Source: Thelephora terrestris (lineage: Eukaryota; Basidiomycota; Agaricomycetes; Thelephorales; Thelephoraceae). Taken from it: a stretch of 64,000 bases of DNA. The stretch is taken from the NCBI GenBank assembly GCA_015956445.1, contig WIUZ02000008.1, positions 496,001 to 560,000 on the forward strand, given 5' to 3'. The notes under the pieces were generated by a model. It was not told the origin of the DNA and ran no database searches. It worked only from the letters and a program-made list of their open reading frames with translations. Positions 1 to 64,000 of this stretch are shown piece by piece (positions within the stretch are counted from its first letter, which is position 1; the number at the start of each line of letters is the position of its first letter). The position numbers and the translations under genes were made by a program.

Positions 1-3000
1 CTATTCCCTCCACATGTGGACACAACATTATGCCAATTTGGCGTTGACGGAAATGGTGCGGCGTCTGTGACGTGATGCATTTTCTCCCGCTTACGCTTCA
101 TACTTAGTTGCCCATTTCGAGGGCAGCCATCACGGTGCCTCGGGACATTATCTTTTGTGTTGCCAGCAACCAGATGCCTGGATTGACTGGTTCATGACCG
201 CTGCTTCTGATTCACAAAGAGTTTTCGACTACTTACAATCACCTCAAACTAGTTCCAAGTCCCCTCATCGACTTGATCTCGAGGACTCCGACATCCCATT
301 CAAAGTCTACGTCTTCAAACAAGAGAGGGGTGATTTGGTTGTTTTGCCACCACGCGGCTATCATCAAAGATCGTTCAAGGGCACCACCGCGAGCTTTTAT
401 TGGTCAAGGCTGACAATCGAAGGCTTACGGTACGCAGTGTTCTATGACTTTTACAAACGTCAACGGTGAGTTTAAATATACATTTTCTATGCCCACGGTG
501 TGCTGACCGTGATAAAAGCCTCTGCTTGCCGGCCGTACATCCAGTAAAGCAACTTGCGTACGATATCCTTTGCTCACGGTTCGCCGAGCTCGAAACGTCG
601 GAGACAGGATTGACACGAACGACTGCCGTTGAGATGAGACAATTACTTGAAGTGGTTGATGAGATTCTCAGGGTGGAGGCTTATACCAACGAAGAAGACA
701 TCCCCAACTTCGGCAACACCGCGATTGCTCCTTCTTGCGCGTTTTGTGGGGGTGAAGTCTTTCAGAAGATTTTCAGTTGCAAAAACAGATGCTTGAAGGA
801 CAAAACCGTCGGCTCCACGCCAATGGACGTTGTCTCTATTTGTCCTTCCTGTTATGTCGATGGTAGGACGTGTCTCTGTGGCGAGATGACGCCGTTTCGG
901 TTGCGACCGATTTCCCCAATGGTTACATCACGGGACAAGATTGCTGCGTGGTTCCGAAGTAACAGCAAGGATGTCCTCCTCAGCGATGACTCAGAAGATG
1001 AAACGCCTACCGAGGATCCCCACGAGGATGCAGAACTGTAAGCCCTTTTCGCCTCGTGGTTTTTTCGAAGTTGAACATTTTCCAGTTCATCGGACAGGAT
1101 TTTCCTAGCAGCGCTGCTTTTGTGTTCGGCTAGGGCTATGAATTCGGTGCGTACCAATCAAAGTTTTAGTCATTGTATTGAACACCCCTTCCAGGGTGCC
1201 GTGAGAACCTGTAGTACCCGTAAGGGGCAACAGCGGTCGCACCAAACCCACTGCTATGCCCTTCTCAACTGCAAAAACTGTCACGCTTCAAAATGCTACG
1301 AACACATTCTTTCCACCCTGAACATCCATTCCGCACAGGCCATTCTTGTGTACTATACGACGGATTCACCGAGTGAGGCTTGGCATAAACATCATGTGGA
1401 TCTGAGGCAGGACTACTCGAAATCCTACCCGAGGTTGCTCTCTAACATGTTGTCTGGGAACCACCATCCGCTCAATCATCGTCTCGCTTACTTTGCCCAC
1501 CACTTTTCCACCGCGGATCCCATCAACAAAAACACACTGCGAGGGTTCTATGATGAGGGCGAAATAGCAGTAAGACAATTTTCTTCTTTGTGCCCACTCT
1601 GAATCCCGTACTAGGTCAGCAATCCCACAAGGCCAGGTGCAGAAGGGGAAAAGAGTACCATTTCTGCAATCTCGAAAAAGCGAGCGACCGGTGCAGGGGG
1701 TGCTAGAACCGCTGTGTCCCAGGAGCCGTCGGCATCCGAACAATCTTCAGCTACCGGGAGTGATGTCTTGGACGTGAATGAGCCAGCTAGTTCCTCATTC
1801 CAACAGTCATTGGAAACCGAGAGGCAGCCAACGAGAAAACGCGGTCGTAGTGACACAGATGAAGGTGAAGGCGAGGATGATTATATTCAGCCGAAGCGAC
1901 CTCGGGTGCGCGCTCGGGAGGACCAAGGTAACCGTGTATTGGTTGAGAAGGTATGTCTCTGTCCGCCTTTGTCACACCGGGGTCTTAATCTCTGTTCTCT
2001 GTTCCAGGAAGACCGGATCTTCGAGGTACCACCGGCACTGAAGAAGGCTCCTGCTGCCTGGAAACCCAAGTCACGCCGCCTTATGCAGATGCTATCTTCT
2101 TCCTCGGGGGCGGAGGATGACGAGGTCGGAGACCACCCCTGAAATCGAGGCTCTCACTCACCACTGAAACAGCTTGACCACTCTCCCGCACAACCGTTGA
2201 AGTCGTTCGACCCAGAGACGGATCTTGGAATTCGCAATGTACACCCCAGGCTCCCACCCTAAGCACCACACTAATGAATTACTTTGCAGTCCCGAACCAT
2301 TAATCGCACCAAGCATGTATCTAATTGGGATTCCCTGGTGTCTTCTTTCGGCCTCTCCACGTCCAAATCGCAAACTGGTCTTCGATCAGACAACCCGAGC
2401 CCTCAAGAAGTCAGTGGCCCGAAAAAACATCGACAGATCACCCAAGTTCGACGACAAGACAACCGCATGTCGTACACAAATTCTACCTTCCAAGGATCAC
2501 CTAGCAGCAACCCGAACAGACGACAAGTTGCTCGAGATCTTAAACGAGAGAACCGCATGTCAAACCCAACTCCTACCTTCCCGGGACCGTCTGAAAAAGT
2601 AAGGATGTTGGATTTTGAAATGGAACCTTTCTAACGAGGCAAGCTTAACGCGCACCGACCAACGCAGCAGAACCGCTTGCCCCAAAAAGTACAAGGTATA
2701 GTCTAGTCTCCTGGTTCTCGTGCATCTTGTAACTTGCTCGTTGATGATCATTTGCTTTTGTCGAAGGCTCCACCAAATCCGTTCGAAACTTGAGTCACTC
2801 CGGATCTTTCGGCTCCCTTAGTGGAAATCCAGTTGGGAGGGGTCTACGTAAACAACGGTCTGGTACGTATAACAACTGTTCCGTTCCTGACGGTTCTTTA
2901 ACGCATCCCAGAAATGGCTTTATCTGACAGTTCCGTCTCACGGGATAACTTGCTGTTCTTCCTGGACTGCATGGAAGCGCCAGACGACGAATCAGACGGT

Positions 3001-3116
3001 AAAGTTCCTTCACAGGTAGCCTAAAACCAATCTGACTCCCACTTGCAGAAGATCTAAGGGACACCTACAACAACGAGAAGCCTTCCATGGAACGAGAGAG
3101 CAGTAGACAGCCGTGA
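1..3116 (+). CDS. JmjC-domain protein with Cys-rich region, 5' end outside window
   Basis: JmjC proteins are Fe(II)/2-oxoglutarate oxygenases, often histone demethylases. Seen: PPHVDT near nt 10-30 supplies the HxD iron ligands, and VVLPPRGYHQ near nt 339-368 the distal His. After the fold come cysteine pairs (CAFCGG near nt 750; CPSCYVDGRTCLCGE near nt 843-885) and a basic, acidic, Ser-rich tail with RKRGR- and KRPR-like nuclear-type clusters. Exons read in one consistent frame: 1-~55, 108-465, 519-1037, 1086-1569, 1615-1950, 2008-2124, 2173-2238, 2290-2598, 2644-2695, 2767-2862, 2912-2998, 3049-3116. Introns are 41-71 nt. The weak point is the intron at 2125-2172 (donor GTCGGA): if it is not spliced, translation stops at 2142. 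Continuation past it is favoured because five further exons join in phase. Nuclear chromatin function is inferred. The exact substrate cannot be told. Confidence 0.75.
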
Positions 3117-3814
3117 CATGTTTCCTGCATTCTTGGCAGCGTCATTCCATGAATAGGGTACATACAATACTTTTCGTCGATCTCGATCCCTTTATCTATC
3201 TATACACAACATGGGGCGCACTCATGACTGATCCATGTCCCTGCCCATCTCGTCGACTACCGGGGAGTCTACACGCATAGAGTCAACGGCGTGGCATGAT
3301 CACAGGCAGTAGGGCGTCTGGAGACTTTTGCGGGTGCGATGGGCGACTCCCCTGCCACTCGAAGTGCACAGAAAATAAATCAATTCCCGACGGATGCAGG
3401 GTGCAGACGGATCCGGAGGACCTTCGGAAGATGGCAAAAGTCAGGAAATCGCGTGGTCAGAGACTGGAGAGCTTGTACCCCGACCTATCATCGGGCAGCG
3501 CCTTTATAGGAGATATTTCTTCGTTGAAGGGGTACGTCGTGAGGATAAAAGTTACTACGGACAGCGGTGCAAGATGATTTTTGTCGCAGGTTATTTACTT
3601 ACTGTAGACTTCGGGTATAGCCGAGAACCCCGCATCGTGTGCCTTGCGATCAGCGACCTTCGTGAGAATTTTACGCGCTCGACGACGTCGCGGACAAACG
3701 GAGGTTAGACGATCGTCACATCGCCATCTCACTAAAGCTGACCAGCAAAATTCAGACCACCTCCAGTGAAATTGAAGCCGGAAGATGTGAGTTGACGTGG
3801 ATGTGGTGTGAGGA
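3117..3814. other. Intergenic, no recognised gene
   Basis: No family is recognisable here. A 104-codon open stretch on + (3394-3708) and an overlapping one (3296-3577) exist, but neither has conserved-looking composition or clear flanking splice sites. Confidence 0.5.
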
Positions 3815-5150
3815 TTGGGGACTAAAACACGCGCATATGTTCGGAGAATGCAGCAAGACTTCTCCAACCTCCTTCCGAAGTTCAAAGCGCTTCGAAACGT
3901 CCTAACTCCTATCAACAAGCTTCCGCCGGTCGAAGGGTTCGCCGCTTCACGTCAGCGTGAGGAAGATCCCCGACGACGAATTGTTGGCGAGACTTTCTCC
4001 ACACATCGAACGAATGAAATCCCTGCAACTCAAGCCGCGTTGGTCCGTAGCACAATCTGTGTTCGCAAGATTCACGGGGCCTGTCTCGAACCTTGAAAAG
4101 CTGACAGTCATCCTTCCACTTCCGCTGCCGGACCGGTCCCATCGACGTTGCTCACCGGAAATCTCCCAAATTTACGGCCGTTCGCTCTCCAAGGGCTCGC
4201 GTCGGACCTGGAAAATTTTGTCCTACCTAACCTCACTCACTTCGAAATGAGCGGTGTCACCAGTTCCCCAATATCGATATCTCTTGCCAACCTTCTTGCT
4301 TTCTTCGAACGATCACCCCTCCTTGAGGCGGTGCGCATCGACTTCCACGGAGATTGTGTCCATGACGCCCCAAGTCAGAAGAGGGTCTCGCTCAAGGCAC
4401 TGAAGACCTGCTACATCAGCGGTTTCGGATTAGTTGGGCACGGTGGCAATAGCCTCCTGGCCCGGTTAGAATTACCAAAGGGAGTGGACGTGACAGTGAT
4501 GCTGTTCATCCAGGACGGATCGCCCAACCCCATCGCGCAAGCCATCCCTCCGTACCCCGACAGCCTTCCTTTGATGGCGGGAGTCAAGCGTATCCACGCC
4601 TATCCACGCCAAAATCCTTCCTATTGATGGAAGGTGTGCTTTCCAGTTTTCCGGGGAGAATGGAAAGGTCACGGTCATGGCGCGATGGCCGATAACGAAC
4701 CCAAACCTCGATAACCTCCTCGTCGGATCGATCCAATCGTTCTTGCCATTCCCCACGGACGAAGTGGAGGAGATTTACATTCAGGGATACCAGGCACCTA
4801 GAGATTCTTACCTGCCAGCCTCCCGAGCATTCGAATCACTTCCAAACCTTCAGTATATCCTCATGCTCCACCGCGACACCACATCTATTCTGCGAGGGTT
4901 AAGAAACCCCGCTCGCTACCTCACCATGCCAAAGCTCAGAAGGATGGAATTGTGCCTCGACCCCCAGAGGGAGGTTTTTGGTGAAGAGTTGATGGAGCTA
5001 GTGAGGTATCGGGAGTCCAATGGTGCGAGGTTCGAGGAGGTCTCGATTACCTCCCCGAAGGTCGTCGTTCCCGTTCCCGATGTAATGGCTCTCAAACCAT
5101 ACGTTGAACTTGTAGAATATAAGATGGACGACAGTATACCGAGTTTCTAA
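3815..5150 (+). pseudogene. F-box/LRR-like protein gene broken by frameshifts
   Basis: The parts resemble the large agaricomycete F-box-like/leucine-rich family: DDELLARLSPHIERMKSLQL near 3966, a GNLPNLRPFALQGL-type segment near 4150, a Leu-rich stretch to about 4590, and a C-terminal part from 4623 to the stop at 5148-5150. In that family the N-terminal F-box recruits SCF ubiquitin ligase and the LRR-like part binds targets. No clear F-box is seen here. The reading frame changes twice. One change lies between about 4094 and 4147. The other is at 4591-4610, where the 10-mer TATCCACGCC occurs twice in tandem, and dropping one copy makes the upstream and downstream frames continuous. I judge it a recent pseudogene, or a gene with an assembly error at the duplication. 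Confidence 0.6.
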
Positions 5151-5989
5151 GATTGATAGTTTGGCTACGTATAGAAGTGCTGGCTTTTTGGAGGCACTCT
5201 ACAGTGGTTGGCAAAGATAATGATGAGTCGCGAGCTTCGCTTCCTCCAAACATTCCTCAACCACGGAACCCTCATAGGTGTTCCCATCCCACGAAACGAA
5301 CATAGTCAATTTCTTTCTTTGGGTGAGGGAGCCAAAGTAGAGCTCGGCAGGTCGGGTACAAAGCTTTCTCCAAGAGTCGATAACTCGGATGGCTGGTTCG
5401 CCAGCCAAAATATTCTCATCCGCCTTCAGCTGGGGGTAGTACTTTTGGGAGGAAAGAGGGCTGGATGGAAGGAATGGGTATTCGGTGGGTCTTAGGCTGT
5501 CGTAGGGGGTCAATCTGATGCGAGCAACCGTCAGCCTCACTACCCGAGGACACACAAGCTATCAAGGTCGTGGGCCATGCCACTGGTCGGCGTCTCGGCG
5601 TCTTGAAAGAATCGAAAGAACGTCGTGTCCACACAACTATTAAAATCATACAACGCTAGGCCGTATCAACCCCGATGTTGCAATGTTGAGGCTGTTTGTC
5701 ACGACAGCCCCATTTTTGAGACACCGCTCAAAAGATCCCGAAATGAATTGATGGGTTCGGTTGTCCGGTTACAGATGTGTTATCAGCATGCGATCGATTC
5801 GATGATCAGCGATATATATACGTACATTCCGATCAACGAGCCCTGAGATCTGAGATCTGAGATATCTTGAAACCTCGGACGCCTGACGTCTTCACGGCTC
5901 GAGCGACTTTAAAAGGGCTGAAGTCTACCATACTTAGTCTTCATCACCCACCTGAACCTCACCTTCAACCTCGATTGATTGTGCAACAC
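5151..5989. other. Intergenic; one unassigned minus-strand ORF
   Basis: A 118-codon open frame on the minus strand (5199-5555) has plausible codon composition but no family I recognise and no supporting exon structure. A short tandem GATCTGA repeat lies at about 5845-5865, shortly upstream of the next gene. Confidence 0.3.
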
Positions 5990-7336
5990 ATGCCACCCAA
6001 TCCCTCCTCCCAAGGCGTTCGTAGTATCCCCACGCCGGCTGATTCCACTACCCCCCAAACTCCGCAACAAGAAGACAGGGTGAGTTCGCGGCCGACCGGC
6101 GGCTAGTTATATTTTTTATGTCCTACGCGCAGGCCAATGTAGGTGTGCCAGATGAAAGGGATGTTCCATCACCACAAGTTCGTGTATCCATCCCGCATAT
6201 TCACACCTTCCTTGACTAACAACGCACGCTTCTAACACCTCCCCAGGCCAGTCTTCTTGATCGCTTGCCTCTCATCAATATGGTTTGTCTCGTTTCTCAG
6301 GATTCTTCTCGGCTCGGCGGGATGAGAATACTCTCGTAGAGTCACCTTCCACGCAATGAGCTCGACCAGCTCAGGAGCTATATTCTTGGTCTAGGCCAAG
6401 GGGTATGTCCTATCTCTGTTATCCTGTTTAGCTAAATTCAAACGTCCACTAGGCTGGCCTCCCAATCAACGAGATCGAACAGGCAGTTGTTCGCCTTCAT
6501 GCTGCTCCGGAGAACCTGGTTTGTCTTTCCCTCCCCATTCTCTTGGACCTCAGAGGGATACGAAGGCTCTTTTAGAACATCCTGGACCTCAATACCATCA
6601 TGGGAATCGCCAGAGAGGTTTTGAACAATTTTGTCATCGGGTATTTCCTTCGGCGCACAGCTGACGACGGGCGGCTCGACGTCTGTGATCTGGAAGTGAG
6701 TGCACATGGGTCTCCCTGCGCCCTTTGCCTTATCTAATACACGGTGATAGTTGGTTCACGGCAACCTTCCGCCGCACATCCACGGACCAGCTGTTCGCCC
6801 TGGACCAGCTGTTCGCCAAGTAAGTGGTCTGGCAGAATGTGATTCCGAACACCTCTCACGATTTCTTCCGATTTCTTCCAGGATGCTGAGAATGCTGGTC
6901 ATCTTTACTCTATAAAGGTGCGAAAGTCTGCACGCTGGGGTTGTTGTTGTTCCCTTCCTCATAATCATGCTAGCTCGGCTCCGGGGCCAGGGCTCATCTT
7001 CGGATCGAATTCGTCTTTACGGAAGAAGTTCTACGTAGCCTAAAATGTGGCGCCGTTGTTGGCATCGTAATGGCCATCATTGAGTGTTACTCCCGTCCCC
7101 CCTCTAGCCAGACTGACACCAGAACGAACACTTCCATCCTAAAGACCATTTTCCTCGGACTCCTCAACCCCGCTCCGCATCTTCCCATCCAGGTGAGGTT
7201 TCTGGACCCCCCCGGTCGCGTTTCAGTAGCTATAGACATAGTTGGCGTTATCGTTACACTCCTGCTAGCCTATCTAGCATACAGGATCGCAAGGGAGGCG
7301 AGAACCGCAGCTCGTATGAGAGGTGGGCGAACTTGA
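5990..7336 (+). CDS. Nine-exon unknown protein with C-terminal membrane helix
   Basis: Family not recognised. The start is the first ATG (5990) of a Pro/Ser/Thr/Gln-rich N-terminus. Exons: 5990-6079, 6133-6177, 6247-6282, 6340-6402, 6453-6518, 6576-6695, 6751-6819, 6882-6917, 6974-7336. They give 295 aa ending at TGA 7334-7336. Every exon is a multiple of three and every intron is phase 0. Middle exons are short and polar (LDRLPLINM, NELDQLRSYILGLGQG, AGLPINEIEQAVVRLHAA). Near the C-terminus VAIDIVGVIVTLLLAYLAYR forms one hydrophobic helix followed by Arg-rich residues, so a tail-anchored or single-span membrane protein is inferred. Exon 7 holds a short internal duplication (GPAVRPGPAVR). Being fully open through nine exons argues it is functional. 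Confidence 0.7.
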
Positions 7337-7581
7337 GTAGTAGCCATTTTGGAGTCAGCTAGCTTTAGTCACAAAAATTGATCGTTTTTCGATGCGTCGC
7401 CCCCTTACTAAGTTATGTGTCGTCCTCTTCCATATCGCGTCCTCCTCCCCTCCGAATTCGAGGCTGATTTCCGGCCTACATTTTACCAAGTAGCTGTGCT
7501 CAACCTCTTCCAATCTGTTTTGGCGTTTCCTCTTTCGCACTGAAAACCCGCTTCAGAAGTTGAGACACGATCTGCTCACCG

Positions 7582-9067
7582 ATGCAATCCTACTACAGAC
7601 ACAAGGCAAACTTAGGCGGACACAACAGTTTAGTCACAGCCATGGCATTTTCCCTCGATGGCAAGTACCTCGCCACCGGGAGCGAAAATGGCACACTTAT
7701 AGTCTATGCGACTACGGGTTGGGTTCCTCTCTCAAGATTCATCGACCTTTCTCCTTTGACCTCAATCGCCTGGCATCCGTCTAACAAGAGGACCCTGTTC
7801 TGTGGTTTCGAGAGTGGAGATGTACATACGATACTGTTACCTTGGAACGAGGTTAGTGCAACTCCGTGATGAGCAGGACTTACATCTTCAAACTGTAAAC
7901 AGGGGTCTGGTATTCGGACATGGACAGATACTACAGATGGCCCGATATCTTGTATCACTCACAGCGCATCGGACAGCCTCCTCGCCGTCGGGTCAGGGGA
8001 GGATGTGTACTTGGTTCGCTATCAAATGGGGAACTCGAGGGCAAGTTGGGAGACGAAGCTTTCCCTACCACACCCCCTAGGGCGACAAGTGCCGGGAGAA
8101 GAAGGGTCTGTTCTGACCACCCGAGCGATATCGGCTCACTTTTTGGCATCCAACACTCATCTGGTCGTGTCCTACGTTGATCGTGGTGTGGTGTGCGTTG
8201 GCCAGTCTGTCATCCTCTTACTTTTAATGAACCTTGTCAGCTGCTGGGATACAAAGGACTTATGCATGATATGGGAGATAGAAGCCAGGGGAATGCAGCT
8301 GTACGTCTTCAATGGAGTCATCGAGCATGCTCTGATTTGCGCTAGCGGGAGGAGCGCAATATCTCCAGACGAACAGCTAATAATACTTTCTAAACTCGCC
8401 GACGGGTTTGAGTGCTATGCACTGAGCGACCAACGGAGTGTCTACAAAGTTGACATCACCAACTCAGAATTCGTCCCAACTTCTGTCCTCTTCGATTCGA
8501 ACGGATCGATATTGTTCGGCGGACCTTCCGGGGCAGTATATGTCGCAGACGGAGCTCCTCCGGTGATCAAACAGACCTTAGAATGCGAGGGTGAGCTCTT
8601 TTTTTGTTGTAGGTTTAGGGTGACATAACTTTATTTTCAAGGCGAGGAAGTCGTGCCCGTCTTAGTGAGTTCGAGCCCCACGTTCCATCATTCCAACAGG
8701 CGTTCTGATAGTCCGGAAGGCATTCTTCGCCGATTCCGGGAGAAAACGTGTTCTTGTGACAGGAACCTGTGGTCGTGGTAGGGAAACAGCGATCCAGGTC
8801 TGGGAAGGGACCATCGAGGACGATAACTCCCACTGGCTTGAAGGTTTCATGCGATTTCTCAGTTCGGTATGGGATCCATAAGCTTCTCTGACCTGTGGGC
8901 TGTGTCGGCTGATTGCGCGGTAGAGTACCTTACGGGGGATCGTTTTTGTGACCCTCTGCTTAGTCTGGTGAGATGTTTGGTACATACCCAAAACGACTGA
9001 TATTGACGCGGCCGCTAGGCTCCTGTGGATCTTGCCACACGACGTTCAGATGCATCGCGCATCTTGA
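7582..9067 (+). CDS. WD40-repeat protein with C-terminal hydrophobic segment
   Basis: Start ATG 7582. Exons 7582-7851, 7903-8192, 8241-8300, 8346-8590, 8700-8866, 8924-8967, 9019-9067 join in frame to 374 aa. WD40-type blades are visible: GHNSLVTAMAFSLDGKYLATGSENGTLIVY in exon 1; SCITHSASDSLLAVGSGEDVYLV in exon 2; GVVCWDTKDLCMIWEIE across exons 2-3; SAISPDEQLIIL in exon 4; VLVTGTCGRGRETAIQVWEG in exon 5. WD40 propellers are protein-interaction platforms. The last two exons encode GIVFVTLCLVWLLWILP, a strongly hydrophobic stretch that could anchor the protein in a membrane. The 109-nt intron 8591-8699 is the only splice there that keeps frame. No partner or pathway can be assigned. Confidence 0.72.
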
Positions 9068-10259
9068 ACCAGTACCGGCTATGCCATCGGTTGAGAAGCT
9101 CTTGTGTGTTCCTTTTCAAATGTAACGTATCAATACCACACATGCGGAGAGAATGATGTTTTCCTGCCTGATCGGGCCAGTGCATTTTCGATTGCCCTCC
9201 TGCTACAAGCAAGTTCAAGGACCTACGGACCTTCGAGCCCCAACGACCGCAGGTCCACCGTAAACTGTCTACCCATCACTCGACTCCCGGGTGGCGTTCG
9301 AGGCCATCAAATGTCACGACAATGGCTAGCAACACATGTGTCGACTGGTTCAAGTTGACGCATCAAAATCTCCCAGCGCCATCGTTAGATCTTTTGGGTT
9401 GTTTGGCAACTCAGGGGCCTCACGGGTTGGGTTTACATTTCCTACTCTTACTTCACGTTCGTGGTATGATACCCGCAGCACCGCACAACTTGCCACCGAC
9501 ACGCCTCAACCTCCTAACAACTTGCACCTCACCCACCGAGGGTGACAACCAACAGCTCTGGTTCGAAGGTAGCTTCCTCTGTCTCGCTCGATTTCAGGTG
9601 TGCTGCACCCTCTTCCCTCGTCGGGACAGGTACGCGATACCCGGCGATCCTTCAGCGTCCTTCCCGTTAGCCTGCGTATAAATATTGGAGAGACGCGAAG
9701 AAGGGACTACGAACATGTGATGGTGTTGGCGTTTGGTCAGCTACTGGAACCTATCTTCCCCGATCCAGTCAGCGACCCAGCATGTCCGACAGAAATTAGA
9801 ATCGATGAAGGCCAACATTGCTCAGAAATGCACAAAGCGGAGACGCCGATGGGTCTCGTCATCACCACCGGATAGCAGGTATGTCCCTTCAATCACTCCG
9901 AGCACAAGCGTTCCCCGATCTGACCACGTTTTCTCACGTTGATGATATCTTCACGACTAAAAGCGAGATCGAATCATCAACATCGTGTTCCTCCTTTCCC
10001 CGCACACCTCGTCGACATCTCCTCGGAACCCACTTTCAAACCTCGTGAACGATCTACCGTGCCCGGTAAAGTCAACGTGCTGAGAAACCCCGTCGTCAAC
10101 TCTCGCCTCGTGGATCATAGGCAACCGGCACATCCTCAAAGACTTCCGTCAGGTGTGCGCTTTTGGTTGTAGCTTCTGAATCGCCCTCGTTTCCGTGCTG
10201 AGGATCGCGTGTAGCTGTAGGGGACCCACGATATCAGCGCCATCCTCGCTATCGAAGCA
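9068..10259. other. No recognised gene; part of a duplicated segment
   Basis: Several short open stretches on + (e.g. 9322-9681, 9600-9875) switch frame with no clear splice logic. Positions 9796-9845 resemble 12424-12490. Both can be read as a peptide containing ESMKA..IAQ(K/R)CT, and the left copy lacks about 17 nt. Possibly decayed 5' exons of the following relic, but not demonstrable. Confidence 0.3.
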
Positions 10260-11495
10260 ACCCGGGATCTCGAAGACTCGAAGAAGAGCCGGTTGCGGGC
10301 GTAAGTATCACCCCGTGGTTCTAAAGTTGGTGCTACACAGCAATCGCCCGTCAGACCATCCTTCGGGTCGACCATCAAGCCCAAGATCGGTCTCACGCCC
10401 GTGCTGCGCTCTGTGGCCACGAGTCGTCGTTCTTTTACCTCCTGCTTTCCCACCTTTCCTCTATCCCCGATCAACAAAAGGAGACCTTTCGCCTCCACTG
10501 GCTGTTCCACGAAAACGACCATCAACGCAAGAGAAGTCGACTGAAACGGCTTTTACCTCTTGGTTTTATGAAGTCCAAGCCAGCGGTAAGCCCCTCCCAT
10601 CAGCTGCGTCAGGTATCACGTTGAGATGAGTTCTGTCAGGACGGGTTGTACTTTCTTCAAATCCTGGAGTGGGCCGTGCTGCAGTACTGTGCGATTCAAC
10701 CAGTGTATGTAACACTTTTCCACTGGTTGGTTACGAGGTCACTTAAGCCGTCTCAGGACCACCTTGGCTGCCGTGATTTTTGATTAGTACGTGGGCCTCT
10801 ATTGCGAAGCATCTCTGTCTCCTGGGTGGGGTCATCTCTCCGTCAGTTGTATTGATTTAGTCGATGAGACGGTGATTATCGACTTTCTCGATTACCGTGA
10901 TCGTCTCGATACAGTAACTATCGCCGTGTATTGTCTAATCCAACTCTGCCTCGTGGTCTCCGAGCAGCTCAAGCCACTCCAACCTATGCCGAAATTATTC
11001 TCATTGAAGGCGGTTGGTGAGCGCTCATCTTGGCATCTACTACGAACACGTCGTTCACGGACGGTTACAGTCTTCCTGACGTTCTGGCAAGCTGCTGGTC
11101 TCTCATTCCTTGTCACGCTCGGCCTGATCAAGGACGTGAGTGTCGTTTTTTTATACTATGCTCGGGTGCTTTTCCTGACTGCAAGGTCCAGACCGAGTAT
11201 ATGACGGCGGAGAATGTCAGCTTTGGCATAGGTGCCATCTCGAGATGATGTGAGGAATATCTCTGTTTTTTTGTTTTGTTTTTTGCTTTGACTAACTTTT
11301 GATACACGTAGGATGTTCGCCTTCCTGCACGTCAAATGCTTGACCTACAAGGTCTACGTTCCCAACCCATCCACGATCGAAGGTGACTTGAATGACCACC
11401 GCACACCCTGGCTCAAATCTCTCAGTCATGCGATGAACCCGATGGAGACGTTCCGAGAATTACGGGCTGGCATCAAATACATGGTTCAAAGGTGA
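10260..11495 (+). pseudogene. TMEM184/OST-alpha (DUF300) family membrane protein relic
   Basis: Recognised by segments in family order: SSFFYLLLSHLS and PDQQKETFRLHWL (10420-10500), LLPLGFMKSKPA (to about 10583), DGLYFLQILEWAVLQYCAIQ (from about 10640), TTLAAVIFD then YVGLYCEASLSPGWGHL (10755-10845), TIAVYCLIQLCLVVSEQLKP (from 10917), VFLTFWQAAGLSFLVTLGLIKD (11071-11136), TEYMTAENVSFGIGAI (from about 11193) and MFAFLHVKCLTYKVY (from 11313). The family is a seven-helix membrane protein, with vacuolar or signalling roles proposed in fungi. Intron positions remain. A TAG interrupts the frame near 10785, and a one-base shift is needed near 11240 to reach the conserved FEMM-like motif. The N-terminus is unrecognisable. 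I judge it a decayed gene. Confidence 0.65.
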
Positions 11496-11726
11496 AGGAA
11501 CCCGGAATCGCTCGTCCTTGGCGGCGGGGTTGAACGACTGGGGGCGAGTAGCCTGGCGGACGCGAACCAAGCCTACTGCTCCTTCTTGGGGTCGGGTTTG
11601 GTGCCTAGAAGGTCGCCATTATTTTCGTTCGAGTTGTGGCAAAAGGTCAACTCGAACACGACGCGTAAAGCAAAACACGCGACTTCAACAAGACGAAGTC
11701 AATCGATCTAGGCCACCACCATCGTC

Positions 11727-11862
11727 ATGCTCGGCGTCGAAGGATACGGCGGTGGAAGCGACAACGACTCCGACGTTGAGACTACGACCACTGTGACAAC
11801 ACCAGCCAAGCCTTTATCTACGGGGGGAAACTTATGGTTCAATCAGGATCGCTACTAATATC
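11727..11862 (+). pseudogene. Possible truncated PRCC-like N-terminus
   Basis: A short frame from ATG 11727 begins MLGVEGYGGGSDNDSDVE and stops at TAA 11860-11862. The Gly-Tyr-Gly/Ser-Asp-Asp start resembles the N-terminus of fungal PRCC-type (mitotic checkpoint/splicing-associated) proteins. Only about 45 codons remain and the resemblance rests on low-complexity acidic sequence, so this is a tentative call. Confidence 0.25.
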
Positions 11863-12929
11863 ATTGCGATGAAATGAAATTTTACAAACAATTGGTACAC
11901 GACGTCCCGACATTTTCCCGACATCTTCCTCAACACGCAAACGACATCTGGAAAAATCGTGCCGACTAATAGTCGACACTAAGCGGCACTGTTTGGAGGT
12001 ATGGCAGCTAGCCGTACTATTCAGCTAGACGTCAGGATCCCTGATCTGAACTTTCCATCTTGCCGCTTGTAAGGGAGGTGCAGGTGCGGACAGCGCGCGA
12101 TATGTTCAAGACGCTAGCCCACTGGCCAAGAACGGCAAGAAGGGCTAAAAAACCATGAACCAGGTCAGGTATGTCATGGACACGTCAGTTGGGTACAGGA
12201 AGGGGATCAGAGCAGAGCGTACCGCGATCCGTATCTCGCTCCGGTGATAAACGGCCTAAGGTGGATGGAAGTCAGCCATTGATTCTATGGCTGCATGTTG
12301 CACCGCCTACCCTTCTAAGTGGTGCTCGCACCCCCACCCTCCCGTGTGTATGTTGCGTATGGGGCCGAGTTCCCATCTGATTTGATAAAGCTCAATACGA
12401 TCGCTGCTATACAGCGTTGATCGGAATTAGAATCGATGAAGGCCGACGTTGACCGTGATACACAAATTGCTCAGAGATGCACCAACTTCTGGTTCAACTG
12501 GTGACCTGTCCAGGAACTCCAAAAAAATGGGGAACTTGAGGAAAATACAGGCATACTTGTGTGATGCAAACCTCGGGTTATTCTCCGATTTTTGCGCCCG
12601 TAACGACCATCTTCCCTGACACAAAGATCAAGGCAGGTGTCTTGGAATCGTGAATTGTGTTGATGGTGGATTGAGCGGGGGTTTGGGGAGCGTCATCGAG
12701 GTTGGAAGGGGCACCTTGGATCCCCTATTGCGAATGGAACAGGTTGTGACTGAGCCGGTGCCTATTTTGACGACGAATTGAGCAGTGGTCAAGAGGGCTC
12801 AAGATTATTTCCTTGATCACGAAGAGTAATTGTTCCCCACGATCCTCCCTTCAAGTCGGCAACCCCCGTACTTACCGGCCAACCGAGCCCCACTCCAAGT
12901 TTCCTACTCTGAGTTCCTCACGATCACCC
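11863..12929. other. No recognised gene; two short repeat copies
   Basis: Positions 11888-11945 match 19057-19113 with about two mismatches. Positions 12424-12490 match 9796-9845. A plausible peptide (ELESMKADVDRDTQIAQRC) can be read from 12426 but is not joined to anything recognisable. Confidence 0.3.
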
Positions 12930-13420
12930 ATGTCCGCACGTTACGCCCCATTGCCTACCCAACGGCCCTCAGAGCACTCCGATGACGAGCTCGACGTCGC
13001 CTTCGATGGTTCGGATGATGAGCTCGACTACGATGACGACAACGCCCCCGTTTCCGAATCGCAACCATTGGACCCATCCCGTTCTGTCCACACTTCCCCC
13101 CCTCTCTCCGCCCGAAACCACCCTCCGTCAATATCCATCCCAGGGGCGTACGACTTTGAGCGGGTGGATTACGACGTCCCACCCCCCGGATCCCCACCCG
13201 AGCGGCGTCGAACGATTACGGGAACACCAATGGCCTCGTTCCCTCGTTTGATACCGACGTAGATCTTGCAGGACGTAGACATGGAGGTCTCAGGAACTGG
13301 TTTAGTAGAACGGCGGCGAACGTATTACATTCACATTACGTTCGTCAGTTTGGGTTGGGTGGATCATCTGCTTCGGCTGCGATTCGCGGTGAGTTTGTTC
13401 ACCACTAAGTACTCTACTAT
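12930..13420 (+). pseudogene. Bsd2/Ndfip-like (DUF2370) metal-homeostasis protein, N-terminal half
   Basis: The start MSARYAPLPTQ at ATG 12930, an acidic DDELDVAFDGSDDELDYDDD stretch, YDFERVDYDVPPPGSPP and, in a second frame, NDYGNTNGLVPSFDTD and LRNWFSRTAANVLHSHYVRQFGLG (to about 13388) match the N-terminal half of fungal Bsd2-like proteins. These are Golgi/vacuolar adaptors for Rsp5/NEDD4 ligases. A frame change near 13205-13212 separates the two parts. A normal intron follows (13388-13438), but the conserved membrane-spanning C-terminal half is absent. The frameshift and missing half make this a truncated relic. Confidence 0.6.
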
Positions 13421-13571
13421 ATCAACACTGAGTGGTCAGGTGGTGACGAGATCCAGGTCAACACCCGGGGCGGCGATAACATCACCCCCTGCGCAAACAA
13501 CACACGATCGCTATCGCTTTCTGGCTGCGGACTTTCTCGTGGTGTGCCAACAGTCGTAACTCTTAACTCAT

Positions 13572-15794
13572 ATGGAAGCTACCTCTCAAGACTTCGACAG
13601 ATACACATACACATCCTCTTCTCCAGTCACGCCAGCTCTATCCAGTCTGCACGTTGATCTGCCATCATTTCCCTCCAATGATTCCCGTGGCCAAGTCTCT
13701 CCCTCCACGCCCGCAGGACGTTTCTTCTCCCAAGTAAAGTTACCCCCTCCTGGGCCGCCAAATCTCCGTCGTCGTTCCTTCGGCTTCGAACACCCTTCTG
13801 TCATTCATCAGCCAGATAACGCGCAGAGGTACCGCGACGAGTCTCGCAAACTTCTCGCTCACATCCTCGGTCAATAGCGCGACCGGACGAAGCCTCAGTC
13901 AGCGCATTCAAATTTGATGGGACCGATGGAGTTGAATCACGCGAGTTGCGAACGACCGTTCGGGCGATATAAGGTGTGGTCAACTTCAGGGCAGGTCTGA
14001 GACCCCAAGCGCGACCTGGGGTGTCTACACAGATGGTGAGCCATCTAACCAATATCGCCTTTGAAGGACTTCCCTTCTTACATCAGTACTTCCGGTCACC
14101 ATCTTCGAATTGCAGGGCGACGTGGTTGGCATGCACGGCCGTCTTACAGTGCAGGAACACTGTGAACTGGCTGTGGCGTATAGGCGTATCCTTCTTAGCC
14201 ACAGGGCCGAGCTGCAGGCTTCAGCTCGAGGGCGCGAAGGTGTCTGTTCACGAGCTGGCTTCGTGAACGAGATGCACAGGGTTTGCGCCGAGTTCTTGGA
14301 AACCGTCTCCAGAAGAATTCTCCCCGTTTCTAAGACCGGCGAAGAGATCGTCTATTGCTGGACAATGTGGGTTTCTTCTCGCCACCGCGCAATCTTCTGG
14401 CTTTCAGGCTAAATGGTTCTCCAGGGTTGCGGATTTCCATCGTCTGATGTGGTCTTGCCTGAAAGTCTTTCCCGAGTCTTCCGGTCACGCAAAGACCCAC
14501 GCGAATGCGAGCCACAATACAGGACGACAGCAATAGCAACAACGATGAGAGCATCTTTTCCACCGACTCGACCTCCAATCTGCTTAGTCAGTTTGTAATT
14601 GCACTTGTCGTTGCTGTGAATGCGGGCTGGAATTTTTTTGATGGGTGTGAAGTTGGTGTGAAGTCGCGTTTAATCCCTTCCTTATGTATGCGCTCAATCT
14701 TGACCCCGCAGAGATTCACTTGACGTGTCTCCAGCAGCTTTCGCCATGTTCGCTACCCGGCGATTCTCTCGCAATAACACCCGCCGTCGTTCACGGTTCT
14801 CTTCATTTTCGAGAGGGAGGGCTAGCCGGTTTTTACTCCAGACCTTTCCCGCACACGTGATCTCCATCCTTGCCTCTATTGCGGAAGACTGCCGTTTTCA
14901 GATCTCGGCTCCACGATCCTCCCGTCCTCCAAACTCACTGCGGTATAGGGTGAGTTCCTAGCCTTCAGTCACGCACACGAGCTCGCTCAGGTTCTGCATG
15001 CTCTGGATGTGTTCAGGCGTGCCCATCAGGGGGATATCAAGCTGCAGAGGAAACTTGAGCGATAAGGGTCTATGATCGCGGCCAAGCGAGAAAACGAGAG
15101 ATGGAAACAGCTCATCAAAAACCAGCTCGTGAGTCCGCGCCTCCACGCGCATCTTATCCAACTAACCTCCGTATCCCTCCCGGCTCTCCAGATGGAAGAA
15201 AACGTGATGCAACACCGTCCGATCCTGACAGGTACATTCCATAGAACGACTCCTACAACAAGCCCCTTCCGCGGATGAAAGTCCAACCACTCCACGTCAG
15301 CGGGGTGATCCATAAACGCATGCGTGCACGCCAACGTCGACGAGAACGGCAGTGGACTTTAACCAGCTGGACCAAGGATATCGAGGGCAGAAGATATATT
15401 CGAGAGAACGCTCGAGAGGAACGCAGCGAAGTTTGGACAAACGTTTGAGGGTGCTTTCCAGCACGTGGATTGGCGTGAGTTCCTCGTCCCCTTCTTCCAT
15501 AACCCCCCAGGACGTCGTATTTCTCGCCGTGGCCGCAGAAATGCTGAAACTCATTTTCTGCTTAGTCAAGAATCTCTTTGCCGAACGTGAGCGACTCTAT
15601 GAAACTTTTTAACGCGATAGCACTCGCCTCCACGCTCCGTACACCGACGAACCGATCAACATCGTCGAAGCAGCACGTCGCGAGAAACACCGCAACCTTA
15701 CCAATGAGAAAATCCGAGAACGTCGTGGCGAAATGACGTGCAAGTGGTTGAAACGACACAGGAGCAGACCCCCGTCGTTAATGCGCTACAGGAT
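13572..15794 (+). pseudogene. Unidentified multi-exon relic(s)
   Basis: A clean 101-codon Ser/Pro-rich frame (13572-13877, MEATSQDFDRYTYTSSSP to LLAHILGQ) is followed by pieces of protein-like sequence in changing frames. These are LTVQEHCELAVAYRRILLSH (14131-14190), FSHAHELAQVLHALDVFRRAH then KLQRKLER, stop, IAAKRENERWKQLIKNQ (14960-15125), and KRMRARQRRRERQWTLTSW with KDIEGRRYIREN (15313-15405). The Arg/Lys-rich helical pieces look like one decayed basic coiled protein. I do not recognise the family. An in-frame TAA near 15062 and several shifts make function unlikely. Confidence 0.35.
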
Positions 15795-16860
15795 GTGCGA
15801 CCACTCACAGATCCAACAACACCTGGAACAGCTCCTTAACCGCATCGCGTCTTCATCTGAACTCGCTTTCCTCCGGATCTTGCAACTCGTCCACCACCAA
15901 ACATCGGCACTTGTCGAGGATCTCAAGGTATACGAGCTCCCCACCTTGGCCCCTCGGTCACCCACGGATTCCGATATAAACAAGACCTTCAACCTCCCCC
16001 TCCCGGCGGTTGGACACTCCTCCGTGATATCTGCATCGATAACGACCTTGTTGGAGACTGCGCTAAGAGAAAAAGCTTGAGTGACCTACATGCTGGACAT
16101 TTGGCCGCTTTCACTCGATACCACGTAGGTTCCGCCCCTTTCCGTCTCCTCAAGTTGATGCTGAGCGGAGTTGTCAATCGTCTCGGTGCCGCTGCAACGC
16201 AGACGTCCAGCTCCGGTTCTCTTACGAGTTCTGCTCAGGCTGCCGCCGCGTTCATGCGTCTGGGAAGTATCACTGCCGAAAAGAAATCGGAAAATCCGAA
16301 CGAGGGATAAGTGAGGGAGGAAGACGGACAGTTGACGCTGGATATGGCGGAGAAGATGCTGAAGTGGCATGCAGAGGCCATTGGGAGGTGTGTTGAGCTA
16401 ACGGCGCCTCAAGAAGTGTAAGGAGCATCCGATCCATCTGAACTCGGCGGTTGATATATCTTGAGATCGCTAGGCTCAAACACACCTTCACTTTATTGGA
16501 GGTTTTAGCGGAGGTTATCGGGACATCGTACCTCGAAGTTGCTCTGGAGACGTGCGTCATTTCTGTCTCTTATCTTATAGGTGGGCAGTTCATTGTAACG
16601 CTAGGTCCACGACTGCCCTCGCAAACGCTGACCAGCAAACACAACCTCCTCTGCAACCTTTACAAGTCTTGCGTTCGGTTGACCTCATCTGCCACCTCTG
16701 GCAACAGTACGTCACAGATGCCATTTTCCCGTTAGCCAGCACTTCTGTCACGGTAAGGAGAGACATGGTTGTGTTCAACAACCAGACAGTCAGTAGGATC
16801 GAGGGAGCTGCGAATGGGTTTTTGCAAAGAATGATTGATTGTGGGTCTCAATCTCCCATT
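15795..16860 (+). pseudogene. SEC10: Exocyst subunit Sec10, internal fragment
   Basis: Segments in Sec10 order: IQQHLEQLLNRIASSSELAF and LRILQLVHHQTSALVEDLKV (15810-15930), SVISASITTLLETA (from about 16020), LAAFTRYH (16103), SSAQAAAAFMRLGSITAEKK (from about 16230), DGQLTLDMAEKMLKWHAEAI with GRCVELTAPQE (from about 16324), TFTLLEVLAEVIGTSYLEVA (from about 16480) and LICHLWQQYV with VFNNQTVSRIEGAANGFLQR (16680-16835). Sec10 is a core subunit of the exocyst, which tethers secretory vesicles at the plasma membrane. The N-terminal half and the C-terminus are missing. In-frame stops (TGA 16078-16080) and frame changes separate the blocks. The order is collinear, so this is one decayed copy of an essential gene. 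A functional copy is expected elsewhere. Confidence 0.7.
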
Positions 16861-17275
16861 TTTCGTTCCCTGGAACTTAAAGGCGAGAGTACTGTACCCT
16901 TGAATAAACCACAAAAGTCTCTATGTACACCGATTTGCCATGGTCTGTTTCCGGTGAAAGTGTGTAGGTTCCTGGTCGTCATCGTCCTTGTCATCCCCAG
17001 CACCTCTGAAAATACATCCCTAATCTTCAGATGTGTTTCGCGCCCTGCCTGAGCTTGCGTTCCTATCGCAGCTATTTTGCGATCCTTTCGGTTTCTCCTG
17101 GGCCCAGTCGTAACGCAAAAGATACGCGATATCGATATCGATCATCATTCGAAGTGTCGAGCGGAGTTATTTGTGAAATCGTTTGTGAAAGGAAGAAAGG
17201 CACCTGCTGACCCCCTATACCGGGACCCTCCGAACCCTTGGGGGTTCAACGTTGCGACGTTCCAGGTTTTTTCAG

Positions 17276-18075
17276 ATGGACGAGATCGACTCTGCCGACC
17301 CGCGCTTCTACGACATACTCAACGGACATCTAGCAAAGCTCCGAGAGGTGAGCATTGGAACCCCCTCTGAGGACCAGGACGCTAAACCAAAGGACACCTC
17401 CAGGATCACCAGACCCTGACGAAAAGGCTCATTCGGCTAGAAGAGCTGCACGATGAGTCTGTTGCCAGGGGCGCAGCTGTGCGGGAAGGTCTCAAAAACA
17501 ACCTGGATAAAATCCAAAGGCTGCGGGCCGAACTCAAGGCTGAGGTTGCAACTGCAAACGAGATCAGTTCCACGTTAGACAAATTGCGCGAAGCACGTAC
17601 AGTCCACCGTGTATTGAGTCTTATTGACTCGTTGACTGACTGGCCTGCAGGAGGTGCACCAGATTGTGGACCTTGCTGGATCCGTGGTCACGCTGTGAGC
17701 TGACATGCCCCTTTAGATCATACGAGAGTTGAGCAACGGAGTCGAATGTAAGCTCTGCTTAGATATTTATGTCCTCCCATATAGGTGTGCCAACTCGTCT
17801 CGAACCACGACACCTGCATTTGGAGGCTCACCTGTGGTTATAGCCTGGATTGCCACCACGTATGGTGTGGACCTTGCTTAGCTTTGTGGCTTATCTGCCA
17901 GGATGCTGCAGTCTGCCCTGAGTGCGGCGTCGAAAGCGTTGGGCTACCTCAGCGCGATCTCACGGTTTGCAGCGTCCTCTCGACGATTTACCAGGCCCGA
18001 GGACGTGATGTTCCAACAAACGACTCTGAGAACTTTGACCCCTCATGCTTCGCTGAAATGTATCCCGATAAATAG
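17276..18075 (+). CDS. RING-finger protein with coiled coil
   Basis: Start ATG 17276 (MDEIDSADPRFYDILNGHLA). Exons 17276-17347, 17404-17610, 17651-~17683, 17717-17784 and 17826-18075 are the best joins. The splice between exons 3 and 4 is short and unsure. The middle is a predicted coiled coil (LIRLEELHDES, KIQRLRAELKAEVATANEI). The end holds a C3HC4-like array: CKLC (about 17746), then TCGYSLDCHHVWCGPC, then CPEC. The spacing around TCG...H is longer than the usual TCGH motif. RING proteins are normally E3 ubiquitin ligases, and substrate and site are unknown. Coiled coil plus C-terminal RING is a common layout in agaricomycetes. It ends SCFAEMYPDK, stop. Function is plausible but not certain because of the 3-4 junction. 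Confidence 0.5.
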
Positions 18076-18529
18076 GTATAGGCACGAGAGGTCAATCAGC
18101 CGGTTTTGGAGTTGATGTGGTTTGCACTGGGACGAGGGAATTGCTGCAGAGCTACCTCATATACTTCTGAATAGACAAAAGTCGACCGGTTTTGCTGTAT
18201 GAACGAACCCCGCGGGATCCTACTTATCGAGGGCGGTAGGGAAAGGAGAAATTGGTTTCTTCTCAAACCTCTTCGGTGTAGCCACCCATTTATTGGATTC
18301 GTTGCCCGGCATACCAACAACACTAGTACTATTCGGTGCATACACTACCGTTACTAATTCGAGATACCACTCAGCATTTTGATGGATTGTTCAACTGGAT
18401 AACACCGGTGATGATCGATCCTGGTTGAAGTGTTCGAGCAAGCAAGGGATACGTCGTGATGATCGGTACTTATACCAATGGCTCAATATACCCTCACAGG
18501 CTTCGACGCCAGCGCATCCGTACGAGGCC

Positions 18530-18750
18530 CTCGTTGCAACAACCGCTTTTGAGAATGACCCTTATTTGCAGATGACGGAGGAAACTAGTAACGCTGCCAA
18601 GTCCGGGTCGGTCGGCATCGTCATGGCTGTTGGTGTCTCGACGATTTTGGGTTGGTTCCTCATCCTTGGACCGCTGTTTTCAATTCAAGATCTGGACGCT
18701 ACGGTCCACTCCGCGACCGGTCAACCGGTGACACAAATCTTCAGACTTTC
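18530..18750 (+). pseudogene. Amino-acid/choline permease fragment
   Basis: An open stretch encodes ATTAFENDPYLQMTEETSNA, AKSGSVGIVMAVGVST, ILGWFLILGPLFSIQDLDAT and GQPVTQIF. This is a recognisable internal part of fungal APC-superfamily permeases (GABA/choline-type): amphipathic loop, one membrane helix, then the DLDATV..GQPVTQI loop. Nothing of the other helices is seen on either side, so it is a fragment. Downstream (18890-19015) another frame gives a hydrophobic stretch ISIVVLVLLAYAHHAGFVEA not assignable to this family. Confidence 0.6.
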
Positions 18751-19808
18751 GATCCAGCCGTGGGATCTCGGGCAATACCACTCAGAACGGCATCGGTTGC
18801 CAAGCAACACTTCCCGACAACCCATCGGACGGGGAAGAAAAAGGTGCAAGACGACACGCGCTTTGCTAGTGCGGATGTTTTGAGCAGGGGGCAACGAAGA
18901 GGGGTAAAAAGTAAGCCGCAACCTTCGGGTTATCAGCATTGTCGTGTTGGTGCTTCTTGCTTACGCTCATCACGCAGGATTTGTGGAGGCCATCGCGACG
19001 AGGGTAGGGCCTTTGTAAATGTATCTCATCGCGATGATAGATGATATTAGCGATCCTAACAATTGGTACACGACGTCCCAACATTTTCCCGACATCTTCC
19101 TCAACATGCAAACTCGGAGGCAACCACTCCAGCATGCCGAGGGCGCGATATATCCAGCCCCCGCGGAACTGTGGGACGAAAAGATGCACGTCTTGCTAGC
19201 ACGGCGATATCGATATCTTTGGGTGCGTTCCTCTTTGGGTACGTTCCTCGACTTCTTGAGCCTATTTCCGCCTTACAGTCGAATGGAACCCAGCAACCAA
19301 TCTCGTCAACCCTTTCCTGAACAGCAGTGATATTTTTCGTGCTGTCTGGTCGAATCGGTTGTCGCTGCGCGACGTTGGTACCCCTTTATGATATACACGA
19401 TTGCTTGGATTGACTCCGACGCGTTTTCAGGCCGTTGCAACCGTCGGCCGGTACCGCTTGGCTGCACCGGCGTCGGCGCATCGGAGACCCCGCGGAACTA
19501 CTCGAAAGACAGCAAACGGTTGGCGTTGGCATTGCAGGAATTCACCCTCGGAATCCACCCTCAACTCTTGCACAGAGGGTTCCAAAACGCCGAACCGGTC
19601 TCAAATGTGTGCAGTTTATGCCGTGCTTGTCCGGTCTCCAAATACTATGCGCTCGTTGATATTTTATGTCTCGTCCTCCCTCCCACAGGCCAGGAACATG
19701 GAATTTTCTAATTCAGCGAGTCACGCCCTACGTCCGTGATTGGCGGTCCGCATTTGATCAGCCCAAAATCATCATGATCCCCACGACCGTCCCTTCACAA
19801 ACAGAAGT
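18751..19808. other. No recognised gene; carries second copy of a 57-bp repeat
   Basis: Open stretches on + (19388-19711, 19401-19739) are unassigned. The 57-bp segment at 19057-19113 nearly repeats 11888-11945. Confidence 0.3.
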
Positions 19809-22772
19809 ATGGAATCCCGTGTCACTGCCGATACCCTCGAGAAGGGGATGGTCCAGACCAGGAGACCCCATACCGCTTGTGGCTTTGGTCTTCTCGCATT
19901 GTCTTTCATGACCTTGGGCAAGTGTTTTGGCGTCTCTCTCTTTTTTTTTCCTGTCGATCACTGATCTCCTTCGCAGGTGTGATCCACTCGTCCGTCGCAA
20001 CTTCCCCTCTGTACGTCCTCAACAGTGTTTGGTTACCCAATGGTCCGGCTCCCCCTCCAGAGGACGTGATCGGAGTGCTCAGCGCGATTATATGGTCTAT
20101 GACTCTGTTGCCATTGGTGAAATACGTGAGCACACCCCGTATTCAGTCCGGGGATCTCCAGTTGACAACGAATCTTAGGCATTCATCTACCTGCACTTTG
20201 GTACTGGAGAAGGAGAAGGAGGAAGTTTCGCCTTGTTCCAGGGCTTGTTCCCACCTCCCCGCGAGGACATCGACGGCGATCGCGTCTTGACCGGCGACAG
20301 CTCCTACAAGACGAGATCCGTCTCCGAAACGGCGATACCAGCCGCAGCGCTTGTGACCGAGACGGCAGGGGTGAGGATACCATTAGCCATGGTCAGCCCG
20401 GTCGCAAATAGACACTGGAAGGCGGGATTGATCAAGTTTCATCGGGATAGATAACCGGCCTGTGACCTCTTGTGACGCACCCAAGCCAACAACGGCCAAC
20501 GGAACCGGTTAGAAATGTGACCGGAACGAAGCCTTGCACCGCCGGCAGTGTTACGGGTATTTCCTTGGTCAGTATCCCTCTATTGCTCCCGCTTCACCTC
20601 ACTGAAGACCGTAACAGGCTCTCCTCACGCCCTTTTTCCTGATACAACCTCTGGGCACGGAAAGGCTGGGTATTGCGTTCTCGCCCGGTGAGTGATTCCA
20701 TTCCTCGCCCCAAACGCGTGTCTTATCCCGGCATCTAGTCCTGTTTATCTGGCTGTTGGTGTAACGGGAATTGTGAACATCACCGCTCATCCGGGTATCT
20801 TCCGCGCCTTTGACCCCTCCCGTGCGGTAATGTGTACGTTGTATGCTATTCCCTACAATCACCGTGTCGAACCCTTCCCTAGTTTTCGTACGCACCAAGA
20901 GATTCACGGATCTTGTCGGTGTTCTCTTGGCCCTGACTGGTTGCGAGGCGATGTTTGCGAGGTAGGTGTTCAGGGGATTTTTACGGGTCAGCGTCGGCTA
21001 ATCATCCCTGACCACAGTCTTGGCCAGTTCAACATGCTCTCCATCCAGGTTCGTGATCTCCTCGTGAGGCTTCGTGGCCAGAGCTCACCTCCCCACAGCC
21101 ATCCTTCCCCGCATTCGTCTTCCCCAACCTTATTTTAGCGTACCTTGGGCAAGGGGCTCGGATGATCAGGGACGGTGAGGCGGTTATAAACAACATCTGT
21201 TATGCGACGATTCCCGGAAGCTCGAACGGACCTCTTTTCTGGTCCGTAGCCGCTGTAGTCATGTCAGAGAGCCAGCTAACGTTCCCCAAGGATTGTCTAC
21301 ATCTTCGGGATCCTCGCAACTGTGAGCTCTTCGCCTTCGGAAAAGTACGCGCGCGTGCTCACCGGTGATTCAGCTCACCGTTTACCAAGCCATGGTCACC
21401 TCCACTTTCAGTCTGGTGCAACAACTTGTGAACGCGAAGAGTCTCCCACCGTGAGTACGCCCGAACCCAACGTGCCCTTCCCTCAGCTCAACCGTTTGTC
21501 AGCATCCGTATCAAGCACACCTCCGAGAAGATTCAAGGTTCGTAACTGGTGCGACTGGCTTTGGTCGCCGTTGGTCCTCATTTCTCCACAGGACTCAACT
21601 GGATTCGTTCGTGAACTTCCGTTGCGTCGATTTTACCCTTTGTCTTGACTCATTTTCCAGTGATGATCGCAGTCATCGTCTTCGTCGTGGCATTCAAGAA
21701 CTCCGAAACCCTTACCAACGCATACGGGTGAGTTCTTGCGCGTTCATCCCCCGTACTCAACAAGCTAACCTATCCGGCCAGCTTTGCTGTTGCAACTGTG
21801 ATGTTCACGACAACCACGCTCCTCGCGGTCCAGATGGTCTACGTCAAACGTCTGCCAGTGATTGTTGCGGTCGGGTTCTTCGTGGTCTTTGGTTTCTTGG
21901 ACGGTGAGGCCCATCGTATCTTGTTGCCGCTTCGATGTCTCATTCGTCTGGGAAGAGCGTGCCGCATCCTTTCATTGGGTTTATTAGGCAGTGGCCTGCG
22001 CTTCCTCAAGTCGTCGTAAGTCTTTGCGACCTGTGGTGTTCAAATGCGCCGAGGAGCGTGCTGATGGCATCCTGATAGATACTATCGTCTGTTTGTGTCC
22101 TTCCGGCTCCTAGGGTCCCTCCGCACGAACGGCATTCCATCGCTCCCGCATGCACGCTGAAACTGCGCTACTTCTAGGCTTCTACGGCGTAACGTACTAT
22201 ATTGGTTTCCGCGAAGACTTTGAAGTCAACGTGAGTCGCTACCCTCCCACGAGCCACTTTTACTCCAGGGTGCTGATGTCGTTTCAAACCTTATATCGAG
22301 GAGATCATCGCGAAGATCTGCTCACTGGAAAACCCTGGTGATCAGAATTCGTCCGAAACGATAAATGAGATCAGGAGGGCGGTACTCCAGACGACCCACA
22401 TGTGAGTCTCAACGCTTGTGCCTTTCGTGAGATCTCGCGCTTACGATCGCTCCGCGCTGTTGTTGCTAGCGTTCCGCATTACCACGTTCTGAGCAAGGTC
22501 GACGTGCACGAAGGCGGGCCGATTCGCGTTCCGCTTAACTCGATACGAGAGTTCTTGATCGAGTCGATATACCGTCGTCTTAGTAAGTTCCCCTTCCCTG
22601 CCCCTGGACCCCCGTGCGGGGTATTGATGGGTTTTTTTCTTTCCAGTCATTTCCTTCCCTGAGACTGCAAATTGGAACGGCCCCGCTGACGAGTAAGTCC
22701 TGTTGCCGTCAAGGAAAATGATGACGAAGCGATTGACTTCACAGAATCATCCGTGTCGGTATCACCGCCTAG
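19809..22772 (+). pseudogene. HAK/KUP-type K+ transporter, nearly full length but damaged
   Basis: Start ATG 19809 (MESRVTADTLEKGM..GFGLLALSFMTLG). Family hallmarks follow in order: GVIHSSVATSPLYVLNSVW (exon 19977-20125), HFGTGEGEGGSFALFQGLFP (20179-20370), FFLIQPLGTERLGIAFSP (20618-20687), GIFRAFDPSRAVM (about 20790-20830), VRTKRFTDLVGVLLALTGCE AMF (about 20886), LGQFNMLSIQ, LILAYLGQGARMIRDGEAVI (about 21137-21190), STFSLVQQLVNAKSLPP (about 21400), VIVFVVAFKNSETLTNAYG, VQMVYVKRLPVIVAVGFFVV (about 21825), and the C-terminal FYGVTYYIGFREDFEV, EIRRAV, IREFLIESIYRRL, IIRVGITA. These proteins import K+ at the plasma membrane. Intron 1 is GC-AG. Between about 20371 and 20600 the expected second membrane segment is unreadable and has stops, and a shift is needed near 20750. 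This is probably a young pseudogene. Confidence 0.65.
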
Positions 22773-24482
22773 ATATGAGCGCAAGAAAAACTTGTCGATT
22801 CTCGGGGCGCTCCCCCTACACCATGCACCACTCTCGGGGCACGCGTTGGGACGGCGGCCTTTTTTTCGAGAGATTGTATTGGATTCTCACACTTGTAGAC
22901 CCCCGCAATGTTATTTTTTTTATAGATAGGCAAGACATTTGTAGACGTATATACATGACATCTGTTGAACGTTATACGGTGGTGGATTTTCCCCTCTCCC
23001 TTGTCTCGCCATCGGATTAGTAGTGATTGCGACGGTACGATCGTCGGTGTGCAATTCGAAGCAAACTGAGGTGCCTCTCGAACCACGGGTTGCTGTGACT
23101 TTGGGCGGAGCCCAGGGTCGAACATGGAACGGGAATTTGGGCAACTGGATGAAATTGAGACTGCGAGATGGAAGATCAATGAACTTCTGGGGAAACCCGG
23201 AACGAGAGGGAGAAAAAAATTGAAGAATGCGAGGTCTGCTGGAAAAGCTTGATTTAGTAGGGATGATCTGAATTGTGACTCTCGGCCCTATAAGTCATTT
23301 GTTGACGCTTCGTCATCGGGTGTTTGGCGAGTGTCGTGACCATTTGACGACCTGATAAAGCACCAACGATTCGTAGGCGTTTCCTCACCCGAGTTCTGGG
23401 GTCAGCACACTTTGGTCAAATTTACCAATCCGCGCGCTTCGCGCCTTCGTCACCCCTCCTCTGGAAGTGAGTTTACGGAGAGGACCACGATCCGTGAGTG
23501 TGACGTTGTCGTCGTGATTCCGCTATCCATTCAATGCTGAATCTGAGCTCGTTTCCTCCTCAAATCACGCTTCACGACTCAATCGAGAGCCGTGCGACTG
23601 AGGAAGACGGCATCGTATATCCTTCCGACAGTCGAGAAGTCGGCCCTCCGCTCACCAAAAGTCTCCCTTCCTTGGCACGCTACCCCTCGTGTGCTGTTGA
23701 GGTTTTGTTCTGGTGATCAGTATCAACCTTTCCCGCAGGGTCTCAACTATCGCAAGGCGCGTTTGCGTATATCTCAACTCCACCGAACTGTTCAAAACGA
23801 TTTCAAAGTGTACCGAAAAGCACGAAGACTTGAAGAGTGTTGTTGCGGAAGCGCTCAGCCTCCCAAAAACGACTGGATCCCTCCATTCATTAGCACGTCG
23901 CCCGAGGTCGTCGACCAGTCCCACCTGTCCTCCGATCTTTTTCCCAGACTGAACCTGGGCCAATTAACCAACTGGTCATCGACGCGCTCGTCACGTCGTA
24001 TGACTAGAGGGGAGGCCACCTGCAAAACACATAGCAGAAGAGTCCGAGAGGCCCATCAACTATCTGGTTCATCTAATGTCTCTGCGCAGCGCTGATCACT
24101 TTCTTGCAGCGGAATTCACTCAATCTTTTTGGGTCAGGATTTACCAGAGGGCAAACGCGGATCTCCCGTGAACTCGACATCCTTATGGTTAATACCTTCG
24201 ATGCGACGGATTCACAGGTAGGAGGTTGCTTTACGTGTGGGACAGATGCTCGCTAAATTGGCCCTCAGGTTCAGCCGTTTACGGAGGCTGGTCACAATGC
24301 TATCAGAACCTTTCCTTTGGCCAGAGTTCGTGGATCCTAGGGCCATTGAACATTGAACGCATCAAACCGGACTTGCGAAGCAACGACTTGTAGTGCATCA
24401 GTCTCAATATCGGTCCAGTTCGCGAGGTCATATCGACCTCATTGATCAATTGGCCTCGAGAAGTACGTTGCCAAAACTTTGA
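22773..24482. other. No recognised gene; scattered exon-like pieces
   Basis: A 167-codon frame (23592-24095) and pieces such as LFGSGFTRGQTRISRELDIL (from about 24127, followed by a GTAGGA donor) look coding, but no family is recognised and frames change. Probably decayed exons of an unknown gene. Confidence 0.3.
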
Positions 24483-25472
24483 GAACGTTCGGTCGTTGCA
24501 CCGGAGATTGACCAGATCGTCGAGGTTCGGGCGGAGGATACCAAGTTCAACCGGCTACTTGAGATCCTAGGTCAGATGTACAACGAAGGCGCTGGGGCGC
24601 GCACACTGAGCTTCGTTGACAGGCAGGAAGCGGCGGATAGTCTGCTACGGGAACTCATGCGGAAAGGTTACCTCTGTATGTCCCTCCAGGGAGGGAAGGG
24701 TCGGTTTTACCGGGACCAGACTATTGCGGACTTTAAGTCGGGTGTCGTTCCCATTGTCATCGCCACTTCCGTTGCTGCTCGAGGTTTAGATGTCAAACAG
24801 CTAAAGCTTGTCATCAATCACGACGCGCCAGAAGACTAAGTTCATCGGGCTGGTCGGACTGGAAGGGCTGGAAACCAGGGCACCTTTCATCACGGAGGAC
24901 CAGGATAGATCTCGGTCGATCCCTATCGTGCTTTGAAAGCAAGTAACGCTAACGTTCCTAAAGTCTTGGAAGATCTTGCGAATGGTTCGTCACCCTGTTC
25001 GTTCAACTTTTGGGCGTGATGTTCACCGAACTCGTTTACAGGTTTCTTGGCGAAAGTTAAAACCGAAAGGCACAGGCTGCTGGCTCCGGATTCGGCGGAA
25101 AAGGCCTTGACCGACTCGATAAAGAAAGAGATGCTGGTGATAAGGCTGGACGCAAAGCTCAACTCCGCACGCTCAAGGACTGCTACGGAGTTGTGCAAGA
25201 AGTCCGTTCCACTCCCGGACCCCGGCTGGTCGACAACTTCAAACAACCGGTCTCGCAAGTCTGGCCTACCCGCCGGTGGTGTCAGCAACTCGGATTTGGA
25301 CCGGGGTTCTTGCCCGGCTCTGGTGGTGCTTTCGCGAGACGTCCTCGACCGTTTGGCGCGGCAGGGAAGGGCATCAGCTACGGATATCGCTATTCTCCGA
25401 CAACCGCTGGTAATAGAAGAAGTTGAACCATCTTTGATAGCTCTACGACCCTGTCCGTACAACCATATCTAG
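24483..25472 (+). pseudogene. PRP5: Prp5/DDX46-like DEAD-box helicase, C-terminal fragment
   Basis: The frame from 24483 reads [51 protein letters not shown], then [20 protein letters not shown] and [16 protein letters not shown] (motifs IV-V of superfamily 2 helicases). A TAA at 24837-24839 replaces the residue just before motif VI, and HRAGRTGRAGNQG continues in the same frame. A Lys/Glu-rich tail (VPKVLEDLANGFLAKVK and on) resembles Prp5-type helicases, which remodel U2 snRNP in pre-spliceosome assembly. The ATP-binding domain (motifs Q-III) is absent upstream. It is a 5'-truncated relic with a nonsense codon. Confidence 0.7.
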
Positions 25473-26389
25473 TAAATTCTGTACCGACCAACCGCTTCAC
25501 ACAAAAAGGACCATAGAAGGAGATGATTTCGAATTCACGAATATGCAAGGGTCATCAACACTTGATCGAACAAAATCGACGACACAAAACGTCGTCTACC
25601 ACGTGCCAACATCTCCAAACCCCATGTAATCTTTCCTTCGATTTGTTTGCCTAGGCTCAGCACGAACGATGGCTTGCGTGGTAGTGGGCTGATTGTGAGT
25701 GTTGGTTCGACATCTCACCTAGCGCAACAAAACAAGTGGAGGCGACAGGGACGATACCAAGAGACCTAGCGTTATCTCTTGAAGCAGAGGATGACGAACA
25801 CCCGCGATTGGGATGCGGTATTCATCTATCCATCACCAGCACCATCCCGTTGGACACGACTGCTCATATTGTTGTAGTGGTTCCCTATATCGATGACAAC
25901 GCCCGACCACGCCGATTCTCGACTTTTCTGATCGCGACAGGGTTATTCATCCTAGGACCACCCTCTCGGTCCTTCAGGCTTCAACCATCGGCCTCACGCC
26001 CATCGGCATAAACCGACAGTGCGTGGTGTGTGGGTTCAAAAAGTGACTCCGGAGCATTTGCGCGACGTCCGTTTCCGTCGCAACTCACCACCGACACTCC
26101 CCACTGGAAGACCATGCTGTCGCCTCCGCACGTATGGGTGTATGTTGGCAATGACGGGTAAGATTTTCAACATTCTCATCTTAGCTCCAATCCAACCAAC
26201 TTCGGACAGTCACGCTCAGCAGTTTGGTTGCGTCGTCTTAGCCGGGAATCGGGTTCATAGTTTTGGGCAGACAATGCTGATTTCGACGATAAACGTTAGT
26301 AGAGCTAGAGCTTCCATCTATTCACCGGGGGGTAGCTACTGATTCAGTTCCATCGACAGAGGCGGCTGACGCCTTTGCCAAGAACGTCG
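25473..26389. other. No recognised gene
   Basis: A 91-codon frame (25736-26011) and others lack recognisable motifs. It may be remains of the upstream ketosynthase part of the next relic, but I cannot support that. Confidence 0.3.
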
Positions 26390-28930
26390 GTGCTCGGTTC
26401 TCAGCTGACGGAAGCCCTTGGGGCTAGTATGGCTGCGCTCGGATGCGGGTACAAGGACGCCATCAAGATCGTGGCCCGTGTGACTAATGGATCCTGAGAC
26501 GTACTGGAAATCGGATGCCATAACTCACCAGAGGCAATCGTTATCTCTGGCTCTGTACAGCTAATCCAGAAAGCTACAGATATCGCTCAAATCCAGCGAT
26601 TCTTCGCCAGACAGTTCCAAACGCACACCCATAGTCCCCTCATGGAGCACTGTTGTCGTGATGGTGTTCAGAAGGTTCTCAACCGTTGCCAAGGGTCAAC
26701 GACCTTTCCATTTCCACCAAGCCATTCCCGCGATGCTACTAGATGCCCCCGGTGCCGCGCTTATTGAGATATCCCCGCACCCCGCGGTGTCGTCGTATGT
26801 TTCAAACGCCAGCGTCTCGCCGAACATCTGCCCCGTGCGTCGGCCCGGCCAGCCAAAAACTCTCTCGCCTCCGTCGAGCTTTCAGCGTTCTACGCTTCCC
26901 TCGGAGCCCTGGCTGGGCGTCAACTCTGTTGATCTGACGGCGCTCTTCGGTCGAGCGAGCAGGATCCCCGCCTCCGACGATATACCCTATCCTTTCACAC
27001 AACGTCAATTTCCGTACCGAGTTGATGGCCCCGGGAGGCACCCCTCGCCCTCGTCAAGGGCGGGTATCTGCTCTTATTGAAGATGAATGCGAAGATGTAT
27101 GGGAAACCCATCATACCGGCTGCTGCATTCATTGATATGGTGAGTGGACATCACAACATCCCCCTGTTGTATACCTTTGTTAACTCACGACCACAATCCT
27201 TTCCCGTGGATAGGTTTTGCAAATCGGCACGCGCTTAGTTTGGGGCATAGCATTCGGAAAGGTCCTGTCCCTGGCGACATTGGTCCGTGCTTCACGACGG
27301 ACTCAAACAAGACATTCTCTTCCATCTCGCTCAACCAGTCTCGCACGATAATGCCACCACCTCCCCATCGGGCGCTTCACAGTCCCAGACCACACCAACC
27401 CAAAACTCTACGTTCTCTTTGCAGACGTTTCGAACGGGTAACGTCTAGGAACAGATATGGACACAAGCTATACGCCGGACATCAGTTTCTGCAGTTTTTC
27501 GCACAGCCTCGCATTCAGCCCATGTCCTACTCGTCCATGCATCTTCTTTGCTCCCATCCCACCGAGTTCTCGCTGAGGTCGAGGCCTTCGCCACAGATCT
27601 CGATGTCCAAGGACCTACTTTCCCCTACGACTCCGTTTGCATGTTCCTCACGCTGTGCCTCAAGGTCATTAATCAAGACGTTCGACTGTACCGGATAAGG
27701 TTACCACCAGGAGCTGGAGGGTTGCCGAAGAAGCCGCGAGCGCCAAGGCTCAACTTGGTAGGGCCAAGTCTCAAATGCCCAATCAACGGTCGGCGACGTG
27801 TTGTTGCCGAGCCTAGAAGGTTAGCAAGTTGCCGTTCGTCATCAACTTCACGCTGACGCAAGGCGTCTGTGTGGAAGGTTCGAGTCCGTACACTCCCATG
27901 CAGTATCACCGTCTTCAGATTGCACGACACCTCGCAAGCCGGGACACCCGGGAGCGCCGGCCGACTAAACCCTTGGAGAGGTGGCGTCCCCTCAAAACCC
28001 ACCCACGAAAGGTTGCATAAAACTAAAGTCATTGTGGTTCAGCACTGACTTTGAATGCATGCTAGGACCGAAAAATGCCGGCGCACTCAAAGGATCCATT
28101 GGGCATTTAGTGTCCTAGGTCTTCAGAGCAATACATCCTGTCTCAAATCCCCTTCCAGTGGCGAGCGGCGGGCGGGGCATGTCCTCCCTTCGAATGCAGC
28201 GCGCGGTCACCAAGGATCGGCAAGTCGAAACACGGTGGCACCCTTGCCAAAGCTTGATGTCCGAAATACGTTGGCTCAGTTCCCGTTGATCGATACCCAT
28301 GGTGATTCAATTACAACGCTCACCGTGAATGTAGCTAACACACTCCCCAGGATTTCACGACTTAATTGAACGCTTTGCCGCGTTTGGTCCTCAGTTTCAG
28401 AGACCGAAGAAACTCCGCGGAACTGCTCGCGAAGGAATGGCAGTCATATAAATTCCTCATACTGCCGGTCGGTGAGAGACGCTTACGCTTGCCCCTCGCT
28501 TTTTGTGAAAATCATTCCTGACCTGTATTCTCAGTGCCTCTGACTAAGTATTCAAACCGGTCTTGTTGGACGCTTGTTTCCATTACGTCTTGCACCCAGA
28601 TATTGCGCAAGTCACCGATACAGATCCATCTTCTTACCTCCAAGCCTTAAGTTCGTTCGTTCCTGGTATGCGACGCCGGTACGAGATCGCCCTGCAGCCC
28701 GCCGTAGCTCCCTCTACCCTCCCCCGATGCACGATCCGTTGGCCAAGGCCAAACAAGGAAGCGACGGATTTGCTTATGACCATCGCCGATCACCGTCGTC
28801 CCCTCTGTGGCGTGTTGGAAAGCCGCAACGACGTGATCGTTGAGTATGTTGTGGGCGGCGTGTCGTTCGCCCTCGCGAACGCTGGTCAAACCGCTGCCAT
28901 AGCTTCGTGCATCCCCGGAGGCCTATGACC
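26390..28930 (+). pseudogene. Iterative polyketide synthase relic (acyltransferase to dehydratase region)
   Basis: Pieces in PKS order: an acyltransferase part TEALGASMAALGCGYKDAI (26406) and IGCHNSPEAIVISGSVQLIQ (from about 26509), then FHFHQAIPAMLLDAPGAALI and EISPHPAVSSYV (26710-26805), the post-AT linker GVNSVDLTALFGR (about 26921) and IPYPFTQRQFPYR (about 26982), a dehydratase start KMYGKPIIPAAAFIDMVLQI (27090-27150), and a dehydratase-end-like LLDACFHYVLHPD (from about 28563). PKS enzymes build polyketides from malonyl units. Several in-frame stops (TGA near 26493) and shifts are present, and neither ketosynthase nor ACP/terminal domains are recognisable. It is a decayed segment of a large gene. 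Confidence 0.6.
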
Positions 28931-29054
28931 TGAAAAATCCCCCTGAGGAACAATGCTTATCAACATGTACTAGGTGGAACGGCCTCCTTCCACTGCAGAT
29001 CCTGCCTCGTAAGCTTCCCAGCCTCCTGAGATACTAGATCTGACGGATGTTTTC

Positions 29055-29240
29055 CGTAGACTTCCCTTGTCAGTTACTCTTCTAGCCACGGTGGCACAGC
29101 AAAACAAGTGGGGCATCGACCGTTTGGTGAGGGAGTGGAAGAGACGCCGAACGGACACACTGCAGACGGAGCATCGGTCGAGCCTGGCTGCCACGATCGA
29201 ACTCTCTCTGGCCTCTCCGATGTTCAAGGAGCTTGGATTT
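29055..29240 (+). pseudogene. STAND/NACHT-type NTPase fragment
   Basis: About 60 codons read [40 protein letters not shown] and PMFKELG. This matches the winged-helix-side segment of agaricomycete NLR-like STAND proteins, which are thought to act in non-self recognition. Nothing of the NTP-binding or repeat domains is seen on either side. Confidence 0.5.
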
Positions 29241-30335
29241 TCAGTGAGTCTGCCGTATTTTTAGCCATCGCGCGGATTCTCAATCCCTGGATTTATTCTC
29301 AGGATTTCAGACGTGTTCCGCAGGAGGTCGTTGCCCTCGTCGGCCAATGCCGCGATCACTGTCGGCACAGTCGGAACGACATCTCCCGAGTCCTGGAACG
29401 TGTTCCCACGTTTGGATCGAGTCAGTCTCCCTTCTTCCTCTCCCTTGTCAGACTGAAATTCCGGGAGCCGCTGGCTCCAAGTCATACCGAGCGGTTTTGT
29501 TCCAGCCGTGTGCGACAGCTATCAAACCTCGCAAGTCATTGTTCACGCCCACCCCCGTCCGTCTTATGGTCCGACCTCGTGCCCTTTTCGCTCTCAACGT
29601 TGGAATGAGGACGACCGACCCATGAGATCTTAGGGATCTGCAACCCCAAGGACGGCGATCTTCCCCTCTGTACTCCTTCTGTTCACGTTTATGATTCTCG
29701 TGTTAGGACCGGCGTATGGGATACCACTGCAGGCAAGGATGATTTACTGCTGCCTCCACCACCACCTTTCGTTACAACGCCGTGGTGTACGTTTTTCCAT
29801 TGTTACCACCACAAGCCGTAGCCGCAACACATGGTTCGCTGTATCAATCGCGTTCTCCTCGGAAGTCATGCACTTTTTCCGATTGCTGACCACCCTCATA
29901 ACAGGTTCACACTTGGGTCTCCACGCCTTTCCGCTCCCTCGTCCAGTTTGGTTTCCGGACACCCGGTGACAGGGTGAGTTTGATCTCATCCGTCCGACCA
30001 CGGTATTGCTCGCCAACTCGACACGGGTGCGCTTGCAGTTCTCATGCCTTCTCGTTGCCGTGCTGTATTCGGGGGGGTTCTAATCATGCTGCGCAGGTAA
30101 ACAATCGAGTCCTCTTTTAATATACACACAAGGAGACTGACAGGTGACCGCGTTGCTTGCCACAGGTTGGCTTCTGCTGGAACGGGTGACGTGACCGCGC
30201 CGCTCGCAGGGTTGGCTTCTACCGGATCGGGATTTAGGGTCTCAGGGCTGGTCATTGCAGGGACGGTTTTCGACAGTCTACGGTGTGATTTGCTATATAC
30301 CTCCTTTGTTTTCCAGCTTTGAGTCGACGTTGGCT
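29241..30335. other. No recognised gene
   Basis: Open stretches on + (e.g. 29347-29625, 29691-29969) have no recognisable family. A hydrophobic frame near 29690 (MILVLGPAYGIPLQARMIYC) is noted but unassigned. Confidence 0.3.
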
Positions 30336-30339
30336 CAAC

Positions 30340-30470
30340 CACGACTCAACGCTGACCCCAACCCCAACCCCCACACTAACAAACTTCAAAACCAACCTCA
30401 ACATCAACATCAACCAACCTCAACATCAACATCAACCAACCTCAACCTCAACATGGACCGACGTCCCAAC
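30340..30470. repeat. CAACCTCAACAT-type simple repeat
   Basis: Low-complexity C/A-rich sequence built from CAACCTCAACATCAACAT units. Open on + over 60-80 codons only because the repeat lacks stops, so not a gene. Confidence 0.8.
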
Positions 30471-30529
30471 CAACTCTCGACCCCAACCCCAACCTAGACC
30501 CCGCTAACTGCGACACCAACCCTAACATC

Positions 30530-31428
30530 GACATCCGATGTCGAAATCGTGTTGAAATGTACTCAGCCAGGTGAACCGCCAGGAACATTCCATGAACCGT
30601 TTGAGCACATTTCAAATGTGCGCGAGATGAGATCAACCTGGTATCGGAGAGAACATTTAGGAAGTAAACTACCTTAGAATGTAATGTACCCGAGGGAGAA
30701 CATTGCGAGAGAATTTGAAAAGAGATTGACCTGTTGGCAGCGAGAACATTGAGAAAACAATGACCGCGCACAACTGAAATCTGGCTGGGATGTGGCTACC
30801 GAGAACATTCCGGAAACATCGCTCGCGCACATTTGCGATGTGATCAGCGTGAATCGGGTGGACACATTATGATCCCATGTTAAATTCACATTCGGAATGT
30901 ACTCGAAATGTGCTTGAGCTATGATACTGGGATGGTTACATCCTAAATGTGAGTACTGACCCAGGGTAAAAATACATTTCAGAAACATTTGTAAATGAAA
31001 TGCGATGTGTTCAAATCTTTTTACCTGGGGAACATTTCAAGCACATGTTTGGGGAAATTCTGAATGTAATCACCTTGTAACGCTGTGTGTGCATGTCTGA
31101 TTCCATGGAAACTGTACGTTCAATACACATTTAGAATGTATCTGAGGGATGTAACCTACCTGTAATCTGGGAGAACAACGTGAGTAAATTTGAGCTGTGA
31201 TTGAGATTTGAGGGTTGATTTTCGGTAAAGGAGAATTTTCAGGAACTGTGAGGACACATTTGAGATTTAATCAATCTTTGGCCAGGAATCACATGTAGAT
31301 CACATGGCTTGATAACATTTCAAATGTGCTCAACCTGGAATCGACGATAACAATCATTGAAAAGTGCACATGAACTCACCATGTAATCAAGATGTAATCG
31401 CTGATTACAGGTGCCCTTGCCCCCAGTG
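30530..31428. mobile_element. Decayed CACTG-type fold-back element, right end only
   Basis: The right terminus GCCCTTGCCCCCAGTG (31413-31428) matches the right ends of the elements at 34775 and 39166. The interior is rich in ACATT/AATGT words as in those two. A left CACTGGGG end is not found near 30530, so the left limit is approximate. It abuts, and has cut off, the 5' part of an A-type gene. Confidence 0.5.
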
Positions 31429-32334
31429 TAACCCGTCGTCCTATGCGACGCCTCCGATCGAGAACGCGGTTCCCGTGCCGACTCCGGGTCCGGCTTCTAC
31501 GTTGGCCGCTTCCGACAAGGAGAACTGTGGGCGCTGCGTCTTGGAGCCAATCCATCAGTTGGTGAAGATCGAGGATGAGGTCATGGAGGTGGACCGAGCC
31601 GAAGATGCTCCGAGGGTCGCCGAGGTACGTCCGGTGACTAAGGGGCAACGATGCAAACGCTCTCGACGCCGTCCTGCTCATCGTATGACCGCGTCGGCTA
31701 ATCCTTACCCTCGACCAGTCGAGTCAGATGGTGACCAATCTGGTCGAGGTGAGGAGCGAGGATTCCGATATCGGGTCCACCGTCCTTACCGACAGGTCGA
31801 GTCCGAGATCCAACTCCGACACCAGCTTCGCCTCGCAAGACAGGATCCCACCCAGGGGTCCGACGAGGGAGACGGAGGGTCACTCGCCGACTACGTCGAT
31901 AGTACTGTCGAGCAGTCACCCGGTGATGGAGATGTGGGATCAGGTGTTCCAGAGTTCGGTGACATCTGGGAGGCTGATCGGTCCGCTCGAAGGAGTCTCT
32001 TCCTATCGGCTTGAACTAGTTGTTCAGCTGAGTGCTGAGGACGGTGACGCCATGTTCGGGGAGGTCCTTGCGAGGAGGGGCCAGCACTACGATCTCCGGG
32101 ATGGAAGGGTGATGACCATGAGGCCTGCCGAAGATAGAGTTGACTTCTGATGGACTTGGATAGCACTGTATATAGCTCGTTGTGGCTTCGCTGGGAATAG
32201 TACGCGCGTGTGTGTGTTTCGAATGATTGGTGTGAAGGATAAGGAGTGTGAAGCATTCGAAACATAAGAAGTGGTAAGAAGAATTCGAAGAAAGAGCGTG
32301 TTATAAAAAGTTTAAAAATACCATGTTCCTGACA
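31429..32334 (+). mobile_element. A unit 0 (diverged, 5'-truncated) with gene remnant
   Basis: Open frames 31364-32014 and 31728-32150 resemble the 3' half of the A gene in later units: Pro/Ser-rich segment, then a region like VRLVAQLTERVEG. The 3' flank resembles theirs and ends CTGACA (32329-32334). The 5' part is lost to the CACTG-type element ending at 31428. No catalytic motif is seen. Confidence 0.45.
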
Positions 32335-33090
32335 CACAGCAGGAGTGCCGAGCCTCTATCCGACAAATCCCTATCGTTGTCTGAGGGCAGATGTAAGAGC
32401 CCGAGGATGGCGCCTCAAACTGGTGCTTGATCAAGAGAGCGACGAGGAACTCCTTTTTGTAAGCGCGTTCGCCGATTCTTGATACAAGGCCGAGAGAGAG
32501 AGGAGAGCGAACGTGTTCAAAGAGGTACTCGATAAGCTCTTCAGTGGCCTACAGCAAATACACCGATGCTGCAAGGAGAAGAGGACTTCCCAAGATATCA
32601 AAGATAGGGAATCCTCAGCTACTCTACTGGTACTATATAGAAGAGTGGCCGGGACAGAGATAATCCTATCTAATAATAACTCGGAGCAAAGAAGGGCCGA
32701 GAGTAAGCCAGAACAGTAAGCGGCCCGGAGTATAGAATAGAAATGATAAAGGAATGACTAATGGGTTAGGGTTTGTGAGAGAACAAGAAAGGGGTCATGA
32801 CGTCATGTGGGAAAGGAATGACAAAGAACAATATCACATGCGAAGACTGACCAATAGAGGGACGACGCATCAGCTCGTCTGATCGGGACAACAAAAGACC
32901 GAGTGGGGTTTGAATGTCGAGGCGAATGTATGGGGAGTCTGGGCCGGTGAAACGATGGACCGATCCAATGGCGAATAGGGCGCGAGCGCTATCGATGGTC
33001 GGATAAAGCGTAGCGCGAACCGGCCGCTGGATCCATCAAACTCCCTTCCTCCCAAATCAGCACTCCCACCAACCAACTACTCATCCTACC

Positions 33091-35709
33091 ATGCCTATGA
33101 TCTCCGATCGTGTCTTCCGTGCTGAGAACAGCACCGCTACCATTGAGTCTGCGGATCCTCGATCCGTACAGAACAAGGGTTACTTCCTGCCGAATGCCAA
33201 TGTGGCGTATCCCAGCTATCGAGAGGTGCAACGTCTTGTGTCGCCGATTGCTGGCTGCAACTGACATCGCAGTCGCAGATCTTCGCCGCTGCCGACAAGG
33301 TGGATGCTTGGCAACTGGAGGCAACAATCGCCAAGCCTCCCAGCTACCTGACCATGGACGACGAGTTGTAGTTCCACAACTTGATCGACCACAAGCTGCA
33401 GGAGTCTATGCGCGGGGTAACGTTCAACACCGAGTTGCGCATGCCGTATGAGACTCCGGTGGCTTCATCGCTGTGGGGTCTGCTGCGGATGGGAATCTAC
33501 GACCTAGGGAATGGCGAAGGAAGATGGCCTGGAGCTACCCGCTCTCAACACTACACAGCAGCCGTTGGCCACCGCCTTTGGTTCCTTTTGTGGACGGAAC
33601 AGAAAGCGGTGAGTCGATCTGTGCATCCTGCTTGTGGGATAACACTGATTGGCTTGTAGAATGAGTGTTTGAAGTGCGAGGTGAAGGAAGCAAAGGACGA
33701 CGCCCGTAGAATGTACTCGGAGGCGTTGGATACCAAGAAGACACTTCTCCTAATGAACGACACGCTTTGTGTGACGTTCAAGAGCGAGATGCTGGCGACG
33801 CGGGAGGAACATAATCAACTGGTCGAGTCGTTGAAGGAGCGAGACGACACCATACAACGGGACCTGATTGAGGTCGACCGACAGCTCAACCATCATAGAC
33901 ACTGGGGACAAGGGGTGGTGTTCCAGTCCAGAACATTGCAAGTTCATTGCAAGGAAATAGATGATGTGCCTGGCAAAAACCAACCCAGTGCAGTGCAAAC
34001 ACATTCTGAATTTTCCAGGCCAATTTCCTTGCAGTGTTCCAGGACAGAAAATGGTCAGTACATTCACAGTGTCCTAGTGATGTTCCCATTAGGTAATCCA
34101 TGGGTACATTCAGAATTTTCCCAAAGAAAGTAACCTCAACGTCGACAATTGGGGCATTTACAATGTTCCTGGTCAGGAAAATTCAAAATGCACCCAAACG
34201 GTGTATTTGCAATGTTCCGGGGTGGTACATCCAGAATGTACTGGTGCCGTCGACTGCGATGTACCGAGTTTGGCAAAGGTCAGGAACATTGCAGGAACAC
34301 TGAAAGGAAACTGGAAAAACTGGGAACATTTTGAATGAGCTTGTGATGTTCCCAGGATTTCCAGTTTCCTTGCAGTGTTCCTGCAATGTTCCTGACCTTT
34401 GCTGAACTCAGTACATCACAGTCGACGGCACCAGTACATTCTGGATGTACCACCCCGGAACATTGCAAATACACCGTTTGGGTGCATTTTGAATTTTCCT
34501 GACCAGGAACATTGTAAATGCCCCAATCGTTGACGTTGAGGTTACTTTCTTTGGGAAAATTCTGAATGTACCCATGGATTACCTAATTGGAACATCACTA
34601 GGACACTGTGAATGTACTGACCATTTGCTGTCCTGGAACGCTTCAAGGAAATTGTCCTGGAAAATTCAGAATGTGTTTGCAATGCACTGGGTTGGTTTTT
34701 GCCAGGCACATTGTCCATTTCCTTGCAATGAACTTGCAATGTTCTGGACCGGAACACCACCCCTTGCCCCCAGTGAGAAGGGCTCTGAATGAGCTGGACA
34801 CCAAGGTTGGTGCGACTTCTCCTGGTCTTTAACCAAGAGAGCTCATGCCACTTCTAGGTTGACACGCTGGATGACGCCTTGCCATTGCTGGGAGCTCGGG
34901 TTGAGTCCATGAGTGAGCGACTATGCCACTGCCGTACTCGTTCGGTGGCAGCGGTTCGGGACGAGTCAATTCCGGACAGGATGGCTTCCCCTATAGGTTT
35001 GGGATGCTGGTTGACATACTTGTCCTGTCTGCTGACATTTCGCTAGCTTCCGATGGTTCGTACCGTACGCCGGCGCGTACCGATGGCGGGGAGGAGGTTG
35101 TCCGTGAGACATCCGAGGAGACAGCGGTCAACCCAGTTAGCAGTTCTCCCGAGTTGGAGTACACGGGGGAGAACGAGGTGGCCATTCCGGTTCCACCTCC
35201 GTCGGTCTCTCCGGTGCGTGGACAGTGTTCCATTTGTGCCCGTCGATGGGTTCCTTACCCTGGTGCTCGTCGTCCAGCCCACCGCATGTGTCCCAGTAAT
35301 CCCGACGCCGTCCACCAGGGTGGAGACATTGAGTCCACCGCCCTATTCCGATGCGACGATGTTGCAGTGTCGTCTGGACCGCAGCGAGCTAATCCCGGTG
35401 GAGTCCGTCGACGTGAATGGATTAACCAGCCTTACGCTCTTGTCGGTCCAGCGTGCAGCGGAGGCCGTACGCCTGGTGGCTCAACTGACCGAGAGAGTGG
35501 AGGGTTGGTCAGTCCAGAGGACTCAGGACCAGATTATGGTCGATTCAGCGAGGAACCGCCTTCGTGCCGAAGTTCAGCTGGCCGTAGCTCATCGTCTGGA
35601 GGAAGCTCGGGTCGTCGAGATGGTCGACGAGGAAACCGTCGGGAGTGCCTCGGAGGGGACGGATGAGGAGGTTGCCAGTGCTGAGGAGTACTGGCAGACT
35701 AGGTCTTGA
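33091..35709 (+). pseudogene. A-family gene, copy 1 (unknown protein)
   Basis: ATG 33091 (MPMISDRVFRAENSTATIES). Exon 1 ends 33225, intron 33226-33278, then exon 2 (IFAAADKVDAWQLEATIAKP, LWGLLRMGIYDLGNGEGRWP). A small conserved intron of about 52 nt starts near 33608. Then comes a coiled-coil-like part (LKCEVKEAKDDARRMYSEAL) and a 3' part ending in the frame LTERVEGWSVQRTQDQIMVD to EEYWQTRS (stop 35707-35709). The family is not recognised and no nuclease, RT or zinc motif is visible. TAG at 33369-33371 (TGG in copies 2 and 3) and the fold-back insertion inactivate it. Confidence 0.55.
33900..34775. mobile_element. CACTG-type fold-back element, 876 bp, TSD AGA
   Basis: Starts CACTGGGGACAAGGGGTGGT and ends with the near inverse (...ACCACCCCTTGCCCCCAGTG). 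The left half (33900-~34332) is inverted in the right half (~34343-34775), with scattered mismatches. Flanks are AGA at 33897-33899 and 34776-34778. The related empty site in A unit 2 (near 36500, CATAGAAGGG) has AGA once. CACTR ends with 3-bp duplications fit the CACTA/En-Spm superfamily. No transposase is present, so it is non-autonomous. Confidence 0.8.
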
Positions 35710-35962
35710 CAACTAGGGTCTGTACGCCTTGGTCTTCGTCCATAGAGTCCGTGCAGATTCAACTCCGTCGGCTAGTCGTCTCGTGTCTTCATCGTATATG
35801 CGCCCGCTGTAATATCATCTGCGTCTTTGTCTGTGTTCCTTGATAACGTGTGAGTCGTGATAAGAGAAACGGATGAGATAGAAAGGGGTATAGGTAAGGA
35901 AAGTGAGCGAAAGTTGGGTGTGAAAATGGTTCAAAAAGAAGTTAAAATTCAGCACGCTGACA

Positions 35963-38900
35963 GATGACGAGTTGTGGTTCCACAACTTGATCAACCACAA
36001 GCTTCAAGAGTCGATGTGCGAGGTGACGTTCAATACTGAGCTGTGCATGCCGTGGGAGACACCTGTGGCGTCCGCCTTGTGGGGTCTTCTGCGGATGGGG
36101 ATTTATGATCTAGGAAACGGCAAAGGAAGGTGGCCCGGAGCTACTCGTTCTCAGCATTATACAGTGGCCGTTGGTCACCGTCTCTGGTTTCTTTTGCAGA
36201 CAGAAGAGAAAGCGGTGAGTCGATCTGTGCATCCCGCTTGTGGGATAACACTGATTGGCTTGTAGAATGAGCGGCTGAAGCGTAAGGTGAAGGAAGCGAA
36301 GGACGACGCTCGTAGAATGTACTCAGAAATGCTGGACACCAAGAAGACTCTCCTCCTGATGAACGACACGCTTCGCGTGACGTTCGAGAGCGAGATGCTA
36401 GCGATGCGGGAAGAACACAACTGACTGGTCGAGTCGTTGAAGGAGTGGGACAACACCATCCAAAAGGATCTGATTGAGGTCAACCGACGGCTCAACTGTC
36501 ATAGAAGGGACTTGAATGAGTTGGACACCAGGGTTGGCATGATGTTCCCCTGGGTTTAGCTGAGGGAACTCATTCCACTTCTAGGTTGATACGTTGGACG
36601 ACGCCTTGCCCTTGCTGGGCGCTCAGGTCGATTCTATGAGTGAGCGGTTGTGCCACTGTCGCACTCGTTCAGTGGCGGCAGTCCGTGACGAGTCCGAGGA
36701 CGAGTCGATTCCGGATCGGATGGCTTCGCTAGCCTCTGGCGGTTTGTATCACACGCCGACTCATACCGATGGCGGAGAGGAGGTCGTTCGTGAGATGTCA
36801 GAGGAGACGGCGGTCAACCCGGTTAGTAGTTCGCCAGAGTTGGAGTACGCGGGGGAGAACGAGGTGGCCATTCCGGTTCTGCCTCCTTCGATCTCTCCAG
36901 TGCGTGGACAATGTTCCATCCGTGCTTGTCGATGGGTTCCTTGCAGCGGTGTTCGTCGTCCAGCCCATCGTATGCATCCCAGTAATCCCGACGCCGTCCG
37001 ACAGGGAGGAGACATCGAATCCACCATCTTATTCCGACGTGACAATGTTGCAGTGTCACCTGGATCACGGCGAGCTAATCCCCATGGAGTCCGTGGACGT
37101 GAACGGGTTAACGAACCTTACGCTCTTGTCGGTCCAGCGTGCAGCGGAAGCCATGCGCTTGGTGACTCAACTGACCAAGAGGGTGGAGGGCTGGTCAGCT
37201 CAGAGGACTCAGGATCAGACTATGGTCGATTCAGCGAGGAGCCGCCTTCACGCCGAAGTTCAGCTGGCCGTGGCTCACACTGGGGACAAGCCCCTACTTA
37301 CTGGCCAGGTACTTTTTGAATACATTGTAGTTCCATGTCCAGTGTACCAACACTTTGCTGGGCAAGAACAAGTTGAGTTCATTCAGAATGTACTGAACAA
37401 TGTAACCACTACTTCCCAGCTCAGTACATTGTGGAAACATTCAAAAAGAACTGAATCATGTGACCACAATGTCCCTGATCAGTAATTGTTCAGTACTTTT
37501 TGATTGCCCCAAAGAAAGTGATCAACAAGTACCTGCACTGCACATTGTTGTTTCAATCAAAGTTTACTGGGTCATGTGACTACAAAGTACCAAACTGGAG
37601 AATGCTGAGTACTTGTAGAATGTTCTGAGCCCATGTGTTCAAATTTTACCCGAGTGGCTCAAAGAAAATGTGATCGCAAAGTACTGAAACTGGGTAAATC
37701 CTGAACACTTTTTGAGAGAAACCAAAATATACTGAATTGTCGCACAGTACTTTTTAAACAATTCAGTATATTTTGGTTTCTCTCAAAAAGTGTTCAGGAT
37801 TTACCCAGTTTCAGTACTTTGCGATCACATTTTCTTTGAGCCACTCGGGTAAAATTTGAACACATGGGCTCAGAACATTCTACAAGTACTCAGCATTCTC
37901 CAGTTTGGTACTTTGTAGTCACATGACCCAGTAAACTTTGATTGAAACAACAATGTGCAGTGCAGGTACTTGTTGATCACTTTCTTTGGGGCAATCAAAA
38001 AGTACTGAACAATTACTGATCAGGGACATTGTGGTCACATGATTCAGTTCTTTTTGAATGTTTCCACAATGTACTGAGCTGGGAAGTAGTGGTTACATTG
38101 TTCAGTACATTCTGAATGAACTCAACTTGTTCTTGCCCAGCAAAGTGTTGGTACACTGGACATGGAACTACAATGTATTCAAAAAGTACCTGGCCATGTG
38201 AGTCCAATGTGCCCAGTAGGCACATTTTGATTGTGATCACAATGTACCCATCAATGTGATCTCAATGTGCCCACTGGGGACATTTTTGATTGCGATCACA
38301 ATGTACACATCAATGTGAGCTCAATGTGCCTGCTGTGCACATTTTGATTGTGATCACAATGTTCCCATCAATGTGTTCTCAATGTACCCAGCTCATTACA
38401 TAATAGTTTCTTTCACAATGTTGTCCACAATGTGTCCAGCATGTGGCTGAGCCACTCATTCAAACTTCTTTCACAAAGTATCCAGTGATGTGTCTAGAAT
38501 GTGTACAGCCATACTCATAGTGATTTCTTTGAAAGTTCATGGTGAAAACGAACAATATTGTGATTACATTGTGATTACTTCAAAAAGAACCCCCTGGGGA
38601 CATTATGGACACATCACTGGGTAATCTTTGAAAGAATTTTGAATGAGTGGCTCAGCCACATGCTGGACACATTGTGGACAACATTGTGAAAGAAACTATA
38701 ATGTAATGAGCTGGGTACATTGAGAACACATTGATGGGAACATTGTGATCACAATCAAAATGTGCACAGCAGGCACATTGAGCTCACATTGATGTGTACA
38801 TTGTGATCACAATCAAAAATGTCCCCAGTGGGCACATTGAGATCACATTGATGGGTACATTGTGATCACAATCAAAATGTGCCTACTGGGCACATTGGAC

Positions 38901-39296
38901 TCACATGGCCAGGCACATTTTGAATGTATTTAAATTTCCCCCACTGGGCACATTGTGATCACTTGTTGACTGTGATCACAATGTGTTCAGCATGTACCCA
39001 CTGGGTATTTGACCCCTTGTCCCCAGTGGAAGTAGTGGTTACATTTTTCAGTACATTCTGAATGAGCTCAACTTGTTCTTGCCCAGCACAGTGTTATTAC
39101 ATTGGACATGGAACTACAATATATTCAAAAAGTACCTTGTCAGTAGGTAGGGGCTTGTCCCCAGTGTCATCGTCTGGAGGAAGCTCGGGTTGTCGAGATG
39201 GTCGACGAGGAAGTCAACGAGAGTGCATCGGTTGTCTCGGGGGGGACGGAAGAGGAGGTTGCCCGTGCTGAGGAGTACTGGCAGACCAGATCTTGA
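35963..39296 (+). pseudogene. A-family gene, copy 2
   Basis: It reads DDELWFHNLINHKLQESMCE, a copy of the conserved intron (about 36213-36264), the coiled-coil part, then the 3' exon from about 36588 (DDALPLLGAQVDSMSER). The coding tail is split by the 37278-39166 insertion and resumes at 39170 (HRLEEARVVEMVDEE) to a stop at 39294-39296. TGA at 36422-36424 breaks the coiled-coil exon (CGG-type Arg codon in copy 3). No start codon remains. Confidence 0.5.
37278..39166. mobile_element. CACTG-type fold-back element(s), 1889 bp, TSD TCA
   Basis: Starts CACTGGGGACAAGCCCCTAC and ends with its inverse (GTAGGGGCTTGTCCCCAGTG). Flanks are TCA at 37275-37277 and 39167-39169, and the empty site in A unit 1 (35593 region, GCTCATCGTC) has TCA once. 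The inside is composite. A palindrome with about 440-bp arms spans 37302-38194, a second spans about 38192-38912, and a further CCCCTTGTCCCCAGTG end lies at about 39013-39028, followed by a repeat of the outer right end. The last points to a nested or recombined second element. No transposase. Confidence 0.8.
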
Positions 39297-39552
39297 CGAC
39301 CAGGGTTGGTGCGCTTTTAGTCCTTGTCCATAGAGTCGGTGTGGATTCAACTCCGTTGGCTGTTCGTCTTGTGTCTTTGTCGTGGGTACGCCCGCTGTAA
39401 TATCATCTGTGTCTTTATCTGAGTTCCTTGATGACGTGTGAGTCGTGATAAGAGGAACGGATAAAATAGAAAAGGGGTATAGGTAAGGAAAGTGAGCGAA
39501 AGTTGGGTATAAAAAATGGTTCAAAAAGAGGGTAAAATTCAGCACGCTGACA

Positions 39553-40340
39553 GTAAGAATATCGACCTGAAGTCGGATCTACCCAACATTCACAACTTCC
39601 CAAGACGTCATGATCCAAACCCTCACTCATTTCCGTCATCACCTGACCCAGCTCCGTCTGCACCAAGTCCGAACCAAACCGGTCCTGTAACTTTGACACC
39701 TCTAACTTCAACTTCATTCGAATCTGTCGTGACTTGTTCGACGGGCGACACCACTGTCCAATACGAGTCATCGGACTCACTCGACTCTTCTTCGTCGACC
39801 TCTCCACCATCTGAGAGACTGGGGCAGGACTCCAAGGAGGGGATAGAGGGAGAGGAACTCCCTGATCTTGCCGAGACCGGAGGGAAGACTGGGAGCTGAT
39901 GAGCAGCCCCACACCATTCACAAGCGCAGTGTTGTCAGACAGCCGCCTGGAAAGGTTTCCAATGTTCGTTACAGAAATGGGTAAACTCTTCATTGTACGC
40001 TCCGAACATGACGTACATGAGATCCATTCGCTTCTCCAACCTAGCAATCCTCTCTTCTCGTTTGTGCTCTTGATGGTCCAGAAGGGGCTTGTAATGACCA
40101 GCCTGATCCCAGACATAATTGGGAGCGTTGTGTTCCAGAAGAAATTGTTGAGCCATCTCATTGTCTTGAGCGATGGCGGCCGGGGTGTCGTACAAATGTT
40201 GTTCAACATCGTAGGGGGTAGAGGCCTCATAAGGAGAGGCAGAAACAAAGGGGGTAGCGGCAGCGTTGAGAGATATAGTAGTGAAGATGGTTTGTAAGAG
40301 GGGAAGTTGTTGTGTGGATTGTGGGAGTGGAAAAGAGACG
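39553..40340 (-). pseudogene. B-family gene, copy 4 (degraded)
   Basis: Read leftward: SLNAAATPFVSASPYEASTPYDVEQHLYD, NAPNYVWDQAGHYKP, ERIARLEKRMDLMYV, then a Ser/Pro/Glu-rich part and a second frame with DHDVLGSCECWVDPTSGRYSYC, where A unit 2 cuts in. The usual ATG position reads ATA here. Diverged from copies 1-3. A stop follows FQAAV. Confidence 0.55.
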
Positions 40341-40545
40341 ATGAGAGGAAAAGACTCAGAAACCTCCTGAGTTATATACGCATTCAAGACAGTGGAACAC
40401 CCAAACGGGTAAGACAATAACCCATTGTTCACTGACAACCAAAAGGGGATAAACGAACCCTCAGCCCAGATTGCGATCCCATCACTCCTCTACTACCACC
40501 TTGAAACCTGAGAAATCCCCATCGATCATGAGAAATCCCCCTCAG

Positions 40546-43478
40546 TGTCAGGGCCACTCTTCGCCCTTCAGGTACCAGTGCTGTTGGTGAGTCGCAACTC
40601 CAACCAACAAGAAACAATGGGGCAAAGGGGGAACGACTTCCCTATATCCACCCAAAGTCTACGTGGTCCAAAACGCGATGGACGAGCGTTCTCCGGTAGG
40701 TTGTCCGAATTCACAGCAGGAGTGCTGAGCCTCTATCCGACAAATTCCTATCGTCGTCTGAGGGCAGATATAAGAGCCCAAGGATGGCGCCTCAAACTGG
40801 TGCTTGATCAAGAGAGCGGCGAGGAACTCCTTTTCGTAAGCGCGTTCGCCAATTCTTGACACAAGGCCGAGAGAGAGAGAGGAGAGCGAACATGTTCAGA
40901 GAGTTACTCGATAAGCTCTTCAGTGGCCTACAGCAAATACGCTGATGCTGCAAGGAGAAGAGGACTTTCCGAGATATCAAAGATAGGAAATCCTCAGCTA
41001 CTCTACTGGTACCTATATAGGAGAGTGGCCGGGACAGAGATAACCCTATCTAATAATAACTCGGAGCAAAGAAGGGCCGAGAGTAAGCCAGAACAGTAAG
41101 CGGCGCGGAACATAGAATAGAAATGATAAAAGAATGACTAATGGGTCAGGGTTCGTGAGAGAATGAGAAAGGGGTCATGATGTCGTGTGGGAAGGAATGA
41201 CCAGGAATAATATCACATGCGAAGACTGACCAATAGAGGGACGACGCGTCAGCTCGTTCGATCGGAACAACAAAAGACCGAGTGGGACTTGAATGTCGAG
41301 GTTGAATGTATGAGGAGTCTGGACCGGTGAAAAGATGGACCGATCCAATGGCGAATAGGGCGCGAGCGCTGTCGATGGTCGGATAAAGCGTAGCGCGAAC
41401 TGGCCATTGGATCCATCAAACTCCCTTCTTCCTAAACCAACAATCCCACCAACCAGCTACTCATCTACCATGCCCATGATCTCCGATCGTATCTTCCGTG
41501 CCGAGAACAGCACTGCTACCATCGAGTCAGCGGATCCGCGCTCCGTGCAGAACAAGAGTTACTTCCTGCCGAATGCCAATGTGGCGTATCCCAGCTATCG
41601 AGAGGTGCGACGTCACGTGTCGCCGATTACTGGCAACAACTGACATCGCATTCGCAGATCTTCGCAGCGGCCGATAAGGTGGACGCCCGACAACTGGAGG
41701 CAACGATCGCCAAGCCTCCCAACTACCTGACCATGGACGACGAGTTGTGGTTCTGCAACTTGATTGACCACAAGCTTCAAGAGTCGATGCGCGGGGTGAT
41801 GTTTAATACTGAACTGCGCATGCCGTGGGAGACACCTGTGGCGTCCGCCTTGTGGGGTCTTCTGCGGATGGGGATTTACGACCTAGGAAATGGAGAAGGA
41901 AGGTGGCCTGGAGCTACTCGATCCCAACACTACACAGCTGCCGTTGGTCACCGTCTCTGGTTCCTATTGAGGACGGAACAGAAAGCGGTGAGTCAATCTG
42001 TGCATCCCGCTTGTGGGATAATACTGATTGGCTTTGTAGAACGAACGGTTGAAGCACGAGGTGAAGGAAGCAAAGGACGACGCTCGTAGGATGTACTCGG
42101 AGGCGTTGGACACCAAGAAGACACTTCTCCTAATGAACGACACGCTTCGTGTGACGTTCGAGAGCGAGATGCTGGCGATGAGGGAGGAACACAATCGGTT
42201 GGTCGAGTCATTGAAGGAATGAGACGACACCATTCAGCGGGACCTGATTGAGGTCGACCGACGGCTCAACCGTCATCGAAGGGCTCTGAATGAGCTCGAC
42301 ACCAAGGTTGGTGCGACTTCTCCTGGTCTTTAACCAAGAGAGCTCATGCCACTTCTAGGTCGACACGCTGGATGACGCCTTGCCGTTACTGGGCGCTCGA
42401 GTTGAATCCATGAGTGAGCGGCTGTGTCACTGTCGAACTTGTTCGGTGGCTGCAGTCCGCGACGAGTCCGGGGACGAGTCGATTCCAGACAGGATGGCTT
42501 CCCCTATAGGTTTGGGATGCTGGTTGACATACTTGTCCTGTCTGCTGACATTTCGCTAGCTTCCAATGGTTCGTACCGTACGCCGGCGCGTACCGATGGC
42601 GGGGAGGAGGTTGTCCGTGAGACGTCTGAGGAGACAGCGGTCAACCCAGTTAGCAGTTCTCCCGAGTTGGAGTACACGGGGGAGAACAAGGTGGCCGTTC
42701 CGGTTCTGCCTCCATCGGTCTCTCCGGTGTGTGGACAGTGTTCCATTTGTGCCCGTCGATGGGTTCCTTACCCTGGTGCTCATCGTCCAGCCCACCGCAT
42801 GCGTCCCAGTAATCCCGACGCCGTCCACCAGGGTGGAGACATCGAGTCCACCGCCCTATTCCGATGCGACGATGTTGCAGTGTCGTCTGGACCGCAGCGA
42901 GCTAATCCCGGTGGAGTCCGTCGACGTGAATGGATTAACCAGCCTTACGCTCTTGTCGGTCCAGCGTGCAGCGGAGGCCGTACGCCTGGTGGCTCAACTG
43001 ACCGAGAGAGTGGAGGGTTGGTCAGTCCAGAGGACTCAGGATCAGATTATGGTCGATTCAGCAAGGAACCGCCTTCGCGCCGAAGTACAGCTGGCCGTAG
43101 CTCATCGTCTGGAGAAGGCTCGGGTCGTCGAGATGGTCGATGAGGAAGTCGTTGAGAGTGCCTCGGAGGGGACGGAGGAGGAGGTTGCCAGTGCTGAGGA
43201 GTACTGGCAAACCAGGTCTTGACGACTAGGGTTGATGCTCTTTTTAGTCCTTGTCCATAGAGTCGGTGCGGACTCAACTCCGTTGGCTATTCGTCTTGTG
43301 TCTTCGTCGCGGGTTCGCCTGCTGTAATATCATCTGTGTCTTTGTCTGTGTTTCTTGATGACGTGTGAGTCGTGATAAGGGGAATTGATAAGATAAGAAA
43401 GGGGTATAGGTAAGGAAAGTGAGTGAAAGTTGGGTGTGAAAATGGTTCAAAAAGAGGGTAAAATTCAGCACGCTGACA
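40546..43478 (+). mobile_element. A unit 3, complete, 2933 bp, TSD CTCAG
   Basis: Ends TGTCAG...CTGACA are 6-bp perfect inverted repeats with TG/CA tips. Flanks are CTCAG at 40541-40545 and 43479-43483. It lies between genes B and C of BC copy 4. It holds one multi-exon gene and long 5' and 3' non-coding parts. No integrase, transposase or RT was seen. Tips and 5-bp duplication are those of retrovirus-like integrases (LTR elements or Ginger-like transposons), but no internal LTR pair is present. Confidence 0.75.
41470..43222 (+). pseudogene. A-family gene, copy 3 (unknown protein)
   Basis: ATG 41470 (MPMISDRIFRAENSTATIES). Exon 1 41470-41604, intron 41605-41657, exon 2 from 41658 (IFAAADKVDARQLEATIAKP; PWETPVASALWGLLRMGIYD; RTEQKA), a 52-nt intron near 41987-42038, exon 3 (NERLKHEVKEAKDDARRMYS), an intron ending CTTCTAG near 42358, then VDTLDDALPLLGARVESMSE. 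The 3' frame VQRAAEAVRLVAQLTERVEG ends EEYWQTRS at 43220-43222. The Leu/Arg/Glu pattern predicts coiled coil. TGA at 42220-42222 (CGA in copy 1) breaks it. Role unknown. It is spliced, so the unit was not recently copied through spliced RNA. Confidence 0.6.
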
Positions 43479-43895
43479 CTCAGTCTTCTATTACTACCCT
43501 GAAACCTGAGAAATCCCCATCATGCTTCTATTGCATCCTTTACTCCAAGAAATCCCCGTCGATCGTGAGAAATCCCCATTGTCCTGTACTGACTCCTAGC
43601 TTTATTGTTCTCCCATTTGTAATTACTGTTGAACATCCTAAGTCCCTTTTCCTTGCTCCATTTACCCTGCCCTAAACTACGCACAGACCATGTTGACTCG
43701 TGTTTGATTAATTGTATGATTACTAAGCATGTAGAGGATTGGGTATATAAGGAAGAGCATTCACTCCTTTCTTTTCCCCATTCTCAATCTCTTCTGTACT
43801 CCCCTACCAACTACTCAATAAACAAAGTAAGCTAAGGAATACTCCTTACGTCTTACTCTCATTAACTCATTCAGCAGGAATACTCCTGCCAGTGT

Positions 43896-44471
43896 ATGTT
43901 CAGTGCACCAAACCCTTTCTCCACTACAGAACCCCTTTCTCATCCTAACGTCGCAGACGTTTGTAGGTCTATCTGGGAGTATAAACTCATCAGAAGTCTA
44001 CAGATTAACAGATCCAACGGACTATTAACCCACTTCCCTTACTACAGACCGTTCTCCACCCTTGATTCAGGATCCACTACCATCCCATTCTTATTAGGAG
44101 GGGATCATCAATTCCTGTGGTCATCCGCCGTCACAGACAGCACTCTAGTCACTGTCTATTTCAGTGTTAGCCCCGCCTTCTACTTCCCTACTCCTCGAAT
44201 CCTCCTAACTACCAACGTTCATACTTCTTGTCCCGCTCTTGTCGTTCTCTGGTGGGACATCCCAACTGATTTACCTTGGGGATTATTAGAATATCTCACA
44301 GAGTTTGAACGACTCAGTGATCAAGACTTTGATCCGTTCATTCAAGAACTCTATCGCTTTTGCGAAGACTACAACTCTCCCATTCACCCCTATCAATTGG
44401 AAGCTCCCTTAGCCCTCGACCTTCCCCCCATCCTCCCTCCTACTCCCGGAACTCCCTTTCTCAAACCTTGA
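43896..44471 (+). CDS. C-family protein, copy 4
   Basis: 191 aa from ATG 43896, MFSAPNPFSTTEPLSHPNVA. Conserved blocks of the family are present: SIWEYKLIRSLQINRSNGLL, THFPYYRPFSTLD, PFLLGGDHQFLW, VYFSVSPAFYFPTPRILLTT, VLWWDIPTDL and SDQDFDPFIQELYRFCEDYN. No known domain is recognised and there are no membrane helices. Upstream are TATATAA (about 43746) and a leader intron candidate ending CAG just before the start. The gene is intact although the partner B copy is dead. It is more diverged from copies 1 and 2 than those are from each other, with blocks retained, which suggests protein-level constraint. Confidence 0.65.
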   Translation: MFSAPNPFSTTEPLSHPNVADVCRSIWEYKLIRSLQINRSNGLLTHFPYYRPFSTLDSGSTTIPFLLGGDHQFLWSSAVTDSTLVTVYFSVSPAFYFPTPRILLTTNVHTSCPALVVLWWDIPTDLPWGLLEYLTEFERLSDQDFDPFIQELYRFCEDYNSPIHPYQLEAPLALDLPPILPPTPGTPFLKP

Positions 44472-44539
44472 CCCGACACCCCCTATCCCGCTAATCCTCT
44501 AGCGCCCCACAGAAAGCAAGTAGGCCCACAACCCTGACA

Positions 44540-45931
44540 GTTTTTTCACTTAAGATAATCGCTTGAGACAAACACGAACGCTGATTGGCTGCCTGCCACA
44601 AACTCGGCATCCTATTGGCTGATGAGGGGCTTTATCACTCATTGGCTCTCAGCTTTGCTTCAAATCCCGCTTCAGAAACCGCTGCCCGTCTCACCTGAAG
44701 CATTGTCTACTTCTCTTCCTTCTTCCACCCTTTTGTGCAGCCGGGATAGCTTTAGACATGTAGTCTTTTGCTCCAATCTCCTCCCATATATATCACACCC
44801 TATATTTGTTCACGGATTCCTTGGCACGCCATTGTTAAACTTTGCGAGCGTCGTTTCACCTGCGGGTTGACAGTCCTAGGATCCTAACCTCCATCAACAG
44901 TGCCAGGGGCCAAACAATATCAGGAAGATTTTTTTTATTGCCCACCTGTTCTTGGCTAAAATAAAAAAAGAAATATACATTTAACACCTCCTTTGTCAAA
45001 CCGCAGGGCTGGGCACTGTAGGTGTCCAACTCAAACACCCTTCCTTCAGGTTTATTGATGTACCATGGATACAGAACCATTTCTTCTCACCACTGTGTGC
45101 ATGTCTTACCGGTACCGTGAGTTAGTAGTGACCCATGCAACCTCACACAAGTGTCAGATATATTGCACTCAAATGTAGCTCCTCCAAGCAAGCGGCAGCA
45201 AACGGAAGATGGGAGTTTGGCTCAGTTTTACATAGACCCTTGCATCAACCAACTCTTTGATAATTGATTAATTTGGCCGGATCCCACTGCAAGCACAGAT
45301 TTTGGGCTAGTATGGACTACTGCAGATTGAGAATTTGAGATCTGGCCGTGAAGGCATAACAAGGGTTGCCAGTTGCTACTACGCCAGCGTGGCACCAATA
45401 TTGTGTTTTCCCATGCACGTTCGAGATCATTCATAGCCTCACTGTCAAACACATGCGTGCGTGTATCAGCAGGACCCCTGATAATTGGCGGAGAGGTCCG
45501 ACACCGCACTGCAGCAGCGTGGAGGCAACGAAGTTATGCGAGGCCTTTGAAAGGATCCCCCCCCTTTTCGCCCTTTTCTATAACCATAGCGCCAACAAGT
45601 GGCATTGCCCACGACCCCCTTTGCCTTCCCAAGTGCGTGTACTTACGAGGGGGGTTGAAGTTGCCCAAGTCAATGATTTAATGTTTGAGAGGAGCAGTAC
45701 GTGTATTGTCACTCCACACACATAACACAGACCAGATATGTTTATACTCTTGCTGCGGCGTCGAAAGGAGTTTCCCTGACCCCCTGGTGAATCTTCATTA
45801 CTAACTAAGGCGGATGGAAGGAACAATACGCAGGGGATGGTATGATAACAGGGGAGTCCTGTGAGAGATAGCGTGCAATGCGAGAAAGTGAAGTTGAAGA
45901 CGGGAGAAGGGGTGTTGTGGAAGCGGAGGAG
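44540..45931. other. Sequence between two BC elements, no gene recognised
   Basis: Short open stretches (45366-45725 +, 45578-45937 -) lack recognisable features. This is probably host or older element sequence into which BC copy 1 inserted at AGGAG. Confidence 0.4.
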
Positions 45932-46061
45932 TGTCACGAACGCGTGACATAGTAGCCAAGATCACACAAGTAATTCAAGACATTGGTCTTATTCGTAAAA
46001 ATAATAGTACAAAGGCGGCTAATAAAAACTACAAAATCAGACAAGAACAAACGGGTCCACG

Positions 46062-46938
46062 TCACAAGCGCAGTCCTGAGCAAACGGGCAACAATGAGCG
46101 AAGTGGAGGGTTATGCACACTCTGAGGGCAGTATGAGTACACCCGTGTTACCGGATCCTGCCAACACTCCCTACACCCCAACACATCATGATACAAACTA
46201 TCATGCATCTCCCGCTTCACATCCGACAAGGCTGCGCTCACTAAGGCAAACCCATAACGGTCTTGGAGACCCGCCACTTCCACCTTCAACTTCATCCGAA
46301 CCTGACGTGACTTGTCGGAGGGACGACAACGTTGACCAGAACGAGTCATTGGACTCTTGCGGTTCTTCCTCTTCTGGGACCTCTCCACCATCTGGCGAAC
46401 TGGGGCAGGACTCCAGGGAGGGGATGGAGGGAGAGGAACGCCCTGATCCTGGCGGCGGCGAAGGGATGACTGGGGACTTGCAAGGGGGGTCGGTGCAATA
46501 AGCCCCGCGACACTGGTGTCCGAAATATCGGAAGAGAGATGCCTGGAAAGGTCCCCAATGTTCCAAAGCAAAGTGAGAGAAGTCATCATTCAAACTATTC
46601 ATGATGACGTACATGAGGTCCACACGCTTCTCCAGCTTTGCAATCCTATCCTCCCTCTCCCTCTCCATGGCGTCCAACAAAAGGACGGCTCCAGGGTGAC
46701 CAGCTTGAACCCGAGGCCTAGAAAGCCTGGGGTCTTCGTACCCAGCTTGTTCCCAGAACTCGACGGGGGCATTATGGGCGGTGAGGAAGTCGACGGCGAC
46801 TTGGTTGTCGTGGGCGATGTTGGCAGGGGAGTCATACAAATGTTGCTCCACGTCGTAGGGAGTGTCCGTCTCGAAGGACGGAGTAAAGGGGGTGGCGGCA
46901 GCACTGAGCACGGCGTTGTTGGCAACGAAGGTAGACAT
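46062..46938 (-). CDS. B-family protein, copy 1
   Basis: ATG at 46938 reading left: MSTFVANNAVLSAAATPFTP, DTPYDVEQHLYDSPANIAHD, FLTAHNAPVEFWEQAGYEDP, EREDRIAKLEKRVDLMYVIM (short coiled coil), NDDFSHFALEHWGPFQASLF, then a Pro/Ser/Glu-rich linker. After about 46330 the sensible frame switches to SDVKREMHDSLYHDVLGC and CRECWQDPVTRVYSYCP, ending at 46062. An intron of about 50 nt with a GTCACG donor is a possible explanation. The Cys pairs suggest a small metal-binding tail. No known family. The reading may end instead at 46201 if no splice occurs. Confidence 0.5.
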
Positions 46939-47583
46939 AGTAGTAACGGATATTTGAGAGAGGAGGGTAGTACTGGTGATTGTGGGAGGAGAAAAGAGGC
47001 GATGGGAGGAAAAGACCAATAATCTCCTGGATTATATACGGCTGACTCAATAAGAAACCAAAAGGGGGAGACAAAGAATCATTAACCATTCAAAGCCCGA
47101 TTAGGATAAACGAACCCTTAGCCCCAATCGCGATCCCATCAAATCCAGAGAAATCCCCATCGATCAAGAGAAATCCCCAGCATGCTTCTATTACCACCAT
47201 GAAACGGGAGAAATCCCCATCACGCTTCTATTGCTACCATGAAACACGAGAAATCCCCACCAGTCTCCTAAATGACTCATCCGCTATTGTTTCCCTATTC
47301 CATACTCAGTATCGGTTGTCCTAAGTCCCACTTCTCTGACTCATCCATCCTACCCTAAAGTACGCACAGACCATGTTGACCCCTGTTTGGTTCGTTGTAG
47401 AATTATGACTCCTGTAGAGAACTGGGTATATAAGGAAGAGCGTTCGCTCCTTTCTTTTCCCCATTCTCAATCTCTTCTGTACTCCTCTACCCACAATCTG
47501 AATATAAAAAGTAAGCCTGAGGAATTCTCCTCACGTTCTACTCCTTCTAACTCATTCTAAAGCAGGAATTGTCCTGCCAGTGT
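46939..47583. promoter_or_regulatory. Shared divergent promoter with GAGAAATCCCC repeats (BC copy 1)
   Basis: A TATATAA-type box on the minus strand near 47030-47037 faces gene B, and GGTATATAAGG near 47428 faces gene C. Between them four GAGAAATCCCC motifs occur at about 47147-47255, in units that also repeat CATGAAAC and CTTCTATT. A pyrimidine-rich leader and an intron candidate (GTAAGC near 47511 to CAG near 47571) precede the C start. Confidence 0.6.
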
Positions 47584-48207
47584 ATGTTCAGTGCGCCCAA
47601 CCCTTTCCCCTCCACTAGCCCAGTCACTCGCCCCAACATCCCCGACGCCAGGAGATCTATCTGGGAGTATAAACTCATCAGAAGTCTCCAAGTAAACCGT
47701 ACAAACGGTTTATTAACTCATTTCCCTTACTACCGCCCCTTCGCTGCCCTCGACGCAGGAGTCACCACTCCTCCTTTCCTTCTAGGCACCGACCATCAGT
47801 TCCTTTGGAACTCAGACCTCACTGAGAGTGTCCTAGCAACTGTTTATTTCAGTGTTAGCCCTGCCTTTTACTTCCCTTCTCCCAAAGTCCATCTAACCAC
47901 CAACGTCCACACTCACTGCCCTGCTCTCATCGTCCTTTGGTGGGATATCCCGACTGAACTACCTTACTCGATTATAGAATACCTCGTTCACTTCGAACAA
48001 CTCAGCGGTCAAGACTTTGAACCGTTCATTCAGCAGCTAAATCGATTCTGCCAGGACTATAATTCGCCCGTCCATCCTTATCAGACAGAGTCACCACTCT
48101 CGCTTGATATTCCCCCTCCTCTCGTCTCTACACCCGGAACCCCCTTCCGAACTCGACCCGACACTCCACACCCATCCGCTAATCCTCTAGCGCCCCACAA
48201 ACAGTAA
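47584..48207 (+). CDS. C-family protein, copy 1
   Basis: 207 aa from ATG 47584: MFSAPNPFPSTSPVTRPNIP, SIWEYKLIRSLQVNRTNGLL, THFPYYRPFAALDAGVTTPP, FLLGTDHQFLWNSDLTESVL, VYFSVSPAFYFPSPKVHLTT, LIVLWWDIPTELPYSIIEYL and QDFEPFIQQLNRFCQDYNSP, ending NPLAPHKQ. The C-terminal coding sequence runs to within 20 bp of the element tip. No signal peptide, membrane helix or known catalytic motif. The family is not recognised. Intact, and close to copy 2. Confidence 0.7.
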   Translation: MFSAPNPFPSTSPVTRPNIPDARRSIWEYKLIRSLQVNRTNGLLTHFPYYRPFAALDAGVTTPPFLLGTDHQFLWNSDLTESVLATVYFSVSPAFYFPSPKVHLTTNVHTHCPALIVLWWDIPTELPYSIIEYLVHFEQLSGQDFEPFIQQLNRFCQDYNSPVHPYQTESPLSLDIPPPLVSTPGTPFRTRPDTPHPSANPLAPHKQ

Positions 48208-48595
48208 GCAGGCCCACAACCCTGACAAGGAGTGGGGGAAACGCGTTGTCGGACCCCAGGATTATCATTATTTATTTTACGATTTAACGCACAATTTATA
48301 CTCAACAGACTGGTCAATGGATTATTTAAATGATTTAAATATTGTTTAATCCAGATAAGATTAGATAACAGAAATCTAATTATAATCCATTATAGATAAG
48401 ATAAGATAAGATAAGGACCCTGAAGATTAGATCAAGAGATCAGATAGCCATGGAAAACCATGGAATATCATGGAATCTCCCAGAACATGCTGGAACATGC
48501 TTGTCAGGGTTGTGGGCCTGCTTACTGTTTGTGGGACACTAGAGGATTAGCAGATGGGTGAGGGGTGTCGGGTCGAGTTTTAACAGGAGTTCCGG

Positions 48596-49886
48596 TGACC
48601 TGCCTCCGTTTCGCTGGCCGTCCGACTCGTACTATACCCCTAGCAACTCCAGCACCCTCCCCAGCTATCCACCCATACGTCGCGACATAGCACGAAGCCC
48701 CCTCCTCCGACACGACCCCTTGTCGACCATCGCCAGTCTCCCGATCGTCTCACGACCTCCCGCTCCTCTTGACTTCGACAAAATCCTCTAAGACCACGCT
48801 CCGAGTCCGGCCTCCCCGATCCCACGTGCCACCCGATCACTTCCGTTCTCCCACCTGACTTGACTCGCCTCGCCCCCCTTGTTCGTCATTGTTTGGATTC
48901 CCCCGCATCGGTCCGCCGTCCCAACTCCGGAATACGTGCCCCCCGCCCTCTTGTTGCATGTCGTCGCCGTCTCGACTGTCTCGCCATGTTCCCCGCCTCC
49001 CGCCTGTTCCACTCCGATCCCGCCTTGACTTCTCGGTTCGATCCTTCATTTCATTGTCCCGTAGTTTCCCACGATGCCTTCATTCCTCCCCCCACTCCTC
49101 CCGCCAGCTTGTTCGTCCTTCGCGCATTCTTGTTCTCCCCTCTGTTCCGCTCTTCGTTTTTGTATGACCTCCCTACGCCCTTCACGAACTTCACGATTCC
49201 CGCTCTCTCGCAATGTTTGCCTTGTTATGTTTTGTTCTCCCCTCTTCATGTTCTACCTCCAACCACTCTCTCTACCTACTATATAAGTGTCAGTAGACAG
49301 TCCTGGTTCGAATAACGAAGTGCAGTTCCCCCTTTCCCTCTGAAGTTCAACTCAGCCTTGCACTGTCTAAAGCCTCCAACACTCTTCGTTCCTCGCGACC
49401 AAGTTCTCTTTGAGCGCAGTGCTCGAAGAACCCTCTAGCTTTTCTCTTTCCTAGTCTCGACTTCTCTCGACGTGAAGCGCAGTGCTTCTCGACCTTCTCT
49501 ACTCGTCTCGCGAGCGCAGTGCTCTACCCCAGTCTTGAGCGCAGTGCTCAGCTCTTAGCTCTTCGTGGCGAACGCAGTGTTCACCACTTCTACTAGTTTC
49601 TTCTCGTCTCAGGTATTCTCTCGTTCTCTCGTCTCGCGCTGATAGCTTCTTTCTTAGCCACCTATCCCGCCGCGACCCTCTTCGTCGCGACGCTTGTCTA
49701 TTGAGACTCTACTCTATCGCCACCACTTCCTATTCCCTCCCTACTTCTCCCTACTTCTCCCTACTTCTCCCTACTTCTCCCTACTTCTCCCTACTTCTCC
49801 CTACTCCTCTCTACCTCTACCTGCTTTACCCTACCGACATCTGCACAACCGGTCACCCACACCCTTCAGCTCCCTCTTCTTGCTAC
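48596..49886. mobile_element. Unclassified ~1.3-kb insertion with TATA box and GCAGT-loop hairpins
   Basis: It splits the C gene of BC copy 3. The host sequence around the site (GTTCCGGGTG in copy 2) appears in altered form on both sides (GTTCCGGTG left, GTTCCCGGGCG right), consistent with a target duplication of up to about 10 bp. The inside has a TATATAAG box near 49280, five hairpin motifs at 49412-49582, pyrimidine-rich sequence, and a CCTACTTCTC tandem repeat at about 49740-49800. No coding domain. It looks like an LTR or other non-coding element. Limits are approximate. Confidence 0.4.
49740..49805. repeat. Tandem 10-mer CCTACTTCTC, about six copies
   Basis: Perfect head-to-tail copies followed by degenerate ones. 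Open frames here are repeat artefacts. Confidence 0.85.
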
Positions 49887-49939
49887 GTGTTCCCGGGCGT
49901 AGAAATGAGAGGAGGAGGGATATCCAGGGAGAGTGGTGA

Positions 49940-50446
49940 CTCTGTTCAATAAGGGTGAACCGCTGAGTGGTAGTCTTGACAGAACTGGTTCAGTTGCTGA
50001 ACAAAAGGCTCGAAGTCTTGGTCGCTAAGACGTTCGAAATTGACGAGATACTCTATAACCGAATAAGGTAATTCAGCTGGTATTTCCCACCAAAGGACGA
50101 TAATGGCAGGGGAGTGGGTGTGGATATTAGTAGTAAGATGCACGCGTGGACTTGGAAAGTAGAAGGCGGGACTTATACTGAAGTAGACAGTCGCTAGGAC
50201 GCTCTCAGTAAGATCCGAGTTCCAAAGGAACTGATGATCTGCTCCTAGGAGGAAAGGGGGAGTGGTGACTCCGGCGTCGAGAGCTGCAAAGGGTCGATAG
50301 TAAGGGAAATGGGTGAGTAAACCGGCAGTTCGGTTTACTTGGAGACTTCTGATAAGTTTATACTCCCAGATAGATCTCCTGGCGTCAGGGACGATCGGAC
50401 GTTGGACTGGACTGGTGGAGGAAAAGGGGTTTGGGGCACTGAACAT
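49940..50446 (-). pseudogene. C-family gene, copy 3 (interrupted)
   Basis: ATG 50446 (MFSAPNPFSSTSPVQRPIVP) through SIWEYKLIRSLQVNRTAGLL to DFEPFVQQLNQFCQDYHSAV HPY, then TGA where copies 1 and 2 have Gln. Beyond it the homologous tail (TESPLSLDIPPP-like) continues until the 1.3-kb insertion, and the last codons lie near 48540-48595. Dead by nonsense and insertion. Confidence 0.65.
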
Positions 50447-50563
50447 ACACTGGCAGGAGAATTCCTGCTAGAATGAGTCAGAAGTAGTAAGGTGTGAGGA
50501 GAATTCCTCAGCTTACTTTGTTTATTCAAGTTACGAGTGGAGGTGTCAGGGTTGTGGGCCTGC

Positions 50564-51187
50564 TTACTGTTTGTGGGGCGCTAGAGGATTAACGTGTGGG
50601 TGTGGAGTGTCGGGTCGGGTTCGGAAGGGGGTTCCGGGTGTAGAAATGAGAGGAGGAGGGATGTCAAGCGAGAGTGGTGACTCCGACTGATAAGGATGGA
50701 CCGGCGAGTGGTAGTCTTGACAGAATTGATTTAACTGTTGCACAAATGGTTCGAAGTCTTGGTCGCTAAGACGTTCGAAGTTGACAAGATACTCTATAAC
50801 CGAATAAGGTAGTTCAGTTGGTATTTCCCACCAAAGAACGATGATAGCAGGGGAGTGAGTATGAACGTTAGTAGTGAGGTGGATGCGTGGATTGGGAAAA
50901 TAAAAGGCCGGACTTATACTGAAGTAGACTGTCGCTAAGACACTCTCAGTGAAGTCAGAGTTCCAAAGGAACTGATGATCGGCACCTAATAGGAAAGGAG
51001 GAGTGACGACTCCGGCGTCGAGAGCTGCAAAGGGTCGATAGTAAGGGAAGTGGGTGAGTAGACCGGTGGTTCGGTTTACTTGGAGACTTCTGATGAGTTT
51101 ATACTCCCAGATAGACCTCCTGGCGTCAGGGATACTGGGTCGCTGAACTGGGCTTGTAGAAGGGAAAGGATTGGGGGTGCTGAACAT
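50564..51187 (-). CDS. C-family protein, copy 2
   Basis: 207 aa, ATG at 51187 reading left: MFSTPNPFPSTSPVQRPSIP, SIWEYKLIRSLQVNRTTGLL, FLLGADHQFLWNSDFTESVL, VYFSISPAFYFPNPRIHLTT, VLWWEIPTELPYSVIEYLVN and SDQDFEPFVQQLNQFCQDYH, ending NPLAPHKQ. Same length as copy 1 and free of stops. Amino-acid differences are mostly conservative (V/I, D/E, S/N). It has the TATATAAGG promoter on the minus strand near 51295. Function unknown. Confidence 0.7.
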   Translation of the reverse strand: MFSTPNPFPSTSPVQRPSIPDARRSIWEYKLIRSLQVNRTTGLLTHFPYYRPFAALDAGVVTPPFLLGADHQFLWNSDFTESVLATVYFSISPAFYFPNPRIHLTTNVHTHSPAIIVLWWEIPTELPYSVIEYLVNFERLSDQDFEPFVQQLNQFCQDYHSPVHPYQSESPLSLDIPPPLISTPGTPFRTRPDTPHPHVNPLAPHKQ

Positions 51188-51461
51188 ACACTGGCAGGAG
51201 AATTCCTCAGCTTACTTTGTTTATTCAGGTTGTGGGTAGAGGAGTACAGAAGAGATTGAGAATGGGGAAAAGAAAGGAGCGAACGCTCTTCCTTATATAC
51301 CCAGTTCTCTACAGGAGTCATAATTCTACAACGAACCAAACAGGGGTCAACATGGTCTGTGCGTACTTTAGGGTAGGATGGATGAGTCAGAAGAGTGGGA
51401 CTTAGGACGACCGATATGGAGTACGGAATAGGGAGACAATAGCGAATGAGTCATTTAGGAG

Positions 51462-51612
51462 ACTAGTGGGGATTTCTCGTGTTTCGTGGTAGCAATAGAA
51501 GTGTGATGGGGATTTCTTCTGATCGATGGGGATTTCTCCCGTTTCATGGTGGTAATAGAAGCATGCTGGGGATTTCTCTTGATCAATGGGGATTTCCCTG
51601 GGTTTGATGGGA
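51462..51612. promoter_or_regulatory. GGGGATTTCTC repeat array in divergent promoter (BC copy 2)
   Basis: Five GGGGATTTCYN-type motifs (GTGGGGATTTCTCGTG, TGGGGATTTCTTCT, TGGGGATTTCTCCC, TGGGGATTTCTCTT, TGGGGATTTCCCTG) lie midway between the TATA boxes of C (minus) and B (plus, GGAGATTATTGG zone). The same array occurs in copies 1, 3 and 4. Confidence 0.6.
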
Positions 51613-51807
51613 TCGCGATTGGGGCTAAGGGTTCGTTTATCCTAATCGGTTTTTGAATGGTCAATGATTCCTTTGTCTTCCTCTTTTGGTTTCTTATTGA
51701 GTTGTCCGTATTTAACTCAGGAGATTATTGGACTTTTCCTTCCATCGCCTCTGTTCTCCTCCCACAATCACCAGTACCACTCTCCTCTCCAAACATCCGT
51801 TACTACT

Positions 51808-52711
51808 ATGTCTGCCTTCGTTGCCAACAACGCCGTGCTCAGTGCTGCCGCCGCCCCCTTTACTCCGTCCTTCGAGACGGATGCTCCCTACGACGTGGAG
51901 CAACACTTATATGACTCCCCTGCCAACATCGCTCACAACAACCAAGTCGCCATCAACTTTCTCACCGCCCACAATGCTCCCGCCGAGTTCTGGGAGCAAG
52001 CTGGGTACGAAGACCCCAGGCTTTCCAGGCCTCAGGTTCAAGCTGGTCACCCTGGAGCCGTCCTTTTGTTGGACACCATGGAGAGGGAGAGGGAGGATAG
52101 GATTGCGAAGCTGGAGAAGCGGGTGGACCTCATGTACGTCATCATGAATAGTTTGAATGATGACTTCTCTCACTTTGCTTTGGAACATTGGGGACCTTTC
52201 CAGGCATCTCTCTTCCGACATTTCGGACATCAATGTCACGGCGCCTACTGCACCGATCCCCCTCCTAAGTCCCCAGTCGTCCCTTCGCCACCGCCAGGAT
52301 CGGGGTGTTCCTCTCCCTCCCTCCCCTCCCTGGAGTCCTGCCCCTGCTCGTCAGATGGTGGAGAGGTCCCTGAAGAAGAAGACACGCAAGAGTCCGATGA
52401 CGCGTTCTGGTCAGTGTTGTCATCCCTCCGACAAGTCACGTCAGGTTCGAATGAAGCTGAAGGTGGAAGTAGCGACTCTTCAGGATCGCTATGGGTTTGC
52501 GTTGGTGAGCGACGCATTGACGGACGTGAGACAGGAGATGCATGAGAGCTTGTTTCATGATGTGTTGGGGTGCAAGGAGTGTTGGCAAGATCCGGTAACT
52601 TGGGTGTACTCTTATTGTCCTCAGAGCGTTCATAACCCTCACCATTTCGCCCATCGTTGCCCGTTTCCTCAGGACTGTCCTTGTGACGTAGACCCGTTCG
52701 TTCTTGTTTAG
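51808..52711 (+). CDS. B-family protein, copy 2
   Basis: ATG 51808: MSAFVANNAVLSAAAAPFTP, DAPYDVEQHLYDSPANIAHN, HNAPAEFWEQAGYEDPRLSR, EREDRIAKLEKRVDLMYVIM, NDDFSHFALEHWGPFQASLF and HQCHGAYCTDPP, then an acidic Ser/Pro linker. The unspliced frame stops at 52545. A second frame carries the conserved tail LTDVRQEMHESLFHDVLGCK, ECWQDP, SYCPQSVHNPHHFAHRC and CPCDVDPFVLV to 52711. A short intron near 52430-52485 would join them. The tail (CxxC, then C-x12-C-x5-C-x-C with several His) suggests metal binding. Best-preserved B copy in the window. Confidence 0.55.
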
Positions 52712-52816
52712 GTTTATAATATCTGTTTGCTGCCTTTGTACTTTTATTACCGCGAATAAGACCAATGTCTTGAATTACTTGTGTGATCTTGGCTACTATG
52801 TCACGCGTTCGTGACA

Positions 52817-53379
52817 GGAGGAGTACAGAAGAGATTGAGAATGGGGAAAAGAAAGAGCGAATGCTCTTCCTTATATACCCGATCCTCTACAGGAGTCATT
52901 ATCTTACAACAAGCCAAACAGGGCCAACATGGTCTGTGCGTAGTTTAGGGCAGGGTAACTGAGTCAGAGAAGCGGGACTTCTAGCGCGACGAATGAATAT
53001 GAAATAAGGGGACAATAACGAATGAGTCATTAGGAGTACAATGGGGATTTCTCACGTTTCATGGTAGTAATAGAAGCGTGGCAGGGATTTCCTATGATCG
53101 GTGGGGATTTCTCCTGTTTCCCGGTAGTAATAGAAGTGTGGCAGGGATTTCTCATGATCGGTGGGGATTTCCCAGGGTTTGATGGGATCGCGATTGGGGT
53201 TGAGGGTTTGTTTTCCCTAATTGGGATTTCAATGAGTGATGGTGTTGTTGTTCTCCCTTTTTGGCTCCTCATTGATTTGGCCGTATATATAATTCAGAGG
53301 GTTGTTGGTCTTTTCCTCCCATCGTCTCTTTTCCCTTCCCACAATCCACTACTCGCCACCTAAAACATCTGCTACTACT
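52817..53379. promoter_or_regulatory. Remaining half of the divergent promoter of BC copy 3
   Basis: It holds the minus-strand C promoter (TATATAAGG on minus near 52873) cut from its gene by BC copy 2, five GGGATTTC-type repeats at about 53042-53175, and the plus-strand TATATATAA box (about 53284) of the following B gene. Confidence 0.55.
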
Positions 53380-54284
53380 ATGTCTGCCTTCGTCGCCAAC
53401 AACGCCGCACTCAACGCCGCCGCCACCCCCTTTACTCCATCCTTTGAGATGGATGCTCCCTACAACGTGGAGCAACATCTATATGACTCCCCTGCCAACA
53501 TTGCCCACGACAACCGGGTTGCCATTGACTTCCTTACCGCTCACAATGCCCCCGCCGAGTTCTGGGAACAGGCTGGGTACGAAGACCCCCGGGTTTCTGG
53601 GCCTCGAGTTCAAGCCGGTCATCCTGGAGCCGTCCTTTTGCTGGACGCCATGGAAAGGGAGAGGGAGGATAGGATTGCGAAACTGGAGAAGCGTGTGGAC
53701 CTCATGTACGTCATCGTGAATAGTCTGAATGATGACTTTTCTCACTTTGCTCTGGAACATTGGGGACCTTTCCAGGCATCTCTCTTCCGATATTTCGGAC
53801 ACCAGTGTCACGGGGCTTATTGCACCGACCCCCCTTGCAAGTCCCCAGTCATCCCTTTGCCGCCGCCAGGATCAGGGCGTTCCTCTCCCTCTATCCCCTC
53901 CTTGGAGTCCTGCCCCAGTTCGCCAGATGGTGGAGAGGTCCCAGAGGAAGAAGAACCGCAAGAATCCGATGACTCGTTCTGGTCAACATTGTCGTCCCTC
54001 CGACAAGTCACGTCAAGTTCGGATGAAGTTGAAAGTGGAGGTGGCGGGTCTCCAAGACCGGTATGGGTTCGCATTAGTGAGCGCAGCCTTGTCGGACGTA
54101 AAGCGAGAGATGCATGAGAGTTTGTATCATGACGTATTGGGGTGTTGAGAGTGCTGGGTTGATCCGGTGACTCAAGTATATTCGTATTGCCCTCAAAGTG
54201 TACATAATCCTCATCACTTTGCTCACCGTTGTCCGTTTGCTCAGGATTGTGCTTGTGACGTGGATCCGTTTGTTCTTGTTTGAG
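53380..54284 (+). pseudogene. B-family gene, copy 3
   Basis: ATG 53380 (MSAFVANNAALNAAATPFTP) with all N-terminal blocks intact. In the tail frame the codon after VLGC is TGA (54146-54148; Lys in copy 2, Arg in copy 1), after which ECWVDPVTQVYSYCPQSVHN and CACDVDPFVLV continue to about 54284. The first frame alone ends at 54117. Truncated tail by nonsense, otherwise well kept. Confidence 0.55.
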
Positions 54285-54388
54285 TCTGTAGTTTTTACTG
54301 GTCGCCTTTGTACTTTTATTACTTTGAATGAGACCAATGTCTTTGATTATCTGTGTGATCTTGGTCACTATGTCACGTGTTCGTGACA

Positions 54389-55646
54389 ATGCTGTAACAT
54401 GCTGGAAAGTGCTGGAACATTCTAGAAGGTGACGGAATGTCACAAATGTGATGATTTGTCACACAAAGAACAAGACGGAAACTAATGGAACATGGCGGAA
54501 TCTTACGGAATACTGTGGAAGGTGCTGGAATGTTCTAGAACATTCTTGTGTAAAATAGTATATATAGACCTCAACCCCACTTCTAAGAGAAGGACAGGTA
54601 CCTACTGCTCAGGAAAAAGCACAGTTTGCTCTATCCTCACATCAGCTGAGCATCCTTTTGCTCCGTGTCTCTTTTTCCCCCCACTTTACATCTACCCCCT
54701 CTCTCTCTACATCTACCCTCTAAAGTATCTACCTCAATTCCCTTAGGACTGATTGGTTGAGTGATTTGAGCAATCACATACCATATTTTAGCCCTACCCT
54801 CTGTGAGAAGAAGTTCTAAGTCAGAAGAACTGAATAAGGCAGATAACCCCACCTCAGAGAAGTTTATTATCTGAAGATTTTTGAAGACCTATCGGTTAGA
54901 CGTACAAGACGTCATCTGCAGCAAAGTTTAGGGTATCAGTTATACCCTCCCAGTTTTACGACATATCGTGTCACCTTTACAACATATCTAGCACAGCCCC
55001 AGGTGTAAGTGTACACCTTCCCTTTTAGGTCTAGTCACACGACACAGCCTCAACACAGCCTTAGGCATAGCCCTAAGCACAGCCCTAAGCACAGCATCAA
55101 AGCACAGCATCAAAGCACAGCCTTAGGAATTCAGCCTCAAACACACCCTTTGAGCACCCCCCTCTTTCCCCCTCCCCTTTGGTCTACCCCAGTAGATCAT
55201 CCCCTCCACTCTTGATCTCCCCTTAGATCAGGAACTCCATTCCCATCAAATCACCACCAAACCCCCACACACCAGATAAGTGTCTAATCAAGGAACAGGA
55301 ACAACTGAGTGATATAGTACGTCTGATTCCCTTGGAATAATACTGAAGGACACACTCACAGAGTAGATCCCTCAGCGAACTCATCAGGTCCAAGAGCCGG
55401 AAAGAGGAACCCCGCTCACCCTGTGGAGTTGTTAGTCACGTTCATAGACTACTCAACCAGCCTGCTTAGCTTCTATACACTTAGTCTCTAAGCGAACCAA
55501 CTGGGTCTAGTTATCTTCTGTATAGAACATAACACTACACCACCCACGAGCACGACAGCGTGTGTAGTTGAGACCAGGGTAGACGTGCGATCGCAGAACG
55601 TTCACGAGGATTGTCACGTTGGGTAGACGAAACAAGGGGGAATTAG
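54389..55646. other. Non-coding sequence right of BC copy 3, with short repeats
   Basis: GGAACATNCTGGAA-like words, TATATATAG near 54560, pyrimidine-rich stretch, and CACAGCMTCAA/CACAGCCCTAAG tandem motifs at about 55040-55125. No gene recognised. See the possible LTR entry. Confidence 0.5.
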
Positions 55647-55946
55647 GCGTTGGGCACTGTCACGGCGTTGGGTGCCCAACGTGCAGAGACGTTTGAAACG
55701 GCCAGTCTGTTCTGAAGAAAACATGCGGGGCAAGTGCAACTTCAAGGGGAGCTGCTGAGGCGGAAGAGAAAGACAATCTAATCGTAAACGGACCATGGGT
55801 AAAAACCATTTCAAATGTCGACGGGAGTTAGGCTGTAGGGCCAAAGTTCGATCTTACAAAAGAATAAGACCCCATCCCTTTCGGTCGTGGGGATTATTCT
55901 CCAACTTATCCCCACCAACAAGTCAATCGCCTGTGCTTTCTTACTA

Positions 55947-56560
55947 CAGTCATTTGCATATGAAAATGAACACAGTGTTTTCGCGTCGCTCTTGTGCCTT
56001 ACTCAATATAGTAACTCTCGGGGACAATTGGTGGCACTAGAGGTCACATCACGCACTTCGCCCTGCCTCCCGAATTTCCCAGAATTTCCCTGGTGCTAAT
56101 CCACAATTCCATCGCCCATGCCGGTAACCCGTTTGTACTGTGGCACTGGGTGGGTGGTCGGGTGCCTATAGAACCTCACAGACTGAAGACATTTTTTCCT
56201 CATCATCATGATTTTGAAGATAAACAAACATGAGTAAGGTAATACGTTGTCCAGTGGTATGCTCAGCAGTTTCGCCACCTCTTGGCTGGACAAACCACCG
56301 AGGTATAGAGACCAATGTCGGAGACTGTCATTCAAGTTTTGTGGAGCGGAAGAGGAGAGTGACAAAGCGTCACAGACACAATGCCATTCGGCATGAACTA
56401 CTAAATCTAGTATAGCGAAGATCGACAAAACAAAGGGAAAAATCGTCGCGTTCACGTAGGTTCGTACCAAACCCACTTCCCTCGGCGAGCTTCGGCCTGC
56501 GGCCGATCCGATCGAAGATCGGATACCTCCCGCGCGTTCACGTTCATATGCAAATGACTG
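55947..56560. mobile_element. Tc1/mariner- or pogo-like short element, 614 bp, TA flanks
   Basis: Terminal inverted repeats CAGTCATTTGCATATGAA (55947-55964) and its inverse (56543-56560) are perfect over 18 bp, and TA lies immediately outside both. On minus, a 156-codon frame (56096-56566) includes GLSSQEVAKLLSIP, reminiscent of a transposase helix-turn-helix start, but no DDE catalytic region. Probably an internally deleted element. Confidence 0.65.
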
Positions 56561-56590
56561 TATCACTCGTCATCTGTTTTTCTTGCCACT

Positions 56591-58673
56591 ATGGATCCTG
56601 CGTATAGGTACAAGAGTAAGTGATGCTTGTCGTTCCTCTTCGTTACAAGTGCTAAACGTTTCCCATAGCGATTGCTGATCTGAGCGACGAGGAATTCGAA
56701 TCCCTCGCGTTCCTAGGCAGTAGTGAGTCGTTTCGTCGTTACATACGTCTATCTTTTACTCATTATTATCCATCCACCTTGTAGATGTCGCTCCGGGCGT
56801 CCGAACCATGGTCAATACAATGAGGGCCAATCCCACGCGCCTGGGCTGTAAGTCGCTCCGTCCTCTTTCTTGCGCGTTTCATACTCACGTCTTTTTGCGT
56901 TTTCAGCCTTGACATGCTTTGTCGTTGATTGCCTGAACCGCAAGTACGCGACCCCGGCTGCCCCACAAGACGCCCCTGTCTCTTCTACCGTTAGCGACGC
57001 GGATACTCTGCTGAGCAGCGAGTCAGATGCCTTCACCGTCGTCGCCCCCGACCTGATCTCGAAGTTCGAGTCGACCTTCTGGTACCATGGTATCTCTGGC
57101 GACCCTCCTAAACTTCTTTGGCGTTCGGACCTCGAGACCAATCCCTTCCCCCACCCCCCGCCTGGAGCTCGTTTCTTTAAGCCCCCGACCAAAACGGCCC
57201 ACGGCGTGTTCAACACAACGCTGAACAAAGTCTGGGATGAAGTCGCTCCCAAAATCATCGCGTCCATGAAGGACCACAGCATCAAATACTCCGCGCTCAA
57301 GACGGCTCGCTTTTTGATCCTCGAGGACGGCGAGGAGGACGAAAGGGCTGGCCCGGTTGTTGTGTGGATCGCCGTGCGGCCGAATACCACCAACGCCGGG
57401 TCTGTTCGCGACGCCACCCCAGACATCCTCGGCATCCTCGCAGACGCCGGGGTCCATGGTGTTGTTGTCGAGTGGTACGAAGGCTCGGTCCAAAAGCTGG
57501 TCGGCCCGCCTCTGATGAAGGTCGAACACAACGCCAATCCCAGCTTCGGCCTCAACCACCCCTTCAACACTGGTCTAGGCATCCCCATCGCCAGGCTGTC
57601 CGACGACGCTCAGGGCACCCTCGCGCTCCTTTTCCGAGAGGTGAAGGACAGCAACGGCCAACCTAGCGACAGGATCTTGGCGCTGACCAACAAGCATGTG
57701 GCCTCGGTCGACACGACCACCGATTACGAGTTGAATGAGGCTGACCCTCAGCATATCGTCGTGTGTGGCGACCGTCGTCTTACTCGTGCCGTCGCGGAGA
57801 TCGAAGACACCCTCAACAAAGATGTACGCGATGCCGTGAAGCTCAACAATGAGTTGGTGGACTTGGGCGATCAGGTCTCCATGGCCGTAGAGCGCATGAC
57901 GACCTCATTGAAGGAGAAGAAGGAGAACATCAGTATTCTGCAGACGCTCTTCGACGAAGTCCAAGCCAAGTGGATGGATGTGGAGGGCCGAAAGTTCGGT
58001 CTTGTCGACTGGGCTCCTGCGATCTCGGTCAGAGTCGATGACCGTCATTATACTCGCGATATTGCAACAATTTCGGTGGATAAGGAGAAGCTTGAGAACT
58101 TCGAGAGCAACATAGTCGATCTCGGTGCGTTCCGTTCCTTCATTCCAATCTCGCTTACTAACAACCCACTCTTCAGGAAGCGACTTTGACTCCAGTCAGC
58201 TCGAAGACCGCTTTTGGCCCATCGATGCTGTTCGCTGCAACAAGACAATCCCAACGAACCTCCAGCTCCCCATCCGTAGCGCTCTTCCTCGACGCCTCGT
58301 AATCAATCCCGACACAGAGGACAAAAACGGCGAGCCGCTTTATATCGTCGGCAAGTACGGTAATACGACTAAGCTTACCCTGGGTCGTTATTCGGGCATG
58401 GAGGCCTACACTTGCACCGACCTCGGACTCGAGTCCAGGGAGGTCGTCGTCTACAACTACAGCAAGAGATCCGGCGACTTCTCCGACCACGGTGACTCGG
58501 GCTCCCTCATCTTCATGGGCGACAGCCAAGGGCTCGCGATCCTGCACTCAGGCATGCCTCGAGGCATGCATAACCACGTGACCTACGCTACGCCGCTCTG
58601 GTGGGTTTTCAAGCAGGTCCTTGCCAAGTACCCCTCGGCCGACTTCTACGGCATAACCTACTCCCTCGACTGA
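56591..58673 (+). CDS. Trypsin-like-fold protein, 618 aa, unknown substrate
   Basis: Start ATG 56591 (MDPAYRYK). Exons 56591-56615, 56669-56722, 56785-56847, 56907-58124, 58177-58673 join in frame. The early exons give TIADLSDEEFESLAFLGSNV. Exon 4 encodes a long domain (FWYHGISGDPPKLLWRSDLE, VVVWIAVRPNTTNAGSVRDA), then LALTNKHVAS (candidate His of a chymotrypsin-fold triad), a helical insertion of about 60-70 residues (LNNELVDLGDQVSMAVERMT), and exon 5 ends with DFSDHGDSGSLIF, the classic Ser motif, plus HVTYATPLWWVFKQ. No signal peptide is seen, so an intracellular protein is inferred. It resembles lineage-specific agaricomycete proteins. Catalysis is plausible but the Asp is not identified. 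Fully open and GC-rich in coding, apparently functional. Confidence 0.75.
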
Positions 58674-59877
58674 GCGCAAAGCAAATCCAAGCTCCGTCCT
58701 CGTCGTCCCCCCGCACCCCTTCCCCTCACTGTCCTTTCTCCTCGTCTTCGGTTTTTTTTCTCTTTTTTCTTTTCTCGTTGGTTCAGACGCGCGTCTTGAT
58801 TCTCGATCCGCTGCCAAACGTTCGTATCCTTTGCGTTCCATCCTTTGTGCTAGTAGCTGACAATCTTTGTCGTTTAGTTCTCTGGCAGATTGCACGCTCG
58901 GTCTGTTCCTTCGACGTCGTCTCGGCTCCCTTTCTCTCTTTCAGTCTCTCCGATATTTATTCGTCGCCTGGCTATCGACGGAGCTGGTGGATGTCTTGGC
59001 TGGTGAATCGTGCCCTGGTTCGTTCTCCATCTTCTCCTTCGTATCCTCGACTGAGAATAACCTTGGCGTCTAGGCATTGGATCGTCGACTTTTCGCTCAG
59101 GTATGTCTGGTCCCCTCTCCCGTTTCTCAATCCTTGCGGCTCAGAGCTCTCTTTTGTTTTTCGAAAGCCTCTCGTCGCGTTACTCGTAGTCTCGTCGGCC
59201 CGCATTGTATACCAGTTTTCTCGCCTCTTTTGATACTATTCTGCCCTCCCCTCCCCACTCCTGACCCTTACCCCCCTCCCCGATACATGTGATTTTGCTA
59301 CGCCTTTGATAAGGACATTATACTGTGATTTTGTTGGTATACGCCGCCGAGTGATCAGTAAGCCGAACTTGGGGACAAGGTAAGACATTGATGACTTGTC
59401 TTCCAAAGACTTCAGTTGTGACCAGCAAGCAAAGCGAGCCTCATTGCGTGTAATATCTCAATATAAATAAGCTGTTAATTATTTTATAAGTGATGAGGAC
59501 AAGGCGGCGAAGTTTTCGCCATTGTTAGTTGCAGTGCTTGGCCAAGACGCAGCTTACGCTCACTACAAAGCTCGCAGGGAGTTCCTGGTTGCTCTCATCC
59601 CACTGGCCGAGCGTGTGGAACTTGGCCTAGTTTCCGTCCTAGTCGCCGGGGTCAATCACTTTACGTTTCTCGCGATATCTGTCACTAGCGATAAGATGAT
59701 ATTCTCCGTTGTGTGCGTATAGTATATCCCAGTCTACGTCGATCCCGTCAAGACGTCATCTATTGAATGAAGGGAAGAGCGATATATTAAAATGGAAACA
59801 GTTTCTTTCGTTGACAAGAGGAAGTCTTTCTTTCTACTCGAGATCAGTGAACGCATCGCCGGGGACATCCTCCTCGG
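58674..59877. other. Downstream/intergenic, no gene supported
   Basis: T/C-rich sequence after the protease-like gene. The 210-codon frame 58601-59233 is compositionally odd and overlaps that gene's end in another frame, so it is not accepted. Confidence 0.4.
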
Positions 59878-60264
59878 TCACGTCATTCCCCATCGAGTCC
59901 GCTCAAGTCCGTCCTCGCAGTCGGAGGGAGACTCAGGCACGACGGGCAGGGCGGCGAGGGACTCTCGAAAGCTTGCCTGGACTCCCAACGGACTCCTCTC
60001 TGCGGCTCTTGCCCTGGAATCACCTCCAACGTTGGTGGTCACGACGGACCTGGGCGTTCGCTTTGCCAGCCACTCTTCACGGAGGCGACGGTCCGACTCC
60101 TCGACGTGCCTCAATATGATCGTGCGCGAAGCCTGGTTGACTTCGTGCTTCAGGGCGTCGAACATGGCTACGAAGTCCGACACTTCCTGTGAGACGGACA
60201 TGCTCGCAATCGAGGAAGTGCTTGGAGAATTGCGTGGAGCCCATGTTGGGTCGCGTTTCTCCAA
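59878..60264 (-). CDS. Hypothetical minus-strand ORF, helical
   Basis: 128 codons: MEKRDPTWAPRNSPSTSSIA, VSQEVSDFVAMFDALKHEVN, TIILRHVEESDRRLREEWLA, then an acidic, Ser-rich end. The helical, charged middle looks like real protein, but no family, splice partners or promoter are identified. It may be one exon of a longer gene. Confidence 0.35.
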   Translation of the reverse strand: MEKRDPTWAPRNSPSTSSIASMSVSQEVSDFVAMFDALKHEVNQASRTIILRHVEESDRRLREEWLAKRTPRSVVTTNVGGDSRARAAERSPLGVQASFRESLAALPVVPESPSDCEDGLERTRWGMT

Positions 60265-60950
60265 GACCGGGAGCCTATGTGCCTCCGTATCAGATCCGTT
60301 CGATTAAATGACACAGCGAGGAGGGAGGAAGACGTACATGCTCGCTTGGCCAGCGCATTCTGTGTCGAAAGAGTCACCTTCGTATCTTGCTTCGATACTT
60401 GAGCACCCGAGCGATTTGATGGAACCGTTTCCCTCGGGACCCTCCGCGGGCCTGCAAAATCGAGTGAATTTTGTCAGCCGATACACACGGACGGAGTAAT
60501 TAGAGAGACGTACTCATTCTCGTGGCTGGCACGGGCACGAAATCGACGTTGTGGCCTAGCAAAACTAGGGAACCGTTATCTAGAGCCTTTCCGTTGGTCA
60601 TGAGATGAGCACGTACAAAGCTCTCCACGATCGACTTAGAAGGGTCATCGATTACTCTTTCATGTTGTGTCCCAAAATGGCTCTAGGAAGCAGAGTCGCC
60701 AATGTCAACGTCGACCACGGATATAAGCAATACGGACAGGCGGCAGAACACGTACTCGCTGCTATCCGTGACAAACATGGCGCTTGCATGGTCTGAAGAC
60801 AGTGAGGCGACAGGTGCCGGACGCCACCCTGGCCTGCGCAGCTGATTAGCGACTCTCGGCATCAACGAGCCATGGTTCGAGTAGACGTACCGATAAATGT
60901 GCTCTGAATTTCTCGGACTTCTGGCCCTACTCGACGATTAAAAAAAGAGA

Positions 60951-62160
60951 ATCAGAACGGGAACAGTACCACAACATACATTTCGATATCTTCGACGTCT
61001 GGCTTCAACGTCTCTCGGCCAAGATTGCTGCACAGGCGTTAGCATGGGCGACCTGAAGCATACTCAAGCAAGATTTCTTACCGAGGAATGATGTCGCTCC
61101 TCTGTTTCCCATCAGTGGACTCGCTTACGACATCCGTTGCACGAGAGCCCGCCATGTTGGGCCCGATAGTGTCCTCGACATCATCCCGATCACGGTCGTT
61201 GTTAGGCATGGTTTGGTGAATGACGGTCATGAGGTGATAAGAGGCCCACACGAACAGAGCCTGGAGGAACAGGTATTGATTGGCGAATGTGAACTGCCAG
61301 TGGATGACGATGCCAGCGACTGTGAGGCCAGAAGAAGCGACGGCGGTGATGCCATAAAAGGCTATGTTCAGCATCAATGGCCTCCGCGAATTGCTGGTAG
61401 GTTTGCTGGTAGGTCCGAAACTGATCATCACGACGGAGAGTGCGAACTGCGTCCATAGCATGAGGGACGGTAAAAACCAGAGGAACTCCAAGTCGAGGAC
61501 GAAGAGGCAGGCGGCGCCGGATCCAAGGAGCAGGGCTTGAAGTACAACCGCTACGACGACAATAGCACGAGCAAACTTGATCCACCGGTCACACCTGTCC
61601 TTTATACGGTAGACTTCGAGGTTCTTCCCGAACGTCTGACAGTGAGAAAGCGAGAGAGCGAGAGAGAGAATGTGAGCAGGTCTTCATCCACGACGGACGG
61701 GGCATAGATGGACGACATACCTCGACGAGAAACCCGTGCAGTAGGCACACCACCTTGACGACGTTTGCGAGACGAATGTGCTCCAGATCACAACGAAGAA
61801 ATAGAGCGGCACACGACAGCGTGTTGGGGATGGTGGCGAGCGAGGACGACGAGGCCGAACATGACGTACTGCTTGTTGAGAAGGAATCTTGAATCCCTGT
61901 TCGTCACCTTGGGCGGAGGTGTTCTGACGGCCAGGATGAGGTGAAGGAGAAAGGAGGCGATGGCCAGACACGAGGATGAAAGGGCTGGAAGGTTGGATAT
62001 GTAAGATGTCGGGTGCGCGAAGGCCGGGGTTACTACTAAGCCTCGGCTTTAGTAAAATCCACTCACTTGCAGTAGTCGGAAGTTGGTCGGAAGTTACTTT
62101 TGGCAACTTACCCAGTCTTCGGGTGTCCCAACGAATGAAGTTCCACAGCAAACTAACCAA
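60951..62160 (-). CDS. Multi-span membrane protein (7TM-like), possibly frameshifted
   Basis: Minus-strand exons: about 62160 (MVSLLWNFIRWDTRR); 61970-61721 with CLAIASFLLHLILAVR, FLLNKQYVMFGLVVLA and, in another frame, TIPNTLSCAALFLRCDLEHI and VVKVVCLLHGFLVE; 61635-61082 with TFGKNLEVYRIKDRCDRWIK, FARAIVVVAVVLQALLLGSG, FLWFLPSLMLWTQFALSVVM, MLNIAFYGITAVASSGLTVA and FLQALFVWASYHLMTVIHQT; 61027-60980 or to a stop near 60951. The last five blocks are hydrophobic helices followed by a polar cytosolic tail, a layout seen in lineage-specific agaricomycete membrane proteins. A one-base shift is needed near 61830. Transport or receptor role cannot be told. Confidence 0.5.
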
Positions 62161-62200
62161 ATTTCTGTTGCAATTATGTAGGGTTCCAATGGCCGAGCCT

Positions 62201-62767
62201 ATTCGTTGGCGGAATTTCGGACGGTTTTAGTGATTATTGATTGGCACAGTCCCCAAACGTCAGTACCTTCACATGGATGAGATCATCCAGTACAGCATCC
62301 ATGGCAAAGGTACTGGTCTCGCGAGAGTGATCACCGCGGGAATCAACCGTAGGAGGTGCCGCGTTGAGGATCATACAAACGAGCGAAGTGTATGCTCAGG
62401 TATACTAGCTCTCTAAGCGGGTGCGAAGGAGACTTACAACAACTCCCTGTCGACGTCTGACCCCAAACAGAGGCCACAATTTGACAATACTTAATTACCC
62501 ATCATATGATATCGCCCGCGTTCACTCTAAGCCCCAATCACATATCCGTGTTCCTGTGGTGTGGAACCTATACTGTTCCGAATTCGATTGGCATGTGCAT
62601 GACCCCACTGGCTGGTGAAGACGATCACAGGACCATGACAGGACCTAAACTCAACGTCAAGCGCGGTTTCTGCATTGACTATTTCAATAATTGAACTGTG
62701 GCATATCAAGTATAAGACCAACGAGTAAGGCCCTATCTGCTCCTCGACTACCACCTCAGACTCCACC
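62201..62767. other. Intergenic, no gene recognised
   Basis: Divergent space between the minus-strand membrane gene and the kinase-like relic. Nothing recognisable beyond likely promoters. Confidence 0.4.
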
Positions 62768-63622
62768 ATGCAGCATCTCACCCTCGCCGATGTTAGCCGC
62801 CTCCACAATCCTGCCAGGACTCCTCGAACCGACCAAGTGGCCAATAAGGTGCTCAAAGGGTGCGACTCCGCGTTATCCACGATGCTAACTTTTTGCAGAC
62901 CAATGGCCCCGTGGCTATTGTTGGCCTGCTCAACGATGAACAACTCACCGTATCGCTGCGTTCCCTTGATTCTGGGAGCACACTTTTGGAGCGACAATGC
63001 ACCAGATTCAATGACCAGGAGTTCAGAATCATTGGTGGCACTCCCGGCTACGCCCACGGATTCTGTGACGTTGTGGCGGGGGAGACGAATGAAGGCCTCA
63101 AACTCGTGATTGAGTCGCATCGGTGCTACGAGGCTGACCCGCAGGGCAACGCCTCTGTTCGGAAGGTACAGATGAACATCCACCACCTGGCGGATCATTG
63201 ACCGCTCGAATGCAGAGGTTTCACCGCCATGCTTTCGTCTGCCGTGGCCTATCTCATACAAATATCGTCCCTTTCCTTGGTGTCTTTTCCAGCGAAAAGT
63301 TCCCCTACGCCTGTGTTTTCGAGTCGATCGGTAAGGAAAACCTCAAAGAATATCTCCTTGGCAACCCCGGTTGCTCAAGGTTAAAACTCATGTTTGCTAA
63401 CACGCCGTTGTCTCGAGTCGGTTGTGCGTCTCCTCCACCTCGTGGAACCGGCCCGTCGGAGGCGGTGGTCCGGGCGCTTCTCACACGGTCAAGCAGCAAA
63501 TGCCAAGACCGCTGACAAACCATGGCTACTCGAGACTGCGGGCAACATCCGGGATTAGCACTCCCTGGACAATTCGAGGGAATCCGTACACGATTTTCCC
63601 TGAGAGGTGTTCATTTTGCTAG
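62768..63622 (+). pseudogene. Protein-kinase-like gene, truncated and shifted
   Basis: ATG 62768 (MQHLTLADVSRLHNPARTPR). An intron near 62849-62899, then TNGPVAIVGLLNDEQLTVSL to ADPQGNASVRK, an intron from about 63167 to 63214, then RFHRHAFVCRGLSHTNIVPF, LGVFSSEKFPYACVFESIG and ENLKEYLLGNPGCSRLKL, typical of the N-lobe/hinge of agaricomycete tyrosine-kinase-like proteins (compare SHPNILPFIGV). The following catalytic loop is unreadable. A later frame gives VKQQMPRPLTNHGYSRL, resembling the activation-segment region. HRD and DFG motifs are absent, so inactive. Ends before the window edge with no C-lobe. Confidence 0.55.
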
Positions 63623-64000
63623 CCTTCTCGAGGACCAAAGAATCTTCGAGCGCTAAACACAGGAATCGGTTGTAATCACTTGGGCGTGAACGTCAGCCTC
63701 TCGGTCAACGTCACTGTTCCGACGAGTAGAGTTTTCGGGTGTGATCAGTTCAACCTCTGGAGCGTGTGCGCACAGCACTGATTGTCTCAGTCTGTGGCAA
63801 TGAAATGGTGTACTAGGATTGGGGTGCGAATAAGGGTTTGGTGACTCGGATCGAGCCGAGGGAGGAGGTCAGGCGATAGATGGAAGTGTGTCATACGGAC
63901 GCGAGCAGAAGAACCTTAAAAATGAACCGAGACGTAAGGAACCAAAACCTAAGATTGAGAGTGTCGAATACATAGCTCTATTTGCAGTGCGGGGCGAAGG
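63623..64000. other. No gene recognised at right edge
   Basis: Nothing supportable in either strand. Confidence 0.5.

What the first reader, a model, noticed from the sequence alone, without database searches (positions are those of the whole stretch)
45932..54388. A two-gene mobile element (BC) with TGTCA/TGACA tips and 5-bp target duplications, seen in three exact copies
Seen: copies at 45932-48227, 50544-52816 and 48502-54388 have identical tip architecture and perfect 5-bp flanking duplications AGGAG, GGAGG and ATGCT. Each has divergent genes B and C and nothing else. Known: TG...CA tips with 5-bp duplications are made by retrovirus-type integrases (LTR retroelements; Ginger-like DNA transposons give 4-5 bp). 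Inference: either non-autonomous integrase-mobilised cassettes, or solo LTRs that themselves carry two genes. I know of no described element with this layout.
Basis: partly seen in the sequence, partly recalled or inferred. Interest (0 to 1): 0.9.

Follow-up and report, generated by a model that had tools for sequence, protein, structure and literature searches.

The report
Mobile two-gene LTR-like units, Thelephora genome
In a soil fungus, a 2.3-kb mobile unit that looks like a lone retrotransposon end-repeat, but carries two conserved protein genes of unknown function, is spread through the genome in many copies, and another family in the same genome shows that such gene-bearing repeats can flank a real retrotransposon.

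Summary
The window lies in a 40.6-Mb genome, Thelephora terrestris by its protein records. The 2.3-kb unit has fixed tips (TGTCACGAACGCGTGACA.. / ..CCCTGACA). 43 of 50 units examined have perfect 5-bp duplications (24 of 30 fetched by similarity, 19 of 20 from tip lists; mispaired control 0 of 380). Left tips number 280 and right tips 319 (up to 3 mismatches). Copies are 83-99% alike, not exact. Both genes are under selection: dN/dS 0.06 for C, 0.11 for B's first part. B has a conserved 70-nt optional intron and two overlapping, constrained frames. Of 200 right tips listed (of 251 exact), none shows a recurrent interior beyond four repeated pairs. So BC was not seen as the end-repeat of a larger element. 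A second family, A, gives a precedent: a chromodomain Ty3/Gypsy element (8 RT copies) with 3.3-kb LTRs, 99.9-100% identical in the four pairs compared, with a codon-phased antisense gene inside the LTR, similar tips, a 5-bp duplication, similar target bias, and 416 left tips. Best reading: BC is a gene-bearing LTR seen here only as solo LTRs. A free-standing cassette moved in trans is not excluded.

The parts
45927..48232 (+). BC copy 1 (45932-48227) with its AGGAG target duplication on both sides
   Evidence: Direct reading
46201..46938 (-). Gene B, ORF1 frame, copy 1 (ATG at 46936-46938)
   Evidence: Purifying selection in this frame: dN/dS 0.108 before the intron, over 30 copies
46065..46589 (-). 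Gene B, second frame (ORF2), copy 1; its 3' end differs from the other copies by a gap
   Evidence: ORF2 gapped in L001
46939..47583 (.). Region between the start codons of B and C, with a TATA-like stretch on each side
   Evidence: Sequence reading; promoter role inferred
47584..48207 (+). Gene C, copy 1, 207 aa plus stop
   Evidence: dN/dS 0.063 over 30 copies, wrong frames 2.3-2.7
50539..52821 (-). BC copy 2 (50544-52816) with GGAGG duplications, inserted in BC copy 3
50564..51187 (-). Gene C, copy 2
51808..52545 (+). Gene B, ORF1 frame, copy 2
52134..52203 (+). Optional 70-nt intron of gene B (GTACGT..CCAG); removal would join ORF1 to ORF2
   Evidence: Found at exactly 70 nt in 28 of 30 copies; gene models P0039, P0041 and P0044 read as if spliced at this point
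52157..52711 (+). Gene B, ORF2 frame, copy 2
   Evidence: dN/dS 0.087 in the part not shared with ORF1
48497..54393 (-). BC copy 3 (48502-54388) with ATGCT duplications; pieces 48502-48595, 49893-50543 and about 52822-54388
48596..49892 (.). 1.3-kb insert in BC copy 3, not identified
39574..44539 (+). Older diverged BC copy (65-74% identity in its main pieces), split by the A'-type unit
40541..43483 (-). A'-type unit (40546-43478) with CTCAG duplications, antisense overlapping ORFs, same right tip GGCCCTGACA
31429..32334 (-). Left 0.9 kb of an A LTR (92.6% to the LTR of the A-Gypsy at C4)

Best explanation
BC is the long terminal repeat of a Ty3/Gypsy-type LTR retrotransposon, seen in this genome only as solo LTRs. 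The LTR itself carries two protein genes. B lies antisense in the left half and C lies sense in the right half, with a shared promoter region between them. A retroviral-type integrase inserted the full element with a 5-bp stagger. Recombination between the two long identical LTRs then removed the interior, leaving one LTR that usually still holds intact B and C. B makes two proteins from one locus: with its 70-nt intron kept, ORF1; with it spliced out, exon 1 joined to an overlapping second frame. I infer that B and C are accessory proteins acting for the element, since selection on them is strong. SHOWN: mobility, tips, duplications, copy number, selection on both genes, conservation of the intron sequence, no recognised RT or integrase in the unit, and an LTR retrotransposon with a gene-bearing LTR (A) in the same genome. 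INFERRED: that BC is an LTR, loss of the interior by recombination, the promoter, the splicing, and the function of B and C.
For: 43 of 50 units have perfect 5-bp duplications, mispaired control 0 of 380. The target site has a symmetric base bias: T depleted at position 1 (0.12), A depleted at position 5 (0.10), over 200 sites; family A is alike at these two positions (0.10 and 0.10, 98 sites). Tips resemble those of A: TGTCACGAAC/TGTCAGGAAC and CCCTGACA/CCCTGACA. A is an LTR retrotransposon: protease, RT, RNase H, integrase, Tf2-1-like SH3 and chromodomain matches in the 1322-aa frame of the one copy scanned; LTR pairs 99.9-100% identical in the four pairs compared, with matching outer duplications in all four; 12 nt near the interior start are the exact reverse complement of a stretch of the LTR, a self-priming pattern. 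A's LTR carries an antisense gene with codon-phased variation (8 copies). A has 416 left tips at up to 2 mismatches against 8 RT copies and 8 purine-tract/LTR junctions. Selection on BC genes: C 0.063, B before its intron 0.108, ORF2 unique part 0.087.
Against: No BC-flanked interior was found. Of 251 exact right tips, 200 were listed; three downstream 17-mers occur twice and one more pair is nearly alike, and these pairs were not followed up. At A's rate (8 per about 416 tips) about 4 would be expected, a Poisson chance of about 2% (own estimate). A's purine tract joined to the BC tip finds only A's eight 3' LTRs. BC lineages are diverse (mean pairwise synonymous difference 0.42 in C), yet most duplications are intact, so many lineages moved recently and all must have lost their full-length forms. 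Only three single A units had their flanks checked: two show the duplication, L049 does not. A's target sites differ from BC's at other positions (T at position 2: 0.44 against 0.32; C at position 7: 0.09 against 0.26). Profile comparison does not show that A's LTR gene is a homologue of B (probability 3% or less).
Confidence: 0.63

Rival explanations
1. BC is a free-standing LTR-like cassette that moves as the 2.3-kb unit itself. An integrase made elsewhere, for example by the A chromovirus, joins its ends; B and C serve the cassette.
For: The 43 perfectly duplicated units of 50 are single units; no recurrent interior beyond four repeated pairs after 200 of 251 right tips; many diverged lineages with mostly intact genes and intact duplications; tips and target bias resemble those of A.
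Against: I know of no way that makes a linear, LTR-ended copy of a solo LTR (recalled knowledge). A suggests that long gene-bearing LTRs end up solo without such a way: 416 left tips against 8 RT copies, and the four LTR pairs compared are young.
Confidence: 0.2
2. BC is a DNA transposon (Ginger-like or of a new kind) whose transposase is an unrecognised B or C protein or is supplied in trans.
For: The unit moves alone with 5-bp duplications and TG..CA tips; B and C are strongly conserved; their folds are unknown.
Against: No terminal inverted repeat beyond 5-7 bp; no Pfam, NCBIfam or solved-structure match to a nuclease or transposase in B or C; the tips resemble the LTR tips of A.
Confidence: 0.1
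3. BC is a host gene pair family spread by segmental duplication, with tips and duplications by chance.
For: Genes are conserved and some appear as hypothetical proteins of the host.
Against: Precise tips and duplications at different sites, mispaired control 0 of 380; a BC tip sits where an RT gene is cut at C6:242313.
Confidence: 0.01

Closest known systems
Solo LTRs of Ty3/Gypsy chromoviruses (A-Gypsy of this genome; Tf1/sushi-like, class names recalled)
   Same: TG..CA tips, 5-bp duplication, similar target bias at positions 1 and 5, similar terminal bases, gene-bearing LTR, far more tips than RT copies
   Different: BC is 2.3 kb, carries two divergent genes rather than an antisense gene region alone, and no interior was found
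LTR retrotransposons with additional ORFs (bdelloid rotifer elements, PMC5408684, passages read; plant Retand elements, PMC11963269, search listing only)
   Same: Extra genes on LTR elements
   Different: In the bdelloid passages the extra genes are ORF3s listed beside gag and pol, and the LTRs are 159-551 bp; here the genes are inside the LTR and survive in solo units
Retroviral genes in or overlapping LTRs (MMTV sag, spumavirus bel/bet, lentiviral nef; recalled, no paper read)
   Same: Coding sequence lying in an LTR
   Different: Vertebrate retroviruses, one gene or part of one; here two complete divergent genes, one with a dual-frame intron
Ginger DNA transposons (recalled)
   Same: Integrase-type chemistry, 4-5 bp duplications
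   Different: Ginger has longer terminal inverted repeats and its own transposase; neither was found in BC

Membership tests
Ty3/Gypsy LTR retrotransposon (solo LTR of) | TG..CA ends and 4-6 bp target duplication | tested here: met
   43 of 50 units perfect 5-bp
Ty3/Gypsy LTR retrotransposon (solo LTR of) | Occurs as a direct pair flanking gag-pol | tested here: not met
   No recurrent interior beyond four repeated pairs after 200 listed right tips of 251; no RT between direct pairs among 100 of 280 and 100 of 319 tips and 74 of 120 RT matches. A full element absent from this genome, or among the tips not listed, cannot be seen
Ty3/Gypsy LTR retrotransposon (solo LTR of) | Purine tract before, primer site after the LTR | tested here: inconclusive
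   A-type purine tract plus BC tip: none; generic purine tracts: 8 sites, about what chance gives by own estimate; one has the same bases as a stretch in gene C of copy 2, another differs by one base
Ty3/Gypsy chromovirus: family A of this genome | RT, RNase H, integrase, chromodomain between identical LTRs with target duplication | tested here: met
   Domains in the one copy scanned (C1); LTR pairs C4, C1, C12, C56 and their outer duplications; the other four copies known only from RT, purine-tract junction and, for C11, two LTR places
Ginger or other DDE DNA transposon | Encodes a DDE transposase or integrase core | tested here: not met
   No rve or transposase match in B or C; folds uncertain
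Ginger or other DDE DNA transposon | Long terminal inverted repeats | tested here: not met
   Only TGTCACG against TGTCAGG
Non-autonomous cassette mobilised by A integrase | A integrase joins BC ends | not testable with these tools
   Only tip and target similarity

The most novel reading that the evidence does not exclude
BC is a new kind of mobile unit: a stand-alone, gene-bearing, LTR-shaped cassette that propagates as the 2.3-kb unit itself, using an integrase supplied by a chromovirus, while its own two conserved proteins (one with two overlapping reading frames chosen by splicing) ensure its spread.
Probability: 0.2. Interest if true: 0.92.

Novelty: new variant of a known kind. Interest (0 to 1): 0.74.

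Why it matters
LTRs are usually thought of as regulatory DNA, and solo LTRs as dead remains. Here two families (A, and on the best reading BC) place conserved protein genes inside the LTR, so the genes can survive loss of the interior and stay in the genome in many copies. That raises a testable question: do solo LTRs act as protein donors for their full-length relatives, or as parasites in their own right? It also affects fungal gene catalogues, where such genes appear as host 'hypothetical proteins'.

Tried and rejected
C4:68508-82450 and C1:546843-561776 first looked like full BC elements with RT and integrase inside. They are BC units into which an A-Gypsy inserted near the right end, with its own duplications. 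C12:3266329-3272562 (two BC units 1.55 kb apart, same strand) was tested as a short BC-interior-BC element; its outer flanks do not match (ACTTG against GACGG), so it was rejected. C23:2460333 and 2463650, 3.3 kb apart on one strand, each have their own duplication. The open antisense frame over gene B is not supported as coding: dN/dS 1.09, stops in 11 of 30 copies. AlphaFold models were poor (C pLDDT 42.9, B 53.2); Foldseek for B gave one match at E 8.5, and C was not searched. Homology of B with A's LTR gene was tested and not supported. A plasmid-collection search with BC found nothing, as expected.

Limits. Only the best 40 of 401 BC candidates and 40 of 635 A candidates were scored in DNA searches. 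Pattern listings are cut at 100 places. In one search I set 74 of the 120 RT matches against the tip lists, those on contigs that the lists cover; three RT matches near a BC tip in element-like geometry (C13:26938, C7:914153, C3:1007630) were not examined further, and whether the A-Gypsy at C11 lies inside a BC was not checked. The repeated 17-mer pairs were not fetched. L022 and L030 look like two copies of one locus, so the 30 loci are not fully independent. Sister strains and the metagenome contigs could not be read. C4's first 1.5 kb of A interior aligns at only 58-59% to the other four, whose mutual identity is 95-97%; not explained.
Full report
WHERE IT IS. The window is C59:496001-560000 of a genome of 40.64 Mb in 60 contigs. 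Protein records found with gene C and gene B are named Thelephora terrestris, on contigs whose lengths equal those of this assembly (2,721,652 = C23, 1,800,789 = C59). So the host is most likely this ectomycorrhizal basidiomycete. A genome of this species was reported in PMC7550596; the passages I read do not mention such elements.

THE OBSERVATION. The three copies in the window have the stated tips and perfect 5-bp duplications. They are 85-87% identical, not exact. The third is split by the second and by a 1.3-kb insert. Genome-wide, the left tip occurs 280 times and the right tip 319 times at up to 3 mismatches, the reversed-pattern controls 0 times. Of 30 loci taken by similarity, 24 have perfect duplications. 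The other six: L012 matches 4 of 5; L030 reads CCGAT against CCGTA; L029 is the outer part of a nested case whose outer flanks do match (GTTTC); L014, L020 and L026 show none. Of 20 further units chosen from the tip lists, 19 are perfect and one matches 4 of 5; the mispaired control is 0 of 380. At C6:242313 a BC left tip sits where an RT gene is cut, with matches to profile positions 1-124 before and 122-203 after it, which is what an insertion into that gene would give (inference).

THE INTEGRASE SIGNATURE. Over 200 right tips the first five bases show a mirrored bias: T is rare at position 1 (0.12) and A at position 5 (0.10); G is commonest at position 1 (0.39) and C at position 5 (0.42). 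This symmetry independently fits a 5-bp stagger. Family A is alike at these positions (T 0.10 and A 0.10 in 98 sites; 2 of the 100 listed were dropped because they are followed by the A interior), but differs at others, such as T at position 2 (0.44 against 0.32).

THE GENES. In 30 aligned copies (pairwise identity 0.83-0.99, mean 0.88) variation falls on third codon positions. Gene C: dN/dS 0.063 (pS 0.417, pN 0.037), with stops in 4 of 30; wrong frames give 2.3 and 2.7 with stops in 30 of 30. Gene B, ORF1 before the intron: 0.108, stop in 1 of 30. In the 70-nt intron region the ORF1 frame still shows 0.030, so this stretch is coding when retained. The second frame shows 0.138 in the 3' part of the overlap and 0.087 in its own unique part, with a stop in 1 of 30 and gaps in 2. 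With L001 as reference that part gave 0.354 and stops in 19 of 30; L001 has a gap there, so L002 was used instead. ORF1's last 39 codons are not constrained (2.0), nor are ORF2's first 16 (1.8). In the middle of the overlap both frames are weakly constrained (0.25 and 0.56) and total diversity is low (0.03-0.06 against about 0.10-0.16 in gene C), as expected if both frames are read. The donor GTACGT and a 70-nt spacing to the acceptor are found in 28 of 30 copies; the other two lack the exact motif searched. Three gene models, P0039, P0041 and P0044, read as if spliced at that point, while others read through. Splicing itself is inferred, not measured.

RELATIVES OF THE PROTEINS. C has 9 matches and B 37, named ones all T. 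terrestris, the rest without an organism name, most of them from JGI. There is no Pfam match above cut-off, no NCBIfam match and no convincing solved-structure match (best E 0.32 and 0.12). B is predicted to have a long helix at residues 90-139 in a low-confidence model. ORF2 ends in a Cys/His-rich stretch, by reading only.

FAMILY A: THE PRECEDENT. Two apparent full-length BC elements proved to be BC units carrying an inserted element. That element, A, has LTRs of 3307 bp in C4, 99.97% identical, with tips TGTCAGGAAC..CCCTGACA and duplication ATCAC. Its 1322-aa frame in C1 carries protease, RT, RNase H, integrase, Tf2-1-like SH3 and chromodomain matches. The interior starts GAGTAACAAAACTA; twelve of these bases (GTAACAAAACTA) are the exact reverse complement of a stretch in the LTR downstream of a TATA-like site, which fits self-priming (inference). 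Eight RT copies and eight purine-tract/LTR junctions exist. In the four elements with both LTRs compared, the pairs are 99.9-100% identical and the outer duplications match. Between five elements the LTRs are 95-97% alike. The interior diverges similarly in the pieces compared, except that C4's first 1.5 kb does not align well. The A left tip occurs 416 times at up to 2 mismatches, so most A copies are probably solo; of three single A units with flanks seen, two show a 5-bp duplication and one (L049) does not. The A LTR varies in codon phase, switching phase as a multi-exon gene would, over the antisense open frames (8 copies); dN/dS was not computed for it. Its protein has 49 matches, named ones again only from T. 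terrestris. So LTRs that carry a gene are real in this genome.

IS BC AN LTR TOO? For: the tips, duplication size, target bias and gene-bearing layout resemble A. Against: no BC-flanked interior was found. Of 251 exact right tips, 200 were listed; three downstream 17-mers occur twice each and one further pair is nearly alike, otherwise nothing recurs. In the tip lists (100 of 280 left, 100 of 319 right) no RT lies between two direct BC copies, with 74 of 120 RT matches considered. At A's rate about 4 full elements would be expected among 200 tips, so the absence has a chance of about 2% if BC behaved like A now (own estimate). If BC full-length elements stopped inserting somewhat earlier, rapid conversion to solo LTRs would explain it. 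Intact duplications suggest about 1% neutral change since insertion if the three units without any duplication are dropped (24 of 27), about 2% if they are kept (24 of 30), while the lineages differ by far more at synonymous sites. So many separate lineages kept functional genes and moved recently. This is what keeps the cassette reading alive.

NESTING. BC units are hit by A, A' and other BC units, many of them in the right half, but the flanks of L073 and L070 read as gene B and the left tip of another BC. I did not measure whether this exceeds chance.

LITERATURE. Searches for Thelephora transposons, genes in LTRs, ORFs within LTRs and solo LTRs with ORFs (listings only) showed no title or abstract describing protein genes inside fungal LTRs; subscription papers are mostly not held. 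Extra ORFs in bdelloid LTR elements are ORF3s beside gag and pol, and their LTRs are 159-551 bp (PMC5408684, passages read). Retroviral LTR genes are recalled, not read.

VERDICT. The finding is real and unusual. Most likely it is a gene-bearing LTR seen here only as solo LTRs, a new variant of a known kind. The more novel reading, a self-standing LTR-shaped gene cassette, is not excluded.

Noticed in passing
L031:3089-6395 and C4:70589-82281: A chromodomain Ty3/Gypsy element with 3.3-kb LTRs that carry an antisense gene region with overlapping frames and codon-phased variation; 416 left tips against 8 RT copies.
   Followed up: partly
window 40546-43478; related stretches 32826-33899, 34777-35962, 35963-37277: A third family (A') with the same right tip as A and a 5-bp duplication CTCAG, carrying antisense overlapping ORFs; several pieces of it lie in 32.8-43.5 kb.
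   Followed up: partly
C4:70589, C1:546891, C2:874648, C6:235959, C2:1346224, window 50544: A and BC units repeatedly lie inside BC units, often in the right half (gene C and right tip). Possible target preference, not tested against chance.
   Followed up: no
C13:553169 and C13:558319: Two BC right tips on opposite strands, 5 kb apart, followed by the same 17 bases: an inverted duplication or a shared flank; not fetched.
   Followed up: no
window 48596-49892: 1.3-kb insert with tandem CTCCCTACTT units inside BC copy 3; not matched elsewhere in the window; nature unknown.
   Followed up: no
window 33900-34775 and 37302-38196: Two long palindromic stretches (each matches its own reverse complement over 0.9 kb at 94-99%).
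   Followed up: no
P0062: A host gene model that fuses B-like and A-like parts, probably an annotation across a nested insertion.
   Followed up: no
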